A DNA stretch of 45,101 bases, from contig JAHJAO010000069.1 in the NCBI GenBank assembly GCA_018813905.1, positions 1-45,101 of the forward strand, written 5' to 3'. Origin of the DNA: Candidatus Omnitrophota bacterium (GTDB lineage: Bacteria > Omnitrophota > Gorgyraeia > B26-G9). This document shows, piece after piece, positions 1-45,101 of the stretch; position 1 is the first letter of the stretch, and each line of letters begins with the position of its first letter. Under the pieces are notes generated by a model. It was given only the letters and a program-made list of their open reading frames with translations, did not search any database and was not told the origin of the DNA. The translations under genes were made by a program, and so were the position numbers.

Positions 1-248
1 GAAAATAAAAATTATGAGCGCGGTCGAGAAAAAAATGTTTAACACAAGCATTATGCTATATAAAGTGTGCGGGGTTGTCAAGCCATTTGGCGCCTCAGAC
101 GTTAAGCAAATTTCGCGGCGGGTGTTATAAAAAAGAGCCTGAGGCCTTCTCGAAAGCATGTTTGAAGTTTGAGAAGATTTTGCTATAATAAAAGGCATTT
201 GAAAGCCGCATTAAATGACACGGAAAAGCAACCGCCTGCAGATCATAA
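1..248. other. Region without a recognisable gene
   Basis: I see no convincing gene here. A 38-codon plus-strand frame opens with ATG at 14 and closes at a TAA near 130, but it resembles nothing I know. A minus-strand frame over 125-355 runs antisense to the decayed glycosyltransferase described next and is probably a shadow. The segment may hold the 5' part of that decayed gene, too eroded to read. No tRNA or terminator is evident. Confidence 0.4.
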
Positions 249-624
249 CCGAATATATACAAAAGCACACCTTTTTTTGATATAATAGTGCTTACGTCAT
301 TATGGGAAGGGTTGCCGATTGCGCTTTTGGAAGCCATGGCCGATTCCAAGCCCATAGCAGCTTATGATACAGACAACGCGAGGGAAATCATCAAGGATCG
401 GGAAGCGGATATTTAATCCCCGCACAGGACATTAAAACGTTGGCGGGCAGGGGGCCATCCTATTGCAAGACAAGAAGCATGCTGAAAAAATGGGAAGAAG
501 AGGTTACTAGGTATTGTCCGGAAACCCCGCGTTTTGTGCCGAGAGGATGCTTACCCAAATCCAGGGTCTTTATCAAAAGTCCTTAAAGATAAACCGATTT
601 ATTTCTAAGATGCGAACAAGATGA
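249..624 (+). pseudogene. Decayed GT4-family glycosyltransferase (C-terminal part)
   Basis: Three successive frames together spell the C-terminal half of a GT4 (GT-B fold) glycosyltransferase. The first frame (about 249-416) reads DIIVLTSLWEGLPIALLEAM, the classic donor-binding E-x7-E region, then AREIIKDREADI and a stop. Shifted frame two (about 403-450) supplies GYLIPAQDIKTLAG, the expected next block (G-x-LVP-x-GD-x3-LA). Shifted frame three (454-624) supplies AILLQDKKHAEKMGRRGY, an in-frame TAG at 508-510, then FCAERMLTQIQGLYQKSL, the normal GT4 tail. Its final TGA at 622-624 overlaps the ATG of the ABC permease at 621. That ATGA junction suggests the gene was once translationally coupled to the exporter. 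At least two frameshifts plus a nonsense codon argue for a true pseudogene rather than one sequencing error. The family assignment rests on motif recognition by eye. Confidence 0.8.
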
Positions 625-1466
625 CAAGCCGGATACAAGATAACCAGGGCCGACCTTTTTCTCAAAAGGGGGTTGCTCAGCTTAATTTGTTGGTCGGCCG
701 GATCAGTAGCCTTATAAAATACCGGCGGGTAATATTGCAAATAGCGGTCGCGAGGATTAAAGCTAAATATCTGGGATTAAAACTGGGGATTTGGATATCG
801 GTATTGAACCCGCTTCTGGTAATGCTGGTGGTATCATTCGTTTTTACCCGCATCATCAAACTGGAGATAACCAATTTTCCTCTTTTTGCCCTCTCCGGAA
901 TTTTTCCGTGGCTTTTTTTCACGGCGGCCCTATCCGAAGCGGCCCATTCTATAGTATCCCAACAAAATCTATTGTACCAATTCAAGCTGCCTAAAGAGGC
1001 TTTGCCGCTGGCCACAATTATTGCCGAATTCTTTAGTTTCTTAGTCGGCTGGTGCATTATTTACCCTCTGTTTATAGTATTTAATCCGCAAACGATTCTT
1101 TTATTGCCCGTTTTAATTTTGGTATTGGCGCTGCTGTTCTGTTTTATATTCGGGTTGGCAATAGTGTTTGCGGCATTAAATGTTATCTCGCGCGACACCG
1201 GACAACTGCTGGGGGTTATTCTTATGTTTTGGTTCTGGGTTACGCCGATATTTTATTCCGTGGATATGGTGCCGCAGGATTTCCGCTGGATATCCTACCT
1301 CAACCCGATGACTTATTTCACGATAGGATTTCGGGATTTGCTTTTCCACGGAAAAATGTTGAGCTTGGCGATCATCGGGGCAATGTTGATGTTCTCCGGG
1401 GTCAGCGTATTTTGTGGACTATTAATTTCGGCGAAGCTGGATAATAAGATTTTAAAGGGAATTTAA
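621..1466 (+). CDS. wzm: Polysaccharide ABC exporter permease (Wzm/TagG type)
   Basis: This is an inner-membrane permease of the ABC-2 family that forms the channel of an ABC exporter for O-antigen, teichoic acid or capsule-like polysaccharide. At 281 residues it has the usual family length. The N-terminal amphipathic part leads into YLGLKLGIWISVLNPLL, the family's 'Y-x-x-S-x-LG-x-x-W-x-x-LNPL' signature. About six hydrophobic segments follow, with the late motif YLNPMTYFTIGFRDLL typical of Wzm/TagG/KpsM. The next gene, its ATPase partner, starts two bases after the stop. Its own ATG overlaps the stop of the decayed GT4 gene. It exports a lipid-linked glycan by family knowledge; the actual substrate is unknown. 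Confidence 0.92.
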   Translation: MTSRIQDNQGRPFSQKGVAQLNLLVGRISSLIKYRRVILQIAVARIKAKYLGLKLGIWISVLNPLLVMLVVSFVFTRIIKLEITNFPLFALSGIFPWLFFTAALSEAAHSIVSQQNLLYQFKLPKEALPLATIIAEFFSFLVGWCIIYPLFIVFNPQTILLLPVLILVLALLFCFIFGLAIVFAALNVISRDTGQLLGVILMFWFWVTPIFYSVDMVPQDFRWISYLNPMTYFTIGFRDLLFHGKMLSLAIIGAMLMFSGVSVFCGLLISAKLDNKILKGI

Positions 1467-1468
1467 AC

Positions 1469-4201
1469 ATGGCAGTCGTTGCGTTAAAAGATGTATGGCT
1501 AATGCATAAAATACCTTTTAATATTAAGGGAGAGGTTTTTTTGGAGACTTTTTGGGCAGTAAGAAACGTAAGTTTTACAGTAGGCAAAGGGGAGAGCATA
1601 GGAATTATTGGTGAAAACGGCGCGGGCAAATCTACTATTTTGAGATTAATCGCCGGGTTGCTCAAGCCGGACCGGGGACAAATAAACATTGTTGGCAGTA
1701 TCGCGGGGCTTTTGGAGTTGGGGGCGGGGTTTCAGCCGGAACTTAGCGGCAGAGACAACATATATTTAAACGCGAGCCTGTTTGGTTTGCAGCAACAGCA
1801 AATAGATAAGAAATATGCGCAGATAGTCGAATTTGCCAACCTGGGCAAATTTATTTATGCACCGGTTAAATGCTATTCTCAAGGAATGTCTGTTCGCTTG
1901 GCGTTTGCGATCGCCATACATATGGACCCCGATATTTTATTAATAGATGACACGTTATCTGTGGGCGACGGACATTTTCAGAAAAAATGCATAAAAAAGA
2001 TTTTCGAATTAAAAGATCAAGGCAAAACCCTGCTTTTTGTAACCCACGACATGAATATGCTGCGGCGTCTTTGTAATCGGACAATTTTTCTTCGCGAAGG
2101 GCGGATAGTTAGAGATGGCAGCGCAGAAGAAGCTGTTCCATTATATACGCAGACAGCGGGGGTGAAACAAGGCGTGGGCGTTTTAGAAAAAGACCAGTTA
2201 AGGCTTGTTTTTAATAATGGGAAGCTGTTTTTAAACTGGGGGGATATTTTGTTGACACCGGATCCGGGGATGCACGCGGTATTTCGTGTTAAGGATAAAT
2301 GGCACAATTCGTTTCAAGCGGACTGGACGGTTGAACAAAAACAAGAAAATAAACTGGTGGCGCGGGGACAGCTTTACCAATTAGATTCGATACAGATTTG
2401 GCGGATAGAAGTGCTTAACAATTATGATATTAATATAAATATCGAAATGGATGATTCGCAACCGCTGGAAATGCAAGAGGGATGCACAAATCTGACGCTA
2501 ACCAACGCATATTCCCATTGGCGTACTTATTTAGAAGCTGATAAATTCCCGCAGATAACCGAAGCCGACCGATATCAGGCCGCATTGCTCCAAGAGAATA
2601 TTAACAGGAATGTTCTTTGTGTGGAAGCAAAACAGAATTATGATAAGCTGATTCCTTGTTTAGGATTCGAAAGGGCGGGAGATGCTTGTAGGGCGGATTG
2701 CCAGATATTTAATTCCGATTATCTGGGGGATTGCCGGATTTTACAATACAGAATATTAGGCGCGCAAAACTATTCTCGCGATCGCGGCAGCAGCTTTATT
2801 TATTTTTCCGGGAAAATAGCCGTTAATATCCCGGATGCGCGCAGTTATATCGCCCAGGTGCAAGACGAGTACTCTATCAGCTGCGGCAAGTTAAAATTGA
2901 GATGGGAGCAAGGGCGTTGCGCCATTTCTTATAAAGATATCGAACTGACCAAGGGAGAGCATATCGCGACGAGTATTTATGCAAATAATAAACATTATCA
3001 TTCAAGATTAGCAGCATGGCAATTGAGAAAAAATGCGCAGAATACATTAGTCGCTATTGGCAGATGGCCCGGACTTGCCTTAACCCAAATGTGGGAAATT
3101 ATAATAACAACAGAAAAATCTTTTTTGATTAAAATAAGCGTGGATGTTAACGAAGGCGCCCAAATAGAGGAGCAGTATTTGCGGTTTATTTACCAAATAG
3201 CATACACATCATACCGCAGCAATTATGGGGGCGGCAATTTCCCGGAAAAGTTTTTGGCATACGAAACTGACTTGTTGCAGAGATGTATTCCGAAAGGTGA
3301 AATTGTTCTGCAAAGCCGGGATGAACAACTGCCGGATGTATCTATGGAGTTCGCTGAGGAAGCGCATAGCTTTGCCAAAATTTTCAATTCAGACATGTCT
3401 ATTCGCAAAAGAGAAGTGAGAATTGTAAAGGTAGAACCGGAAAACGGCACAGCAACGCCTAAAGGCAAACAGATATGTTTTGAAACAAAAGTGACTTTGG
3501 ATACAGATAAAAAGACCTGTGCGCAAAATAGCGAGGCAAAATCGCAAAACGGTCATTTAAGCATCTATTTTTATTCCGGAAGGGGGCGCCTATTTTACAA
3601 AAAGCGGGAATTAACAAAAAAGCTTGGATTTTATACTTCGGTGCGCTCTGAGGGGCGCTGGTATGATTCGTATTCTTATGCGTCTTGGATGTTAAAGGGG
3701 AATAAAAATATGATCGAGGCGCGCGGCAAATGGATAAATTTGCCGCTATCGCAATATTGGCAGATAATTTTAAACGAAGATAACAGCATCAATTTTAAGA
3801 TCATTATGCGCGTAGAGTCAAAAATGAGTATGGACCGGCAACAAGTCAATATCATGCTTTTAGAAAGCTATCGAGAATGGGTAGCGAATGAAAAAAAGAA
3901 TAGCTTTCCCGACTTTCAAGGCGATATCGATGATGATTGGCAGACAATATGGGCTAGCGGTAGAACGCATGTTTCTAATGCGGATTACATCGGAGTATGT
4001 AAAAATCGCACAAGAGAAGTAGGCTTGCCGTCGATAAAACTTTTTATGCGCGAAACAAATAGCGATTGGGAGCTAAATATTGTGAATTCCGATATCTATC
4101 ACCGGGGGAGAATATTGCAAGGCGCGAATAAAAAAGAAGCTGTATTTATGCCGGGAGAATACCCTTATTTTAACGGGCAAATACTGATCGAGGATTTTTA
4201 A
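1469..4201 (+). CDS. wzt: Polysaccharide ABC exporter ATPase (Wzt type) with three C-terminal repeat domains
   Basis: Residues 1-240 form a Wzt/TagH-type nucleotide-binding domain. Walker A is GENGAGKS at 48-55, followed by the family block GFQPELSGRDNIYLNA at 88-102. The signature is YSQGMS (137-141; usually YSSGM), Walker B is LLID 157-160, and the H-loop is H193. The residue after the Walker B aspartate, normally catalytic Glu, is Asp161. Residues about 247-910 are far longer than the usual single carbohydrate-binding domain. They contain three divergent copies of one roughly 220-residue unit, with S281/S512/S734 in equivalent places. Each copy carries a W-or-Y-x-x-S...W block and then A-x-G-x-W-x-x-L-x-x-x-Q-x-W-x-I. 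I do not recognise this unit; by analogy with Wzt it may bind the glycan end. The gene pairs with the permease just upstream. Confidence 0.88.
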   Translation: MAVVALKDVWLMHKIPFNIKGEVFLETFWAVRNVSFTVGKGESIGIIGENGAGKSTILRLIAGLLKPDRGQINIVGSIAGLLELGAGFQPELSGRDNIYLNASLFGLQQQQIDKKYAQIVEFANLGKFIYAPVKCYSQGMSVRLAFAIAIHMDPDILLIDDTLSVGDGHFQKKCIKKIFELKDQGKTLLFVTHDMNMLRRLCNRTIFLREGRIVRDGSAEEAVPLYTQTAGVKQGVGVLEKDQLRLVFNNGKLFLNWGDILLTPDPGMHAVFRVKDKWHNSFQADWTVEQKQENKLVARGQLYQLDSIQIWRIEVLNNYDININIEMDDSQPLEMQEGCTNLTLTNAYSHWRTYLEADKFPQITEADRYQAALLQENINRNVLCVEAKQNYDKLIPCLGFERAGDACRADCQIFNSDYLGDCRILQYRILGAQNYSRDRGSSFIYFSGKIAVNIPDARSYIAQVQDEYSISCGKLKLRWEQGRCAISYKDIELTKGEHIATSIYANNKHYHSRLAAWQLRKNAQNTLVAIGRWPGLALTQMWEIIITTEKSFLIKISVDVNEGAQIEEQYLRFIYQIAYTSYRSNYGGGNFPEKFLAYETDLLQRCIPKGEIVLQSRDEQLPDVSMEFAEEAHSFAKIFNSDMSIRKREVRIVKVEPENGTATPKGKQICFETKVTLDTDKKTCAQNSEAKSQNGHLSIYFYSGRGRLFYKKRELTKKLGFYTSVRSEGRWYDSYSYASWMLKGNKNMIEARGKWINLPLSQYWQIILNEDNSINFKIIMRVESKMSMDRQQVNIMLLESYREWVANEKKNSFPDFQGDIDDDWQTIWASGRTHVSNADYIGVCKNRTREVGLPSIKLFMRETNSDWELNIVNSDIYHRGRILQGANKKEAVFMPGEYPYFNGQILIEDF

Positions 4202-4303
4202 ATGGCGAGCGATATTTCAATCGTGGTCCCCGCGGCGGCGAGAAATAAAGGCGCAAGTATTGCCCGGAGGCGAAGATTTAGAAATTTTTTGGTGCCTGTT
4301 TAA
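4202..4303 (+). pseudogene. GT2 glycosyltransferase N-terminal fossil
   Basis: The ATG directly abuts the stop of the exporter ATPase. The first codons read MASDISIVVPAAARNKGAS, which matches the beginning of GT2 glycosyltransferases (ISIVVPAYN-x-x). After about 20 codons the frame runs into unrelated RRRRF-type sequence and stops at 33 residues. The rest of the GT2 fold is absent from the following 150 bases. I read it as the stub left after a deletion. It could instead be a short spurious frame, but both the motif and the translationally coupled position argue against chance. Confidence 0.5.
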
Positions 4304-4315
4304 AATCAGGCACCA
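4290..4315. terminator. 9-bp inverted repeat, possible terminator
   Basis: TGGTGCCTG at 4290-4298 pairs perfectly with CAGGCACCA at 4307-4315 around an 8-base loop. The downstream bases (GTTTGTTTGGG) are only partly T-rich, so intrinsic termination is plausible but not assured. It overlaps the end of the GT2 fossil and separates the exporter genes from the SGNH genes. Confidence 0.4.
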
Positions 4316-4450
4316 GTTTGTTTGGGAGCGGCAACTGAAGATTTTTCATAACCGGGACGATACGCCGCGCAGTTTTATAACCCAATCCTTTCCTTCTTTG
4401 GTATAAGCAGGCGTGGTCCGCAAGACAAGATAAGCACAAAATAATAAAAT

Positions 4451-5914
4451 ATGACCGGCATTTCTAAAGGACAAAAACTTAGGCTGATTATTTTTAGTTG
4501 TCTTCTCTGCATTGTTTTATTGGAGATAGGGTTGCGTATCGGCGGAGCCATTTTTTTGGTTCGGCAAAAAAAAGAGAATGCTGTTTCCCTAAAGAAGCGG
4601 GGAGAGTATCGTATCTTATGCATCGGCGAATCCACTACCGCTTATGGCGGAGAAAAGTCTTATCCTAGGCAATTAGAAGAGATTCTTAATAAGTTCGTGC
4701 AAGATATCCGGATAAAGGTTATCAACAGAGGAATCCCGGGGGCTAACACAACTTGTCTTGTAGAAATGGCAGAAGCGAATATAGCAGAGTATGGCCCGGA
4801 TTTGGTGGTGGCGATGATGGGGATTAATGATTCAGGGGCTATGGTGCCGTATTCTGGTTTGTCTGAATCGCGTTGGACGGCGCTACTGCGTTCGTTGCGA
4901 GTATATAAAATGATACAGTTTGTGCTGGCGGCTTTATCTAAAAAAGAAAAAATACAAGACGGGAGCTATTTTTTAAAAAAATTGGAAGACGAAATGGCCA
5001 AACAGCTGTCGCTGGAATGTAAAGAAAGGCTATTTGGTTTAAAATCCGGGATAGAAAAAGATGCTATAGCAGCAGGGCAATGCCGGCAATATTTAGAACA
5101 AGGATTTGATTGTCAGCGCCAAGGCAGATATGGTCAAGCGGCAATTGCGTTTCAAAAAGTTTTAGAACTGGATCCGATAAATGGCAACGCGGCAGTTCAG
5201 CTGGGCTGGAGCCATATGCTGCTTTGTGATTTTAAAAAGGCAGAAAAGATATTTGCTGAAACTGCGGCAACAAGTTCGGATAACTATTTTGTGCAGAGCA
5301 GTTTGGGCTTTTGCTATCTTGTGCAACAAAAGTTTGCCGAAGCGGAAAGGCCCCTTAAGAGAGCAATTGAGCTTTATTCAGGCGACGAAAGAGTGTTTGT
5401 GAATCTGGGGCAATGTTATATGGCTCAAGGAAATTACGAGGAAGCAAAAGAGGTATTAAAGAAGGCGATTGCCATAAACGAATATGCCGATGCAGCATAT
5501 GGACAAATAGCCGCGGTTTATTTAGAACAAAAAAAATATGAATTGGCAAAGGTATATTCGCGCAAAGCAGATACTGTGCGTTTACAATATTATAACCCGA
5601 TGACGCGCTTGAATTATTTAAAACTATATAGTATTCTCCGCAGAAAAAAAATACCGCTGGCATGCGTACAGTACCCTATGCGAAGCATAGAGTCGTTACG
5701 GCGGATATTTATGAATTCTAATGATATCCTTTTTGTTGATAATGAAAAAACATTTAAAGATGCCGTGCAGAAAGCTTCTTATGAAGAGTATTTTTGCGAC
5801 CGATTCGGCGGAGACTTTGGGCATTGCACCGCTAAAGGCAACAGGATTTTAGCGAAAAACATTGCGGAATTAATTTTTAAGAAGTATTTTAAAAAAGAAG
5901 GAATATCTTTCTGA
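4451..5914 (+). CDS. Membrane-anchored SGNH hydrolase with inserted TPR repeats
   Basis: An N-terminal basic stretch followed by a hydrophobic helix (about residues 11-37) looks like a signal anchor. The SGNH/GDSL catalytic blocks are visible. Block I is IGES with catalytic Ser61, block II Gly is in NRGIPGANT (about 92-100), and block III is GIND with Asn126. Block V DFGH is at 455-458 (Asp455, His458) in a DFGHCTAKGNRILA context. About five tetratricopeptide repeats occupy roughly 210-380, between blocks III and V, so they lie inside the hydrolase fold. Such enzymes remove or add acyl groups on sugars or lipids at the cell surface. Here an O-acetyl esterase/transferase acting on the exported glycan is a reasonable inference. 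No clear ribosome site precedes the ATG. The next SGNH gene follows closely. Confidence 0.82.
   Translation: MTGISKGQKLRLIIFSCLLCIVLLEIGLRIGGAIFLVRQKKENAVSLKKRGEYRILCIGESTTAYGGEKSYPRQLEEILNKFVQDIRIKVINRGIPGANTTCLVEMAEANIAEYGPDLVVAMMGINDSGAMVPYSGLSESRWTALLRSLRVYKMIQFVLAALSKKEKIQDGSYFLKKLEDEMAKQLSLECKERLFGLKSGIEKDAIAAGQCRQYLEQGFDCQRQGRYGQAAIAFQKVLELDPINGNAAVQLGWSHMLLCDFKKAEKIFAETAATSSDNYFVQSSLGFCYLVQQKFAEAERPLKRAIELYSGDERVFVNLGQCYMAQGNYEEAKEVLKKAIAINEYADAAYGQIAAVYLEQKKYELAKVYSRKADTVRLQYYNPMTRLNYLKLYSILRRKKIPLACVQYPMRSIESLRRIFMNSNDILFVDNEKTFKDAVQKASYEEYFCDRFGGDFGHCTAKGNRILAKNIAELIFKKYFKKEGISF
5893..5913 (+). promoter_or_regulatory. Possible CTG start with Shine-Dalgarno for the second SGNH gene
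   Basis: Upstream of the TTG start at 5962 the same frame stays open back to a stop at 5890-5892. An AAGAAGGAA stretch (about 5894-5902) lies eight bases before a CTG at 5911. This CTG overlaps the previous gene's TGA (5912-5914) as CTGA, mimicking the usual ATGA coupling. Starting here adds 17 residues, including the basic LTKYRAPSHRKPRLGK, in front of the hydrophobic anchor. A basic-then-hydrophobic N-terminus is also seen in the upstream paralogue. CTG starts are rare, so this remains a proposal. Confidence 0.35.
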
Positions 5915-5961
5915 CAAAATACAGGGCGCCATCACATAGAAAACCAAGGCTGGGGAAAGCA

Positions 5962-7050
5962 TTGCTTGTTTTTGCGAGCAGCATGCTTTTTATTTGCGCC
6001 GTTGAGATGCTTTTGCAAATGAGTGGGGCAAAATCAGGGGCGGATGGATCATCTATGAACCTAGCCAAGATAGGCATGTTTAAAATGGGCTCCCCGCTGA
6101 AAGCGGTAGATCCTGCGCTGTCTGAGCATTACGAAAGAGATAGGATGTTATTTTGGAAGATGAAACCAAATGCCTTGATCGATGTAAATACCCGGGGGCA
6201 TCGGGGGCCGGCAAGAAACTTTGTAAAGCCACAAAACACTTGCCGAATTATTGTGCTTGGCGACTCATGCGCTTTTGGTTGGAATGTGCGCAATCAGGAT
6301 ACCTATTCGTATCTTTTGGAAAAAAAGTTGAATGGGTTAATGACAAAAAAGATGGAAGTTATAAATAGCGGAATACCAGGCTATTCTTCTCTCCAAGGCC
6401 TGCGGTATTTTACTAGCGAAGGATGCCATTACGCGCCGGATATAGCATTGGTAGCATTTGGTTTTAACGATCTTGTTGAAGCGGTTGGTTGCAAGGATAG
6501 CAAAATTCCAATATCCCCGCCATGGGCAGTTGCCCTGGAAAAATACTTGATTAAAAGCAGGTCATATGTTTTTCTAAAGAGGCTTATCTTATCGAATAAA
6601 TATGGACGGCAGCAGCGTTATCTGTCTGTTTGCGGATTAAACGGGCTCAATGTAAATAAATTACGCGCATTAGATATCGATAAAATCAAAGACTTAGACC
6701 TTTTGATTTTTACCCAAAGTATAAAATTAAAAAATGCCCCTTTGCGGCGCGTGCCACCGCAAGATTTTGCAGATAACATAGTAAATTTAATAGAATGTGG
6801 GAGAAAAAATAATGTCCGGATGATTCTTTTAACGTTGCCGTCCATTAATAAATGTTTTGGGTACCAAACGATGCTAAAGTTGTTGGCAAGCAACTATGGT
6901 GTTGAATTGATAGATTTAATTTATGAGTTTGAAAAAAGAAACGCGTTGACACAGGATTTTTTTGTCGACAACAATCACTATAATGAAAATGGTCACCAGC
7001 TTGTCGCCGAAATTATTTGTCAGTACTTGGGGGGCAAAGGCAGGCAATAA
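5962..7050 (+). CDS. SGNH/GDSL-family hydrolase, membrane anchored
   Basis: From the TTG start (preceded by a GGGGA ribosome site) the protein has 362 residues with a hydrophobic anchor at residues 1-20. The middle contains ERDRMLFWKMKPNALIDVN and RGHRGP, the lead-in typical of this branch of SGNH hydrolases. The catalytic blocks follow: VLGDS with Ser102, SGIPGYSS, GFND, and a C-terminal DNNHYNENGH supplying the Asp-x-x-His pair. The enzyme probably acts on acyl esters outside the membrane. It is a neighbour and distant paralogue of the TPR-containing SGNH gene. A CTG start at 5911 would give a longer, basic N-terminus. The acyl substrate cannot be told from sequence. Confidence 0.82.
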   Translation: MLVFASSMLFICAVEMLLQMSGAKSGADGSSMNLAKIGMFKMGSPLKAVDPALSEHYERDRMLFWKMKPNALIDVNTRGHRGPARNFVKPQNTCRIIVLGDSCAFGWNVRNQDTYSYLLEKKLNGLMTKKMEVINSGIPGYSSLQGLRYFTSEGCHYAPDIALVAFGFNDLVEAVGCKDSKIPISPPWAVALEKYLIKSRSYVFLKRLILSNKYGRQQRYLSVCGLNGLNVNKLRALDIDKIKDLDLLIFTQSIKLKNAPLRRVPPQDFADNIVNLIECGRKNNVRMILLTLPSINKCFGYQTMLKLLASNYGVELIDLIYEFEKRNALTQDFFVDNNHYNENGHQLVAEIICQYLGGKGRQ

Positions 7051-7087
7051 TGTGGAGAGGCAGAAATAACATGAAAGGGCAAGCATT

Positions 7088-8452
7088 GTGAATATAGTTT
7101 TAGCGGTTGTACCGTTATACGGGGTAGATATGCCGCCGCTGGGGGCTGCCTACATTGCCGCTGTCTTAGAGAAAGAAGGTTATGGCATTAATGTTTTTTG
7201 TTTCAATTCTGAATTATATAATCAGGCCCGGGACAAGAGGTTTCTTTGGGGATGGGAGGCGTCGGGAGCTTGGTGTTCGCCGGAGGGGATAAATAGGCAT
7301 TTTAATGTAAATGACTTGCTCGACAAATGGTCAGAGAAGATTTTAAAATGCGCCCCCAAGATAGTTGGTCTGAGCGTAAATAGCCATTCGCGGGTATTGG
7401 CGAATTTACTTGCGGATAGGCTCAAGAATAAAAAAAAGGATTTATATGTAATATTTGGCGGGCCTTGGTGCACAGAACTTGCTGAACCATCCGAATTTAA
7501 TAAGAATGTCGACATATATGTGCGGGGCGAAGGCGAGGGGGTTATCCCCAAAATAGCAAAGTTAATTGCAGGCAGCGAATCTATCCGCGACTGCAGCATT
7601 GAAGGCACAATTGTCAATACGGGTGTTGGCTTCAAGGATAATCGGGCTAACGCTTCCTTTGTGGACATCAACAAACTTCCTTTTCCGGCACTGCATTTTT
7701 TTGATCTCAACTATTATACAAATAAAACAGAAATCCCAATACTTTTTAGCCGCGGTTGCAATTATTCTTGTAAGTTTTGCACAGATAAACCGATGTGGGG
7801 CAATTATCGAACGCGCAATGCGGAAAACATAATAGAAGAAATGATTAAACACAGCTCCATTTTTAACCGGACATGTTTTAAAAGTAACGATTTGCTCATC
7901 AATGGAGATTTAAAACAATTACGTTACCTATCCGAGATAATCATTAACGAAAAGCTGTCTTTTACCTGGGGCGGTATGGCGAGGGCGCGCTCGGATATGA
8001 GCGGACAATTATGCGCCGTCTTGCGCAAAGGGGGGTGTTCATATTTGACCTATGGCATTGAAAGCGGGGCGGCCCGAATTTTATTTCATATGGGTAAACC
8101 CGGCAAAAGGGATATTGTTCAGGCTTTAAAAAATAGTTATAAATCGGGCATTAAGGTAAATACCTTATGGATGGCAGGATACCCTATTGAAAAATGGGTA
8201 GATGTTTTGGAAACTATGCTTTTTTTATTGAGGAGCAGAAGATATATTCATGAATTTGTAGCCGTCAGCGCTTGTTATATCCCGCGGCGGTCTCGTTTAT
8301 GGCAAGAACGAGACAAATTGCGTATAGAGTATGACAAAAATTCAGACTGGCATATCGGCAAAAGCAATACTGTATCTATACGCCAGTTGAGGCGGAAGAT
8401 ATTATTTTCATTTGCGCGAATATTAGGTATTTATAAGGGGGGGGTTCAGTAA
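7088..8452 (+). CDS. Cobalamin-binding radical SAM protein
   Basis: This 454-residue protein begins with GTG, preceded by GAAAGGG. Residues 1-165 have the B12-binding Rossmann-like layout of class B radical SAM enzymes: MPPLGAAYIAAVLEKEGY near the start, IVGLSVNSHS, VIFGGPWCTE, then DIYVRGEGEGVIPK. The [4Fe-4S]-binding motif is CNYSCKFC (C224, C228, C231), followed by a TIM-barrel half with YGIESGAARIL. Relatives carry out methylations and other radical reactions on unactivated carbons. Its stop overlaps the next ATG by one base (TAATG), so it heads a seven-gene radical SAM operon. The substrate is unknown; a sugar, lipid or peptide is possible. Confidence 0.85.
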   Translation: MNIVLAVVPLYGVDMPPLGAAYIAAVLEKEGYGINVFCFNSELYNQARDKRFLWGWEASGAWCSPEGINRHFNVNDLLDKWSEKILKCAPKIVGLSVNSHSRVLANLLADRLKNKKKDLYVIFGGPWCTELAEPSEFNKNVDIYVRGEGEGVIPKIAKLIAGSESIRDCSIEGTIVNTGVGFKDNRANASFVDINKLPFPALHFFDLNYYTNKTEIPILFSRGCNYSCKFCTDKPMWGNYRTRNAENIIEEMIKHSSIFNRTCFKSNDLLINGDLKQLRYLSEIIINEKLSFTWGGMARARSDMSGQLCAVLRKGGCSYLTYGIESGAARILFHMGKPGKRDIVQALKNSYKSGIKVNTLWMAGYPIEKWVDVLETMLFLLRSRRYIHEFVAVSACYIPRRSRLWQERDKLRIEYDKNSDWHIGKSNTVSIRQLRRKILFSFARILGIYKGGVQ

Positions 8453-9693
8453 TGTCCGAGGTTGCTGCTGGGCAGATATTCAGCGAGATAAAAAAAGACT
8501 ATTTATTTTATTTGTCCCGCGCCTTAAATAAAATTATGGTAGCCCCGGACATGATTCAGATAATGCTTACTTCAAAATGCAATCTCCGCTGTAGAATATG
8601 TGATGTCTGGAAACAACAATTTAGAAATGAACTTAGCACCGCTGAAGTAAAGAATTTGATTAATCAAGCCGTAGGGATAGGGATCCAGACTGTTTATTTT
8701 ACAGGCGGGGAGGCTTTCTTGAGGGGAGACATATTTGAATTGATAGATTATGCGTATAGTTTGGGGGCAACCACGTCTGTTAATACAAATGGCAGTCTGA
8801 TTAGCGAAGAAACAGCCAGGCAGATCGTACAGTCTAAATTAAGCAACGTCACCTTTTCTATAGACAGCGCTAAAAGCGAAGTTCATAATTTCATCAGAGG
8901 AGAAAAAGTATTTGAAATGGCAATGGAAGCGATGCGAAATATAAATAAGTATAAAAACATATTTAAGAGATATCGAGGGGGCGATGGCAACTTGCCATTG
9001 GATATCGGCATGGTGAGCGTGATTATGAAGAATAATATAAAAGAACTCGCTTCGCTGGTAATTTTAGCTGATAAAATGGGCTGTTGTTATGTCGCCTTTC
9101 AGCCGTTAGTATACAATGGCAATTTATTGGAAAATAAAAACTTTAAATCCGAATTTTGGCCAGACACAGAAGATATTGCCGAACTAGAAACCGGTTTTCA
9201 TACCTTAACGCGCATGAAGAGGGAAATGCGGGATAAAATGGCTATAAATTTTATGGCGGAAAAGACAGCGCAACATTTTAGAAAAGAAAGGAAGGTTAAT
9301 AAATGTTTTGCCGGATTCAACAGAATTTTTGTTAACCCTCAAGGGGATATTTCTTTTGTATGTTTCCCGGCGCTTGGCAATATAAGAGAAGCTTCTTTGC
9401 AAGATATTTGGGCTTCTCAACAGGCATATAGTCTTAGGGAAAAGATAAAAGAGTGTACTGTTAATTGTACTCAATTCTGTTCAGAACGGACCACATCCGA
9501 AGATATCAATGCGATCCATGAACATTTAAAAAAATCGTGCCCGGGCTCAATAGATGAAGAACGCATTTTTCTGTCGGAAATTTATAATATGCTTCAAGAC
9601 CACCCAGGTAATAGCGAAGAGATTAATAAGGCAAAAAATGCTGTGCAGGGCATAATAGATGAAAGACATTGCGGTTATGAAAAATGTCGATAA
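8452..9693 (+). CDS. Radical SAM/SPASM protein, array member 2
   Basis: The SAM-cluster motif is CNLRCRIC (C43, C47, C50), followed by the GGE block FTGGEAFLRGDIFELI and FSIDSAKSEVHNFIRG. The C-terminus has a SPASM-type auxiliary-cluster region: CFAGFNRIFVNPQGDISFVC, then a C-x3-C-x3-C group. The N-terminus, with YLFYLSRALNKIMVAPDMIQ, shares the pattern FY-x-SR...P-x-x-(I/L)Q with the array proteins at 11745, 12886 and 13923. It starts inside the stop of the cobalamin protein. An approximately 70-residue tail after the SPASM cysteines is longer than in its neighbours. SPASM proteins often modify peptides, but some act on sugars or small molecules. No specific activity can be assigned. Confidence 0.85.
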   Translation: MSEVAAGQIFSEIKKDYLFYLSRALNKIMVAPDMIQIMLTSKCNLRCRICDVWKQQFRNELSTAEVKNLINQAVGIGIQTVYFTGGEAFLRGDIFELIDYAYSLGATTSVNTNGSLISEETARQIVQSKLSNVTFSIDSAKSEVHNFIRGEKVFEMAMEAMRNINKYKNIFKRYRGGDGNLPLDIGMVSVIMKNNIKELASLVILADKMGCCYVAFQPLVYNGNLLENKNFKSEFWPDTEDIAELETGFHTLTRMKREMRDKMAINFMAEKTAQHFRKERKVNKCFAGFNRIFVNPQGDISFVCFPALGNIREASLQDIWASQQAYSLREKIKECTVNCTQFCSERTTSEDINAIHEHLKKSCPGSIDEERIFLSEIYNMLQDHPGNSEEINKAKNAVQGIIDERHCGYEKCR

Positions 9694-10618
9694 AAAGAGC
9701 GGCGAGGAATATTGTTTCAAGCAATTTTATATTGCGATGACAAACAGATGCAACCTGCAATGCATCATGTGCGCCACAACCAGGCATGACCATACAAAAG
9801 AGGGCGAGTTATCTTTAGAGCAGTGGGAATTGATCATAAACAATATTACAAGATTCAAAGTTGATAGCATCGGTTTTGGCGGAGGAGAGCCATTATTAAG
9901 ACGGGATTTAGCTGAGCTTATCAGGATCGTTTCAGCTAAAGGCATCATGGTAAATATTATTACCAATGCTACGTTGCTTAACCAGTCTTTTTTGGAACGT
10001 CTTGCCGGGCATAAAAAGAAGATAGTTTTTTTGCTTTCGTTAGATGGGTTGGAAAAAGATAATGACGGTATTAGGGGCAGAGGGGTTTTTAAAAAAGTCA
10101 TGGAGGCAGCAAGCCTCCTGAAAAAATATGACTGGACTTTTTATTTTACCTCTGTGCTTATGCCCGAGAATTTTTTTGGATATATAGATTTTTTAAAGTT
10201 TATTATACAAAAATACCCCGGAGTATTTATGGATATCCAGCCGGTGATTCCTCACAACGAAATTTATTATCGCAGAAATAAATTTAAATTAGACAAAGCA
10301 CAAGCGGATGCCTTAAATGACATAATTATATTTCTTGGGGACAGCAAAAATAAATTAAACTTATGCCGGCCGCTAGAAGTTATTTGCCAGTACAAAGATT
10401 ATTTTATTGGTTCACTGCGAAGCGCGAACCAGTGCAAGATGGGCACGGCAAGTTTTAATATTAATCTAAGAGGCAACATCTGGGTTTGCGGCAAAGAATT
10501 AGACTACCCGTTATACGAATATAAGTTAGAAGATGTATTGGGAAGCAGGGAATATTTGACAGAAATGACAAGAGTTAAAAATTGTAATTCCCCATGCCTT
10601 GCGGGGCTAGTTATATAA
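9659..10618 (+). CDS. Radical SAM protein with SPASM-like C-terminus, array member 3
   Basis: The motif CNLQCIMC (C31, C35, C38) precedes FGGGEPLLRRDLAELI and LSLDGLEKDNDGIRGRG, all standard for the SPASM/twitch branch. The C-terminal CKMGTASFNINLRGNIWVCG followed by CNSPC would ligate an auxiliary cluster, fewer cysteines than a full SPASM domain. The gene overlaps the previous one by 35 bases from this ATG. A second in-frame ATG at 9677 would reduce the overlap to 17. The 319-residue length is short for the array. Its function is unknown, but the overlap implies co-translation with its neighbours. Confidence 0.83.
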   Translation: MKDIAVMKNVDKKSGEEYCFKQFYIAMTNRCNLQCIMCATTRHDHTKEGELSLEQWELIINNITRFKVDSIGFGGGEPLLRRDLAELIRIVSAKGIMVNIITNATLLNQSFLERLAGHKKKIVFLLSLDGLEKDNDGIRGRGVFKKVMEAASLLKKYDWTFYFTSVLMPENFFGYIDFLKFIIQKYPGVFMDIQPVIPHNEIYYRRNKFKLDKAQADALNDIIIFLGDSKNKLNLCRPLEVICQYKDYFIGSLRSANQCKMGTASFNINLRGNIWVCGKELDYPLYEYKLEDVLGSREYLTEMTRVKNCNSPCLAGLVI

Positions 10619-10646
10619 TAAACAAGGCCAAAGGCGTTTTAAAACT

Positions 10647-11735
10647 ATGGACACACAAACTATCCAACGAGTTAGGAATGGCTTGAATGACCCCCGAATT
10701 GGTCCGGAAACAATTGCTCTAATGTTGACCAGGGTCTGTAATTTTAGTTGTGTATATTGCCGCGGCGGTAGACCGGCTACAAAAAACAATCGGACGCGTA
10801 ATGTTGCAGATGAGTTGGCGGCTGAAGAGCTATTTGAGTTGCTAGCGGATGCGCACGAACTTCAAGCGAAAGAGATAAATTTAGGAGGGATGGACGGGGA
10901 GCCTTTTTGCCGAATGGATATTGCGGATATAATGACCCAGATTAAGAAACATTGTTTTACAGGCTCATTGACCTCCAATGGCAGTTTTTTGAATGTAAAG
11001 ATGGCAAAAATGATGACCGATTGCGGCTGGGACATTCTTTTGCTCAGTTTAGACGCTGCAGACGCTTCTATCCAGCAAACACTGAGGCCGGCTCATGACG
11101 GCAAGCCTTACTTTGCCGGCATAATTGAATTTTTAGATTTTCTAAATCGTAATGAAAGCGGATTGAGAATTTTACTTAATGTAGTTATAAGCAAGTTAAA
11201 CTATAAACAATTACCCGAACTTGTCAAATTCGCAGATAATTATAAAAATATTGAATCAATAAATGTTTTGAAAATGCTTAACATGGGGCTAGAAAATTAT
11301 GGGGATTTGCAGCTTAACAGGCAGGAATTAAATGAATTTAAATCGATTCTTTTTGATTTAAACAGTAACAAATTGAAATATTTGGGTAATTGGCTGGGGG
11401 GCGGCGATGAAGAAGAGAGCGGCTTAAGCCTGCGAGGGGCAGAAATATCGCCTCTTTTGCGGGAAGAGCCTAAGAGATGTTACGCTAATTATTATATTCT
11501 TTCCATAGACTCAAATGGGGATGTAATACAATGCCCGCAGCATCAAAAAGTGATCGAAGGGCTTAATATCCGGAAAACCCCATTAAGGGAATTATGGGCA
11601 AACGAACACTTGCAATTTAGGCGGAAAATGGCTGATTACGCTTATTGCTTTGATGAATGCTGCACTATTCTGAAAGAACAGAACAAATTAATATATAAAA
11701 ACATAACGCCGGCCGACATTGAAAAAGGGCGATAA
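10647..11735 (+). CDS. Radical SAM/SPASM protein, array member 4
   Basis: This 362-residue protein carries CNFSCVYC (C31, C35, C38), a GGMDGEPFCRMDI block in place of the usual GGEP, and a C-terminal auxiliary-cluster region. That region reads CYANYYILSIDSNGDVIQC followed by a DECC cysteine pair. It is the most divergent member of the array: it lacks the FY-x-SR N-terminal pattern of members 2, 5, 6 and 7. Its GGMDGE insertion near the SAM-binding strand is unusual. It begins 28 bases after the previous stop, with no clear ribosome site, and is probably part of the same transcript. The substrate is unknown. Confidence 0.82.
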   Translation: MDTQTIQRVRNGLNDPRIGPETIALMLTRVCNFSCVYCRGGRPATKNNRTRNVADELAAEELFELLADAHELQAKEINLGGMDGEPFCRMDIADIMTQIKKHCFTGSLTSNGSFLNVKMAKMMTDCGWDILLLSLDAADASIQQTLRPAHDGKPYFAGIIEFLDFLNRNESGLRILLNVVISKLNYKQLPELVKFADNYKNIESINVLKMLNMGLENYGDLQLNRQELNEFKSILFDLNSNKLKYLGNWLGGGDEEESGLSLRGAEISPLLREEPKRCYANYYILSIDSNGDVIQCPQHQKVIEGLNIRKTPLRELWANEHLQFRRKMADYAYCFDECCTILKEQNKLIYKNITPADIEKGR

Positions 11736-11744
11736 CTTGTTAAA

Positions 11745-12821
11745 ATGTTAAAAAATTTAGCGTTCTATATCTCAAGAAAAGCGTGTTATCCTCTTGTCGC
11801 GCCGGATGTGCTGCAATTGTCTATCACAACAAGCTGCAATTTGCGCTGCAAATCATGCAATGTTTGGAAACAGCCAGAGGACAAAAAAAACACTTTGACC
11901 TTTAGCGAGATGCAGCATATTATTGACGAAGCCGCCTGTTGGGGAGTGAAGGAAGTTCATTTATTGGGCGGAGAACCGCTGTTAATGAGCGAATGGGGCG
12001 ATATTGTTGCGCATGCAAAATCAAAAGGAATGTTTGTTGTTATTTGCACGAATGGAACGCTTATTGATGATACGGTAGCGGGGCGAATTTTAAGTAAAAA
12101 AGTTGATTTATTGAGCATCTCTTTGGATGGGGCGAAAGCACAGACGCATGATTCTTTAAGAGGGCAAGATAATGCGTATGATAAGATTTTAAAAGGCTTG
12201 GCCATCTTAAATATGTTTGATAACCCGGAAAAGCCGAAGGTGGTGCTGATACTGACCGTATCAAGAAAAAACTTATTTGAACTGAAAGAATATATAGATT
12301 TAGCAGAAAAGTTTTCTGTTTATGGCGTATATTTTACCGCATTGGTGTTAGATAATGTAAGTTTATTTTCTAAGATAAAAACTCACGATTTGTGGATTGA
12401 ACCCAAAGATTTTGGAAACTTAAACGCTTATTTCCAAGAGGTTGAAAAGTACGCTTCTTCAAAAGGGTATTATTTAAATTATCCAAGTTTTAAATTATTC
12501 CCCAAATATTTTAAAGGGGAACTGCAGCGCGGGGATTGGCAATGTTTTGCCGGATTAAAAAGGTTAGTTGTTACGCCTGCCGGGGATATCCAAATTTGCG
12601 GCAAGACGGTGGGTAATTACAAAAAATCAAAAAGCATCAAAAAAACATGGCGGTCTGCCGAGGCGTTTAAAAGAAGACGGTTTGTGTTAAAATGTACCAA
12701 TTATTGTCTTCAGGATTGTCATGCCCGGTCAGAGTCCAGTTCTTTTTTGGAGATAGCAAAAGAGGGGTTAAAAATATTTAGCCGGCATATGCAGAGTTAT
12801 AAAACAAGCAATAAAAGATGA
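11745..12821 (+). CDS. Radical SAM/SPASM protein, array member 5
   Basis: The SAM cluster motif is CNLRCKSC (C31, C35, C38), followed by LLGGEPLLMSEWGDIV and LSISLDGAKAQTHDSLRG. The C-terminal SPASM-type region begins CFAGLKRLVVTPAGDIQICG and ends with a C-x3-C-x3-C group (CTNYCLQDC). The N-terminus reads NLAFYISRKACYPLVAPDVL, the shared amphipathic lead of four array members. The start lies nine bases after the previous stop. Similarity to the next two genes suggests tandem duplication followed by divergence. Its role is unknown. Confidence 0.84.
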   Translation: MLKNLAFYISRKACYPLVAPDVLQLSITTSCNLRCKSCNVWKQPEDKKNTLTFSEMQHIIDEAACWGVKEVHLLGGEPLLMSEWGDIVAHAKSKGMFVVICTNGTLIDDTVAGRILSKKVDLLSISLDGAKAQTHDSLRGQDNAYDKILKGLAILNMFDNPEKPKVVLILTVSRKNLFELKEYIDLAEKFSVYGVYFTALVLDNVSLFSKIKTHDLWIEPKDFGNLNAYFQEVEKYASSKGYYLNYPSFKLFPKYFKGELQRGDWQCFAGLKRLVVTPAGDIQICGKTVGNYKKSKSIKKTWRSAEAFKRRRFVLKCTNYCLQDCHARSESSSFLEIAKEGLKIFSRHMQSYKTSNKR

Positions 12822-12885
12822 TGTAACGGCCTGTGTCTTGCCGGTGCGGACCCATAACCTTAATTTTTGCAATTTGTTAAACTTG

Positions 12886-13920
12886 ATGAAAAAGCTTCTT
12901 TTTTGGCTTTCAAGAAAAATAAATTATCCAGTGGTATCGCCACAGGTTTTACAGGTTTCGCTTACTTACAGGTGCAATCTGCGATGCCGGATGTGCACGC
13001 TTGTTAATTTGCACCCGCAAGAAGAAGAGTTATCTACGGGGCAAGTAATACATTTAATCGAAGAAGCAATAAAGTATAAAATCCCAGAAATTTTATTTAC
13101 CGGAGGCGAGCACTTTCTTCGGGAAGATATTTTTGAAATATGCCGCTATGTTTGTAAGCGAGGAGCGCGCAGCGTGATCACGACTAACGGGACGTTAATT
13201 AATGAGCGCATCGCCGGTCAAATAATGGGGTTAGGCAAAACCCATATCCATTTTTCAATAGACGGGCTGGAAAAAACCAACGATTATTTTCGAGGAGAAG
13301 GTGCGTTTAAAAAAGCAGCTCAGGCGATCGAACTATTAATAAAGGGAAGGTCAAACAAGCCGGGTATTTCTTTGGGGATTGCTTGCACCGTAATGAATGA
13401 AAATACACATGAATTATTAGACATAGTAAAATTTGCGGATGAAATCGGAGTCGATGTGGTTAATTTTCAACCCGTGGCCGAAGATAATGCAAGGTTTCTT
13501 AATGAAAAACTTCCATTTTCTTGGGTAAAAAAACAGAATATTCCGTTTTTGATACAGCAGATAAAGAACATTAGAAAGTATACCCCAAAACATGTTTTTA
13601 TATATGAAGAGCCGCATCTTGAGCTATTAATACCGTATTATGAAAATAAACTTACCCGGCGGGACTGGATATGTTTCGGCGGCTTTAAGACGGCCTTTAT
13701 CTGTTTTGAAAAAAGAAAACCTTTGTTATATAGCTGCGATGGCATCTGCGGCAAGTTAGATGAGGTGTCATTAAAACAAGCTTGGCGATCAAAGGAAGCT
13801 TATAAATTACGTTTGCATTCAAAAAATTGCAAAAATTTGTGCATGCAAAGTTGTTATTCAAAAGAAATATCGCAAAGCTTGGTTAACCTGTTAAAATTTT
13901 ATTTTAAAAATAAAAGATAA
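12886..13920 (+). CDS. Radical SAM/SPASM protein, array member 6
   Basis: I chose ATG 12886 (344 residues) rather than the upstream TTG at 12838. From here the N-terminus MKKLLFWLSRKINYPVVSPQ lines up with the start of array member 5. The core motif is CNLRCRMC (C30, C34, C37), with FTGGEHFLREDIFEI, where the GGE motif is followed by His instead of Pro. The C-terminal part has CFGGFKTAFIC and CDGICGKLDEVSLKQAWRS, ending CKNLCMQSC. The extra EKRKPLLYS insertion is absent from its siblings. There is no strong ribosome site, which suggests coupling to the previous gene. The substrate is unknown. Confidence 0.83.
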   Translation: MKKLLFWLSRKINYPVVSPQVLQVSLTYRCNLRCRMCTLVNLHPQEEELSTGQVIHLIEEAIKYKIPEILFTGGEHFLREDIFEICRYVCKRGARSVITTNGTLINERIAGQIMGLGKTHIHFSIDGLEKTNDYFRGEGAFKKAAQAIELLIKGRSNKPGISLGIACTVMNENTHELLDIVKFADEIGVDVVNFQPVAEDNARFLNEKLPFSWVKKQNIPFLIQQIKNIRKYTPKHVFIYEEPHLELLIPYYENKLTRRDWICFGGFKTAFICFEKRKPLLYSCDGICGKLDEVSLKQAWRSKEAYKLRLHSKNCKNLCMQSCYSKEISQSLVNLLKFYFKNKR

Positions 13921-13922
13921 AC

Positions 13923-15014
13923 ATGAACACATTTTTAAAGGATAATCGGCGCAGCCTTAAAAAAAATATCGAGTTTTATTTTGGCAGGCTGATCGGCTTC
14001 CCTTTGACGACGCCGGAACACGTATATTTTTCTTTAACCAACCGCTGCAACTTGCAATGCCGGATGTGCGATATTTATAAAAATCCTGACAGCAAAGAAA
14101 ATGAGCAATCGACCAGTGAGGTTAAAGCCATAATCGCGCAGATAAAAAACATGTCCATAAACCACATTATTTTTTCCGGTGGCGAACCCCTGCTTCGGCA
14201 TGACTTACTGCACTTAGTGGAATTTGCCGTGGCCAAAGGGATTGGCATGGTGGACATTATAACTAACGGGACACTGCTCAATGATAAATCGATTAAAAAA
14301 ATTATAAAAAGCAAATTGAACCACATTACCATCTCCTTGGATGGACTGGGGAAAATCAACGATGAAATTAGAGGTAAGGGCGTTTTTGAAAAAGCGCAGC
14401 TAAACATGGACAAACTTAATTATTACAAAGCAAAATATGCCGCGGAGTTCCCCACCTTAGGCATAAATTTTACGATTATGAACAACAATCTAGAGCACAT
14501 TTTACCAATTATCGAATTTGCCCGAGCGAAAAAGTGCAATATTCTTGTCCTGCAGCCGCTGCTTTTCGACAATACAAACATGCAGGAGAAGAGGACTAAC
14601 TTTCTCTGGCCCGCGGAAGATAAAATAGATCGGTTGCGGGAGATCATGAAAGAAGTGATGAAGAAAAAGAACCAGCTAAATGACTTATTTATTTATACTG
14701 ATGAAGCGATATTAAAAGCTATGCCGGAGTATTTTAAAGGTCACAGAGCGAGCCCTAATTTTAAATGCTATGAGGGGATAAAAAGGATAGTTATTACTGC
14801 GGACGCAAAGGTGTGGAGTTGTCTGGGAGTTTACGGTGACCTAAAGAAGCACGCTTTAAAAAAAATATGGTTTTCCCCGGCTGCCTGGAAGATAAGAAGG
14901 AAAGCAAGCCAATGCCGGGAGCATTGCTTACAAGATTGTGTTTATTTCCCCATAGATGTTTTGAAAGACATAAATAATTTCATACAGCAAATATTAAATA
15001 GCCGGAGGCAATAA
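13923..15014 (+). CDS. Radical SAM/SPASM protein, array member 7
   Basis: Three bases after the previous stop begins a 363-residue radical SAM protein. It has CNLQCRMC (C42, C46, C49), FSGGEPLLRHDLLHLV and ISLDGLGKINDEIRGKG. The C-terminal SPASM-type part reads CYEGIKRIVITADAKVWSC, then CREHCLQDC. The N-terminus IEFYFGRLIGFPLTTPEHVY is the divergent form of the shared FY-x-(S/G)R lead. It is the last intact gene of the array. The bases right after it hold the remnant of yet another radical SAM gene, so the array was longer once. Confidence 0.84.
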   Translation: MNTFLKDNRRSLKKNIEFYFGRLIGFPLTTPEHVYFSLTNRCNLQCRMCDIYKNPDSKENEQSTSEVKAIIAQIKNMSINHIIFSGGEPLLRHDLLHLVEFAVAKGIGMVDIITNGTLLNDKSIKKIIKSKLNHITISLDGLGKINDEIRGKGVFEKAQLNMDKLNYYKAKYAAEFPTLGINFTIMNNNLEHILPIIEFARAKKCNILVLQPLLFDNTNMQEKRTNFLWPAEDKIDRLREIMKEVMKKKNQLNDLFIYTDEAILKAMPEYFKGHRASPNFKCYEGIKRIVITADAKVWSCLGVYGDLKKHALKKIWFSPAAWKIRRKASQCREHCLQDCVYFPIDVLKDINNFIQQILNSRRQ

Positions 15015-15223
15015 GCTGGGAACAGCGCGTAGGCTTTTATTGGTGGGAGAGTATCTTAAAAGATACAAAACCAGCTTGGCAGATCATCCCCTCCAAATTT
15101 TTAGAAAAGCCGGCGGCTAAGCCCCGCTGGCTTTATATAAGCTTAAGCCATAAACGCACATATAATTGCAAGATATGCGGGGGGATTCGTTTTAGATTTC
15201 TTTCGCTGCGCCGTTTCCAGTGA
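15002..15223 (+). pseudogene. Radical SAM N-terminal fossil
   Basis: A frame open from 15002 to a TGA at 15221-15223 reads, near its end, PRWLYISLSHKRTYNCKICG. This matches the entry to a radical SAM core (SLT-x-KC-T-Y-N-C-x-x-C), with the first cluster cysteine changed to Arg (CGC at 15155-15157 where TGC would be expected). There is no ATG at its beginning. GGAGG at 15004-15008 is followed by ATA at 15011, possibly a lost start. The frame stops about ten residues past the cluster motif, so the whole barrel is missing. A remnant of an eighth array gene is the simplest reading. Confidence 0.6.
15106..15134 (+). terminator. 11-bp GC-rich hairpin after the radical SAM array
   Basis: AAAGCCGGCGG (15106-15116) pairs with CCGCTGGCTTT (15124-15134) through ten Watson-Crick pairs and one G-T pair around a 7-base loop. 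The right arm ends in TTT but no longer T-run follows. It sits about 90 bases after the last array gene and inside the radical SAM fossil. It could terminate the array transcript or be chance secondary structure in dead coding sequence. Confidence 0.35.
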
Positions 15224-15225
15224 CT

Positions 15226-15311
15226 CGATACTTCGACGACTTAAAACGGCAATATTTCTATTGACGGGGGGAATATAAAGGAATTAAGTTTTAAGTCATT
15301 ACGCGGGCAGA
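15226..15311 (+). pseudogene. Fragment of an ABC exporter ATPase gene
   Basis: The stretch encodes, across a frameshift, YFDDLK then NGNISIDGGNIKELSFKSLR. This corresponds to LYDPLNGGIFIDGENIKELS...LRGQ in the intact exporter ATPase at 23272-25035. Bases 15281-15309 are identical to 24496-24524 (29 bases), and the flanks are similar with scattered changes. The rest of the gene is missing. It runs straight into the ribosome site of the GT-C gene at 15330. It records a partial duplication or recombination with the downstream exporter gene. Confidence 0.78.
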
Positions 15312-15329
15312 ATGGGACAGGAGCTTTTA

Positions 15330-16823
15330 ATGGCAATACCACGAAAATTAATTTTTAATAATATACAGATAAAATATGGACCGATTTCAGGGGTTTTTTT
15401 AATTGCTTTTGCCTTGCGTTTATTTCGCTTGGGCTATCACGATTTTTGGTATGATGAAATAGGCAGTGTTGGATATGCGCTATGTCCCTGGAACCATTGG
15501 AACGCGCCGCTTTATGGGATAGTGCTGCATTTTTGGGTAAAGATTTTTGGAGTTTCTGAATTTAGCCTGCGCATGCCATCTTTAATATTCAGCTTTTTGT
15601 CTGTAGTTTTAATCTTTTTTTTCGGCAAAGAGCTTTTTAATAAAAAAACCGGGCTTATCGCTGCTAGTTTAATGGCACTATCCCCGTTTCATTTATGGTA
15701 TGCTCAGGAAGCGCGCGATTATTCTATGCTCTTATTTTTTGGGTTATTATCAAGCTGCTTTCTTTTTAAGGCATTGAAGAATCCCGACGGCAAAAACTGG
15801 ATATTTTTTCTGCTTGCCTCATTAGCGGGCTTATATGCCAATTATTTTTTCATTTTCTTATTTATTGCCCAAGGCAGATATGTCGGGATGTTTAAAAAAG
15901 CCGCATTTAGCTTGAAAACTGTTATTTGCTTTTTATTGGTTATTTTGTGGTTTACGTTATATTTACCCCGCTTTTTAGAAAAATTTTATTTTGTCTGGGC
16001 GGGGTTTTGGTTGCCAAAACCAGAGTGGAAATCATTGCTGATTACTTTTGAAAATTTCCTGTTGGGTTATAGCGGAACCCCCCTCCTTTATTTTGTCATG
16101 AATGTATTGGCCGTGGCGTCTTTTATGTGCGGATTAATTGCGATACGCGGCAATAAAGAATTCAAAAACAACTTTGTATTCTGTTGTGGTTTAACATTTA
16201 TCCCGGTTATGCTGGCGTTTGTTTTTTCCCGGACATTTTTCTCCGTATATTTGGATCGCGGGTTGATTGTATTTAGCCCTTATTTTTATCTTATAGTGTC
16301 TTTAGGCGTAGTTTCTGCCAAGCGAGCAGCAAGAATTTCTTTGCTTTGTATTTTAGGATTGCTTTTTATCATAGCCGATTATAGATATTTTACCGATCGG
16401 ATGTATGAGCCGTTGATTCATCACATCGGCACTTATATAAAAAAACCGATACGCCCCCTAGTTAGATTTATAGAAGACAACTTGAAACCAAACGACACCC
16501 TTGCCTTTACTCATCCTGCGCCTTTGAATGAGTACGGCTTCTATAGTCGCATTAAATCGAAATCCATATATCAATTTTTTGACCCTCAATTTTTAGATTC
16601 AAGATGGCAAAGGCCTGTATGGGAGGACAAATATCGCCTGCCTTTTTATAAGATAAACGGTTTGGAATTTGAAAGGTTATGGGTGGTTTCTTCGAATTGG
16701 GCAAAAAATGGGACCTTAGATGAACATTCCCAATCAGTCAAAAACTGGTTGGAGGAAAATTTTAAGCGGGAATTTGAGAAAGAGTTCAACGGGGTATGGG
16801 TGTTCAGATATGTTAAAAACTAA
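15330..16823 (+). CDS. GT-C (GT39/ArnT-like) membrane glycosyltransferase
   Basis: A multi-pass enzyme that would transfer a sugar from a polyprenyl-phosphate donor on the outer face of the inner membrane. I start at ATG 15330 because AGGAG (15319-15323) lies six bases upstream; an ATG at 15312 falls inside the ABC fossil. The first-loop motif is FWYDEIG (Asp-Glu pair). The second block, LSPFHLWYAQEARDYSM, is the hallmark of this GT39-like branch. About ten hydrophobic segments follow and a soluble C-terminal part of about 140 residues. Relatives sit at 25814 and 27542. The acceptor is unknown; the position just before the peptide-modifying genes makes peptide or protein glycosylation conceivable. 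Confidence 0.85.
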   Translation: MAIPRKLIFNNIQIKYGPISGVFLIAFALRLFRLGYHDFWYDEIGSVGYALCPWNHWNAPLYGIVLHFWVKIFGVSEFSLRMPSLIFSFLSVVLIFFFGKELFNKKTGLIAASLMALSPFHLWYAQEARDYSMLLFFGLLSSCFLFKALKNPDGKNWIFFLLASLAGLYANYFFIFLFIAQGRYVGMFKKAAFSLKTVICFLLVILWFTLYLPRFLEKFYFVWAGFWLPKPEWKSLLITFENFLLGYSGTPLLYFVMNVLAVASFMCGLIAIRGNKEFKNNFVFCCGLTFIPVMLAFVFSRTFFSVYLDRGLIVFSPYFYLIVSLGVVSAKRAARISLLCILGLLFIIADYRYFTDRMYEPLIHHIGTYIKKPIRPLVRFIEDNLKPNDTLAFTHPAPLNEYGFYSRIKSKSIYQFFDPQFLDSRWQRPVWEDKYRLPFYKINGLEFERLWVVSSNWAKNGTLDEHSQSVKNWLEENFKREFEKEFNGVWVFRYVKN

Positions 16824-16869
16824 TCGAAAAACAGCTATTCGGGAAAACTTTTATCCGATAGAGGAGAGG

Positions 16870-18510
16870 ATGTTCTCAGCCGAAGCGGCTTTGATTATCC
16901 TGATCATAAAGAGGATTATTTACGGCAAAGACGAATACCTGGAGGATTTGTTAAGCTCGCGCCGGATAAATTGGGGTATATTTAAAGAACTTAGTATTTA
17001 TCACGGGATAGCGCCTTTTATCTATTCGATTTTTAAAGAGTTGCCTGCGATAATTCCAGCCTCTTTGATGGATTTTTTAAGAAATGATCAATATAGTAAT
17101 TTAGTCAACAACCAGATTCTTTGGCAAGAATTTTTACAAATATCAAAAAAATTTGAAGAGAAAAAGATTGCTATTGTCCCGATAAAAGGAACAGCATTTT
17201 TAGAAGATATATACAAGCAGCATCCGTTTAGGCCAATGCTGGATGTGGATATTTTAGTCAGGGAAGAGGAGGTTTTAAAAGCAGAAGCGATTATTTGCTC
17301 TTTAGGATACAAAAAAGAACTGTTTGGCTTAAAAGAGGATTATTGGAAAAAAAAGCAATGCCATCTCAGTTTTTGTAAAAAAGATAAGCCTTTAATAGAA
17401 ATGCATTTTGCTCTGGATTTCAAACGGAATAATCATAAGATATTGCCGCGCTTATGGGAGCGAATAAGGAAAATTTACGGTAAAGGGGAACATATACAAG
17501 TGTTGTCTGTGGAAGACAGCCTCTTTAGTTTATGTTTACATTTGCGGAGACTTGGAAAAACTCTTAGTTTGAAAAATGTTTGTGATGCAGCGTTATTGTT
17601 AAATAAATATAGGGGAAACATCAATTGGGAGTATCTTTTAAAGCAGGCCTATCAAGATAAAATGCGTACCGCGCTATTTTTTCTTTTGTCTGAAGTAGTA
17701 ATCATGACGGGTGTTGGGATCCCAAAAAGCGTTTTGAAAGAATTAAACATTTCAAAAAGCATAAAGTTTTTAATAGAAAAGTTTATATATAAAAATACAT
17801 TTTCTCCGAACATAAGCAAAAAGGTTAAAGATTTATATGCAAAAGAACATTTTCTTTTATATGATAGTCTTATAGAGCCACTGATATATATTTTAAAAAT
17901 ACCAAAGGAGCAATTTGCTAAATTTTATAACCTTAAGCCTTATAATAAAAAGACAGATTTTTTATATAAAATACGCTTAGCGTTTATCATTTTTAAAGCG
18001 GGTTCTAATTTATGCAAACCAGTGATAATGAGAATTATAGCCAGTAAACAAAAGCCCAATTTTTTTAAAAAAAATGATGAAACGGCAAAGGGGGCGCTTT
18101 TTTTTAAAACCCAAGGTTTTAGCATGTGGCCGTTTCTAAAAACAGGGGATAAGGTAGTGATAAGCAAAAGGCCTGCGGAAACGCTAAAGATCGGCGATGT
18201 GATTTTGTATAGGACAAGCAATAAAATTGTTTGCCATCGTTTAATAAGGGAAGTAAAAACTGAAAAAAAGCGTTTTTTTTATGCCCGGGGCGACAGTTCC
18301 ACAGATTCCGCAGAACTTGTGGATGAGAAAATGATTTTAGGTAAAATAGCAAGTGTGATAAAAAATGGCCAGGTAATTAGTTATCTTGATAAAAGACAAG
18401 AAATTATTAATTTGATTATAGTTTATATTTCTCCACTGATTGCCGGTGCTATCGGATTAATAAAGCCGCTTTATGGTAGATTAAAAAGGGGTGTAGCTTT
18501 TAAAAAATAA
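16870..18510 (+). CDS. Nucleotidyltransferase-family domain fused to a signal-peptidase-like (S26/S24) domain
   Basis: I prefer ATG 16870 (546 residues), which follows GAGGAG closely; earlier in-frame starts at 16720 and 16810 overlap the GT-C gene. Residues about 10-300 match the NTP_transf_5-like nucleotidyltransferase family: NWGIFKELSIYHGIAPFIY, VPIKGTAFLEDIY, then the metal-binding LDVDILV (near 122-128). Such proteins occur in some lasso-peptide clusters. The C-terminal part from about residue 410 is a signal-peptidase-like domain. It has GFSMWPFLKTGDKVVI with the expected nucleophile Ser near 418, then IVCHRLIR with His in the place used by the Ser-His (SipW/ER) type, and YARGDSSTDS. 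Two hydrophobic segments end it. The fusion would join peptide tailoring and leader processing in one protein; this is inference. Confidence 0.78.
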   Translation: MFSAEAALIILIIKRIIYGKDEYLEDLLSSRRINWGIFKELSIYHGIAPFIYSIFKELPAIIPASLMDFLRNDQYSNLVNNQILWQEFLQISKKFEEKKIAIVPIKGTAFLEDIYKQHPFRPMLDVDILVREEEVLKAEAIICSLGYKKELFGLKEDYWKKKQCHLSFCKKDKPLIEMHFALDFKRNNHKILPRLWERIRKIYGKGEHIQVLSVEDSLFSLCLHLRRLGKTLSLKNVCDAALLLNKYRGNINWEYLLKQAYQDKMRTALFFLLSEVVIMTGVGIPKSVLKELNISKSIKFLIEKFIYKNTFSPNISKKVKDLYAKEHFLLYDSLIEPLIYILKIPKEQFAKFYNLKPYNKKTDFLYKIRLAFIIFKAGSNLCKPVIMRIIASKQKPNFFKKNDETAKGALFFKTQGFSMWPFLKTGDKVVISKRPAETLKIGDVILYRTSNKIVCHRLIREVKTEKKRFFYARGDSSTDSAELVDEKMILGKIASVIKNGQVISYLDKRQEIINLIIVYISPLIAGAIGLIKPLYGRLKRGVAFKK

Positions 18511-18526
18511 ACATAGGAGGATGATG

Positions 18527-18808
18527 ATGAAGAAAACAATGGTTTTGCATAAAAATCCAGAGATGGTAACAAGAGTACTTGGTGATGAAACGCTGCTTTT
18601 ACCTATTTATAAGAGGGCAGATGAGATAAAGTGTATTTATTCCTTAAATAAGGTTGCCTCAGAGGTCTGGAAAATGATTAACAGCAAAAGGATACTCTCG
18701 GAGATCAAAAAGCTCATTTTAAAGAAGTTTGATACGACGAAGAAAGAGGTGGACAAGGAAATGCAAAAATTCCTCAAAGATTTAAGGCGGATAAAGGCGA
18801 TAAAATGA
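18527..18808 (+). CDS. PqqD-like RiPP recognition protein
   Basis: This small protein (93 residues from ATG 18527) has AGGAGG at 18515-18520 with six-base spacing; two more ATGs at 18521 and 18524 are too close to the ribosome site. The sequence follows the PqqD pattern: NPEMVTRVLGDETLLLPIY, then IYSLNKVASEVWKMINSKR, EIKKLILKKFD and a C-terminal helix FLKDLRRIKAI. PqqD domains form a small winged-helix fold that binds the leader of a precursor peptide and presents it to radical SAM enzymes. Its stop overlaps the next start as ATGA. It strongly marks this stretch as a peptide-modification cluster, with the precursor at 22918. Confidence 0.85.
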   Translation: MKKTMVLHKNPEMVTRVLGDETLLLPIYKRADEIKCIYSLNKVASEVWKMINSKRILSEIKKLILKKFDTTKKEVDKEMQKFLKDLRRIKAIK

Positions 18809-19773
18809 TTCTCCTTCACAAAAAATTCATCAAAGATAAAATCAGATGCCAGGCCTATCAAAAGGCGATTCGAGAGGTAATAAAGCAAGGGGATGTGGTT
18901 ATAGACATAGGTGCGGGTTCGGGCCTGTTGAGTTATTTTGCTCTTCGGGCAGGGGCAAGAAAGGTGTACGCTATAGAGCAAAACGGCAGCTTAATCGATG
19001 CGGCTAGAAAAATAGCCAAGGCCAATGGGCTGGACAAGAAAATCACATTTATTAAAGGTAACTCGGCGAAAGTTACATTGCCGGAAAAAGCGGACGTAGT
19101 TATTTGCGAGATCATAGGCTTTCTGCTCCTGGAAGAAAATATTATAAAGTATCTGCATGATGCAAGGGCGCGGTTCTTAAAGAGAACGGGTATTTTAATG
19201 CCGTCGCATGGAGAAATCATAATAGCGCCGATAGAAGCACCGAAGTTTTACAGGCAAAGGGTTGACTTTTGGCGGGGCAAAAAATATGGGATTGACTTCT
19301 CAGAGATTCGAAACCATGCTGTTAATTGCTATTATCCGATCAAGATAAAACCAGCTGACTTATTAGCTTCTCCCGCAGCTGTTTGCTCAGCAGATTTTTA
19401 TAAGATAAAAAGCGCCCGGCAGCTATATCCGCAGGGAGTTTTTGAGTTCGATATTGCCAGAGACGGTATGTTATATGGGCTAGGCGCCTGGTTTTGCGTA
19501 AAACTATCAAGGTCTATATCGCTTTCTAATTTACCGGGCAGCGTCCTTCATTGGAAACAACGCTTCTTCCCTATTCAGAATCCCGCGCCGTTAAAGAAAG
19601 GAGATAGAATAAGAGGGAAAATAATCGGCAGCTATTTGCCTGGAACAATGGTTTGGAGCTGGAGCATAGAGGTCCAAAGAAAAAAGAAGAGAGACAGCCA
19701 TGATAAATCTGAAAGAACTTATTTTAAGCATTCAACTCTTTACAGCAAACCCCTATCAAGGCAAACCGTATAG
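18805..19773 (+). CDS. PRMT-like SAM-dependent methyltransferase
   Basis: The class I methyltransferase motif I is VIDIGAGSGLLSYFALRAGA (33-52), followed by acidic Glu58 of motif post-I (YAIEQN). The segment CEIIGFLLLEEN has Glu102 and Glu111 nine residues apart, matching the 'double-E' loop of protein arginine methyltransferases. LHWKQRFFPI at 248-257 matches the THW loop of that family (Thr replaced by Leu). The C-terminal half has the beta-barrel-like pattern of PRMTs. The last ~30 residues are a basic tail. Arginine methylation of a peptide is the natural guess: the candidate precursor has two arginines, one in the leader and one two residues from the C-terminus. The start overlaps the PqqD-like gene (ATGA). 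Confidence 0.78.
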   Translation: MILLHKKFIKDKIRCQAYQKAIREVIKQGDVVIDIGAGSGLLSYFALRAGARKVYAIEQNGSLIDAARKIAKANGLDKKITFIKGNSAKVTLPEKADVVICEIIGFLLLEENIIKYLHDARARFLKRTGILMPSHGEIIIAPIEAPKFYRQRVDFWRGKKYGIDFSEIRNHAVNCYYPIKIKPADLLASPAAVCSADFYKIKSARQLYPQGVFEFDIARDGMLYGLGAWFCVKLSRSISLSNLPGSVLHWKQRFFPIQNPAPLKKGDRIRGKIIGSYLPGTMVWSWSIEVQRKKKRDSHDKSERTYFKHSTLYSKPLSRQTV

Positions 19774-19783
19774 GCATAGATAA
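19700..19783 (+). CDS. Possible 27-residue peptide ORF
   Basis: In the +1 frame of the methyltransferase tail, ATG 19700 opens MINLKELILSIQLFTANPYQ followed by seven more residues and a TAA three bases before the next radical SAM start. AGAAGAGAGA lies about eight bases upstream. It may be a tiny gene, a coupling leader for the radical SAM gene or chance. It does not resemble the clear precursor at 22918. Confidence 0.2.
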   Translation: MINLKELILSIQLFTANPYQGKPYRHR

Positions 19784-19786
19784 GGC

Positions 19787-20827
19787 ATGAAAGACATTTC
19801 GTATAAAAGATTTAATCTGAATATCCGTAAAAAGGGCTGGAGCCTGAACAGGCCTAAGGTCTGCCAATTTGAGCTGACTTTTAAATGCGATTTGCGTTGT
19901 AACTACTGTTATGTGGATTGTTATAATAATCCGGCATACATAAAGAAGGAATTAAATACTCAGCAGGTAAAAAATATTATTGATAAAATTTACGCCGCCG
20001 GAGTCCTTTGGCTGTATTTTAGCGGCGGAGACCCGTTGACGCGGCCCGACTTTCTGGAACTTTATTCATACGCCAAAGAAAAGGGATTTATCATAGCGCT
20101 GTTCACAAACGGCTATTCAATAAGTAAGGGAGTTGCCGGCTATCTATCGAAGAAACCGCCGGCTAAAATCGAAATTACTTTAAATGCGGCTGATGAAGCA
20201 TTGTATGAGAAAATATCACAGGTAAGAGGCTCTTTTGCTAAGGTAATGCGGGGGATAGATATGATGCTGAAGGCAAAGCTGCCGCTGAAGATAAAGACAC
20301 AGCTAACCAGGGATAATTTAGAAGAAGCGAATAATATAAAAAGATTTGTTGAAAAATTGGGCTTAGGCTTTTGGCCGTCTTTTGGCATAAGCCCGCGTTT
20401 AAACGGCGATTTCTCGGCCTGCGGCTTGAGAGTATCGCCCGATGAAGTCCTGCGTATACCCGGGGTAAAAATTTTATTAAAAGAAGAAATTTTACGCGCA
20501 AAGCCCTCTTTGTGCCAATGCCTTCTTGAGAAAAAAGACTGCGTTCACCTTGATCCTTACGGGAATACCTTTAGCTGCACTACAGTGAGAAAGCCTTCTT
20601 TTAGCCTTCTTAGAGTAGATATTGAAACCGCCCAGAAAAAATTATTATCTCTGGCAAGGGTTTGGGAATCTGCAGCCTTCTCAAAATGCAAAAGCTGCGG
20701 CTTAAGAAAACTATGCGCCTTTTGTCCGGGCATGGCCTATCTTGAAAAAGGAACGATGAAAGAAGTTATCCCTTATTATTGTGAATTGGCAAAAGCCACA
20801 AAACGGCAAATGTGCGGCAAGACGTAG
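19787..20827 (+). CDS. Radical SAM/SPASM peptide maturase A
   Basis: The 346-residue protein has CDLRCNYCYVDCYNNP (C34, C38, C41), whose extra Tyr-Cys continuation is common in peptide-modifying radical SAM proteins that work with PqqD-type partners. FSGGDPLTRPDFLEL follows, with Asp instead of Glu in the GGE block. The C-terminal SPASM domain is complete: CVHLDPYGNTFSC, then CKSCGLRKLCAFCPGMAYLE and a final YYCELA. It most likely installs a thioether, C-C or similar crosslink, or an epimerisation, in the precursor encoded at 22918. Which reaction cannot be told from sequence. It is adjacent to a paralogue of the same geometry. Confidence 0.86.
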   Translation: MKDISYKRFNLNIRKKGWSLNRPKVCQFELTFKCDLRCNYCYVDCYNNPAYIKKELNTQQVKNIIDKIYAAGVLWLYFSGGDPLTRPDFLELYSYAKEKGFIIALFTNGYSISKGVAGYLSKKPPAKIEITLNAADEALYEKISQVRGSFAKVMRGIDMMLKAKLPLKIKTQLTRDNLEEANNIKRFVEKLGLGFWPSFGISPRLNGDFSACGLRVSPDEVLRIPGVKILLKEEILRAKPSLCQCLLEKKDCVHLDPYGNTFSCTTVRKPSFSLLRVDIETAQKKLLSLARVWESAAFSKCKSCGLRKLCAFCPGMAYLEKGTMKEVIPYYCELAKATKRQMCGKT

Positions 20828-20831
20828 AGCA

Positions 20832-21884
20832 ATGAAAACCCAGACCTACAATATCTTCAGGAAGCGGATGCTCAACAAGGCCAGAGATAAAGGGTTTCCT
20901 TTATTGATGATTTTCGAGCTGACATATCGCTGTAATTTCAAATGCAAACACTGCTATCTGCCTGCGGCTTATAAGAAAAAAAGGGGGGAACTAAAAACGA
21001 AGGAAATATTTACTATCCTGGACCAATTGAAGGATACGGGCTGCCTTTATTTAAGGTTTACCGGCGGCGAGCCGTTTATGAGAAAAGATATCATGGATAT
21101 CCTGCGCTACGCTAAAAAACGCGGCTTTGAGCTTATTATTTATACCAACGGCTCATTAATAGATGAGAGAATGGTCGGAGAATTGACTGCCTTGCGGCCG
21201 GATATAGAGATCACTATCCCGGCAATGAGCAAGAGTGTCTTTGAGCGAATTTCCGGAGTGGTTGGTTCTCGTAATAGAGTTTTTAACAGCACCAGGCTTT
21301 TGCATAAGAAAGGGGCCAGTTTGAGGCTTAAGACCTGTGCGTTAAAAGCGAATGAGGAAGAAATAAAAGATATCCGGGATTTTGCCGCTTCTTTAAAAAT
21401 TCCCTACGAGTTTGATGCCATGGTGTTGCCGCAGCTAAATGGCTCAAGGAAACCCTATAGATACAGAACACGCAAAATTGAAGACATGATACAAATGGAA
21501 AAAGTTGACTTAAATAGAGATACCACTTACAGCTGGGTTCCGGATACCGGCGATCTTTTTAATTGCGGCGCAGGTCAAATGAAAGCGGCAATTACTCCAA
21601 GGGGCTGGTTAAAGACGTGCGTGAATATAGATAAGCCTATATTTAATATCTTGGAAAGCTCTTTCAGGAATGCCTGGGAAGACTTGAAGAGATTTGTGGG
21701 AAGCATTAAGCCAGGGGATGATCACCGCTGCGCTAAATGCGAATTGAAGCTTTATTGCGCGTGGTGCCCGGGGATGTCATGGCTTGAAAACAGGAATTCT
21801 ACTGGATGCAATCTTCAATGCCGCCATTTTGCTGAGTCTAGAAAGAAGAATCAAAAGCAGATATACAGGGGCGATGATAAGTAA
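20832..21884 (+). CDS. Radical SAM/SPASM peptide maturase B
   Basis: I use ATG 20832, four bases after the previous stop, instead of the GTG at 20781, which overlaps it. The protein then has 350 residues, and the cluster cysteines C34, C38, C41 (CNFKCKHC) fall at exactly the same positions as in maturase A. FTGGEPFMRKDIMDIL and ITIPAMSKSVFERISG follow. The SPASM domain reads CGAGQMKAAITPRGWLKTC, then CAKCELKLYCAWCPGMSWLE and a final CNLQCRHFAE. Tandem duplication of A and B is likely. The two could act on different residues of one precursor or as a pair. Confidence 0.86.
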   Translation: MKTQTYNIFRKRMLNKARDKGFPLLMIFELTYRCNFKCKHCYLPAAYKKKRGELKTKEIFTILDQLKDTGCLYLRFTGGEPFMRKDIMDILRYAKKRGFELIIYTNGSLIDERMVGELTALRPDIEITIPAMSKSVFERISGVVGSRNRVFNSTRLLHKKGASLRLKTCALKANEEEIKDIRDFAASLKIPYEFDAMVLPQLNGSRKPYRYRTRKIEDMIQMEKVDLNRDTTYSWVPDTGDLFNCGAGQMKAAITPRGWLKTCVNIDKPIFNILESSFRNAWEDLKRFVGSIKPGDDHRCAKCELKLYCAWCPGMSWLENRNSTGCNLQCRHFAESRKKNQKQIYRGDDK

Positions 21885-21912
21885 TTACATGGATTAAAAG
21901 GGTTGCTGAAAA

Positions 21913-22845
21913 ATGCTAAATTATAAGGTGAGAATTAAAATTGCGGGTGTGATTGTTCAGGCCCAGAGCGATATTGCGTTTACAAAAATTATAAAGCAAG
22001 CGCAAGAATCCTGTTTCTTGACGCATTTCGATAAGCTCATTTATAAAGGAAGGCAAAAAAGCAGTGTTTCTATTATTATAAAAAGGGTAAATAAGCTGCC
22101 GCAGATTTGCAATGCAAAACAGGTTTTTATTATGAATAAAAGCTGGTGTTTGCTTGAGAAGGGAAATAAGTATATTTACAGAATTATGCTTGAGAATAGC
22201 AATAATGAACAGGTAATAATCGCGAATAGAACCTTTACTATAATAACGGCATATGTTTTATCGGTTAAAGATAAAAGGTGTTTAATAGAAAATATATCTA
22301 GTATTTGTAATTTTTTACAGGTCTTATTGGCGCGGAATTTCGCGAAAAAAAGATGCGGCGTTCTTGTCCATGCCGCTGGGATAAAACGGCAAAATGGCAA
22401 AGGATTTGTTTTTGCTGGTAAATCCGGCGCAGGAAAAAGCACAATGTCCGATTTTTGGAGCAAACAGAATAAGACAGTAGTGCTAAATGATGAGCGTATT
22501 ATTATACGTAAAATAAAAAACAGATTTTTTATATTTGGCTCCCCTTTTCAGCGAGGTAATTTTTGTGACATTCTGAGTTTAAAAATAGAAACAGTTTGTC
22601 TTGGGAGTATATTCTTTATTTACCATGCTTCAAAAAATAAAATAAAAAAACTATCAGAAAAAGAAGCATTTATGTGGATTTTTCCCGTGCTTTTTCCTGT
22701 TTTCTGGGATAAAGATTGTTTAAAAAATATTGTTTTATTTTGCCAGGATTTAATTAAAAAAGTTCCGTGTTATCGTTTAGGATTTGTAAATAATAAAAGT
22801 GTTGTCGGTTTTGTGAAAAAGTACGATAAAAGACATAATAGATAA
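21913..22845 (+). CDS. HPr-kinase-like P-loop kinase
   Basis: This 310-residue protein has an N-terminal region without a clear fold. The C-terminal HprK-like kinase domain has VLVHAAGI with His153, Walker A GKSGAGKST (169-177), VVLNDERIIIRK and FGSPFQRGN. HprK homologues in RiPP loci, for example lasso-peptide kinases, phosphorylate Ser residues of the peptide rather than HPr. The full HPr kinase/phosphorylase signature for HPr binding is not evident. It lies directly before the precursor gene, whose core holds serines. A role as peptide kinase is therefore the best inference; a docking role without catalysis is also possible. Confidence 0.75.
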   Translation: MLNYKVRIKIAGVIVQAQSDIAFTKIIKQAQESCFLTHFDKLIYKGRQKSSVSIIIKRVNKLPQICNAKQVFIMNKSWCLLEKGNKYIYRIMLENSNNEQVIIANRTFTIITAYVLSVKDKRCLIENISSICNFLQVLLARNFAKKRCGVLVHAAGIKRQNGKGFVFAGKSGAGKSTMSDFWSKQNKTVVLNDERIIIRKIKNRFFIFGSPFQRGNFCDILSLKIETVCLGSIFFIYHASKNKIKKLSEKEAFMWIFPVLFPVFWDKDCLKNIVLFCQDLIKKVPCYRLGFVNNKSVVGFVKKYDKRHNR

Positions 22846-22866
22846 AGAGATAATTTTTTGTTAGAA

Positions 22867-22872
22867 TATAAT
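22867..22872 (+). promoter_or_regulatory. Candidate -10 element for the precursor gene
   Basis: A perfect TATAAT stands 45 bases before the precursor ATG, in the only sizeable gap of this operon. No matching TTGACA lies 16-18 bases upstream, so the promoter call is tentative. A separate promoter would let the precursor peptide be made in excess over its enzymes, as is usual. Confidence 0.35.
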
Positions 22873-22917
22873 AGTACTTGGCTTTACCCCTAGATCAATA
22901 TTTTAAGGAGATATAAT

Positions 22918-23055
22918 ATGAAAAAGGTTCAGAAAACAGATAAAAAAAAGCCGAAAAAACATAAATTTAATCCGGTAATTACTCGGATAAAACTTCAACC
23001 GGAACAGGCGTCACTTAGTTGTTGTTATCCTGCGGCCCCAAGTACCCGCAATTGA
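22918..23055 (+). CDS. RiPP precursor peptide (45 residues)
   Basis: A strong ribosome site AAGGAG (22905-22910) lies seven bases before this ATG, the best in the region. The encoded 45-mer is very lysine-rich up to residue 16. It then has a leader-like block ITRIKLQPEQASLSCC (21-36) and a nine-residue tail YPAAPSTRN. The pattern P-x-(I/V)-x-R-(I/V)-x-L-x-PE-(Q/E)-A-x-L followed by Cys resembles precursors I associate with PqqD/radical SAM peptide clusters. The likely core is SCCYPAAPSTRN or a part of it: two adjacent Cys, one Tyr, three Ser/Thr and one Arg. These suit the thiol-, kinase- and methyltransferase-type enzymes next door. It is flanked by the kinase gene and the ABC exporter. The start is clear; the cleavage site and final product are not. 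Confidence 0.82.
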   Translation: MKKVQKTDKKKPKKHKFNPVITRIKLQPEQASLSCCYPAAPSTRN

Positions 23056-23173
23056 GACTTATTGTTTTTGTAATGAAGATTTATTGCTTCCAAAGAGCAG
23101 AAGAACTGTGGGTATAATCCATGATTTTCAGCTAAGGATTAGGGTAATGCTCTGCATTAGTCAAGGGATATTT

Positions 23174-23311
23174 ATGTTAAGAGATAAGCTTCTTGTTATA
23201 GTTTTTAAAGCGCTGTCTAGGCGTCAGATTATTGAGTGTCTGATGGAGGAAATGAAGTCGCAAAAAAATAAATGGATAAATTTAATGAAATCAAAATTAA
23301 ACGCTTATTAA
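23174..23311 (+). CDS. Possible 45-residue small protein coupled to the exporter
   Basis: ATG 23174 follows AAGGGA at six-base spacing. It opens MLRDKLLVIVFKALSRRQII and a charged C-terminal half that overlaps the exporter start by 40 bases in another frame. The N-terminal half is hydrophobic and then basic, so a membrane-associated helix is possible. The exporter ATG at 23272 has no ribosome site of its own, which fits translational coupling to this frame. I do not recognise a family. The same frame reaches back to a TTG at 23084, with no added support. Confidence 0.35.
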   Translation: MLRDKLLVIVFKALSRRQIIECLMEEMKSQKNKWINLMKSKLNAY

Positions 23312-25035
23312 GATTCTTTAGCCTTCTCTCGCCCTATCGTAATAAGTGGGTGCTGATATTCATATTAAGCGGGTTAAGCGCAGGGTTGAGTTTGATCAAC
23401 CCCTATCTTACCAAGTTCATAGTTGATGAAGCAATAGGTAGTAAAGATTTAAGAATTCTTGTTATTTTACTATTAATTGTTGGAAGTGTTTTTATTGGCG
23501 GCAGCCTAATAGATATACTAAAAGAATTTTTAGGTAAGTATATAAACCGCAGGGTGTATTTTGATCTGAATAAGAAGGTTTTTAGACATATCCAGGATTT
23601 CCCTTTTTTATGGTTTGTCGATAGATCTACCGGAGAGCATATTTATAAGATTAGTTACGATATAAATAGGGTGACGAGTTTTGTTACGATAACACCAACC
23701 CAGGCGATATCCCTTTTCCCAAGGTTATTATTTAGTCTTATAATCGTATTTTATCTTAACTGGAAGATGGCAATTCTCGCCTTTTTACTTACGCCATTTT
23801 TGTATTTACCTCCTTATTATTTCAGCCGAAAGCTGAGCAGGATTTTTAAAACTTTATTTGAAAACTCTCAGGGTATGTTTAGTAGTCTAGCAGAGGTTTT
23901 TTCGCATATTCAGCTGATTAAGGCCTGCGGAAAGGAGTCTTCTACCATTCGGAATTATTTAAAGAGATTAATTGTTAATATGAAGATAGAGAAAAAGCAG
24001 ACAAGATTAGAAGTCTTTAGTGATTGCACTACTGATATAATAAACAAGCTTATAATTGGAATAATTGCATTATATGGTGGTTATCAGGTAATAAAGAGTA
24101 GGATGAGCTTAGGAAGCCTTACGGCGATTATGGTTTATTTTGGCCAATTGATGGGGTTACAGGGCCAATTCGCTTACTTTTTTCAAAATACTATTAGGGG
24201 AATTGTTTCCGGTCAAAGGATAGCACAAATTTTGGATGAGAGGACAACGCTGATCGAGGCTGAAAATGCAAAAAAGGTAGTATTTAAACAAGGAGAAGTG
24301 GTTTTTAAAAATGTTGGTTTTGGTTATAGAGAAGGAGAATATATATTAAAAAATATTAGTTTTGATATTAAAGGCGGCAGGCATATTGCTGTTGCCGGCC
24401 CTTCCGGCTGCGGCAAAAGCACGCTGTTGAACCTTATCCTGCGCTTATATGACCCGTTAAACGGGGGTATTTTTATTGACGGGGAAAATATAAAAGAATT
24501 AAGTTTTAAGTCATTACGCGGGCAAATAGGGATGGCTTTACAGGATCCGTTTTTATTTAATGATACAATAAAAAGCAATATCGCTTATGGGATAGAGGGT
24601 GCAAGCGATAAAGAGATTCTTGAAGCAGCCCGGCTTTGCGGCATAGATGCGTTTGTTGAAGGGTTGGCATTAAAGTATGAGACGGTTATCGGCGAAAACG
24701 CCTGTAAAATTTCCGAAGGCCAGAAACAAAGAATTGCTATTGCCAGAGCCCTGATTAAAAAGCCAAAAATCCTGATAATGGATGAAGCAATGTCGTCTTT
24801 AGACTCCGAAAGGGAAGAAGAGATATTATCGAAGATAAAACAGATTCAAGGAATATCAACCTTAATTGTAGTATCGCACAGATTATCCACTTTAATGGCT
24901 ATGGATAGGGTTTATTATCTTGCCGATAACGAGACAGTGGTAGCGGATAACGCACAAAACCTACTCAAAAATAATACAAGCTTTTCTAAATTATTTGCCT
25001 CCCAGGTGTCGGGGTGTGATTTAAAAATATGTTAA
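23272..25035 (+). CDS. ABC exporter, fused permease-ATPase (peptide or lipid type)
   Basis: The 587-residue half-transporter has a six-helix transmembrane domain at residues 1-310 (MsbA/LmrA type) and a nucleotide-binding domain at about 335-575. Walker A is GPSGCGKST (near 376-384), the signature is ISEGQKQRIAIARA (near 479), Walker B is ILIMDEAMSSLD and the H-loop is VVSHRL. There is no N-terminal C39 peptidase domain, so leader removal would need another enzyme, such as the signal-peptidase fusion at 16870. Immediately downstream of the precursor gene, it is best read as the exporter of the matured peptide, though lipid-linked sugars are an alternative. Part of this gene (24470-24524) is duplicated as the fossil at 15226-15311. 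Confidence 0.85.
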   Translation: MDKFNEIKIKRLLRFFSLLSPYRNKWVLIFILSGLSAGLSLINPYLTKFIVDEAIGSKDLRILVILLLIVGSVFIGGSLIDILKEFLGKYINRRVYFDLNKKVFRHIQDFPFLWFVDRSTGEHIYKISYDINRVTSFVTITPTQAISLFPRLLFSLIIVFYLNWKMAILAFLLTPFLYLPPYYFSRKLSRIFKTLFENSQGMFSSLAEVFSHIQLIKACGKESSTIRNYLKRLIVNMKIEKKQTRLEVFSDCTTDIINKLIIGIIALYGGYQVIKSRMSLGSLTAIMVYFGQLMGLQGQFAYFFQNTIRGIVSGQRIAQILDERTTLIEAENAKKVVFKQGEVVFKNVGFGYREGEYILKNISFDIKGGRHIAVAGPSGCGKSTLLNLILRLYDPLNGGIFIDGENIKELSFKSLRGQIGMALQDPFLFNDTIKSNIAYGIEGASDKEILEAARLCGIDAFVEGLALKYETVIGENACKISEGQKQRIAIARALIKKPKILIMDEAMSSLDSEREEEILSKIKQIQGISTLIVVSHRLSTLMAMDRVYYLADNETVVADNAQNLLKNNTSFSKLFASQVSGCDLKIC

Positions 25036-25066
25036 CAGAGAAATAAATAGGTATTTTTATTAGAAA

Positions 25067-25762
25067 ATGCGGATAAATATTATTATTCCTGTTTATAACG
25101 AACAGGAACTTGTAAATGATACATTAAAAGCGGTTATCTCCCAGCTTACGCTAGATTATCAGATTATCATCGTTGATGATTGCTCGACAGATAATACGCT
25201 TAAAATCGTTAATAGCTTTGCCCAAACGCATACAAATATTGTAGTTATTACCAACACGACTCATCAAGGGTTTGCGGGCGTTTTAAAACAAGGGATAGTA
25301 TTGGTGCCGGAAGATGAAGTTTTTATTCCGGTTATGGCCGATGGATGCGATGACGTCGGGCTTATAGAAGAGATGTATCGGCATATCTGTCGAGGCGCTG
25401 ATGTTGTATGCGCGTCCCGCTATATAAAAGGCGGCAGGCGCATTGGCGGGGCATTACTTAAATCTATAGGATCGAGGTTTGTGAACTGGATTTTTGCAAT
25501 AGGCACAAAAATACCCTGTCATGATTCAACAAATTCTTTTAAAATGATGAGGAAGAAAGCTTGTGACTCGTTTACTCTAGAAAGTGCGGGGTTTGAAATC
25601 TCCGCGGAGTTAATTTTAAAAGTTTTTGTTAACAAATATAAAATTGTCGAACTTCCCACGGTATGGAGAGAAAGAAGAAAGGGGCAGTCGCATTTCCGCT
25701 TGTACAAGGACGGTAAAAGATATATAAAATGGCTGTTCTATGGATTTAACTATCGGAACTAA
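25067..25762 (+). CDS. GT2 polyprenyl-phosphate sugar synthase (DPM1-like)
   Basis: This short (231-residue) GT2 enzyme has the beginning INIIIPVYNEQELVNDTLKA, IIVDDCSTDNT, and MADGCDDV in the DXD position. It then has CASRYIKGGRR and the family's ERRKGQSHFRLYKDGKRYIKW tail block. DPM1-like enzymes move a sugar from a nucleotide donor to dolichol- or undecaprenyl-phosphate. The product is the donor of GT-C enzymes, three of which are nearby (15330, 25814, 27542), so it probably feeds them. It has no membrane anchor. The sugar is unknown. Confidence 0.85.
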   Translation: MRINIIIPVYNEQELVNDTLKAVISQLTLDYQIIIVDDCSTDNTLKIVNSFAQTHTNIVVITNTTHQGFAGVLKQGIVLVPEDEVFIPVMADGCDDVGLIEEMYRHICRGADVVCASRYIKGGRRIGGALLKSIGSRFVNWIFAIGTKIPCHDSTNSFKMMRKKACDSFTLESAGFEISAELILKVFVNKYKIVELPTVWRERRKGQSHFRLYKDGKRYIKWLFYGFNYRN

Positions 25763-25813
25763 TTTCGGATTTAAGTATAACCGTATATTTGGCGTAAAAC
25801 TTGAAAACAATCA

Positions 25814-27505
25814 ATGAAGCAAAATGAGATAAAAAGTAATATAGAAAAAAATAAGGTTGATAAGAAGAAAGCATGGATGAAGATACTTCTTCTGGGAGCC
25901 TTGGGGGCGGGTATATTTTTACGGCTATATTCATTAGGCAAATTTAGCCTCTGGTACGATGAATTAATAACCGCGCAATGGGGATATATTGATCTTAGTA
26001 CTTTTGCTTATAATGCCGGGTGTTCACAGATAAAGACAATGCTGAGTTATCTTAGGATTGACCAGCAACCCCCGCTGTATTATTTATTAATTTATTTGTG
26101 GAGCATTGTCTTTGGAGAGACTGCTTATGCGTTGAGAATATTCTCGGTTATCATGAATATTCTAGCGGGGATTGTGTTCTTTAAATTTGCACGGCTTTTC
26201 GTAGAAAAAAACACAACTATCTGTGCGGTATTATTATTTGTGTTCAGCCCCATGCAGATGTGGTATGCCCAGGAAGCAAGGACATATAGCTTAAGCGTTT
26301 TTTTGGGAATACTTATGATGTATTTTTATATCAGGGCATTACGAGAGAACAAACCCTTAATGTGGAAGCGATACCTCTTTACAGGCATTCTGTCCATATA
26401 TTCAAATTATTTCCTTATTTTTCTAATATTAAGTTTTGCTGTGCCTTTGCTGCTGAAAGAGAATAGGAGATATTTTAAAAAATGGTTATTATACACTATT
26501 GTTATCTTTCTATTCTTTATGCCATATCTATATATTTTTGTCACCCAATTTAAAAGTATAATAGGGTTTTCATGGATTGCATCTCCGGGGCCGAAGTCGA
26601 TATTAATAACTTTAACAAATTTTGTTATCGGATACAATAATAACCCCGTGCAATATTTTATATTTGCCCCGTTTCTCATATCCCTATTTCTCTACGGGTT
26701 ATTTAAGTTTGGAAGAAATAAGTCAGCTATATTGACATTAAGCACATTTTTGTTTTTTCCGCTTGTAGCCAGTTATCTTTTTTCAAAGTTAATAACCAAT
26801 ATATATCTTGATCGCGCATTTTTGCCTTTTTCTTTCTTGTTTTATCTTTTTGTCGCTAACGGAGTAATGAACATAGATAAAAAAGTGTTTAGGATACCAA
26901 TATGTCTATTTTTGGTTTTTGGGATATCGGCAGGATCAGTAAATTATTATAAAGGATATTTTCCAGGCGATAGGGATCAGGAAATATATCACATGGGTGT
27001 TCACAAGAAAAGAGACTATAGCAAGGCATTGCGGTTTATTGCCGAAAACATATCTAGCGGCGATGTCTTGGCCTGCGCAGATATGCAGGCAAATCTAATC
27101 ATCGGAGTGCATTTCAGGCCATATAAGTATCCCAGTAAAATAACTCGCCATATCAGGGTTTTTATTCCCAAATATAACAAGATGCCGCTATGGATAGTAC
27201 GGCGTTTAAATCATCTAAAAAATGGAGAGTGGTTGCCGATTAGTGACTATGAGGATAAAGAAACTCTCCATTTTGTTGAATTCAGAAAAGTAAAAGTGGG
27301 GGAAGTAAAAGAAGGGCGGTTTAGGCGGATTTGGTTAATATCCTCATTCTGGGATGATGGCTGGGGAATTGAGGCCGATGCTTCTGCGGCAAGAGAATAT
27401 CTTAAAGAAAAATACAAAGTAATATGCAGTTTGCACAGAGAAAATATGTTTATAGAATTGTATGAGTTCATCGAAACAGGAGAGAAAAAAGCTAGCGAAA
27501 AATAA
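25814..27505 (+). CDS. GT-C (GT39/ArnT-like) membrane glycosyltransferase
   Basis: At 563 residues it has a basic cytoplasmic N-terminus, then about ten hydrophobic segments. It has the catalytic-loop motif LWYDELI and the block MQMWYAQEARTYSLSVFLG. A soluble C-terminal part of roughly 170 residues follows. It is paralogous to the GT-C gene at 15330: both share the WYDE, QPPLYY/NAPLYG and WYAQEAR blocks. It uses a polyprenyl-phosphate sugar, plausibly made by the DPM1-like gene just upstream. The acceptor is unknown: glycan, lipid A-like lipid or protein. Confidence 0.86.
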   Translation: MKQNEIKSNIEKNKVDKKKAWMKILLLGALGAGIFLRLYSLGKFSLWYDELITAQWGYIDLSTFAYNAGCSQIKTMLSYLRIDQQPPLYYLLIYLWSIVFGETAYALRIFSVIMNILAGIVFFKFARLFVEKNTTICAVLLFVFSPMQMWYAQEARTYSLSVFLGILMMYFYIRALRENKPLMWKRYLFTGILSIYSNYFLIFLILSFAVPLLLKENRRYFKKWLLYTIVIFLFFMPYLYIFVTQFKSIIGFSWIASPGPKSILITLTNFVIGYNNNPVQYFIFAPFLISLFLYGLFKFGRNKSAILTLSTFLFFPLVASYLFSKLITNIYLDRAFLPFSFLFYLFVANGVMNIDKKVFRIPICLFLVFGISAGSVNYYKGYFPGDRDQEIYHMGVHKKRDYSKALRFIAENISSGDVLACADMQANLIIGVHFRPYKYPSKITRHIRVFIPKYNKMPLWIVRRLNHLKNGEWLPISDYEDKETLHFVEFRKVKVGEVKEGRFRRIWLISSFWDDGWGIEADASAAREYLKEKYKVICSLHRENMFIELYEFIETGEKKASEK

Positions 27506-27541
27506 AGGCCAATTTTAAACATTTAACTTTTTTTATAATAT

Positions 27542-29143
27542 ATGTTAGAAAAAAAAAGCAGGAAAATAGACTGGACAGTGGTTATCATCTTAATTTTCAC
27601 ATTTATTCTCGGAGTATATCAACTAGGCGTGAGGGAGCTTGAGATAGACGAATATTTTAGCCTTCACATCTCTCAACACCCGATTTCCGACATATTGATG
27701 TTAAACAATAATTATGGCTATTGGTATATGAATAATTTGCCGCCATTTTATGAATTTTTTCTCAACCTTTGGGCCCGGATTTTCGGCAGTAGCGTATTGG
27801 CTTACAGGTTCCCATCAGTAATATTCAATGTAATATTTATCTTATTTGTTTTTAAAATGGGAAAGTTGTTAGTGGACAGAGAGGCGGGATATTTAAGCGC
27901 GACCCTGGCAAGTTTTACCTTGGGATTCATCTTTTACTCTCGGTTCATACGATGTTATTCGTTATTAAATATGTTGGTTACGGTATCATTTTATATTCTG
28001 TTTAAGATGTTGAAACAAAACGGCTTTAACAAAAAGAACGGTATTGCTCTCGCTGTAATAAATATAGCCACAATTTACACCCATTATACGGGGTTTCTTG
28101 TATTGTTGTTTGAGGCATTGTTAATAATTGTTTTACGGAACGACAGAAAAAACAAATATAGAGATATACCGTATGCCGCGATTATCCCGTTAGGATGTTA
28201 TATGCCGTGGTATAAATATTTCTTTATTCATATAATAAAAGAAAATACGGTTCAGCAAATATACTATAATAGTAGTTACCTGCAAAGATTATATGTTGTT
28301 TTGCGCGATGGGGTCTTTGGAACGAATGCGATACTTCTTATTTATGCGATATTATTGCTTTATTTCTCAGGGAGATATTTATTGAAGAATAGGCTTCAAA
28401 AAGATGATTTATTCGACAAGAAAGCTTTGCTTGCTGTCCTCTTAGTCTTAATCGGTTCGATAGTATTGGTAAACCTTGTCAATGCCGACACGCGCAGCTT
28501 TCGTATGAAATATTTCCTAGCGTACCTATTCCCGCTTTTTGTGATATCCGGATACAGCGTCTGTAATTTGCCGAAACGTTTAGGGCTAGCAGTATTTATG
28601 ATACTTCTTATTTTATCTGGCAGGCAAGTTTGTGATTTTTATGAAAACAGTGTATTTAGGTGGCCGAATACCCAATTAAGAAAGATAATTTCTAATATAA
28701 GACCGTATGAGAAAAAAGGGTTGACAATTTTCATTGAAGATAATATGTATATTCCGCTTTTCGCATATTACTATTGGAATCCGGGGCTTGCTTATAAAAT
28801 GTCAACTCCGCGTTATGGCTATAAGGCGAATATATTTCTAGAGGAAATAAAGAGTTCGGTGAGAATTTATGGCAACGTTCGCGGGCCTCTAAAAATAGAT
28901 GGTGTTGTTAAAGGAGGGGGTAGCGATTTTGCTATTTGGAGATGGAGAGAAGCAATAGAAGCAGCTTTAGAACGGCGATGGTTTTTGGTGCTGGGAACGA
29001 GAGGGGCAAAAGACTTTTTTGATAAAACCGATGAGGAAATAAAAAAAGAAGAGAATCAAAACAAAATTCAAATAAAACTTGCTAAGGAATTTCGAGTGGT
29101 CGGCTATCAGGGGAGCTTATACGAAATTATATTGCAACGGTAG
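27542..29143 (+). CDS. GT-C membrane glycosyltransferase, divergent
   Basis: A 533-residue multi-pass protein of the same GT-C fold as its upstream neighbour. It has the acidic loop motif ELEIDEYFSLH, LPPFYEFFLNLW, and FIFYSRFIRCYSLLNML in the place of the WYAQEARxYS block. TIYTHYTGFLVLLFEA is the usual next helix. The soluble C-terminus ends with a charged EIKKEENQNK region. It is more divergent than the other two GT-C proteins, so it may use another acceptor. It begins 36 bases after the previous stop in an AT-rich gap. Confidence 0.82.
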   Translation: MLEKKSRKIDWTVVIILIFTFILGVYQLGVRELEIDEYFSLHISQHPISDILMLNNNYGYWYMNNLPPFYEFFLNLWARIFGSSVLAYRFPSVIFNVIFILFVFKMGKLLVDREAGYLSATLASFTLGFIFYSRFIRCYSLLNMLVTVSFYILFKMLKQNGFNKKNGIALAVINIATIYTHYTGFLVLLFEALLIIVLRNDRKNKYRDIPYAAIIPLGCYMPWYKYFFIHIIKENTVQQIYYNSSYLQRLYVVLRDGVFGTNAILLIYAILLLYFSGRYLLKNRLQKDDLFDKKALLAVLLVLIGSIVLVNLVNADTRSFRMKYFLAYLFPLFVISGYSVCNLPKRLGLAVFMILLILSGRQVCDFYENSVFRWPNTQLRKIISNIRPYEKKGLTIFIEDNMYIPLFAYYYWNPGLAYKMSTPRYGYKANIFLEEIKSSVRIYGNVRGPLKIDGVVKGGGSDFAIWRWREAIEAALERRWFLVLGTRGAKDFFDKTDEEIKKEENQNKIQIKLAKEFRVVGYQGSLYEIILQR

Positions 29144-29164
29144 TTATTTTTAAGAAAAAATCTT

Positions 29165-30193
29165 ATGAAAAAAATTTCTATCCTTACCGTGACATCAGAT
29201 AGAAAAAATAGTTTGCGCCGCTATATTGAAAGCGTTATTTCTGCCGACGACTTCGCTAATATAGAACCTATATTTTTGATAAATGGGGAGAACCTTATTA
29301 CAGAATCTTTGCTTGAGCAGTACAGCCAAAAACACAACAACATTCGTTTCATAAAATCCGATAAGCAGAGTAGAGGCGCGGCGCGAAACACGCTTATTAA
29401 ATATGCCTGCGGGGAAGTCGTCTATTTTTTAGATGACGATGTGTTAGTGGCGAAAGATAGTTTTAGTGTGTTGCGAAGGAATATGGAAAAACACAAAGAT
29501 GTTGATATCATGGGCGGGCCGAATTTGACTCCTCCCGGCAGCGGTTGTTTCCAGATTGCGCAGGGGGCCGTTTTAGGCAGTTTTTTTGGAACATTATGGA
29601 TGAGTAAAAGGTATAACAGCTTTGGTAAGTCCATCTTTGCTGATGAACGCGCGTTGATTCTCTGTAATCTGGCTTTTAGAAGAAGAGTATTTGAAAAAAA
29701 CAAGCTTTTTTTTAACGGGTCGATTGTTTGCGCAGAGGAAAATTTATTACTGCAACAACTAATGGATGCCGGATGTAAAGCGATGCATATTCCGGAATTA
29801 ATCGTATATCATGAAAGGAGAAACACGTATGACGCTTTTTGCCGGCAAATTTTCATATATGGAAAAGGCCGGGCACAAGCAATTTTTTGCCGGCCACAAG
29901 TTACTAACATGATTTATGTTATCCCCAGTTTATTTGTGGTGTATCTTTTGCTGCTATGCTGGCCCCCATTTGCCATAACCAAAATGCCTTTATATGGTTA
30001 CGGGATATTTACAGTATTTGCTGCCATAACGTTGATTTTTAAGGCGGGATTTAATGTTTTTTTGTTTGGGCTTATACTTTTTCCGACAATACACATAGCT
30101 TATGGGATGGGCTTTATAAATGAAATATTTAAGAAAGCAATCCAAAGTTTCGCGACATTTTTCATGCGGGGTGAAGAAGAAAATGTGTTATGA
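29165..30193 (+). CDS. GT2 glycosyltransferase with C-terminal membrane segments
   Basis: The GT2 domain begins KKISILTVTSDRKNSLRRYI and has the ARN-x(L) block RGAARNTLIKYACGEVVYFL. The DDD nucleotide/metal motif is in FLDDDVLV, followed by GGPNLTPPGSGCFQIAQ and CAEENLLLQQLMDAGCK. Two or three hydrophobic segments (about 240-325) anchor it. It would add a sugar from a nucleotide-sugar to a lipid-linked intermediate in the cytoplasm. Its stop overlaps the aminotransferase start (ATGA), so both belong to one operon. Confidence 0.84.
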   Translation: MKKISILTVTSDRKNSLRRYIESVISADDFANIEPIFLINGENLITESLLEQYSQKHNNIRFIKSDKQSRGAARNTLIKYACGEVVYFLDDDVLVAKDSFSVLRRNMEKHKDVDIMGGPNLTPPGSGCFQIAQGAVLGSFFGTLWMSKRYNSFGKSIFADERALILCNLAFRRRVFEKNKLFFNGSIVCAEENLLLQQLMDAGCKAMHIPELIVYHERRNTYDAFCRQIFIYGKGRAQAIFCRPQVTNMIYVIPSLFVVYLLLLCWPPFAITKMPLYGYGIFTVFAAITLIFKAGFNVFLFGLILFPTIHIAYGMGFINEIFKKAIQSFATFFMRGEEENVL

Positions 30194-31449
30194 GAAAATA
30201 TGAGATTGTTTTTAAGTCATTGGCAAAAGTTGTAAAGAATTGCTGGCAGGCACGCAAACTATTGCAATTAGAAAACAGCAGAGAAAGCATTTCATTGCAA
30301 GCGATGCGCTCATATATCAAGCAGGCGTGCGGGAACACTTGGGATATTCCCTATGATAATTATTGTGCGGAAAACGCGTTGTATCTCAAGGGGATCCAAG
30401 AAGAAATGAGTACTTTGCTTGTTTTGGAAAGCGCCATTGATTGCGAAGAATATCTAAGAAAATTTGAACTTGCTTTTGCCAAATACTACGGTGTTCTCTA
30501 TGCTCTAGGCGTTTCTTCCGGAACGGCAGCGCTCGCTTTAACTCTTGGCGCGTTCGATATTGGAGAGGGAGATGAGGTCATCACCACACCGCATACCTAT
30601 ATTGCGACAGCTTTGGCTATTGTTGATGTTGGCGCGCGGCCTGTTTTTGTTGATATTGGGGAAGATTTTAATATCGATCCGCTAAAGATAGAAGAAAAAA
30701 TATCTTCACGAACAAAAGCGATTCTTCCGGTCCACCTCTATGGGAATCCGTGCCGCATGGATCAAATTATGGAAATTGCCCAAAAATATAATCTTGCTGT
30801 CGTAGAAGATGCTTGTCAGGCGCATGGCGCATCCTTGGATGGTAAAAAAGTTGGAACATTTGGCAATGCGGGATGTTTCAGCTTTCATCCTTCTAAAATA
30901 ATAGGCGGTATGGGAGATGGCGGCATGGTTATTACTTCGGATAAAAAACTTGCTCAAAGAATAATTAAACAGAAAGAACCGATACATCATGATACTGAAG
31001 TTTTAAAAAGCCGCAGAACACCGGCTTGTTTAGACCCGATTCACGTGCCATTTTTAATAACAAAATTGCAGCATATTAGAGAAATAATTGAGCGCCGAAA
31101 AAAAATCGCGGCGATGTATAATAACAGTTTTATCTCTATTCCACAGTTGAGAATTCCCAACATAGAGACCGGATGCGAACATAGCTACCGCAATTATACG
31201 CTCAGAGCAGAAGACCGCAGTGGCCTCAGGCGCTACCTTTTCACGCGCGGGATTCAAGCAAAAGTTTTTTACGAAATCCCGCTGTATTTGCGTAAGGAAT
31301 TTGAGTTTCTTGGGTATCGCCAAGCGGATTTTCCGCTATGCGAACAGACTTATAAAGAAATTATTTCCTTGCCCATATCGCACGCGTTAAAAAATGAACA
31401 GGTTGAAATCATAATCCGGGAAATCAAAAATTATTATGGCATTAAATAA
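30190..31449 (+). CDS. DegT/DnrJ/EryC1/StrS sugar aminotransferase
   Basis: This PLP enzyme makes an amino sugar from a keto nucleotide-sugar. Visible motifs are SSGTAALALTLGAF, GDEVITTPHTYIATA, AVVEDACQAHGA and CFSFHPSKIIGGMGDGG, with the PLP lysine at K236. At 419 residues it is slightly long because about 60 extra N-terminal residues precede the normal beginning. The DegT family usually acts on UDP- or TDP-4-keto or 3-keto sugars. The preceding GT2 overlaps its start and the next GT2 overlaps its stop by 14 bases, so it probably supplies their substrate. Confidence 0.9.
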   Translation: MRKYEIVFKSLAKVVKNCWQARKLLQLENSRESISLQAMRSYIKQACGNTWDIPYDNYCAENALYLKGIQEEMSTLLVLESAIDCEEYLRKFELAFAKYYGVLYALGVSSGTAALALTLGAFDIGEGDEVITTPHTYIATALAIVDVGARPVFVDIGEDFNIDPLKIEEKISSRTKAILPVHLYGNPCRMDQIMEIAQKYNLAVVEDACQAHGASLDGKKVGTFGNAGCFSFHPSKIIGGMGDGGMVITSDKKLAQRIIKQKEPIHHDTEVLKSRRTPACLDPIHVPFLITKLQHIREIIERRKKIAAMYNNSFISIPQLRIPNIETGCEHSYRNYTLRAEDRSGLRRYLFTRGIQAKVFYEIPLYLRKEFEFLGYRQADFPLCEQTYKEIISLPISHALKNEQVEIIIREIKNYYGIK

Positions 31450-32395
31450 TAACGAACAAACTCCTTTTATTAGCATTGTGATCCCAACGTATAATCGCGC
31501 GGCATTACTTTGTGAATGCATCAAAAGCGTGATGCGGTTAGAATATCCTAAAGATGCCTTTGAGATAATTGTTGTTGATGACGGGTCAACAGACGGCAGC
31601 GAGGAGTGTTTAGAACGCATGTTACCGGAATCGCGGGGAAAAATTAAGTATCTTCGGGAAATAACCAATCGTGGTGTGGCCGCAGCGCGGAATCGGGGCT
31701 TTGCCGCGGCAAAAGGCGAGATCATCGCTTGTTTAGATGATGATTGTCGGGCTCAAAAAGATTGGCTGAAGAATATTATCGCGACGCTTGCTCTTTATCC
31801 CGATGCCGCGGCAGTGGGGGGAAGCGTTATTAATGCGACAGAATCTCCGCTGGCCTGGGCCTCCTATATCATTGAGTTTTCATCATGGTTTCCTGTAGGA
31901 GGCACAAAGCGCGTAAAAGATATCCCCGGCTGCAATATTGCTTATCGGAAAAAAGATATAGCTGGAAACAGATTTCCCGAAGAATTTAAAGGATCCGTGG
32001 GAGAAGATACATTATTTAATTACAATTTAATTAATAAGGGCAAGGTGATAATTTTTAATCCAAAAATAAAAGTTTTTCATTGTAAATGGGGGTATGATTT
32101 CACAAAAGAGGATTTTTATAAAACTCAAAAAAAATATGCGTTAAGTTTTGTTCGAGGCGGATACAAAATTTTCGGGACATGGGGAAACATTTTTATGAAG
32201 TATAGAGTTTTGAATCTATTTTGCCTGCGGATAATATTGGTTTTTTTAAGATGCCTGAGATCAAAGAAATATCTTCTTGAGTTTGTGCGTAACTTTAAAT
32301 TGATTCTGCTTGGAGAATGGAGACGCAATAAGCTTATTTATGAATACTCGGCTGTTGTTTCTCAGCGGGAGGTAACCTCATTACGCGGTCTCTAA
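31436..32395 (+). CDS. GT2 glycosyltransferase
   Basis: The 319-residue protein begins PFISIVIPTYNRAALLCECI and has FEIIVVDDGSTDGS, GVAAARNRGFAAAKGEIIA and the DXD block CLDDDC. GSVGEDTLFNYNLINKGK is the later Asp-containing block. A hydrophobic, basic C-terminal region (about 255-300) may associate with the membrane. It belongs to the GT-A, family 2 transferases that extend lipid-linked glycans. Its start lies within the aminotransferase gene, and its stop overlaps the flippase start by one base. Confidence 0.87.
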   Translation: MALNNNEQTPFISIVIPTYNRAALLCECIKSVMRLEYPKDAFEIIVVDDGSTDGSEECLERMLPESRGKIKYLREITNRGVAAARNRGFAAAKGEIIACLDDDCRAQKDWLKNIIATLALYPDAAAVGGSVINATESPLAWASYIIEFSSWFPVGGTKRVKDIPGCNIAYRKKDIAGNRFPEEFKGSVGEDTLFNYNLINKGKVIIFNPKIKVFHCKWGYDFTKEDFYKTQKKYALSFVRGGYKIFGTWGNIFMKYRVLNLFCLRIILVFLRCLRSKKYLLEFVRNFKLILLGEWRRNKLIYEYSAVVSQREVTSLRGL

Positions 32396-33828
32396 TGATT
32401 ATGAATATACGGCAAAAAATTGTTCAAGGATTTACCTGGATAACTTTGGGTGAGTTTTTTTCCCGCGTGATACATTTCATTGCGACAATTGTATTGGCAA
32501 GGTTGTTGTTGCCGGAGCATTTCGGAACAATTGCTACAGCATGTATTTATATTAATTTTATTCAGATGCTGCATCGTGGTATTGGGTTGTCTGAGGCAAT
32601 AATACAAGGAGAGTATGTAGGAGAGCAGTCCATAGCTACTGCTTTTTTTGCCTACTTTTTTATCGGAACAATTTTCAGCTTAGTAACGCTTCTTATTGCT
32701 CCGTTTATTGCAGAGTTCTTCAATAATAATAGTTTGACATTAATCTTGCGGATTCTTTCGCTTATATTTATTTTTGATGCGTTAACCTATATTTTTGAGG
32801 CAGTTCTTAGCAAAAGACTGGAGTATAGGAAAATAATACTGCCTCAACTAGGGGGAATCATCGCGTATAGCTTAATCGGCAATATTGCTGCATATGCAAG
32901 CCGCAGTGTTTGGAGTCTGGTTTGGGCCTTACTGTTTAAAAGCGTGATGCGCTGTTTCTTAAGCTGGAGAATCAGTCGGTGGCAGCCGATTTTTGCTTTT
33001 AAAATTGCTAGCCTGAGGAAAATGTTTAAGTTCGGCAAGAATGTTTTAGGAACGGCATTTTTCCATCATGTCACCGAAAATTTAGACTTTCTGATAATCG
33101 GTAAATTCTTAGGGGTTGCAGCAATTGGATATTACTTCTTTGCATATTCAATTGCAAATTATTTTTATCAGCATATAACGCCAATATTTTTTAAAGTGCT
33201 GTTTCCGGCGTTTAGTCAGGGGCGTAATGGAAATAAGTTATTTAAGGAATTCTATTTAAAAATTGTTCAAAGTGCAGCGTTATTCAGCGTACCGTTATAT
33301 CTGGGAAGCTGTGTTAATGCAAAGGAATTGGTTGTATTTTTATTTGGAGTGAAATGGCTCAAGGCCGCATTACTAGTGCAAATCTTGTGCATTAATGGTT
33401 TAGCTAAAACATTTCACGCTAACATAGCCAGATCTGTGTTATTTGCCAAAGGCAGACCGGATATATTGTGCCGCTGGGGAGGTTTTTATTGTCTTCTCAA
33501 TTGCGTTTGCGTTCTTGTAGGGCTTCGGCATGGCATTACTGGAGTTGCAGCAGCGGTGACGATCGCTGAAATTATTTATGCTCCAGTGATTATTCTGTTA
33601 ACGAATAGGATGATTAAAGTCACGCTGAAAACTTACATTAAAAATCTTAAACCGGTTATTGTTGCTTCGTTGATTGCAGTCTCACTGCTTGTATGTTTAA
33701 ATATTCTTCTTCCGGAAAAAATAGAATATTTCTTATTAAAGATAGTCAGCGTAACTATAGTATATATTTCAAGCTTAAAAATGATGCGGATTGACTTATG
33801 GCAGAAAATAAAGTTTCTTACACAATAA
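32395..33828 (+). CDS. Wzx-type polysaccharide flippase (MOP superfamily)
   Basis: A polytopic 477-residue protein with about 12 hydrophobic segments. The N-terminus KIVQGFTWITLGEFFSRVIH and ARLLLPEHFGTIATA match lipopolysaccharide-type flippases of the WzxC/RfbX branch. TENLDFLIIGKFLGVAAIGY is the second-half equivalent. It would flip lipid-linked oligosaccharides made by the neighbouring GT2 enzymes. A flippase and a Wzm/Wzt exporter in one locus suggest two different glycans or two stages. It starts inside the stop of the preceding GT2. Confidence 0.88.
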   Translation: MIMNIRQKIVQGFTWITLGEFFSRVIHFIATIVLARLLLPEHFGTIATACIYINFIQMLHRGIGLSEAIIQGEYVGEQSIATAFFAYFFIGTIFSLVTLLIAPFIAEFFNNNSLTLILRILSLIFIFDALTYIFEAVLSKRLEYRKIILPQLGGIIAYSLIGNIAAYASRSVWSLVWALLFKSVMRCFLSWRISRWQPIFAFKIASLRKMFKFGKNVLGTAFFHHVTENLDFLIIGKFLGVAAIGYYFFAYSIANYFYQHITPIFFKVLFPAFSQGRNGNKLFKEFYLKIVQSAALFSVPLYLGSCVNAKELVVFLFGVKWLKAALLVQILCINGLAKTFHANIARSVLFAKGRPDILCRWGGFYCLLNCVCVLVGLRHGITGVAAAVTIAEIIYAPVIILLTNRMIKVTLKTYIKNLKPVIVASLIAVSLLVCLNILLPEKIEYFLLKIVSVTIVYISSLKMMRIDLWQKIKFLTQ

Positions 33829-33889
33829 CAATTGGCTAGAGTTATAATATTCTTTATCATTGCTTGAAGCAATAAAGTCAGGAGTATTA

Positions 33890-35266
33890 ATGTCAATAAT
33901 TCCGGGGGCATCAATGGTTATTAAAGACAAAAAATGTTATTGCGACAAAAAGCATCTAAGGCTACTAATCACCGATCCATATACTCCCCAGTCATACGAT
34001 ATTGTGCGCGCACTCCATCATCTTTGCGAGAAAATCGTTGTTGCGGTCCCGAATATAGGCAGATTCCCCCAATTTTTTTTATTTACTGCGCATTCTCGGT
34101 TGATATCAAAGGCTTATCGGATAAAATCGGCAAAACCACCCGATACTCTGCCGATAATGCTGGATAAGGGTTATACCGTTACTGTGGGAAAAGAATACAT
34201 AGATGAACTCATGTATATTTGTGAGCAGGAACGGATAAATTGCATATATCCCAGTAGTGATGATGAGGTTTTTCTTTTAGCTAAACATAAAAGGATATTC
34301 GAAGAGCGAGGCGTTATTATTCCGGTTAATGAATATGAAGTATTAAAGAGTATTGCAGATAAATTTAACATCATACAACTTGCCCGGCAAAAAGAGATAC
34401 CTTGTCCCGAAACGTTTCTCGCCACAGATATTAACAGCCCCTCCTTTAAAGAAACCTGCAGGAACAACCCAATGGCCATTATAAAACCGCGTTTTGGCTG
34501 TGCCGCACGAGGCATACTTTTTATTAATAAACAAGATGATTTAGAAAGATGGATAAAAAATAATAAACATAACGCGCATGAATTTGTAGTACAAGAATAT
34601 ATCCCCGGGGATACGATCGTGAATGTGCGTGTTTACATGAAACAAGACGGTACCGCATTACATGTATCATGCTCCAGTTGTCAAAGGCCGCAAATGATCA
34701 TACATCAAAGTGCAGGCATAATACATTCAGTAGAAAAAAATCCCGTGTATTGCGAGAAAATTATTTCACTTTTGCGGGATAAAAAGTATGTGGGATACGG
34801 CCACGCCCAGTTTAAGATTGACGCAAGAAACGGTGAGCACAAATTAATGGAAATCAATGTGCGATTAGGCAGGGGAACATGGACGGAAGTAAGGCAGGGG
34901 ATAAACAGGCCTTTGATCTCTTTAGCTCTTTTTAAGAATAAAGAAATAGAAATACCGAAATCGAATGACAAAACAGACATGGTCTTTGCTTATCCGGTAC
35001 AAGATGTCTTTATATTTATTCTTTATTTATTTTCAAAGCTTGGAAAAATTATTAAAGGCAGAATTTTGTGTTCAGAAAAAACAAAAAGATTACCGCCAAT
35101 AAAAGAAATGCTTAAGCATTATCATGATATCTATTTCTCAGGGAAAAGAAAAGTAGAGTATGATAATTATGTCAAGTTTTTTTTAAAAGACCCGCTAGTA
35201 AGCTTAAATCACTGGTTTTTGTTTTGTTATCAGCTTAGGAGACGATTTAAAGAATGGAATTTTTAA
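33890..35266 (+). CDS. ATP-grasp ligase/carboxylase-like protein
   Basis: I use ATG 33890 (458 residues): AGGAG (33880-33884) precedes it by five bases, whereas the frame's ATG at 33860 has no ribosome site. A TATAAT at 33843-33848 may be its -10. The N-terminal pre-ATP-grasp part reads RLLITDPYTPQSYDIVRALH, and DEVFLLAKHKRIFEERGVII follows. The ATP-grasp core has MAIIKPRFGCAARGILF, FVVQEYIPGDTIV and the metal-binding LMEINVRLGRGTW. These enzymes join a carboxylate to an amine or thiol; carbamoyl-phosphate-synthase-like relatives in glycan loci add amino acids to sugars. The C-terminal 110 residues are unusual for the fold and may be membrane-associated. Confidence 0.8.
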   Translation: MSIIPGASMVIKDKKCYCDKKHLRLLITDPYTPQSYDIVRALHHLCEKIVVAVPNIGRFPQFFLFTAHSRLISKAYRIKSAKPPDTLPIMLDKGYTVTVGKEYIDELMYICEQERINCIYPSSDDEVFLLAKHKRIFEERGVIIPVNEYEVLKSIADKFNIIQLARQKEIPCPETFLATDINSPSFKETCRNNPMAIIKPRFGCAARGILFINKQDDLERWIKNNKHNAHEFVVQEYIPGDTIVNVRVYMKQDGTALHVSCSSCQRPQMIIHQSAGIIHSVEKNPVYCEKIISLLRDKKYVGYGHAQFKIDARNGEHKLMEINVRLGRGTWTEVRQGINRPLISLALFKNKEIEIPKSNDKTDMVFAYPVQDVFIFILYLFSKLGKIIKGRILCSEKTKRLPPIKEMLKHYHDIYFSGKRKVEYDNYVKFFLKDPLVSLNHWFLFCYQLRRRFKEWNF

Positions 35267-35409
35267 GATCATATAAAACGAAAAGTATTGATAGCAGTTT
35301 TATGAAGGATGGCTGGATTATATTAAGGCCATTGCCCCTGCTGTCTTTTAATCAATGGTTGATTAAAAGATGCGTGATTGAATCGGTAGAAAAAGCAGGG
35401 GATATTTGA
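35254..35409 (+). CDS. Possible 51-residue small protein
   Basis: ATG 35254 overlaps the end of the ATP-grasp gene by 13 bases. It opens a 51-codon frame containing SFMKDGWIILRPLPLLSFNQ and then a basic stretch, ending at TGA 35407-35409. The ribosome site (AGGAG near 35237) is farther away than usual. The overlap and the amphipathic composition are gene-like, but I know no family for it. It otherwise leaves a 180-base gap before the next gene. Confidence 0.3.
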   Translation: MEFLRSYKTKSIDSSFMKDGWIILRPLPLLSFNQWLIKRCVIESVEKAGDI

Positions 35410-35445
35410 TAACGGATATGAACATATCTAGAAAATGAAAAAATT

Positions 35446-36975
35446 ATGAATACGCGGATACTTATTTTATACCTGCCTTCTCCGAACCAAAAAATGCTTC
35501 CTACTCCTTGCCTGGGCATTGCGGTGCTTAAAGGATATCTCAAGAGAGCAGGCCGGGATGTGAGAATTGACGATATTGAAATGAAATACTGGGAGAAAGA
35601 TATAACCACGATACCGCTGCTCAGGTCAATCGTGAGGAAATTACCGCTTTGGTTCAATAATCCCAAAAAGATATTTCTTAATACCAGGCAGGTAAATAGG
35701 TATCTCGACTTTAATATACCGCATGAACGTATGAAAAAGGTTATGTCTGAATGGGAAAAATTATTAATAGAGCCGGCGGCTTCTTTTACTCATATAGGGG
35801 TTTCGGTGATGACTACTGAACAACTGGCTGCAAGTCTTTGTTTTGCGAAATATCTTAAAGAGAAGTATGGCGTTTGTATCATACTAGGTGGAAGTTTTAT
35901 GACCCAGCGGATGAGCTTGCTTTTAGAGTGCTACTCATTTATTGACTACATAATTGTCAGAGAAGGCGAGGTCGCCCTGGATAAGTTGTTAGGGGGAGAG
36001 CCGTTAGAAAATATTGAAAATCTTTTATACAGAAAGGGCGGGGAGGTAAAAGTTAACCCCCTTGCTGCCGCCTATGCTGATAATATGGAGCCGGATTTTA
36101 GTGATTTGCCTTTTTCTTTGTATGGGCAGAAAGATGTTATCATGGTTCCGTATGAAGCCAGCAAAGGATGTAAACTGAACTGTTCTTATTGTGTTCCTGG
36201 CAAGAAACCGTTATATATTAAAAACCCAAAGACAGTTGTTGATGAAATTGAACGAATTAAAGAGCGTTATAATGTTTCTTATTTTTCATTCTCCGATAAT
36301 GCGATAAATATAAGCAGAGATTTTTCTATCCGTCTTTGTGAAGAATTTATAAAGCGAAAGCTGGATATTTATTGGACTGCGTATTTTATAATTGAAGATG
36401 AACCGATGAGTTATTTCCGGTTATTAAAAAAAGCGGGATGCATCCAATTGCGATGTGGGATTGAAACGTTAAACGAAAAGCTTGGGCATGCAATGAATAG
36501 ACGGATTGATCCTGATGTTGTATCAAACGCTTTGCGTAAATCTTCTGCGGTTGGTATATGGAATCACTTGTTTTTCATAATGAGTTATCCTGGGGATACG
36601 TGGAGAGATGTCCTGAAGGTATTATTTTTTATAATTTCGCATAAAAATTTTTTTAAAAGTGCGACTATGAGCTGTTTTAACATTTCTGGAATAGACCAGC
36701 TGATGGAAAACCATAAGTACGCTTCATATCAGGGGACACTGATATGTCGAAAGGTGTGGAAAGAAAAGCGTTGCGGCCTTGTTTACCGTAAATATTATGA
36801 TATATTTTTCTACTTAAAATCCATATTGTTTAAATGGATGTTATGGGCGTGCGGGATTTACTTTAATAATATATTCAGTGCAGTTAAAGATCCTTTTAAC
36901 AGGCGGCTGTATTTTTACAGCGCGTTTTATCAATGGAGAACTGGGGATAAACATGCTGCAGAAGATAGAATGTAA
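35446..36975 (+). CDS. Cobalamin-binding radical SAM protein
   Basis: The 509-residue protein is a class B radical SAM enzyme. It starts with the B12-binding layout: RILILYLPSPNQKMLPTPCL, then HIGVSVMTTEQ, IILGGSFMTQ and DYIIVREGEVALDKLLGG. The cluster motif is CKLNCSYC (C242, C246, C249). RCGIETLNEKLGHAMNRRID follows, as in B12-dependent methyltransferases and related enzymes. The last ~90 residues are hydrophobic and aromatic, perhaps membrane-associated. It is not a close copy of the one at 7088. HemB is its downstream neighbour, but I see no cobalamin-synthesis operon. The substrate is unknown. Confidence 0.85.
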   Translation: MNTRILILYLPSPNQKMLPTPCLGIAVLKGYLKRAGRDVRIDDIEMKYWEKDITTIPLLRSIVRKLPLWFNNPKKIFLNTRQVNRYLDFNIPHERMKKVMSEWEKLLIEPAASFTHIGVSVMTTEQLAASLCFAKYLKEKYGVCIILGGSFMTQRMSLLLECYSFIDYIIVREGEVALDKLLGGEPLENIENLLYRKGGEVKVNPLAAAYADNMEPDFSDLPFSLYGQKDVIMVPYEASKGCKLNCSYCVPGKKPLYIKNPKTVVDEIERIKERYNVSYFSFSDNAINISRDFSIRLCEEFIKRKLDIYWTAYFIIEDEPMSYFRLLKKAGCIQLRCGIETLNEKLGHAMNRRIDPDVVSNALRKSSAVGIWNHLFFIMSYPGDTWRDVLKVLFFIISHKNFFKSATMSCFNISGIDQLMENHKYASYQGTLICRKVWKEKRCGLVYRKYYDIFFYLKSILFKWMLWACGIYFNNIFSAVKDPFNRRLYFYSAFYQWRTGDKHAAEDRM

Positions 36976-37018
36976 CAGATGCTCTGATTTTTATAAACTA
37001 TTTAGCGGATTTAGATTG

Positions 37019-37046
37019 TTGAGTTTTACTTATTGATAAATATATA
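37019..37046 (+). promoter_or_regulatory. Candidate promoter for hemB
   Basis: TTGAGT (37019-37024) and TATATA (37041-37046) are separated by 16 bases, in a 112-base gap upstream of hemB. The match is 4/6 and 5/6 to the sigma70-type boxes, so this is only a suggestion. Confidence 0.3.
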
Positions 37047-37087
37047 GCATCGCAGGATTTCAACTGTTTTTTAATTGAGGCGATAGT

Positions 37088-38090
37088 ATGATGCATTACC
37101 CGATTCATAGACTAAGAAGGTTGAGGCAGAATAATAATTTTCGGCGCTTGGTACGCGAAAGTTCTTTAAGTGCGGATAATCTGATTATGCCTTTTTTCCT
37201 CAGGGAGGGGGAAAATATAAAATCCGATTTCTTCAATGCCCGGGCAGTTTCAATTGTCTGTAGATCATTTAATAAAAGAGGTGAAAGAGGCGAGAGACCT
37301 GGGGATCCCTGCGGTTTTACTTTTTGATATACCCAGCAAAAAAGATGATTCGGCAAGAGGAGCTTACGCTAAAGACGGACTTATGCAGAAGGCAGTTTCT
37401 GCGTTAAAAAAGAGAGTGTCCGATATTTTGGTTATTACTAATGTCTGCCTTTGTGAACATACAAGGCATGGCCATTGCGGGATAATAAGAAATCTTAGTA
37501 AAGGCGAGACATCAACTGCTTTTATTGATAATGATTTGACTGTAGATATTTTAGCAAAAGTTGCGCTTTCTCACGCCGAAGCAGGAGCCGATATGGTGGC
37601 TCCCTCAGGCATGATGGACGGCCAGGTGGGTGCGATACGAAAAGTGCTGGATGGAGCGCGGTTTATGGATACTGCGATTATGGCGTACAGCGCAAAATAC
37701 GCATCCGGTTTATATGGCCCTTTTCGCCAGGCAGCGCAATCCGCTCCACAGTCTGGCGACAGAAGCTCATATCAGATGGATATAGCTAATTCAAACGAAG
37801 CATTAAGGGAAGTGGAATTAGATATTCAGGAAGGTGCGGATATAGTGATGGTAAAGCCTGCGCTTACTTCTTTAGACATAATCTACAGGGTTAAACAAAA
37901 ATTCAATATTCCTCTGGCTGCTTATAATGTAAGCGGAGAATATTCTTTAGTTAAAGCAGCAGCACAATGTGGATGGGTAGATGAGAGCAAGATTATCTGG
38001 GAAATTCTGCGTGTTATCAAGCGTGCGGGAGCAGATATTATTATTACTTATTATGCTAAAGAAATCGCGGCGCAATTAAACCGGAAATAG
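37088..38090 (+). pseudogene. hemB: hemB, porphobilinogen synthase, interrupted by a frameshift
   Basis: HemB condenses two 5-aminolevulinate molecules to porphobilinogen, an early step of heme and cobalamin synthesis. The first frame (from ATG 37088) gives MMHYPIHRLRRLRQNNNFRR and LIMPFFLREGENIK. The second gives SSMPGQFQLSVDHLIKEV to the end. They join correctly if one A is added to the A-run at 37219-37222, giving ENIKNPISSMPG. The rest is well preserved: NVCLCEHTRHGHCGI with the three zinc cysteines, SAKYASGLYGPFRQAA and VMVKPALTSLDIIYRV with the two active-site lysines, and YQMDIANSNEALREV. The usual Asp before CLCE is Asn here. A homopolymer frameshift with otherwise intact sequence may be a sequencing error, a recent mutation or slippage. 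Confidence 0.88.
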
Positions 38091-38111
38091 TAATTACTTA
38101 AAGGAGTGTGA

Positions 38112-38999
38112 ATGGACATTTCTATTATTATCCCAACCTGCGATGGAGTATCAACACTAAAGCGATGTTTGAGAATGCTTGGGCGTCAGCGAGTAAAGTA
38201 TGATTCTTTTTCCTGGGAAATTATTATTGTTATGGACAAAAAAGACAGAACTACAGAACAATGGTTTTTTACGGGAAGCAGGCGTTATTCAAAAGTAAAG
38301 CTCTTTCGTGCGCGGGGCGAGGGTGTCAATAGTGCCAGAAATAAAGGAATAGAAGAGGCAAACGGAGAAATCTTATTCTTTCTTGATGATGATTGCGTGC
38401 CTGCCCATAAACTGTGGCTCAATGAAGTTTTACTTACTTTCCGGCTGCATAGAGATGCTGATGCTATTGGTGGCGGGTACCGCTGTAGGGACAAATTTGA
38501 CATTTGCGCGATAAGCCGAAATAAACTTAACAATTTTTATGTACAGAGCAATACATCACCTTCAGGGGAAACAGCGGTTTTATTAGGCGGAGATTGTGGA
38601 TATAGAAGAGAGATATTCCAGAGCTGCGGCGTGTTTGACGACACGATGCATTACGGCAGCGCTGAGAAAGAAATGCAGGACCGCATAAGAAAAAATGGCG
38701 GCAGGATGTTATGCTTTGAAAAACTCTCTATTTTTCATATTACTCCGCCAAAGCCCATAAGCGTTTATCTCATTAAATCCTTTAAGCAGGGAGCAGGACA
38801 AGCGTATTCAAGGATTAAAAACAGTAGTTCTTCTTTGCCGGATGGGCGCACAAATCAACGCTTTTGGTTTCTAACTATCGCGAATGAATTCGAAGGCCGA
38901 TTAATTGATAAATTTTTTATTGCCTTGTTTTTGTTAATAAATTCAGCTTTTTATTTTTCTGGAAAGATTTACGGGTTCATCAGACATAGGTTAAGATAG
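38112..38999 (+). CDS. GT2 glycosyltransferase
   Basis: AAGGAG (38100-38105) precedes the ATG. The 295-residue protein begins MDISIIIPTCDGVSTLKRCL, with Cys where most relatives have Tyr in PTYN. It has GVNSARNKGIEEANGEILFF and the DXD block FLDDDCVPA. GGDCGYRREIFQSCGVFDD and SAEKEMQDRIRKNGG are later acceptor-side blocks. A hydrophobic tail lies near 270-285. It would transfer a sugar from a nucleotide donor. It starts 21 bases after hemB, yet looks like a member of the glycan group rather than of tetrapyrrole metabolism. Confidence 0.85.
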   Translation: MDISIIIPTCDGVSTLKRCLRMLGRQRVKYDSFSWEIIIVMDKKDRTTEQWFFTGSRRYSKVKLFRARGEGVNSARNKGIEEANGEILFFLDDDCVPAHKLWLNEVLLTFRLHRDADAIGGGYRCRDKFDICAISRNKLNNFYVQSNTSPSGETAVLLGGDCGYRREIFQSCGVFDDTMHYGSAEKEMQDRIRKNGGRMLCFEKLSIFHITPPKPISVYLIKSFKQGAGQAYSRIKNSSSSLPDGRTNQRFWFLTIANEFEGRLIDKFFIALFLLINSAFYFSGKIYGFIRHRLR

Positions 39000-39121
39000 C
39001 AGTATAATTATTAGAAATCCCCTAAATAATTTTACCAAATGCTTGTAAGCGTAAATCAATTACTTAGCATATTTTATAATGCAAAACCCTTAACAATTGA
39101 AAGAGAGAAAGATTATTCCGC

Positions 39122-40273
39122 ATGAAAACGTGCGCCTGTTGTCTTCTTAATTCCCATCAATTACATATAACTTTCGATAGGGACGGCATATGTAATTGTT
39201 GCCGTACTTATGAAAATGTCAAAGATAAAATAAACGTGCGCATTGAAGATCAAAAAATACTCGAGCAAAAATTAAAATTGATACGCGGAAAAGGTGAATA
39301 TGACTGCCTTGTAGGGATAAGCGGCGGAAAGGATAGTGCGTATGTTGCTTATCAGCTTAAAAATAGATATGGCTTAAAAGTATTAACCTATACAAATGAT
39401 AATGGTTTTCTTACGGATTGCGCAAGGGAAAATATCAGCCTTATTGTTGAAAAGCTGCACTTAGAACATAGGTATGTTAAAATCCCCATGAAAATGCTAA
39501 AATATTTTTACCGCTGGTCATTACTCCATTGCGGATGGCCATGTGAAGCCTGCATAAGAGTTTCGCGTGTAATAGGATCAAAAATTGTTTTAGAAAACAA
39601 CATCCCGCTATTTGTTAAAGGGCATACCCCCTATCAAATGTTCAATAAAGTCATTCCTTTAAAAAATAATTCAATTTGGGAAAGGTTCCCGGAGGAACTT
39701 ATAGGCAGAAGAACTAGAAAGCAAGAAAGAGAAACCTTCAAAAAAGTACTAGTTGAGTCAAAACGAATATTTCAAGAGACTGCAAGAAAAATGCAAGACG
39801 AAAGTAAAAAATTTTGCAATGCTTTTTTAGTAGATGAAGAATCTTGCGAAAAAACAACCCCATGCCCCGAATATTTGAATTATTTTTTATATGAAAAATA
39901 TAACGAAAATCAAATAAAACGATTTTTAACGAAAAAGCTGGGATTTATTCTCCCTGATGATTCAAGGATTTTGCAGCATTCCGACTGTTTAATCCATGAT
40001 GCGGCAAAATATATGCAGTTTGAAGTGCTTGGATATTCGTCGTTAGCTCAGGAATTAAGCGTTATGATTAGAGAGGGTACTATAAATAGAGAAGATGCCT
40101 TTGCAAGGATAAAAGAAGAAAAACATCTTTTTGAGACGCCAATTGAGTCATTGAATATGTTTAGCAAACGATGCGAAATAAGCATGAAGGAAATTAAAAG
40201 ATTTATATTTTACGCAAAAATGCGTCATAGTTTAAAGAGGTTTTTAATAAATTATTTTCGACTGCAATTTTAA
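39122..40273 (+). CDS. N-acetyl-sugar amidotransferase-like PP-loop ATPase (WbpG/PseA type)
   Basis: The N-terminal zinc-ribbon-like part has clustered cysteines (C4, C6, C7; C24, C26, C27) around ITFDRDGICNCC, as in the WbpG/PseA family. YDCLVGISGGKDSAYVAYQL holds the PP-loop SGGKDS (67-72) of adenylating ATPases. HCGWPCEACIRVSRVIG adds a further Cys group. These enzymes convert an acetamido sugar to an acetamidino sugar using ammonia delivered by a partner glutaminase. The partner is not in this window. In a glycan locus with an aminotransferase, an unusual nitrogen-bearing sugar is plausible. The C-terminal 170 residues are divergent, so another amidation or thiolation substrate is possible. 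Confidence 0.72.
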   Translation: MKTCACCLLNSHQLHITFDRDGICNCCRTYENVKDKINVRIEDQKILEQKLKLIRGKGEYDCLVGISGGKDSAYVAYQLKNRYGLKVLTYTNDNGFLTDCARENISLIVEKLHLEHRYVKIPMKMLKYFYRWSLLHCGWPCEACIRVSRVIGSKIVLENNIPLFVKGHTPYQMFNKVIPLKNNSIWERFPEELIGRRTRKQERETFKKVLVESKRIFQETARKMQDESKKFCNAFLVDEESCEKTTPCPEYLNYFLYEKYNENQIKRFLTKKLGFILPDDSRILQHSDCLIHDAAKYMQFEVLGYSSLAQELSVMIREGTINREDAFARIKEEKHLFETPIESLNMFSKRCEISMKEIKRFIFYAKMRHSLKRFLINYFRLQF

Positions 40274-40322
40274 ATAGTGCTATAGCAAAAAACAAGTAAA
40301 TCACATAGAGATAATAAATAAA

Positions 40323-41441
40323 ATGCCGCTTGTAAAAAGACTTATAAAATTAGCCTTAACTCTATTAAGGGTCAAACATCTGCCGCCATATAATTTTTTT
40401 AAAAACAAGGTGCGAAAAAAAATATTTCCTGATCATATTTGTTTTGAAGTAACTCATAGATGTACTTCAGATTGTGTTACCTGCGCCGCCTTTTTTAAGA
40501 GACCGGATACCAGCAGGCGGGAGCTTTCCATAAAAGAAATCAAAAAAATTATTGATGAAATAAGCAGTTATCGCCGAAAACCGTACATTTCTATTACCGG
40601 GGGAGAACCGTTTTTGCGTTCTGATATCCTGGATATCTTAAGGTACCTAGAATTCCGAAAAGTACCCTATGGAATTTTTACCAATGCAACGGCAATAACT
40701 TCTGGAATGATAAAAAGGATGAAAAATCTTAACCCGCAAAGAGTGCAGATATCTTTAGACGGCCCCAAAGAGATTCATGATAAAATAAGGCGGCAGCCGG
40801 GTGCGTATGCGAAAACCATAGAAACCATCAAACATATCAAGCAGGAAACTAAATGGAAGGTATTATTGGTATGCGTTATCAACGTGCTCAATGTCCGGCA
40901 TTTGACCGAGGTCGCTGCTATAGCGAATCAACTGGGAGTTGATTTACGTTTTGAACATGTGGGGTTCTTGACATTAAAAAGGTTATTTCAGCAAAAAGAA
41001 ATCACAAAACACACATTAAAAATAACAGAAGCTTCGTTTGTGTGGGATAAGAATAAGGAATGGCTGGCAATGCTTGATGCGGGCGCTCTCTATGAGGAAA
41101 TGCTGCAAATAAAAAAAGGAAAAAGAAAAATAAATATTTATTTTTCACCGGATTTAACGAAAAAAAAGATGGAGGAATATTATTCCTGTTCTGATGAGGC
41201 AGTTGTTTCAGACACATGTTATTTTCCCTGGTTTGGCGCAAAGATTAATCCATACGGGGATGTATTTGTTTGCCGGGGGGTATATCTGCCTATTGGGAAT
41301 ATTTTAAACAACACCTTGAATGCTTTGTATAATAATAAAAGTTCAAATAATTTTAGAAAACATTTAAAAGAAAAATTATTACCTGCCTGCGCTCGTTGTC
41401 CTTGGTGTGCTTCAGGAGATCTTTGCGGAGCGATACTGTAG
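40323..41441 (+). CDS. Radical SAM/SPASM protein
   Basis: The 372-residue protein has HICFEVTHRCTSDCVTC (C47, C51, C54), ITGGEPFLRSDILDIL and VQISLDGPKEIHDKIRR. The C-terminal auxiliary-cluster region includes DTCYFPWFGAKINPYGDVFV, GNILNNTLNALYN, then CARCPWCASGDLC. The N-terminal 40 residues are basic and partly hydrophobic. It stands 49 bases after the PP-loop gene and begins a four-gene radical SAM group. Its substrate is unknown. Confidence 0.84.
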   Translation: MPLVKRLIKLALTLLRVKHLPPYNFFKNKVRKKIFPDHICFEVTHRCTSDCVTCAAFFKRPDTSRRELSIKEIKKIIDEISSYRRKPYISITGGEPFLRSDILDILRYLEFRKVPYGIFTNATAITSGMIKRMKNLNPQRVQISLDGPKEIHDKIRRQPGAYAKTIETIKHIKQETKWKVLLVCVINVLNVRHLTEVAAIANQLGVDLRFEHVGFLTLKRLFQQKEITKHTLKITEASFVWDKNKEWLAMLDAGALYEEMLQIKKGKRKINIYFSPDLTKKKMEEYYSCSDEAVVSDTCYFPWFGAKINPYGDVFVCRGVYLPIGNILNNTLNALYNNKSSNNFRKHLKEKLLPACARCPWCASGDLCGAIL

Positions 41442-41549
41442 TTAATGCCGCTGGGGAAGCTACGCGCTGCATGTTAAGAATACATTTTGTTAATAACAAT
41501 ATTTCTGATTTAATGTGAGCCTTTATACATAAAAACAAGGATTAATCAT

Positions 41550-42572
41550 ATGAAAAATAACAAATTGGCTCGGTGTTACCAGTGTTATTATTCAATATGG
41601 GTGCATCCGACCAAAGACGGCCGTGCGATGATTTCTACATGCTGTAATAATATGTTTCGCGCGGAAAACAGGGTAATTGCTGTAAATAATATTAAAAAAA
41701 CATGGAATAGCAGGCAGTTTAAATTTCAGCGAAAGCTGAAGTTAAAAAAAGATTGGAGCTCTTGTAAAGGCGCATCTTGTGAGAATCGGCCGTTCGCGCA
41801 ACAGCTTATTGATGAAAATGTAAATAATGCGATTAAAAAAGGCAATACAGAACTCGAATATTTACCGAGAATGGTAACTATTATTCCATCAGAAGGATGT
41901 AACAATAATTGTTACTTTTGCTATCAAGCTCCGGCACGGAAAAAATGCGAAAATTATCGATTGAGGAATAATCTTATTCAGGAACTGAAAGATGACATAA
42001 TCCCTCATGCAGCCTGGGTTGTTATCTCTGGAGGCGAGCCATTTTTCTCAATAGAAGGGCTTGATTTGATAAATTGGACACTGTCTTGTTACCCGGAAAA
42101 AAAACTTTGCGTTTTGACCAACGGAACACTCCTTGACAAATTTGGGTTAGAAAGAATTATGCGCAACAATATTTCACTTAGGATTACGTTTTATGGGATG
42201 AGCAAGTTAACTTACAGTGAGGTAACAAAAACAGATAATTTTAATGCTATGTTTAATAATGTAAAAGGGCTTATAGATGCTGGTTATAAGAATATGAAAT
42301 TAGTTTTTATTGTTTCTCGTAAATCCTTAGTTGACGCGGAAGCATTTTGTGAGTTTATTGCAGGCAATGAACATCTTCAGGGTATTGTAGAGAACAATTG
42401 TTTTGAAGGGAAACAATGCTATAAATTAATGGAACAGCTTGAGAGAAAATATATTCATGCTGCATCCCGGCTTCGTTTTGGTTATAGGGATGAAGGGCTT
42501 ATACGGCGAATTACCAGAAAACTATATCTTCCATGGTATTCATTGAGATATTTATCGGGAAGCAAGCCTTAG
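41550..42572 (+). CDS. Radical SAM protein with N-terminal SPASM-like module, copy 1
   Basis: AAGGA lies a few bases before the ATG. The cluster motif CNNNCYFC is unusually far in, at C117, C121, C124, because an approximately 110-residue Cys-rich module comes first. C9 and C12 are followed by YYSIWVHPTKDGRAMISTCC (C31, C32). IKKTWNSRQFKFQRKL and CKGASC (C72, C77) come next. The sequence of the module (G-x-A-x-x-STCC, then I-x-x-x-WNS-x-x-F, then C-x4-C) resembles a SPASM auxiliary-cluster domain, normally found after the barrel. After the barrel (VVISGGEPFFSIEGLDLI, RITFYGMS) there are no further cysteine clusters. So the domain order looks circularly permuted. The next gene is a tandem copy. 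Confidence 0.82.
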   Translation: MKNNKLARCYQCYYSIWVHPTKDGRAMISTCCNNMFRAENRVIAVNNIKKTWNSRQFKFQRKLKLKKDWSSCKGASCENRPFAQQLIDENVNNAIKKGNTELEYLPRMVTIIPSEGCNNNCYFCYQAPARKKCENYRLRNNLIQELKDDIIPHAAWVVISGGEPFFSIEGLDLINWTLSCYPEKKLCVLTNGTLLDKFGLERIMRNNISLRITFYGMSKLTYSEVTKTDNFNAMFNNVKGLIDAGYKNMKLVFIVSRKSLVDAEAFCEFIAGNEHLQGIVENNCFEGKQCYKLMEQLERKYIHAASRLRFGYRDEGLIRRITRKLYLPWYSLRYLSGSKP

Positions 42573-42598
42573 AAGGGTGCTTAAAAAAGAAGAATCTT

Positions 42599-43645
42599 AT
42601 GATTAAAAATAACCTTCCGGAAAATTGTTGTCGCAGTTATTTCGGGATGTGGATAGTGCCTACGCGATTCGGAAAAGCAATGGTTTCAACCTGTTGTCAT
42701 AATAAATTTATGCGTGAGAATAGAGTTATTGTCGATAATGGCATAAAAAATGCCTGGAATTCTATGCGGTTTCAATTTCAGCGTAAGCTCATATCTCAAA
42801 GAAATTGGAGTTTTTGCTGGGGAGCAAGCTGTGGGATTGATCCATTTACTGATGATCTAACACATATAAATATTCCAGAGGTAAAAGATGCGATTGAAAA
42901 GAAGAGACGGGAACTTAATTATTGTGTTAAAAAACTTGTACTTTCTCTTTCCTTTGACTGCAATAACAATTGCCATTTTTGTTATTACAGGCATCAAAGG
43001 AGGAGAAAGAATTCTTACCAATTGCAGGATAATTTGATAAAGGAGATAAAGGGAATTATCCCTGATGTGCGGAAAGTGATTTTATCAGGAGGAGAACCAT
43101 TTTTTTCTTCGAGGAGTTGTGAATTAATCGAGTGGATTTTAGCGGAACATCCTCAAAAAGAGATTGTAATTTTGACCAATGGTACGCTTCTTCATAAATT
43201 CGGGTTACGTAGACTAATGCGGCAAAATATTATCCTTCAAGTCTCTATGTATGCGATGAATAAGAATAATCATCACAAGATAACCGGAGTAAATAATTTT
43301 GAGATAATGTTCCGAAATGTCAATGCGCTTATCAAGGACGGGTTTGGGAATTTAATTTTAGTTTTCCTGGTTAGCCTACATTCAAAAGCTGACCTAGAAG
43401 ACTTCTGTCGTTTTATTGAACAGAATGAAAATGTGAAGGGGATTGTGAGAAACAATGTTTTTGAAAGTAAACTATGTGAGGGAATTATGAAAACCATGGA
43501 ATCAAAATATTCCTACCTGAATGCCCGGCTGCGCTTTATTTATATGAATGAGAGTATACAACGGAAGATATCCAGAAAATTATATAACCCTGTGCATTCA
43601 TTGCGGTATATGCTTACTTGTTTCTTTGGCAAGTTAAACGGGTAG
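42599..43645 (+). CDS. Radical SAM protein with N-terminal SPASM-like module, copy 2
   Basis: I take ATG 42599 (348 residues), preceded by AAGAAGAA. It starts 26 bases after copy 1 and avoids the overlap of the earlier start at 42533. It repeats the layout of copy 1: C10 C11, SYFGMWIVPTRFGKAMVSTC (C32, C33), IKNAWNSMRFQFQRKL, then CWGASC (C73, C78). The radical SAM motif is CNNNCHFC (C121, C125, C128), followed by VILSGGEPFFSSRSCELI and VSMYAMNKNNHHKITG. The high similarity and adjacency show tandem duplication. Keeping both copies suggests distinct substrates or a heterodimer. Confidence 0.82.
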   Translation: MIKNNLPENCCRSYFGMWIVPTRFGKAMVSTCCHNKFMRENRVIVDNGIKNAWNSMRFQFQRKLISQRNWSFCWGASCGIDPFTDDLTHINIPEVKDAIEKKRRELNYCVKKLVLSLSFDCNNNCHFCYYRHQRRRKNSYQLQDNLIKEIKGIIPDVRKVILSGGEPFFSSRSCELIEWILAEHPQKEIVILTNGTLLHKFGLRRLMRQNIILQVSMYAMNKNNHHKITGVNNFEIMFRNVNALIKDGFGNLILVFLVSLHSKADLEDFCRFIEQNENVKGIVRNNVFESKLCEGIMKTMESKYSYLNARLRFIYMNESIQRKISRKLYNPVHSLRYMLTCFFGKLNG

Positions 43646-43705
43646 AAGTAGATTTAAATTAAAATGTATTTTTACAAATAACTTATTCTGATAAAAAAGA
43701 AAGCA

Positions 43706-44734
43706 ATGAAGCTAATGAAATTGCCGAAATTGGACAATACATCTTTATTATATAACTTGCGGGATAGTAAAAATTTGTTTTTATCCCGATTTAATTTAAT
43801 TTCAATCGACACCATAACACTGATGCTGTCCGACCGCTGTAATTTACGCTGTCGAATGTGTGATATGTGGGAAAAAGAAAAATTCGGGTATAGTGACCTT
43901 TCACTGGCGATAATAAAGAAAATACTTATCTCCTCAGATGTTAAACGCGTACGCTATCTATCTTTGACCGGAGGAGAGCCTTTTCTGAGAGAGGACATAG
44001 CAAACATATACGCACTTATTCGTTCTTTGCATCCCCGGTGCCGGGTCACGATTTCCTCTAATGGAGTATTAACTGGTAAAATCATAAAGTTTTTTTCTGG
44101 AGCAAATAATCCAAGAAATATCAGTTTAGAAATTAGCATGCACGGCATAACTTCTCACGATCATATGACACAGTCAAAGGGTTCACTAAGGCAAAGCGAA
44201 CAGACGATCGGTGAGATACAAAAGAGATTTCCAAAATTGAAACTATCTGTAAAATTTGTTATCACCCCCTGGAATTATAACGAAATAGAGAAAACTTTTG
44301 ACTATTGCCAAGAACGCGGCCTGCCTTTGATTGTAAAGATGATTGAAAACGTAAAATCCTATACCAATAGCATAAGGTACGAAGAGAATACAAAACAAAA
44401 AATTTTCAGTTTTACCGAAGACCAATTACAGGATATTCTGTGTTTCTTGAATAGAGTAAATAACAATAAGGGAGTGAACAGGTATTTCATAGAATACTTG
44501 GTCGGTTCTCTGCAAGGAAAACCAATAAATAAGCAGTGTTTAGTCTCCAGGAAGTCACTGTTTTTTAATGCAAATGGCGATATCTATAATTGTCGTAATT
44601 TTGAACCCATAGGGAATATCAAAGAGGGAGATGTTACTCTGCATATTACGGGATACAAAAATAGAATATGTAGACAGCAGAGAGATTCCAGTATCTGTCA
44701 AAAATGTGTTGCGCTGCCCCGGTTTTTAATCTGA
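43706..44734 (+). CDS. Radical SAM/SPASM-like protein
   Basis: The 342-residue protein has CNLRCRMC (C45, C49, C52), LTGGEPFLREDIANIY and ISLEISMHGITSHDHMTQSK. The C-terminal CLVSRKSLFFNANGDIYNC and CQKC fit a reduced auxiliary-cluster region. It ends with TGA at 44732-44734. The same frame continues past that stop with four more cysteines before the next stop (see findings). It is the last plus-strand gene of the locus. Its function is unknown. Confidence 0.83.
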   Translation: MKLMKLPKLDNTSLLYNLRDSKNLFLSRFNLISIDTITLMLSDRCNLRCRMCDMWEKEKFGYSDLSLAIIKKILISSDVKRVRYLSLTGGEPFLREDIANIYALIRSLHPRCRVTISSNGVLTGKIIKFFSGANNPRNISLEISMHGITSHDHMTQSKGSLRQSEQTIGEIQKRFPKLKLSVKFVITPWNYNEIEKTFDYCQERGLPLIVKMIENVKSYTNSIRYEENTKQKIFSFTEDQLQDILCFLNRVNNNKGVNRYFIEYLVGSLQGKPINKQCLVSRKSLFFNANGDIYNCRNFEPIGNIKEGDVTLHITGYKNRICRQQRDSSICQKCVALPRFLI

Positions 44735-44811
44735 AACAAAGAGCAGCATAATAATTATATAAGTACATGCAGGTTATGTTTCAAAACCCAATATTGCAAT
44801 GCGGTTTGTGA

Positions 44812-44844
44812 GGTTTTTTTATTTATTATCTCTGGAAAAAAACC
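44812..44844. terminator. A/T-rich inverted repeat between convergent genes, possible bidirectional terminator
   Basis: GGTTTTTTT (44812-44820) pairs with AAAAAAACC (44836-44844) around a 15-base loop. It sits in the short gap between the last plus-strand radical SAM gene and the minus-strand gene that ends at 44854. Its location suits a shared terminator. The long loop and weak stem make this uncertain. Confidence 0.35.
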
Positions 44845-44853
44845 GTGAATATT

Positions 44854-45101
44854 TTATTGAGAATAAGTGAAGATAAAATCCACATCGGTAATTGTCTGCT
44901 TGTTCAGAACAATGTCTTTTGGAGCATCATTCTCGCCATACCAGGCATATGGATCGGTTGCTTTATAATCGGGCCCGTCGATATAAATATCGTTGAAGCA
45001 AACAATATATGCTTTATTTATATTGGGAGAACCAGGGATAGCCAGAGAATAAGCGCCTGGAGCCGGGATAGTGGTTGAGGCAAGTTTTCTTCGAGATTTT
45101 C
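44854..45101 (-). CDS. C-terminal end of a large surface or carboxypeptidase-regulatory-like repeat protein (partial)
   Basis: Read on the minus strand, the last 81 codons are open from the window edge to a stop at 44856-44854. They contain APGAYSLAIPGSPNINKAYI, VCFNDIYIDGPDYKATDPYA and TDVDFIFTYSQ. The G-x-YSL-x-IPG...-YIV-x-x-F-D-I pattern and the closing 'V-DF-F' strand look like the last CarboxypepD_reg/CNA-B-like beta-sandwich repeat of a secreted protein. The beginning lies outside the window. An opposing plus-strand frame over the same bases is its shadow. The convergent orientation marks the end of the glycan/radical SAM block. Confidence 0.65.
   Translation of the reverse strand, partial: KSRRKLASTTIPAPGAYSLAIPGSPNINKAYIVCFNDIYIDGPDYKATDPYAWYGENDAPKDIVLNKQTITDVDFIFTYSQ

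Follow-up and report, generated by a model that had tools for sequence, protein, structure and literature searches.

We wanted to know what a compact group of genes in a Candidatus Omnitrophota genome encodes, and whether it belongs to a known peptide system. The window, i.e., the whole stretch of 45,101 nucleotides that was analysed, contains the genes collected in Table 1. An earlier note had read them as a RiPP cluster. Every gene that it listed is present as an ORF at the position given, and Pfam and NCBIfam recognised the PqqD-like protein, the nucleotidyltransferase-signal-peptidase fusion and the ABC exporter. Both SPASM radical SAM proteins have complete SPASM Cys sets. We consider it probable that the cluster is a member of an undescribed radical-SAM RiPP family in Omnitrophota, with a proposed kinase/nucleotidyltransferase route.

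Table 1. Genes of the candidate RiPP cluster (positions in the window)
Feature	Position	Strand	Evidence
PF14907 nucleotidyltransferase (~83-323) fused to S26/SipW-like signal peptidase (~454-574)	16720..18510	+	Pfam 3e-39; TIGR02228 1e-12, slightly below cut-off
PqqD-type RiPP recognition element, predicted leader binder	18521..18808	+	Pfam PqqD 3e-9
PRMT-like methyltransferase, type I fold	18805..19773	+	PRMT_C 5e-17
Radical SAM/SPASM enzyme alpha	19787..20827	+	CxxxCxxC and SPASM Cys invariant in 16 homologues
Radical SAM/SPASM enzyme beta	~20829..21884	+	Cys motifs invariant in 13 homologues
HprK/PEPCK-fold kinase, motif-diverged	21913..22845	+	Fold match and 25-member alignment
Precursor peptide, 45 aa	22918..23055	+	Leader KFNPVITRIKLQPEQASL, short core SCCYPAAPSTRN
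ABC exporter (membrane and ATPase)	23272..25035	+	Pfam ABC_membrane/ABC_tran

The lack of a conserved precursor next to homologous genes had been set beforehand as grounds for giving up the RiPP reading; we ran this search and found the precursor adjoining homologues in many genomes. A Shine-Dalgarno-like AAGGAG lies upstream of the 45-aa ORF. Its leader was recovered at E 5.3e-15 by a profile built without the window precursor, while the reversed window, searched as a control with the same profile, gave a best E of only 3.9. In relatives, the leader goes together with the marker PqqD (9 of 11 vs 1 of 135 genomes, Fisher p = 8e-12). A chance ORF was therefore rejected. All family precursors, 99 sequences so far, share the leader KFxPxITRVKLNPEQAVL followed by a hypervariable core, with a mean pairwise identity of 69% in the leader vs 14% in the core. 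The leader is conserved across many families and is present in 31 of the 384 class genomes. Beyond Omnitrophota, it was detected in one of 49 genomes that came via loci from other tools (a few of them are themselves Omnitrophota), a Thermodesulfovibrionia (Nitrospirota) MAG with a type IV system. One locus, L101, has the enzymes but no recognised precursor. Neither leader type matched NCBIfam and the type I leader had no match in Pfam, so membership in a known precursor family was also rejected.

The cores carry Cys in one of two patterns, CxC(Y)...C or CCD...R...QC...C. In 80 of the 89 precursors whose core has at least 20 residues the last residue is Ser, and in another 5 it is Thr, vs a Ser background of 10.7% in the preceding 30 residues. 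The precursor count ranges from one to at least 35 per genome; a 1.4 Mb Omnitrophota genome encodes no fewer than 35, and G217 has a single kinase gene vs at least 35 leader motifs. One kinase gene serving many precursors suggests, at the level of gene counts, a combinatorial arsenal. An encoded precursor with a conserved leader and a variable core, next to modifying enzymes, is what a RiPP is expected to have, and the RiPP reading is upheld by this organisation at the level of sequence. Leader, patterned-Cys hypervariable cores and recurrent enzyme set are established at the sequence level, and from them we infer the chemistry of the products.

About 15 loci share a gene set of PqqD, two or three SPASM enzymes, an HprK/PEPCK-fold kinase, a PF14907 nucleotidyltransferase, an S26-type peptidase and an ABC exporter. 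The window PqqD is 62-68% identical to the PqqD of three other Omnitrophota clusters. PqqD is joined to the leader as a fusion in four precursors; in the AlphaFold model of one of these, the leader strand has a pLDDT of ~95, and the best PDB match is the lasso B1 protein TbiB1 with its leader bound (1.8 A). The PqqD, the natural fusions and the TbiB1-like model point to an RRE-dependent RiPP in which leader binding is predicted.

The loci of the family carry three orthologous SPASM enzymes, alpha, beta and, in most members, gamma, with complete Cys sets. The nearest solved structures are SkfB and PqqE for alpha, and PqqE and SkfB for beta. Searched against NCBIfam, alpha and beta had no family-level match to sactipeptide or ranthipeptide maturases, with scores far below the cut-offs. 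The gamma profile had no close match in the window genome, which is rich in radical SAM proteins (35 profile matches); the proteins that scored best with it there were the alpha and beta enzymes and one of type IV. SPASM enzymes also work in non-RiPP roles, which counts against the RiPP reading, and the product of a radical SAM enzyme is not deducible from sequence.

The kinase is present as claimed, but it is more diverged than the label "HprK-like" implies. No Pfam family scored above cut-off for the window kinase and a PDB sequence search returned essentially P-loops alone; its AlphaFold model matches ATP-dependent PEPCK (E 1.9e-8). H153, K175 and D193 are invariant in the 25-member alignment, in which the window kinase alone has D194 changed to E and PWHG to PFQRG. 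The nucleotidyltransferase DxD is invariant in 18 of 18 homologues, and the peptidase has its catalytic Ser in 19 of 22 and its His in 22 of 22. These two proteins are fused in 7 further loci and encoded by separate genes in the others. The exporters are 44-56% identical in homologous clusters (L095, L097, L102, L103, L151 and L153).

The PRMT was rightly listed, but it is specific to the window copy and does not define the family, with two other clear instances. It occupies the slot where relatives have the third radical SAM enzyme. Its best PDB match is PRMT2 (9e-39), with the double-E loop Glu pair and the HW motif aligned, and by sequence it has the fold and motifs of a type I PRMT. Homologues were found in a lasso cluster (G082), in an HprK/radical SAM cluster (G151) and weakly in G129, and in no others. 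Given the relatives in the G151 and G082 clusters, there seems to be more than one case of a PRMT taking part in RiPP tailoring.

Does the family then match a named class? The claim that no class could be named holds in that no named precursor family matches, but there are near neighbours among the named systems, namely the SynChlorMet cassette defined in NCBIfam and the enzymes that tailor phosphorylated lasso peptides. SynChlorMet (ScmC-ScmF; TIGR04248-TIGR04251) also combines a PqqD relative, two SPASM radical SAM enzymes and an HprK/PEPCK-like protein, and 22 of 25 family kinases weakly match ScmC and HprK_rel_B. Bit scores stay well under the cut-offs (ScmC 29.8/125, ScmD 21/100, ScmE 72-73/400, ScmF 64-72/400) and, as compared via the NCBIfam profiles, the window family adds a nucleotidyltransferase, a peptidase and an exporter. 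It also has an identified precursor, whereas we know of none for SynChlorMet. A literature search on SynChlorMet and on this gene combination found no papers.

The paeninodin and pseudomycoidin systems contain a PqqD-type B1, an HprK-like kinase, a nucleotidyltransferase, an ABC exporter and a C-terminal Ser (PMC9266682). The window family shares this set of parts, and its fusion model is nearest to TbiB1. Contrarily to lasso clusters, it has two or three radical SAM enzymes and Cys-rich hypervariable cores. The lasso cyclase is absent from the cluster, as had been noted; both the B2 protease and the asparagine-synthetase-like cyclase are missing from the cluster and from the Pfam-scanned ORFs of the window, and a lasso identity was rejected. 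Of the paeninodin-type tailoring features, the family has the His-Lys-Asp-Asp kinase and the Ser-ending precursor, while the window has Asp-Glu and a core-final Asn.

As in sactipeptides and ranthipeptides (SkfB, PapB, RumMC), SPASM radical SAM enzymes are expected to act on Cys cores, and SkfB is nearest to alpha; the family differs by its discrete RRE, its kinase, nucleotidyltransferase and peptidase tailoring, and its up to three maturases. In prochlorosins, as in the window family, a small number of enzymes faces many scattered precursors that share a leader and have hypervariable cores; the window family uses radical SAM enzymes in contrast to the lanthipeptide synthetase of prochlorosins, and the leaders are unrelated.

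We propose the following route. PqqD would bind the leader strand (xITRVKLNPEQAVL) and present the precursor; alpha, beta and usually gamma would then cross-link the conserved Cys. The C-terminal Ser, which hardly varies in the family, would be phosphorylated by the HprK/PEPCK-fold kinase; by analogy with pseudomycoidin, it would also receive a nucleotidyl or sugar moiety from the PF14907 nucleotidyltransferase, which is often peptidase-fused. PadeK and PsmN are precedents for phosphorylation and glycosylation of a C-terminal Ser (PMC9266682). Finally, the S26-type peptidase would cut off the leader and the ABC transporter would export the product, although no clear motif in the leader marks a cut of the signal-peptidase kind. 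We give about even chances to the broader picture of a large combinatorial class, in which up to three SPASM enzymes cross-link Cys cores, the near-universal C-terminal Ser receives a phospho-sugar or nucleotide from kinase and nucleotidyltransferase, one enzyme set serves dozens of precursors in trans with RREs in places fused to their own precursors, and the window is a PRMT-methylated offshoot.

The window itself is a poor type specimen. The 45-residue precursor is real but unusually short for the family: its core has 12 residues, ends in Asn instead of Ser and has no third Cys, and the kinase motifs are altered. The proposed route depends on both this Cys and the final Ser, so that the window precursor counts against it. 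This copy may be decaying or repurposed. Decay, with open enzymes, a truncated precursor, a failing kinase and hence no mature product, is a serious candidate to which we give somewhat less than an even chance. The changed DD and PWHG motifs and the absence of gamma from the window genome agree with it, as do the family precursors without terminal Ser or Thr, which are nearly all short, and four other short precursors that look like remnants, mostly adjoining intact copies. Yet all enzyme ORFs are intact with their catalytic Cys kept, and conservation of the leader is good. None of the downstream frames gives the core a Ser end, so a hidden frameshift was rejected. The precursor is the sole one with such a leader in its genome, where a search for a second found none; this genome is 92% complete, so another may be missing.

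A repurposed sub-class that has lost gamma and Ser phosphorylation, and in which the PRMT methylates the core Arg (STRN) of a short product, seems to us possible though rather unlikely. The PRMT sits in gamma's slot with apparently intact catalytic loops, its relatives belong to an HprK/alpha cluster and a lasso cluster, and the core holds one Arg. However, this is a single genome, the Arg is a putative target, and the core of the G151 precursor is of full length and closes with SS. On the main reading, the window copy seems to be horizontally acquired and diverged or decaying, having lost gamma and Ser decoration and gained the PRMT.

It is improbable that the cluster makes a cofactor (PQQ/mycofactocin-like) or a peptide that binds metal through CxC, in place of a hypervariable weapon or signal. 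PqqE and SkfB are nearest to alpha and beta, and the conserved CxC and CC motifs might bind metal; cofactor precursors like PqqA, however, conserve their core, whereas these cores are hypervariable outside the Cys and the C-terminus and number dozens per genome. Finally, the genes on either side of the cluster include a flippase and glycosyltransferases of the PMT and GT2 types, confirming the surface-glycan setting described earlier, but a role in glycan assembly with a chance ORF or a small regulatory protein is strongly disfavoured by the precursor family and highly improbable, since the leader is conserved over many families and even fused to PqqD, and several homologous loci have no match to the probe glycosyltransferases.

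An Omnitrophota genome survey does not mention RiPPs (PMC10066038), and the main-text passages considered from a Cariaco Basin study describe BGCs of Omnitrophota that are expressed, as well as RiPP genes of a PqqD-like kind, but no such family (PMC9902471).

With the radical-SAM RiPP family proposed here, concrete precursors can be assigned to a type of gene set for which, to our knowledge, the named analogue SynChlorMet offers none. It leads to a sharp prediction, drawn from precursor ends and lasso analogues, that the kinase would act on the C-terminal Ser, and its PqqD-precursor fusions are ready-made cis substrates for structural studies. If true, a combinatorial class would join lasso-type end tailoring to radical cross-linking. 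Omnitrophota are tiny uncultured cells, some of them thought to depend on other cells, and we know of no isolate of the phylum; with so many precursor genes in one small genome, they appear to invest in peptide arsenals.

The earlier note had listed a PqqD, two SPASM radical SAM proteins, a PRMT-like methyltransferase, an HprK-like kinase, a nucleotidyltransferase-peptidase fusion, a precursor and an ABC exporter. Each of these genes was found as an open frame with the expected domains on contig C16 of the own genome (G000), a MAG of the Omnitrophota kind that is 92% complete, and the second radical SAM gene has its nearest named relatives in Omnitrophota MAGs. When clusters around homologous PqqD genes were compared by tblastn, nine further genomes proved to encode this leader close to the same set of enzymes; the note had named the lack of a conserved precursor beside homologues as what would refute its reading. 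A profile built from the leaders of those nine genomes' clusters, with the window peptide left out, matched the window peptide with an E value of 5.3e-15, the top match in the reversed window having an E value of 3.9. Among 147 relatives, own genome excluded, a strong leader match was obtained in 9 of the 11 genomes with a close PqqD (E < 1e-19) versus 1 of the 135 others (Fisher p = 8e-12); in the class sample, the leader was present in 31 of 384 genomes. Neither NCBIfam, searched with both leader types, nor Pfam, searched with type I, yielded a matching precursor family. Judged from sequence, the 45-residue ORF is a real precursor.

We then collected 99 distinct stop-terminated precursors from the compared loci. 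Mean identity between pairs was 69% in a 15-residue leader segment versus 14% in the first 25 core residues, and four core types were distinguished. Among the 89 cores of at least 20 residues, the last residue was Ser in 80 and Thr in 5, against a background of 10.7% Ser in the 30 preceding residues. Genome G217 held 35 exact leader codon-pattern matches, versus 0 in a reversed-pattern control, against a single kinase gene. Precursor arrays, tandem and dispersed, were seen with no recognised enzyme genes nearby (L163, L164 and L170 in G217; L180 in G097). Type IV also occurs in a Thermodesulfovibrionia MAG, so this branch is not limited to Omnitrophota. The own genome carries a second, type IV pair, for which no precursor was found in its assembly.

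Features of the precursor family and its surroundings
Feature	Location	Details
Precursor ORF	window 22918-23055	45 aa; Shine-Dalgarno-like AAGGAG few bases upstream
Core type I		xCxC(Y/W/F/H), at least one further Cys, 35/36
Core type II		CCD...R/K...QC...C; at least 4 Cys in 34/34
Core type III	G097	VC.GG.Y...C...KGG...PS
Core type IV	window's own family; Nitrospirota MAG	CK...C...C...GS; one radical SAM
Type IV system, Thermodesulfovibrionia (Nitrospirota)	L186 1414-2960; L187 1417-1596	CK...C...C...GS precursors
Type IV PqqD-radical SAM pair	L114 3-873 (G000:C126)	cut by contig end
PqqD-precursor fusions	L148 2312-3148; L185 11487-12233; L162 1854-2408; L161 3592-4131	RRE in cis to own leader and core
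Variant cluster	G151:C1 (L202, L159)	precursor, alpha, U32 peptidase, HprK, B12-radical SAM proteins, PRMT, exporter, peptidase
Lasso cluster	G082:C34, L201 7434-13478	PF14907 nucleotidyltransferase, B2, PRMT-like methyltransferase, asparagine-synthetase cyclase, HprK kinase
Further radical SAM ORFs (~12)	window 7088-15014, 35446-36975, 40323-44734	crowd glycan locus; several SPASM, two with B12-binding domains
Delta-aminolevulinic acid dehydratase gene	window 37236-38090	mid glycan/radical SAM region

The SPASM proteins fall into three orthologous groups (alpha, beta and gamma), all with invariant CxxxCxxC and C-terminal Cys, and among solved structures alpha and beta come closest to SkfB and PqqE. 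A radical SAM profile gave 35 matches in the own genome. In the kinase alignment His153, P-loop Lys175 and Asp193 are invariant, and the predicted model matches PEPCK-type kinases. The nucleotidyltransferase DxD is kept in 18/18; it is fused to the peptidase, which has an ER/SipW-type Ser-His pair, in eight ORFs including the window's. PqqD is fused N-terminally to a precursor once each in G025 and G084 and twice in G274; in the G084 model the leader strand is confident and the top PDB match is the lasso B1 protein TbiB1 with bound leader. A lasso peptide was rejected for the window cluster since, as the note had stated for the cyclase, B2 and cyclase are absent from the cluster and from the window ORFs scanned with Pfam. 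SynChlorMet (TIGR04248-04251) is the nearest named gene set, but the family's scores are all well below its cut-offs.

The window copy is, by its sequence, atypical. Its core, SCCYPAAPSTRN, lacks the third Cys and the terminal Ser; its kinase is the only one of 25 aligned with Asp194 replaced by Glu, and PWHG reads PFQRG. No gamma was found in the own genome, and PRMT occupies its slot. The note was right about the kind of system but not in its emphasis, PRMT and the short CC core being particular to this copy, not to the class. Because the window PqqD shares 62-68% identity with its counterparts in three other families, and its own family elsewhere has type IV systems or none, we infer that the cluster was likely gained horizontally; this copy may be decaying or repurposed. 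PRMT relatives sit near precursor, alpha, HprK, exporter and peptidase in G151 and, in G082, within a lasso cluster that also encodes a nucleotidyltransferase, B2, cyclase and HprK. Both cases suggest that PRMTs sometimes serve to tailor RiPPs. A PRMT inside a lasso cluster appears unusual.

Lasso genes are often accompanied by HprK, PqqD and nucleotidyltransferase genes (PMC7533575). In the paeninodin pathway, PadeK adds phosphate to the precursor's C-terminal Ser, a step for which His-Lys-Asp-Asp is required, and PsmN is required for hexose on the C-terminal phospho-Ser (review PMC9266682). The sequences establish the division into leader and core, the co-occurrence, the fusions, the conservation of the terminal Ser, and the enzyme folds and motifs. 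In the proposed pathway, PqqD would present the precursor, alpha, beta and gamma would cross-link Cys (possibly sacti- or ranthipeptide chemistry), the kinase would, on the precedent of PadeK and PsmN, phosphorylate the terminal Ser, the nucleotidyltransferase would decorate it, and the peptidase and exporter would perform the last steps. The window cluster is probably part of a sizeable unnamed radical-SAM RiPP family with predicted lasso-type end tailoring.
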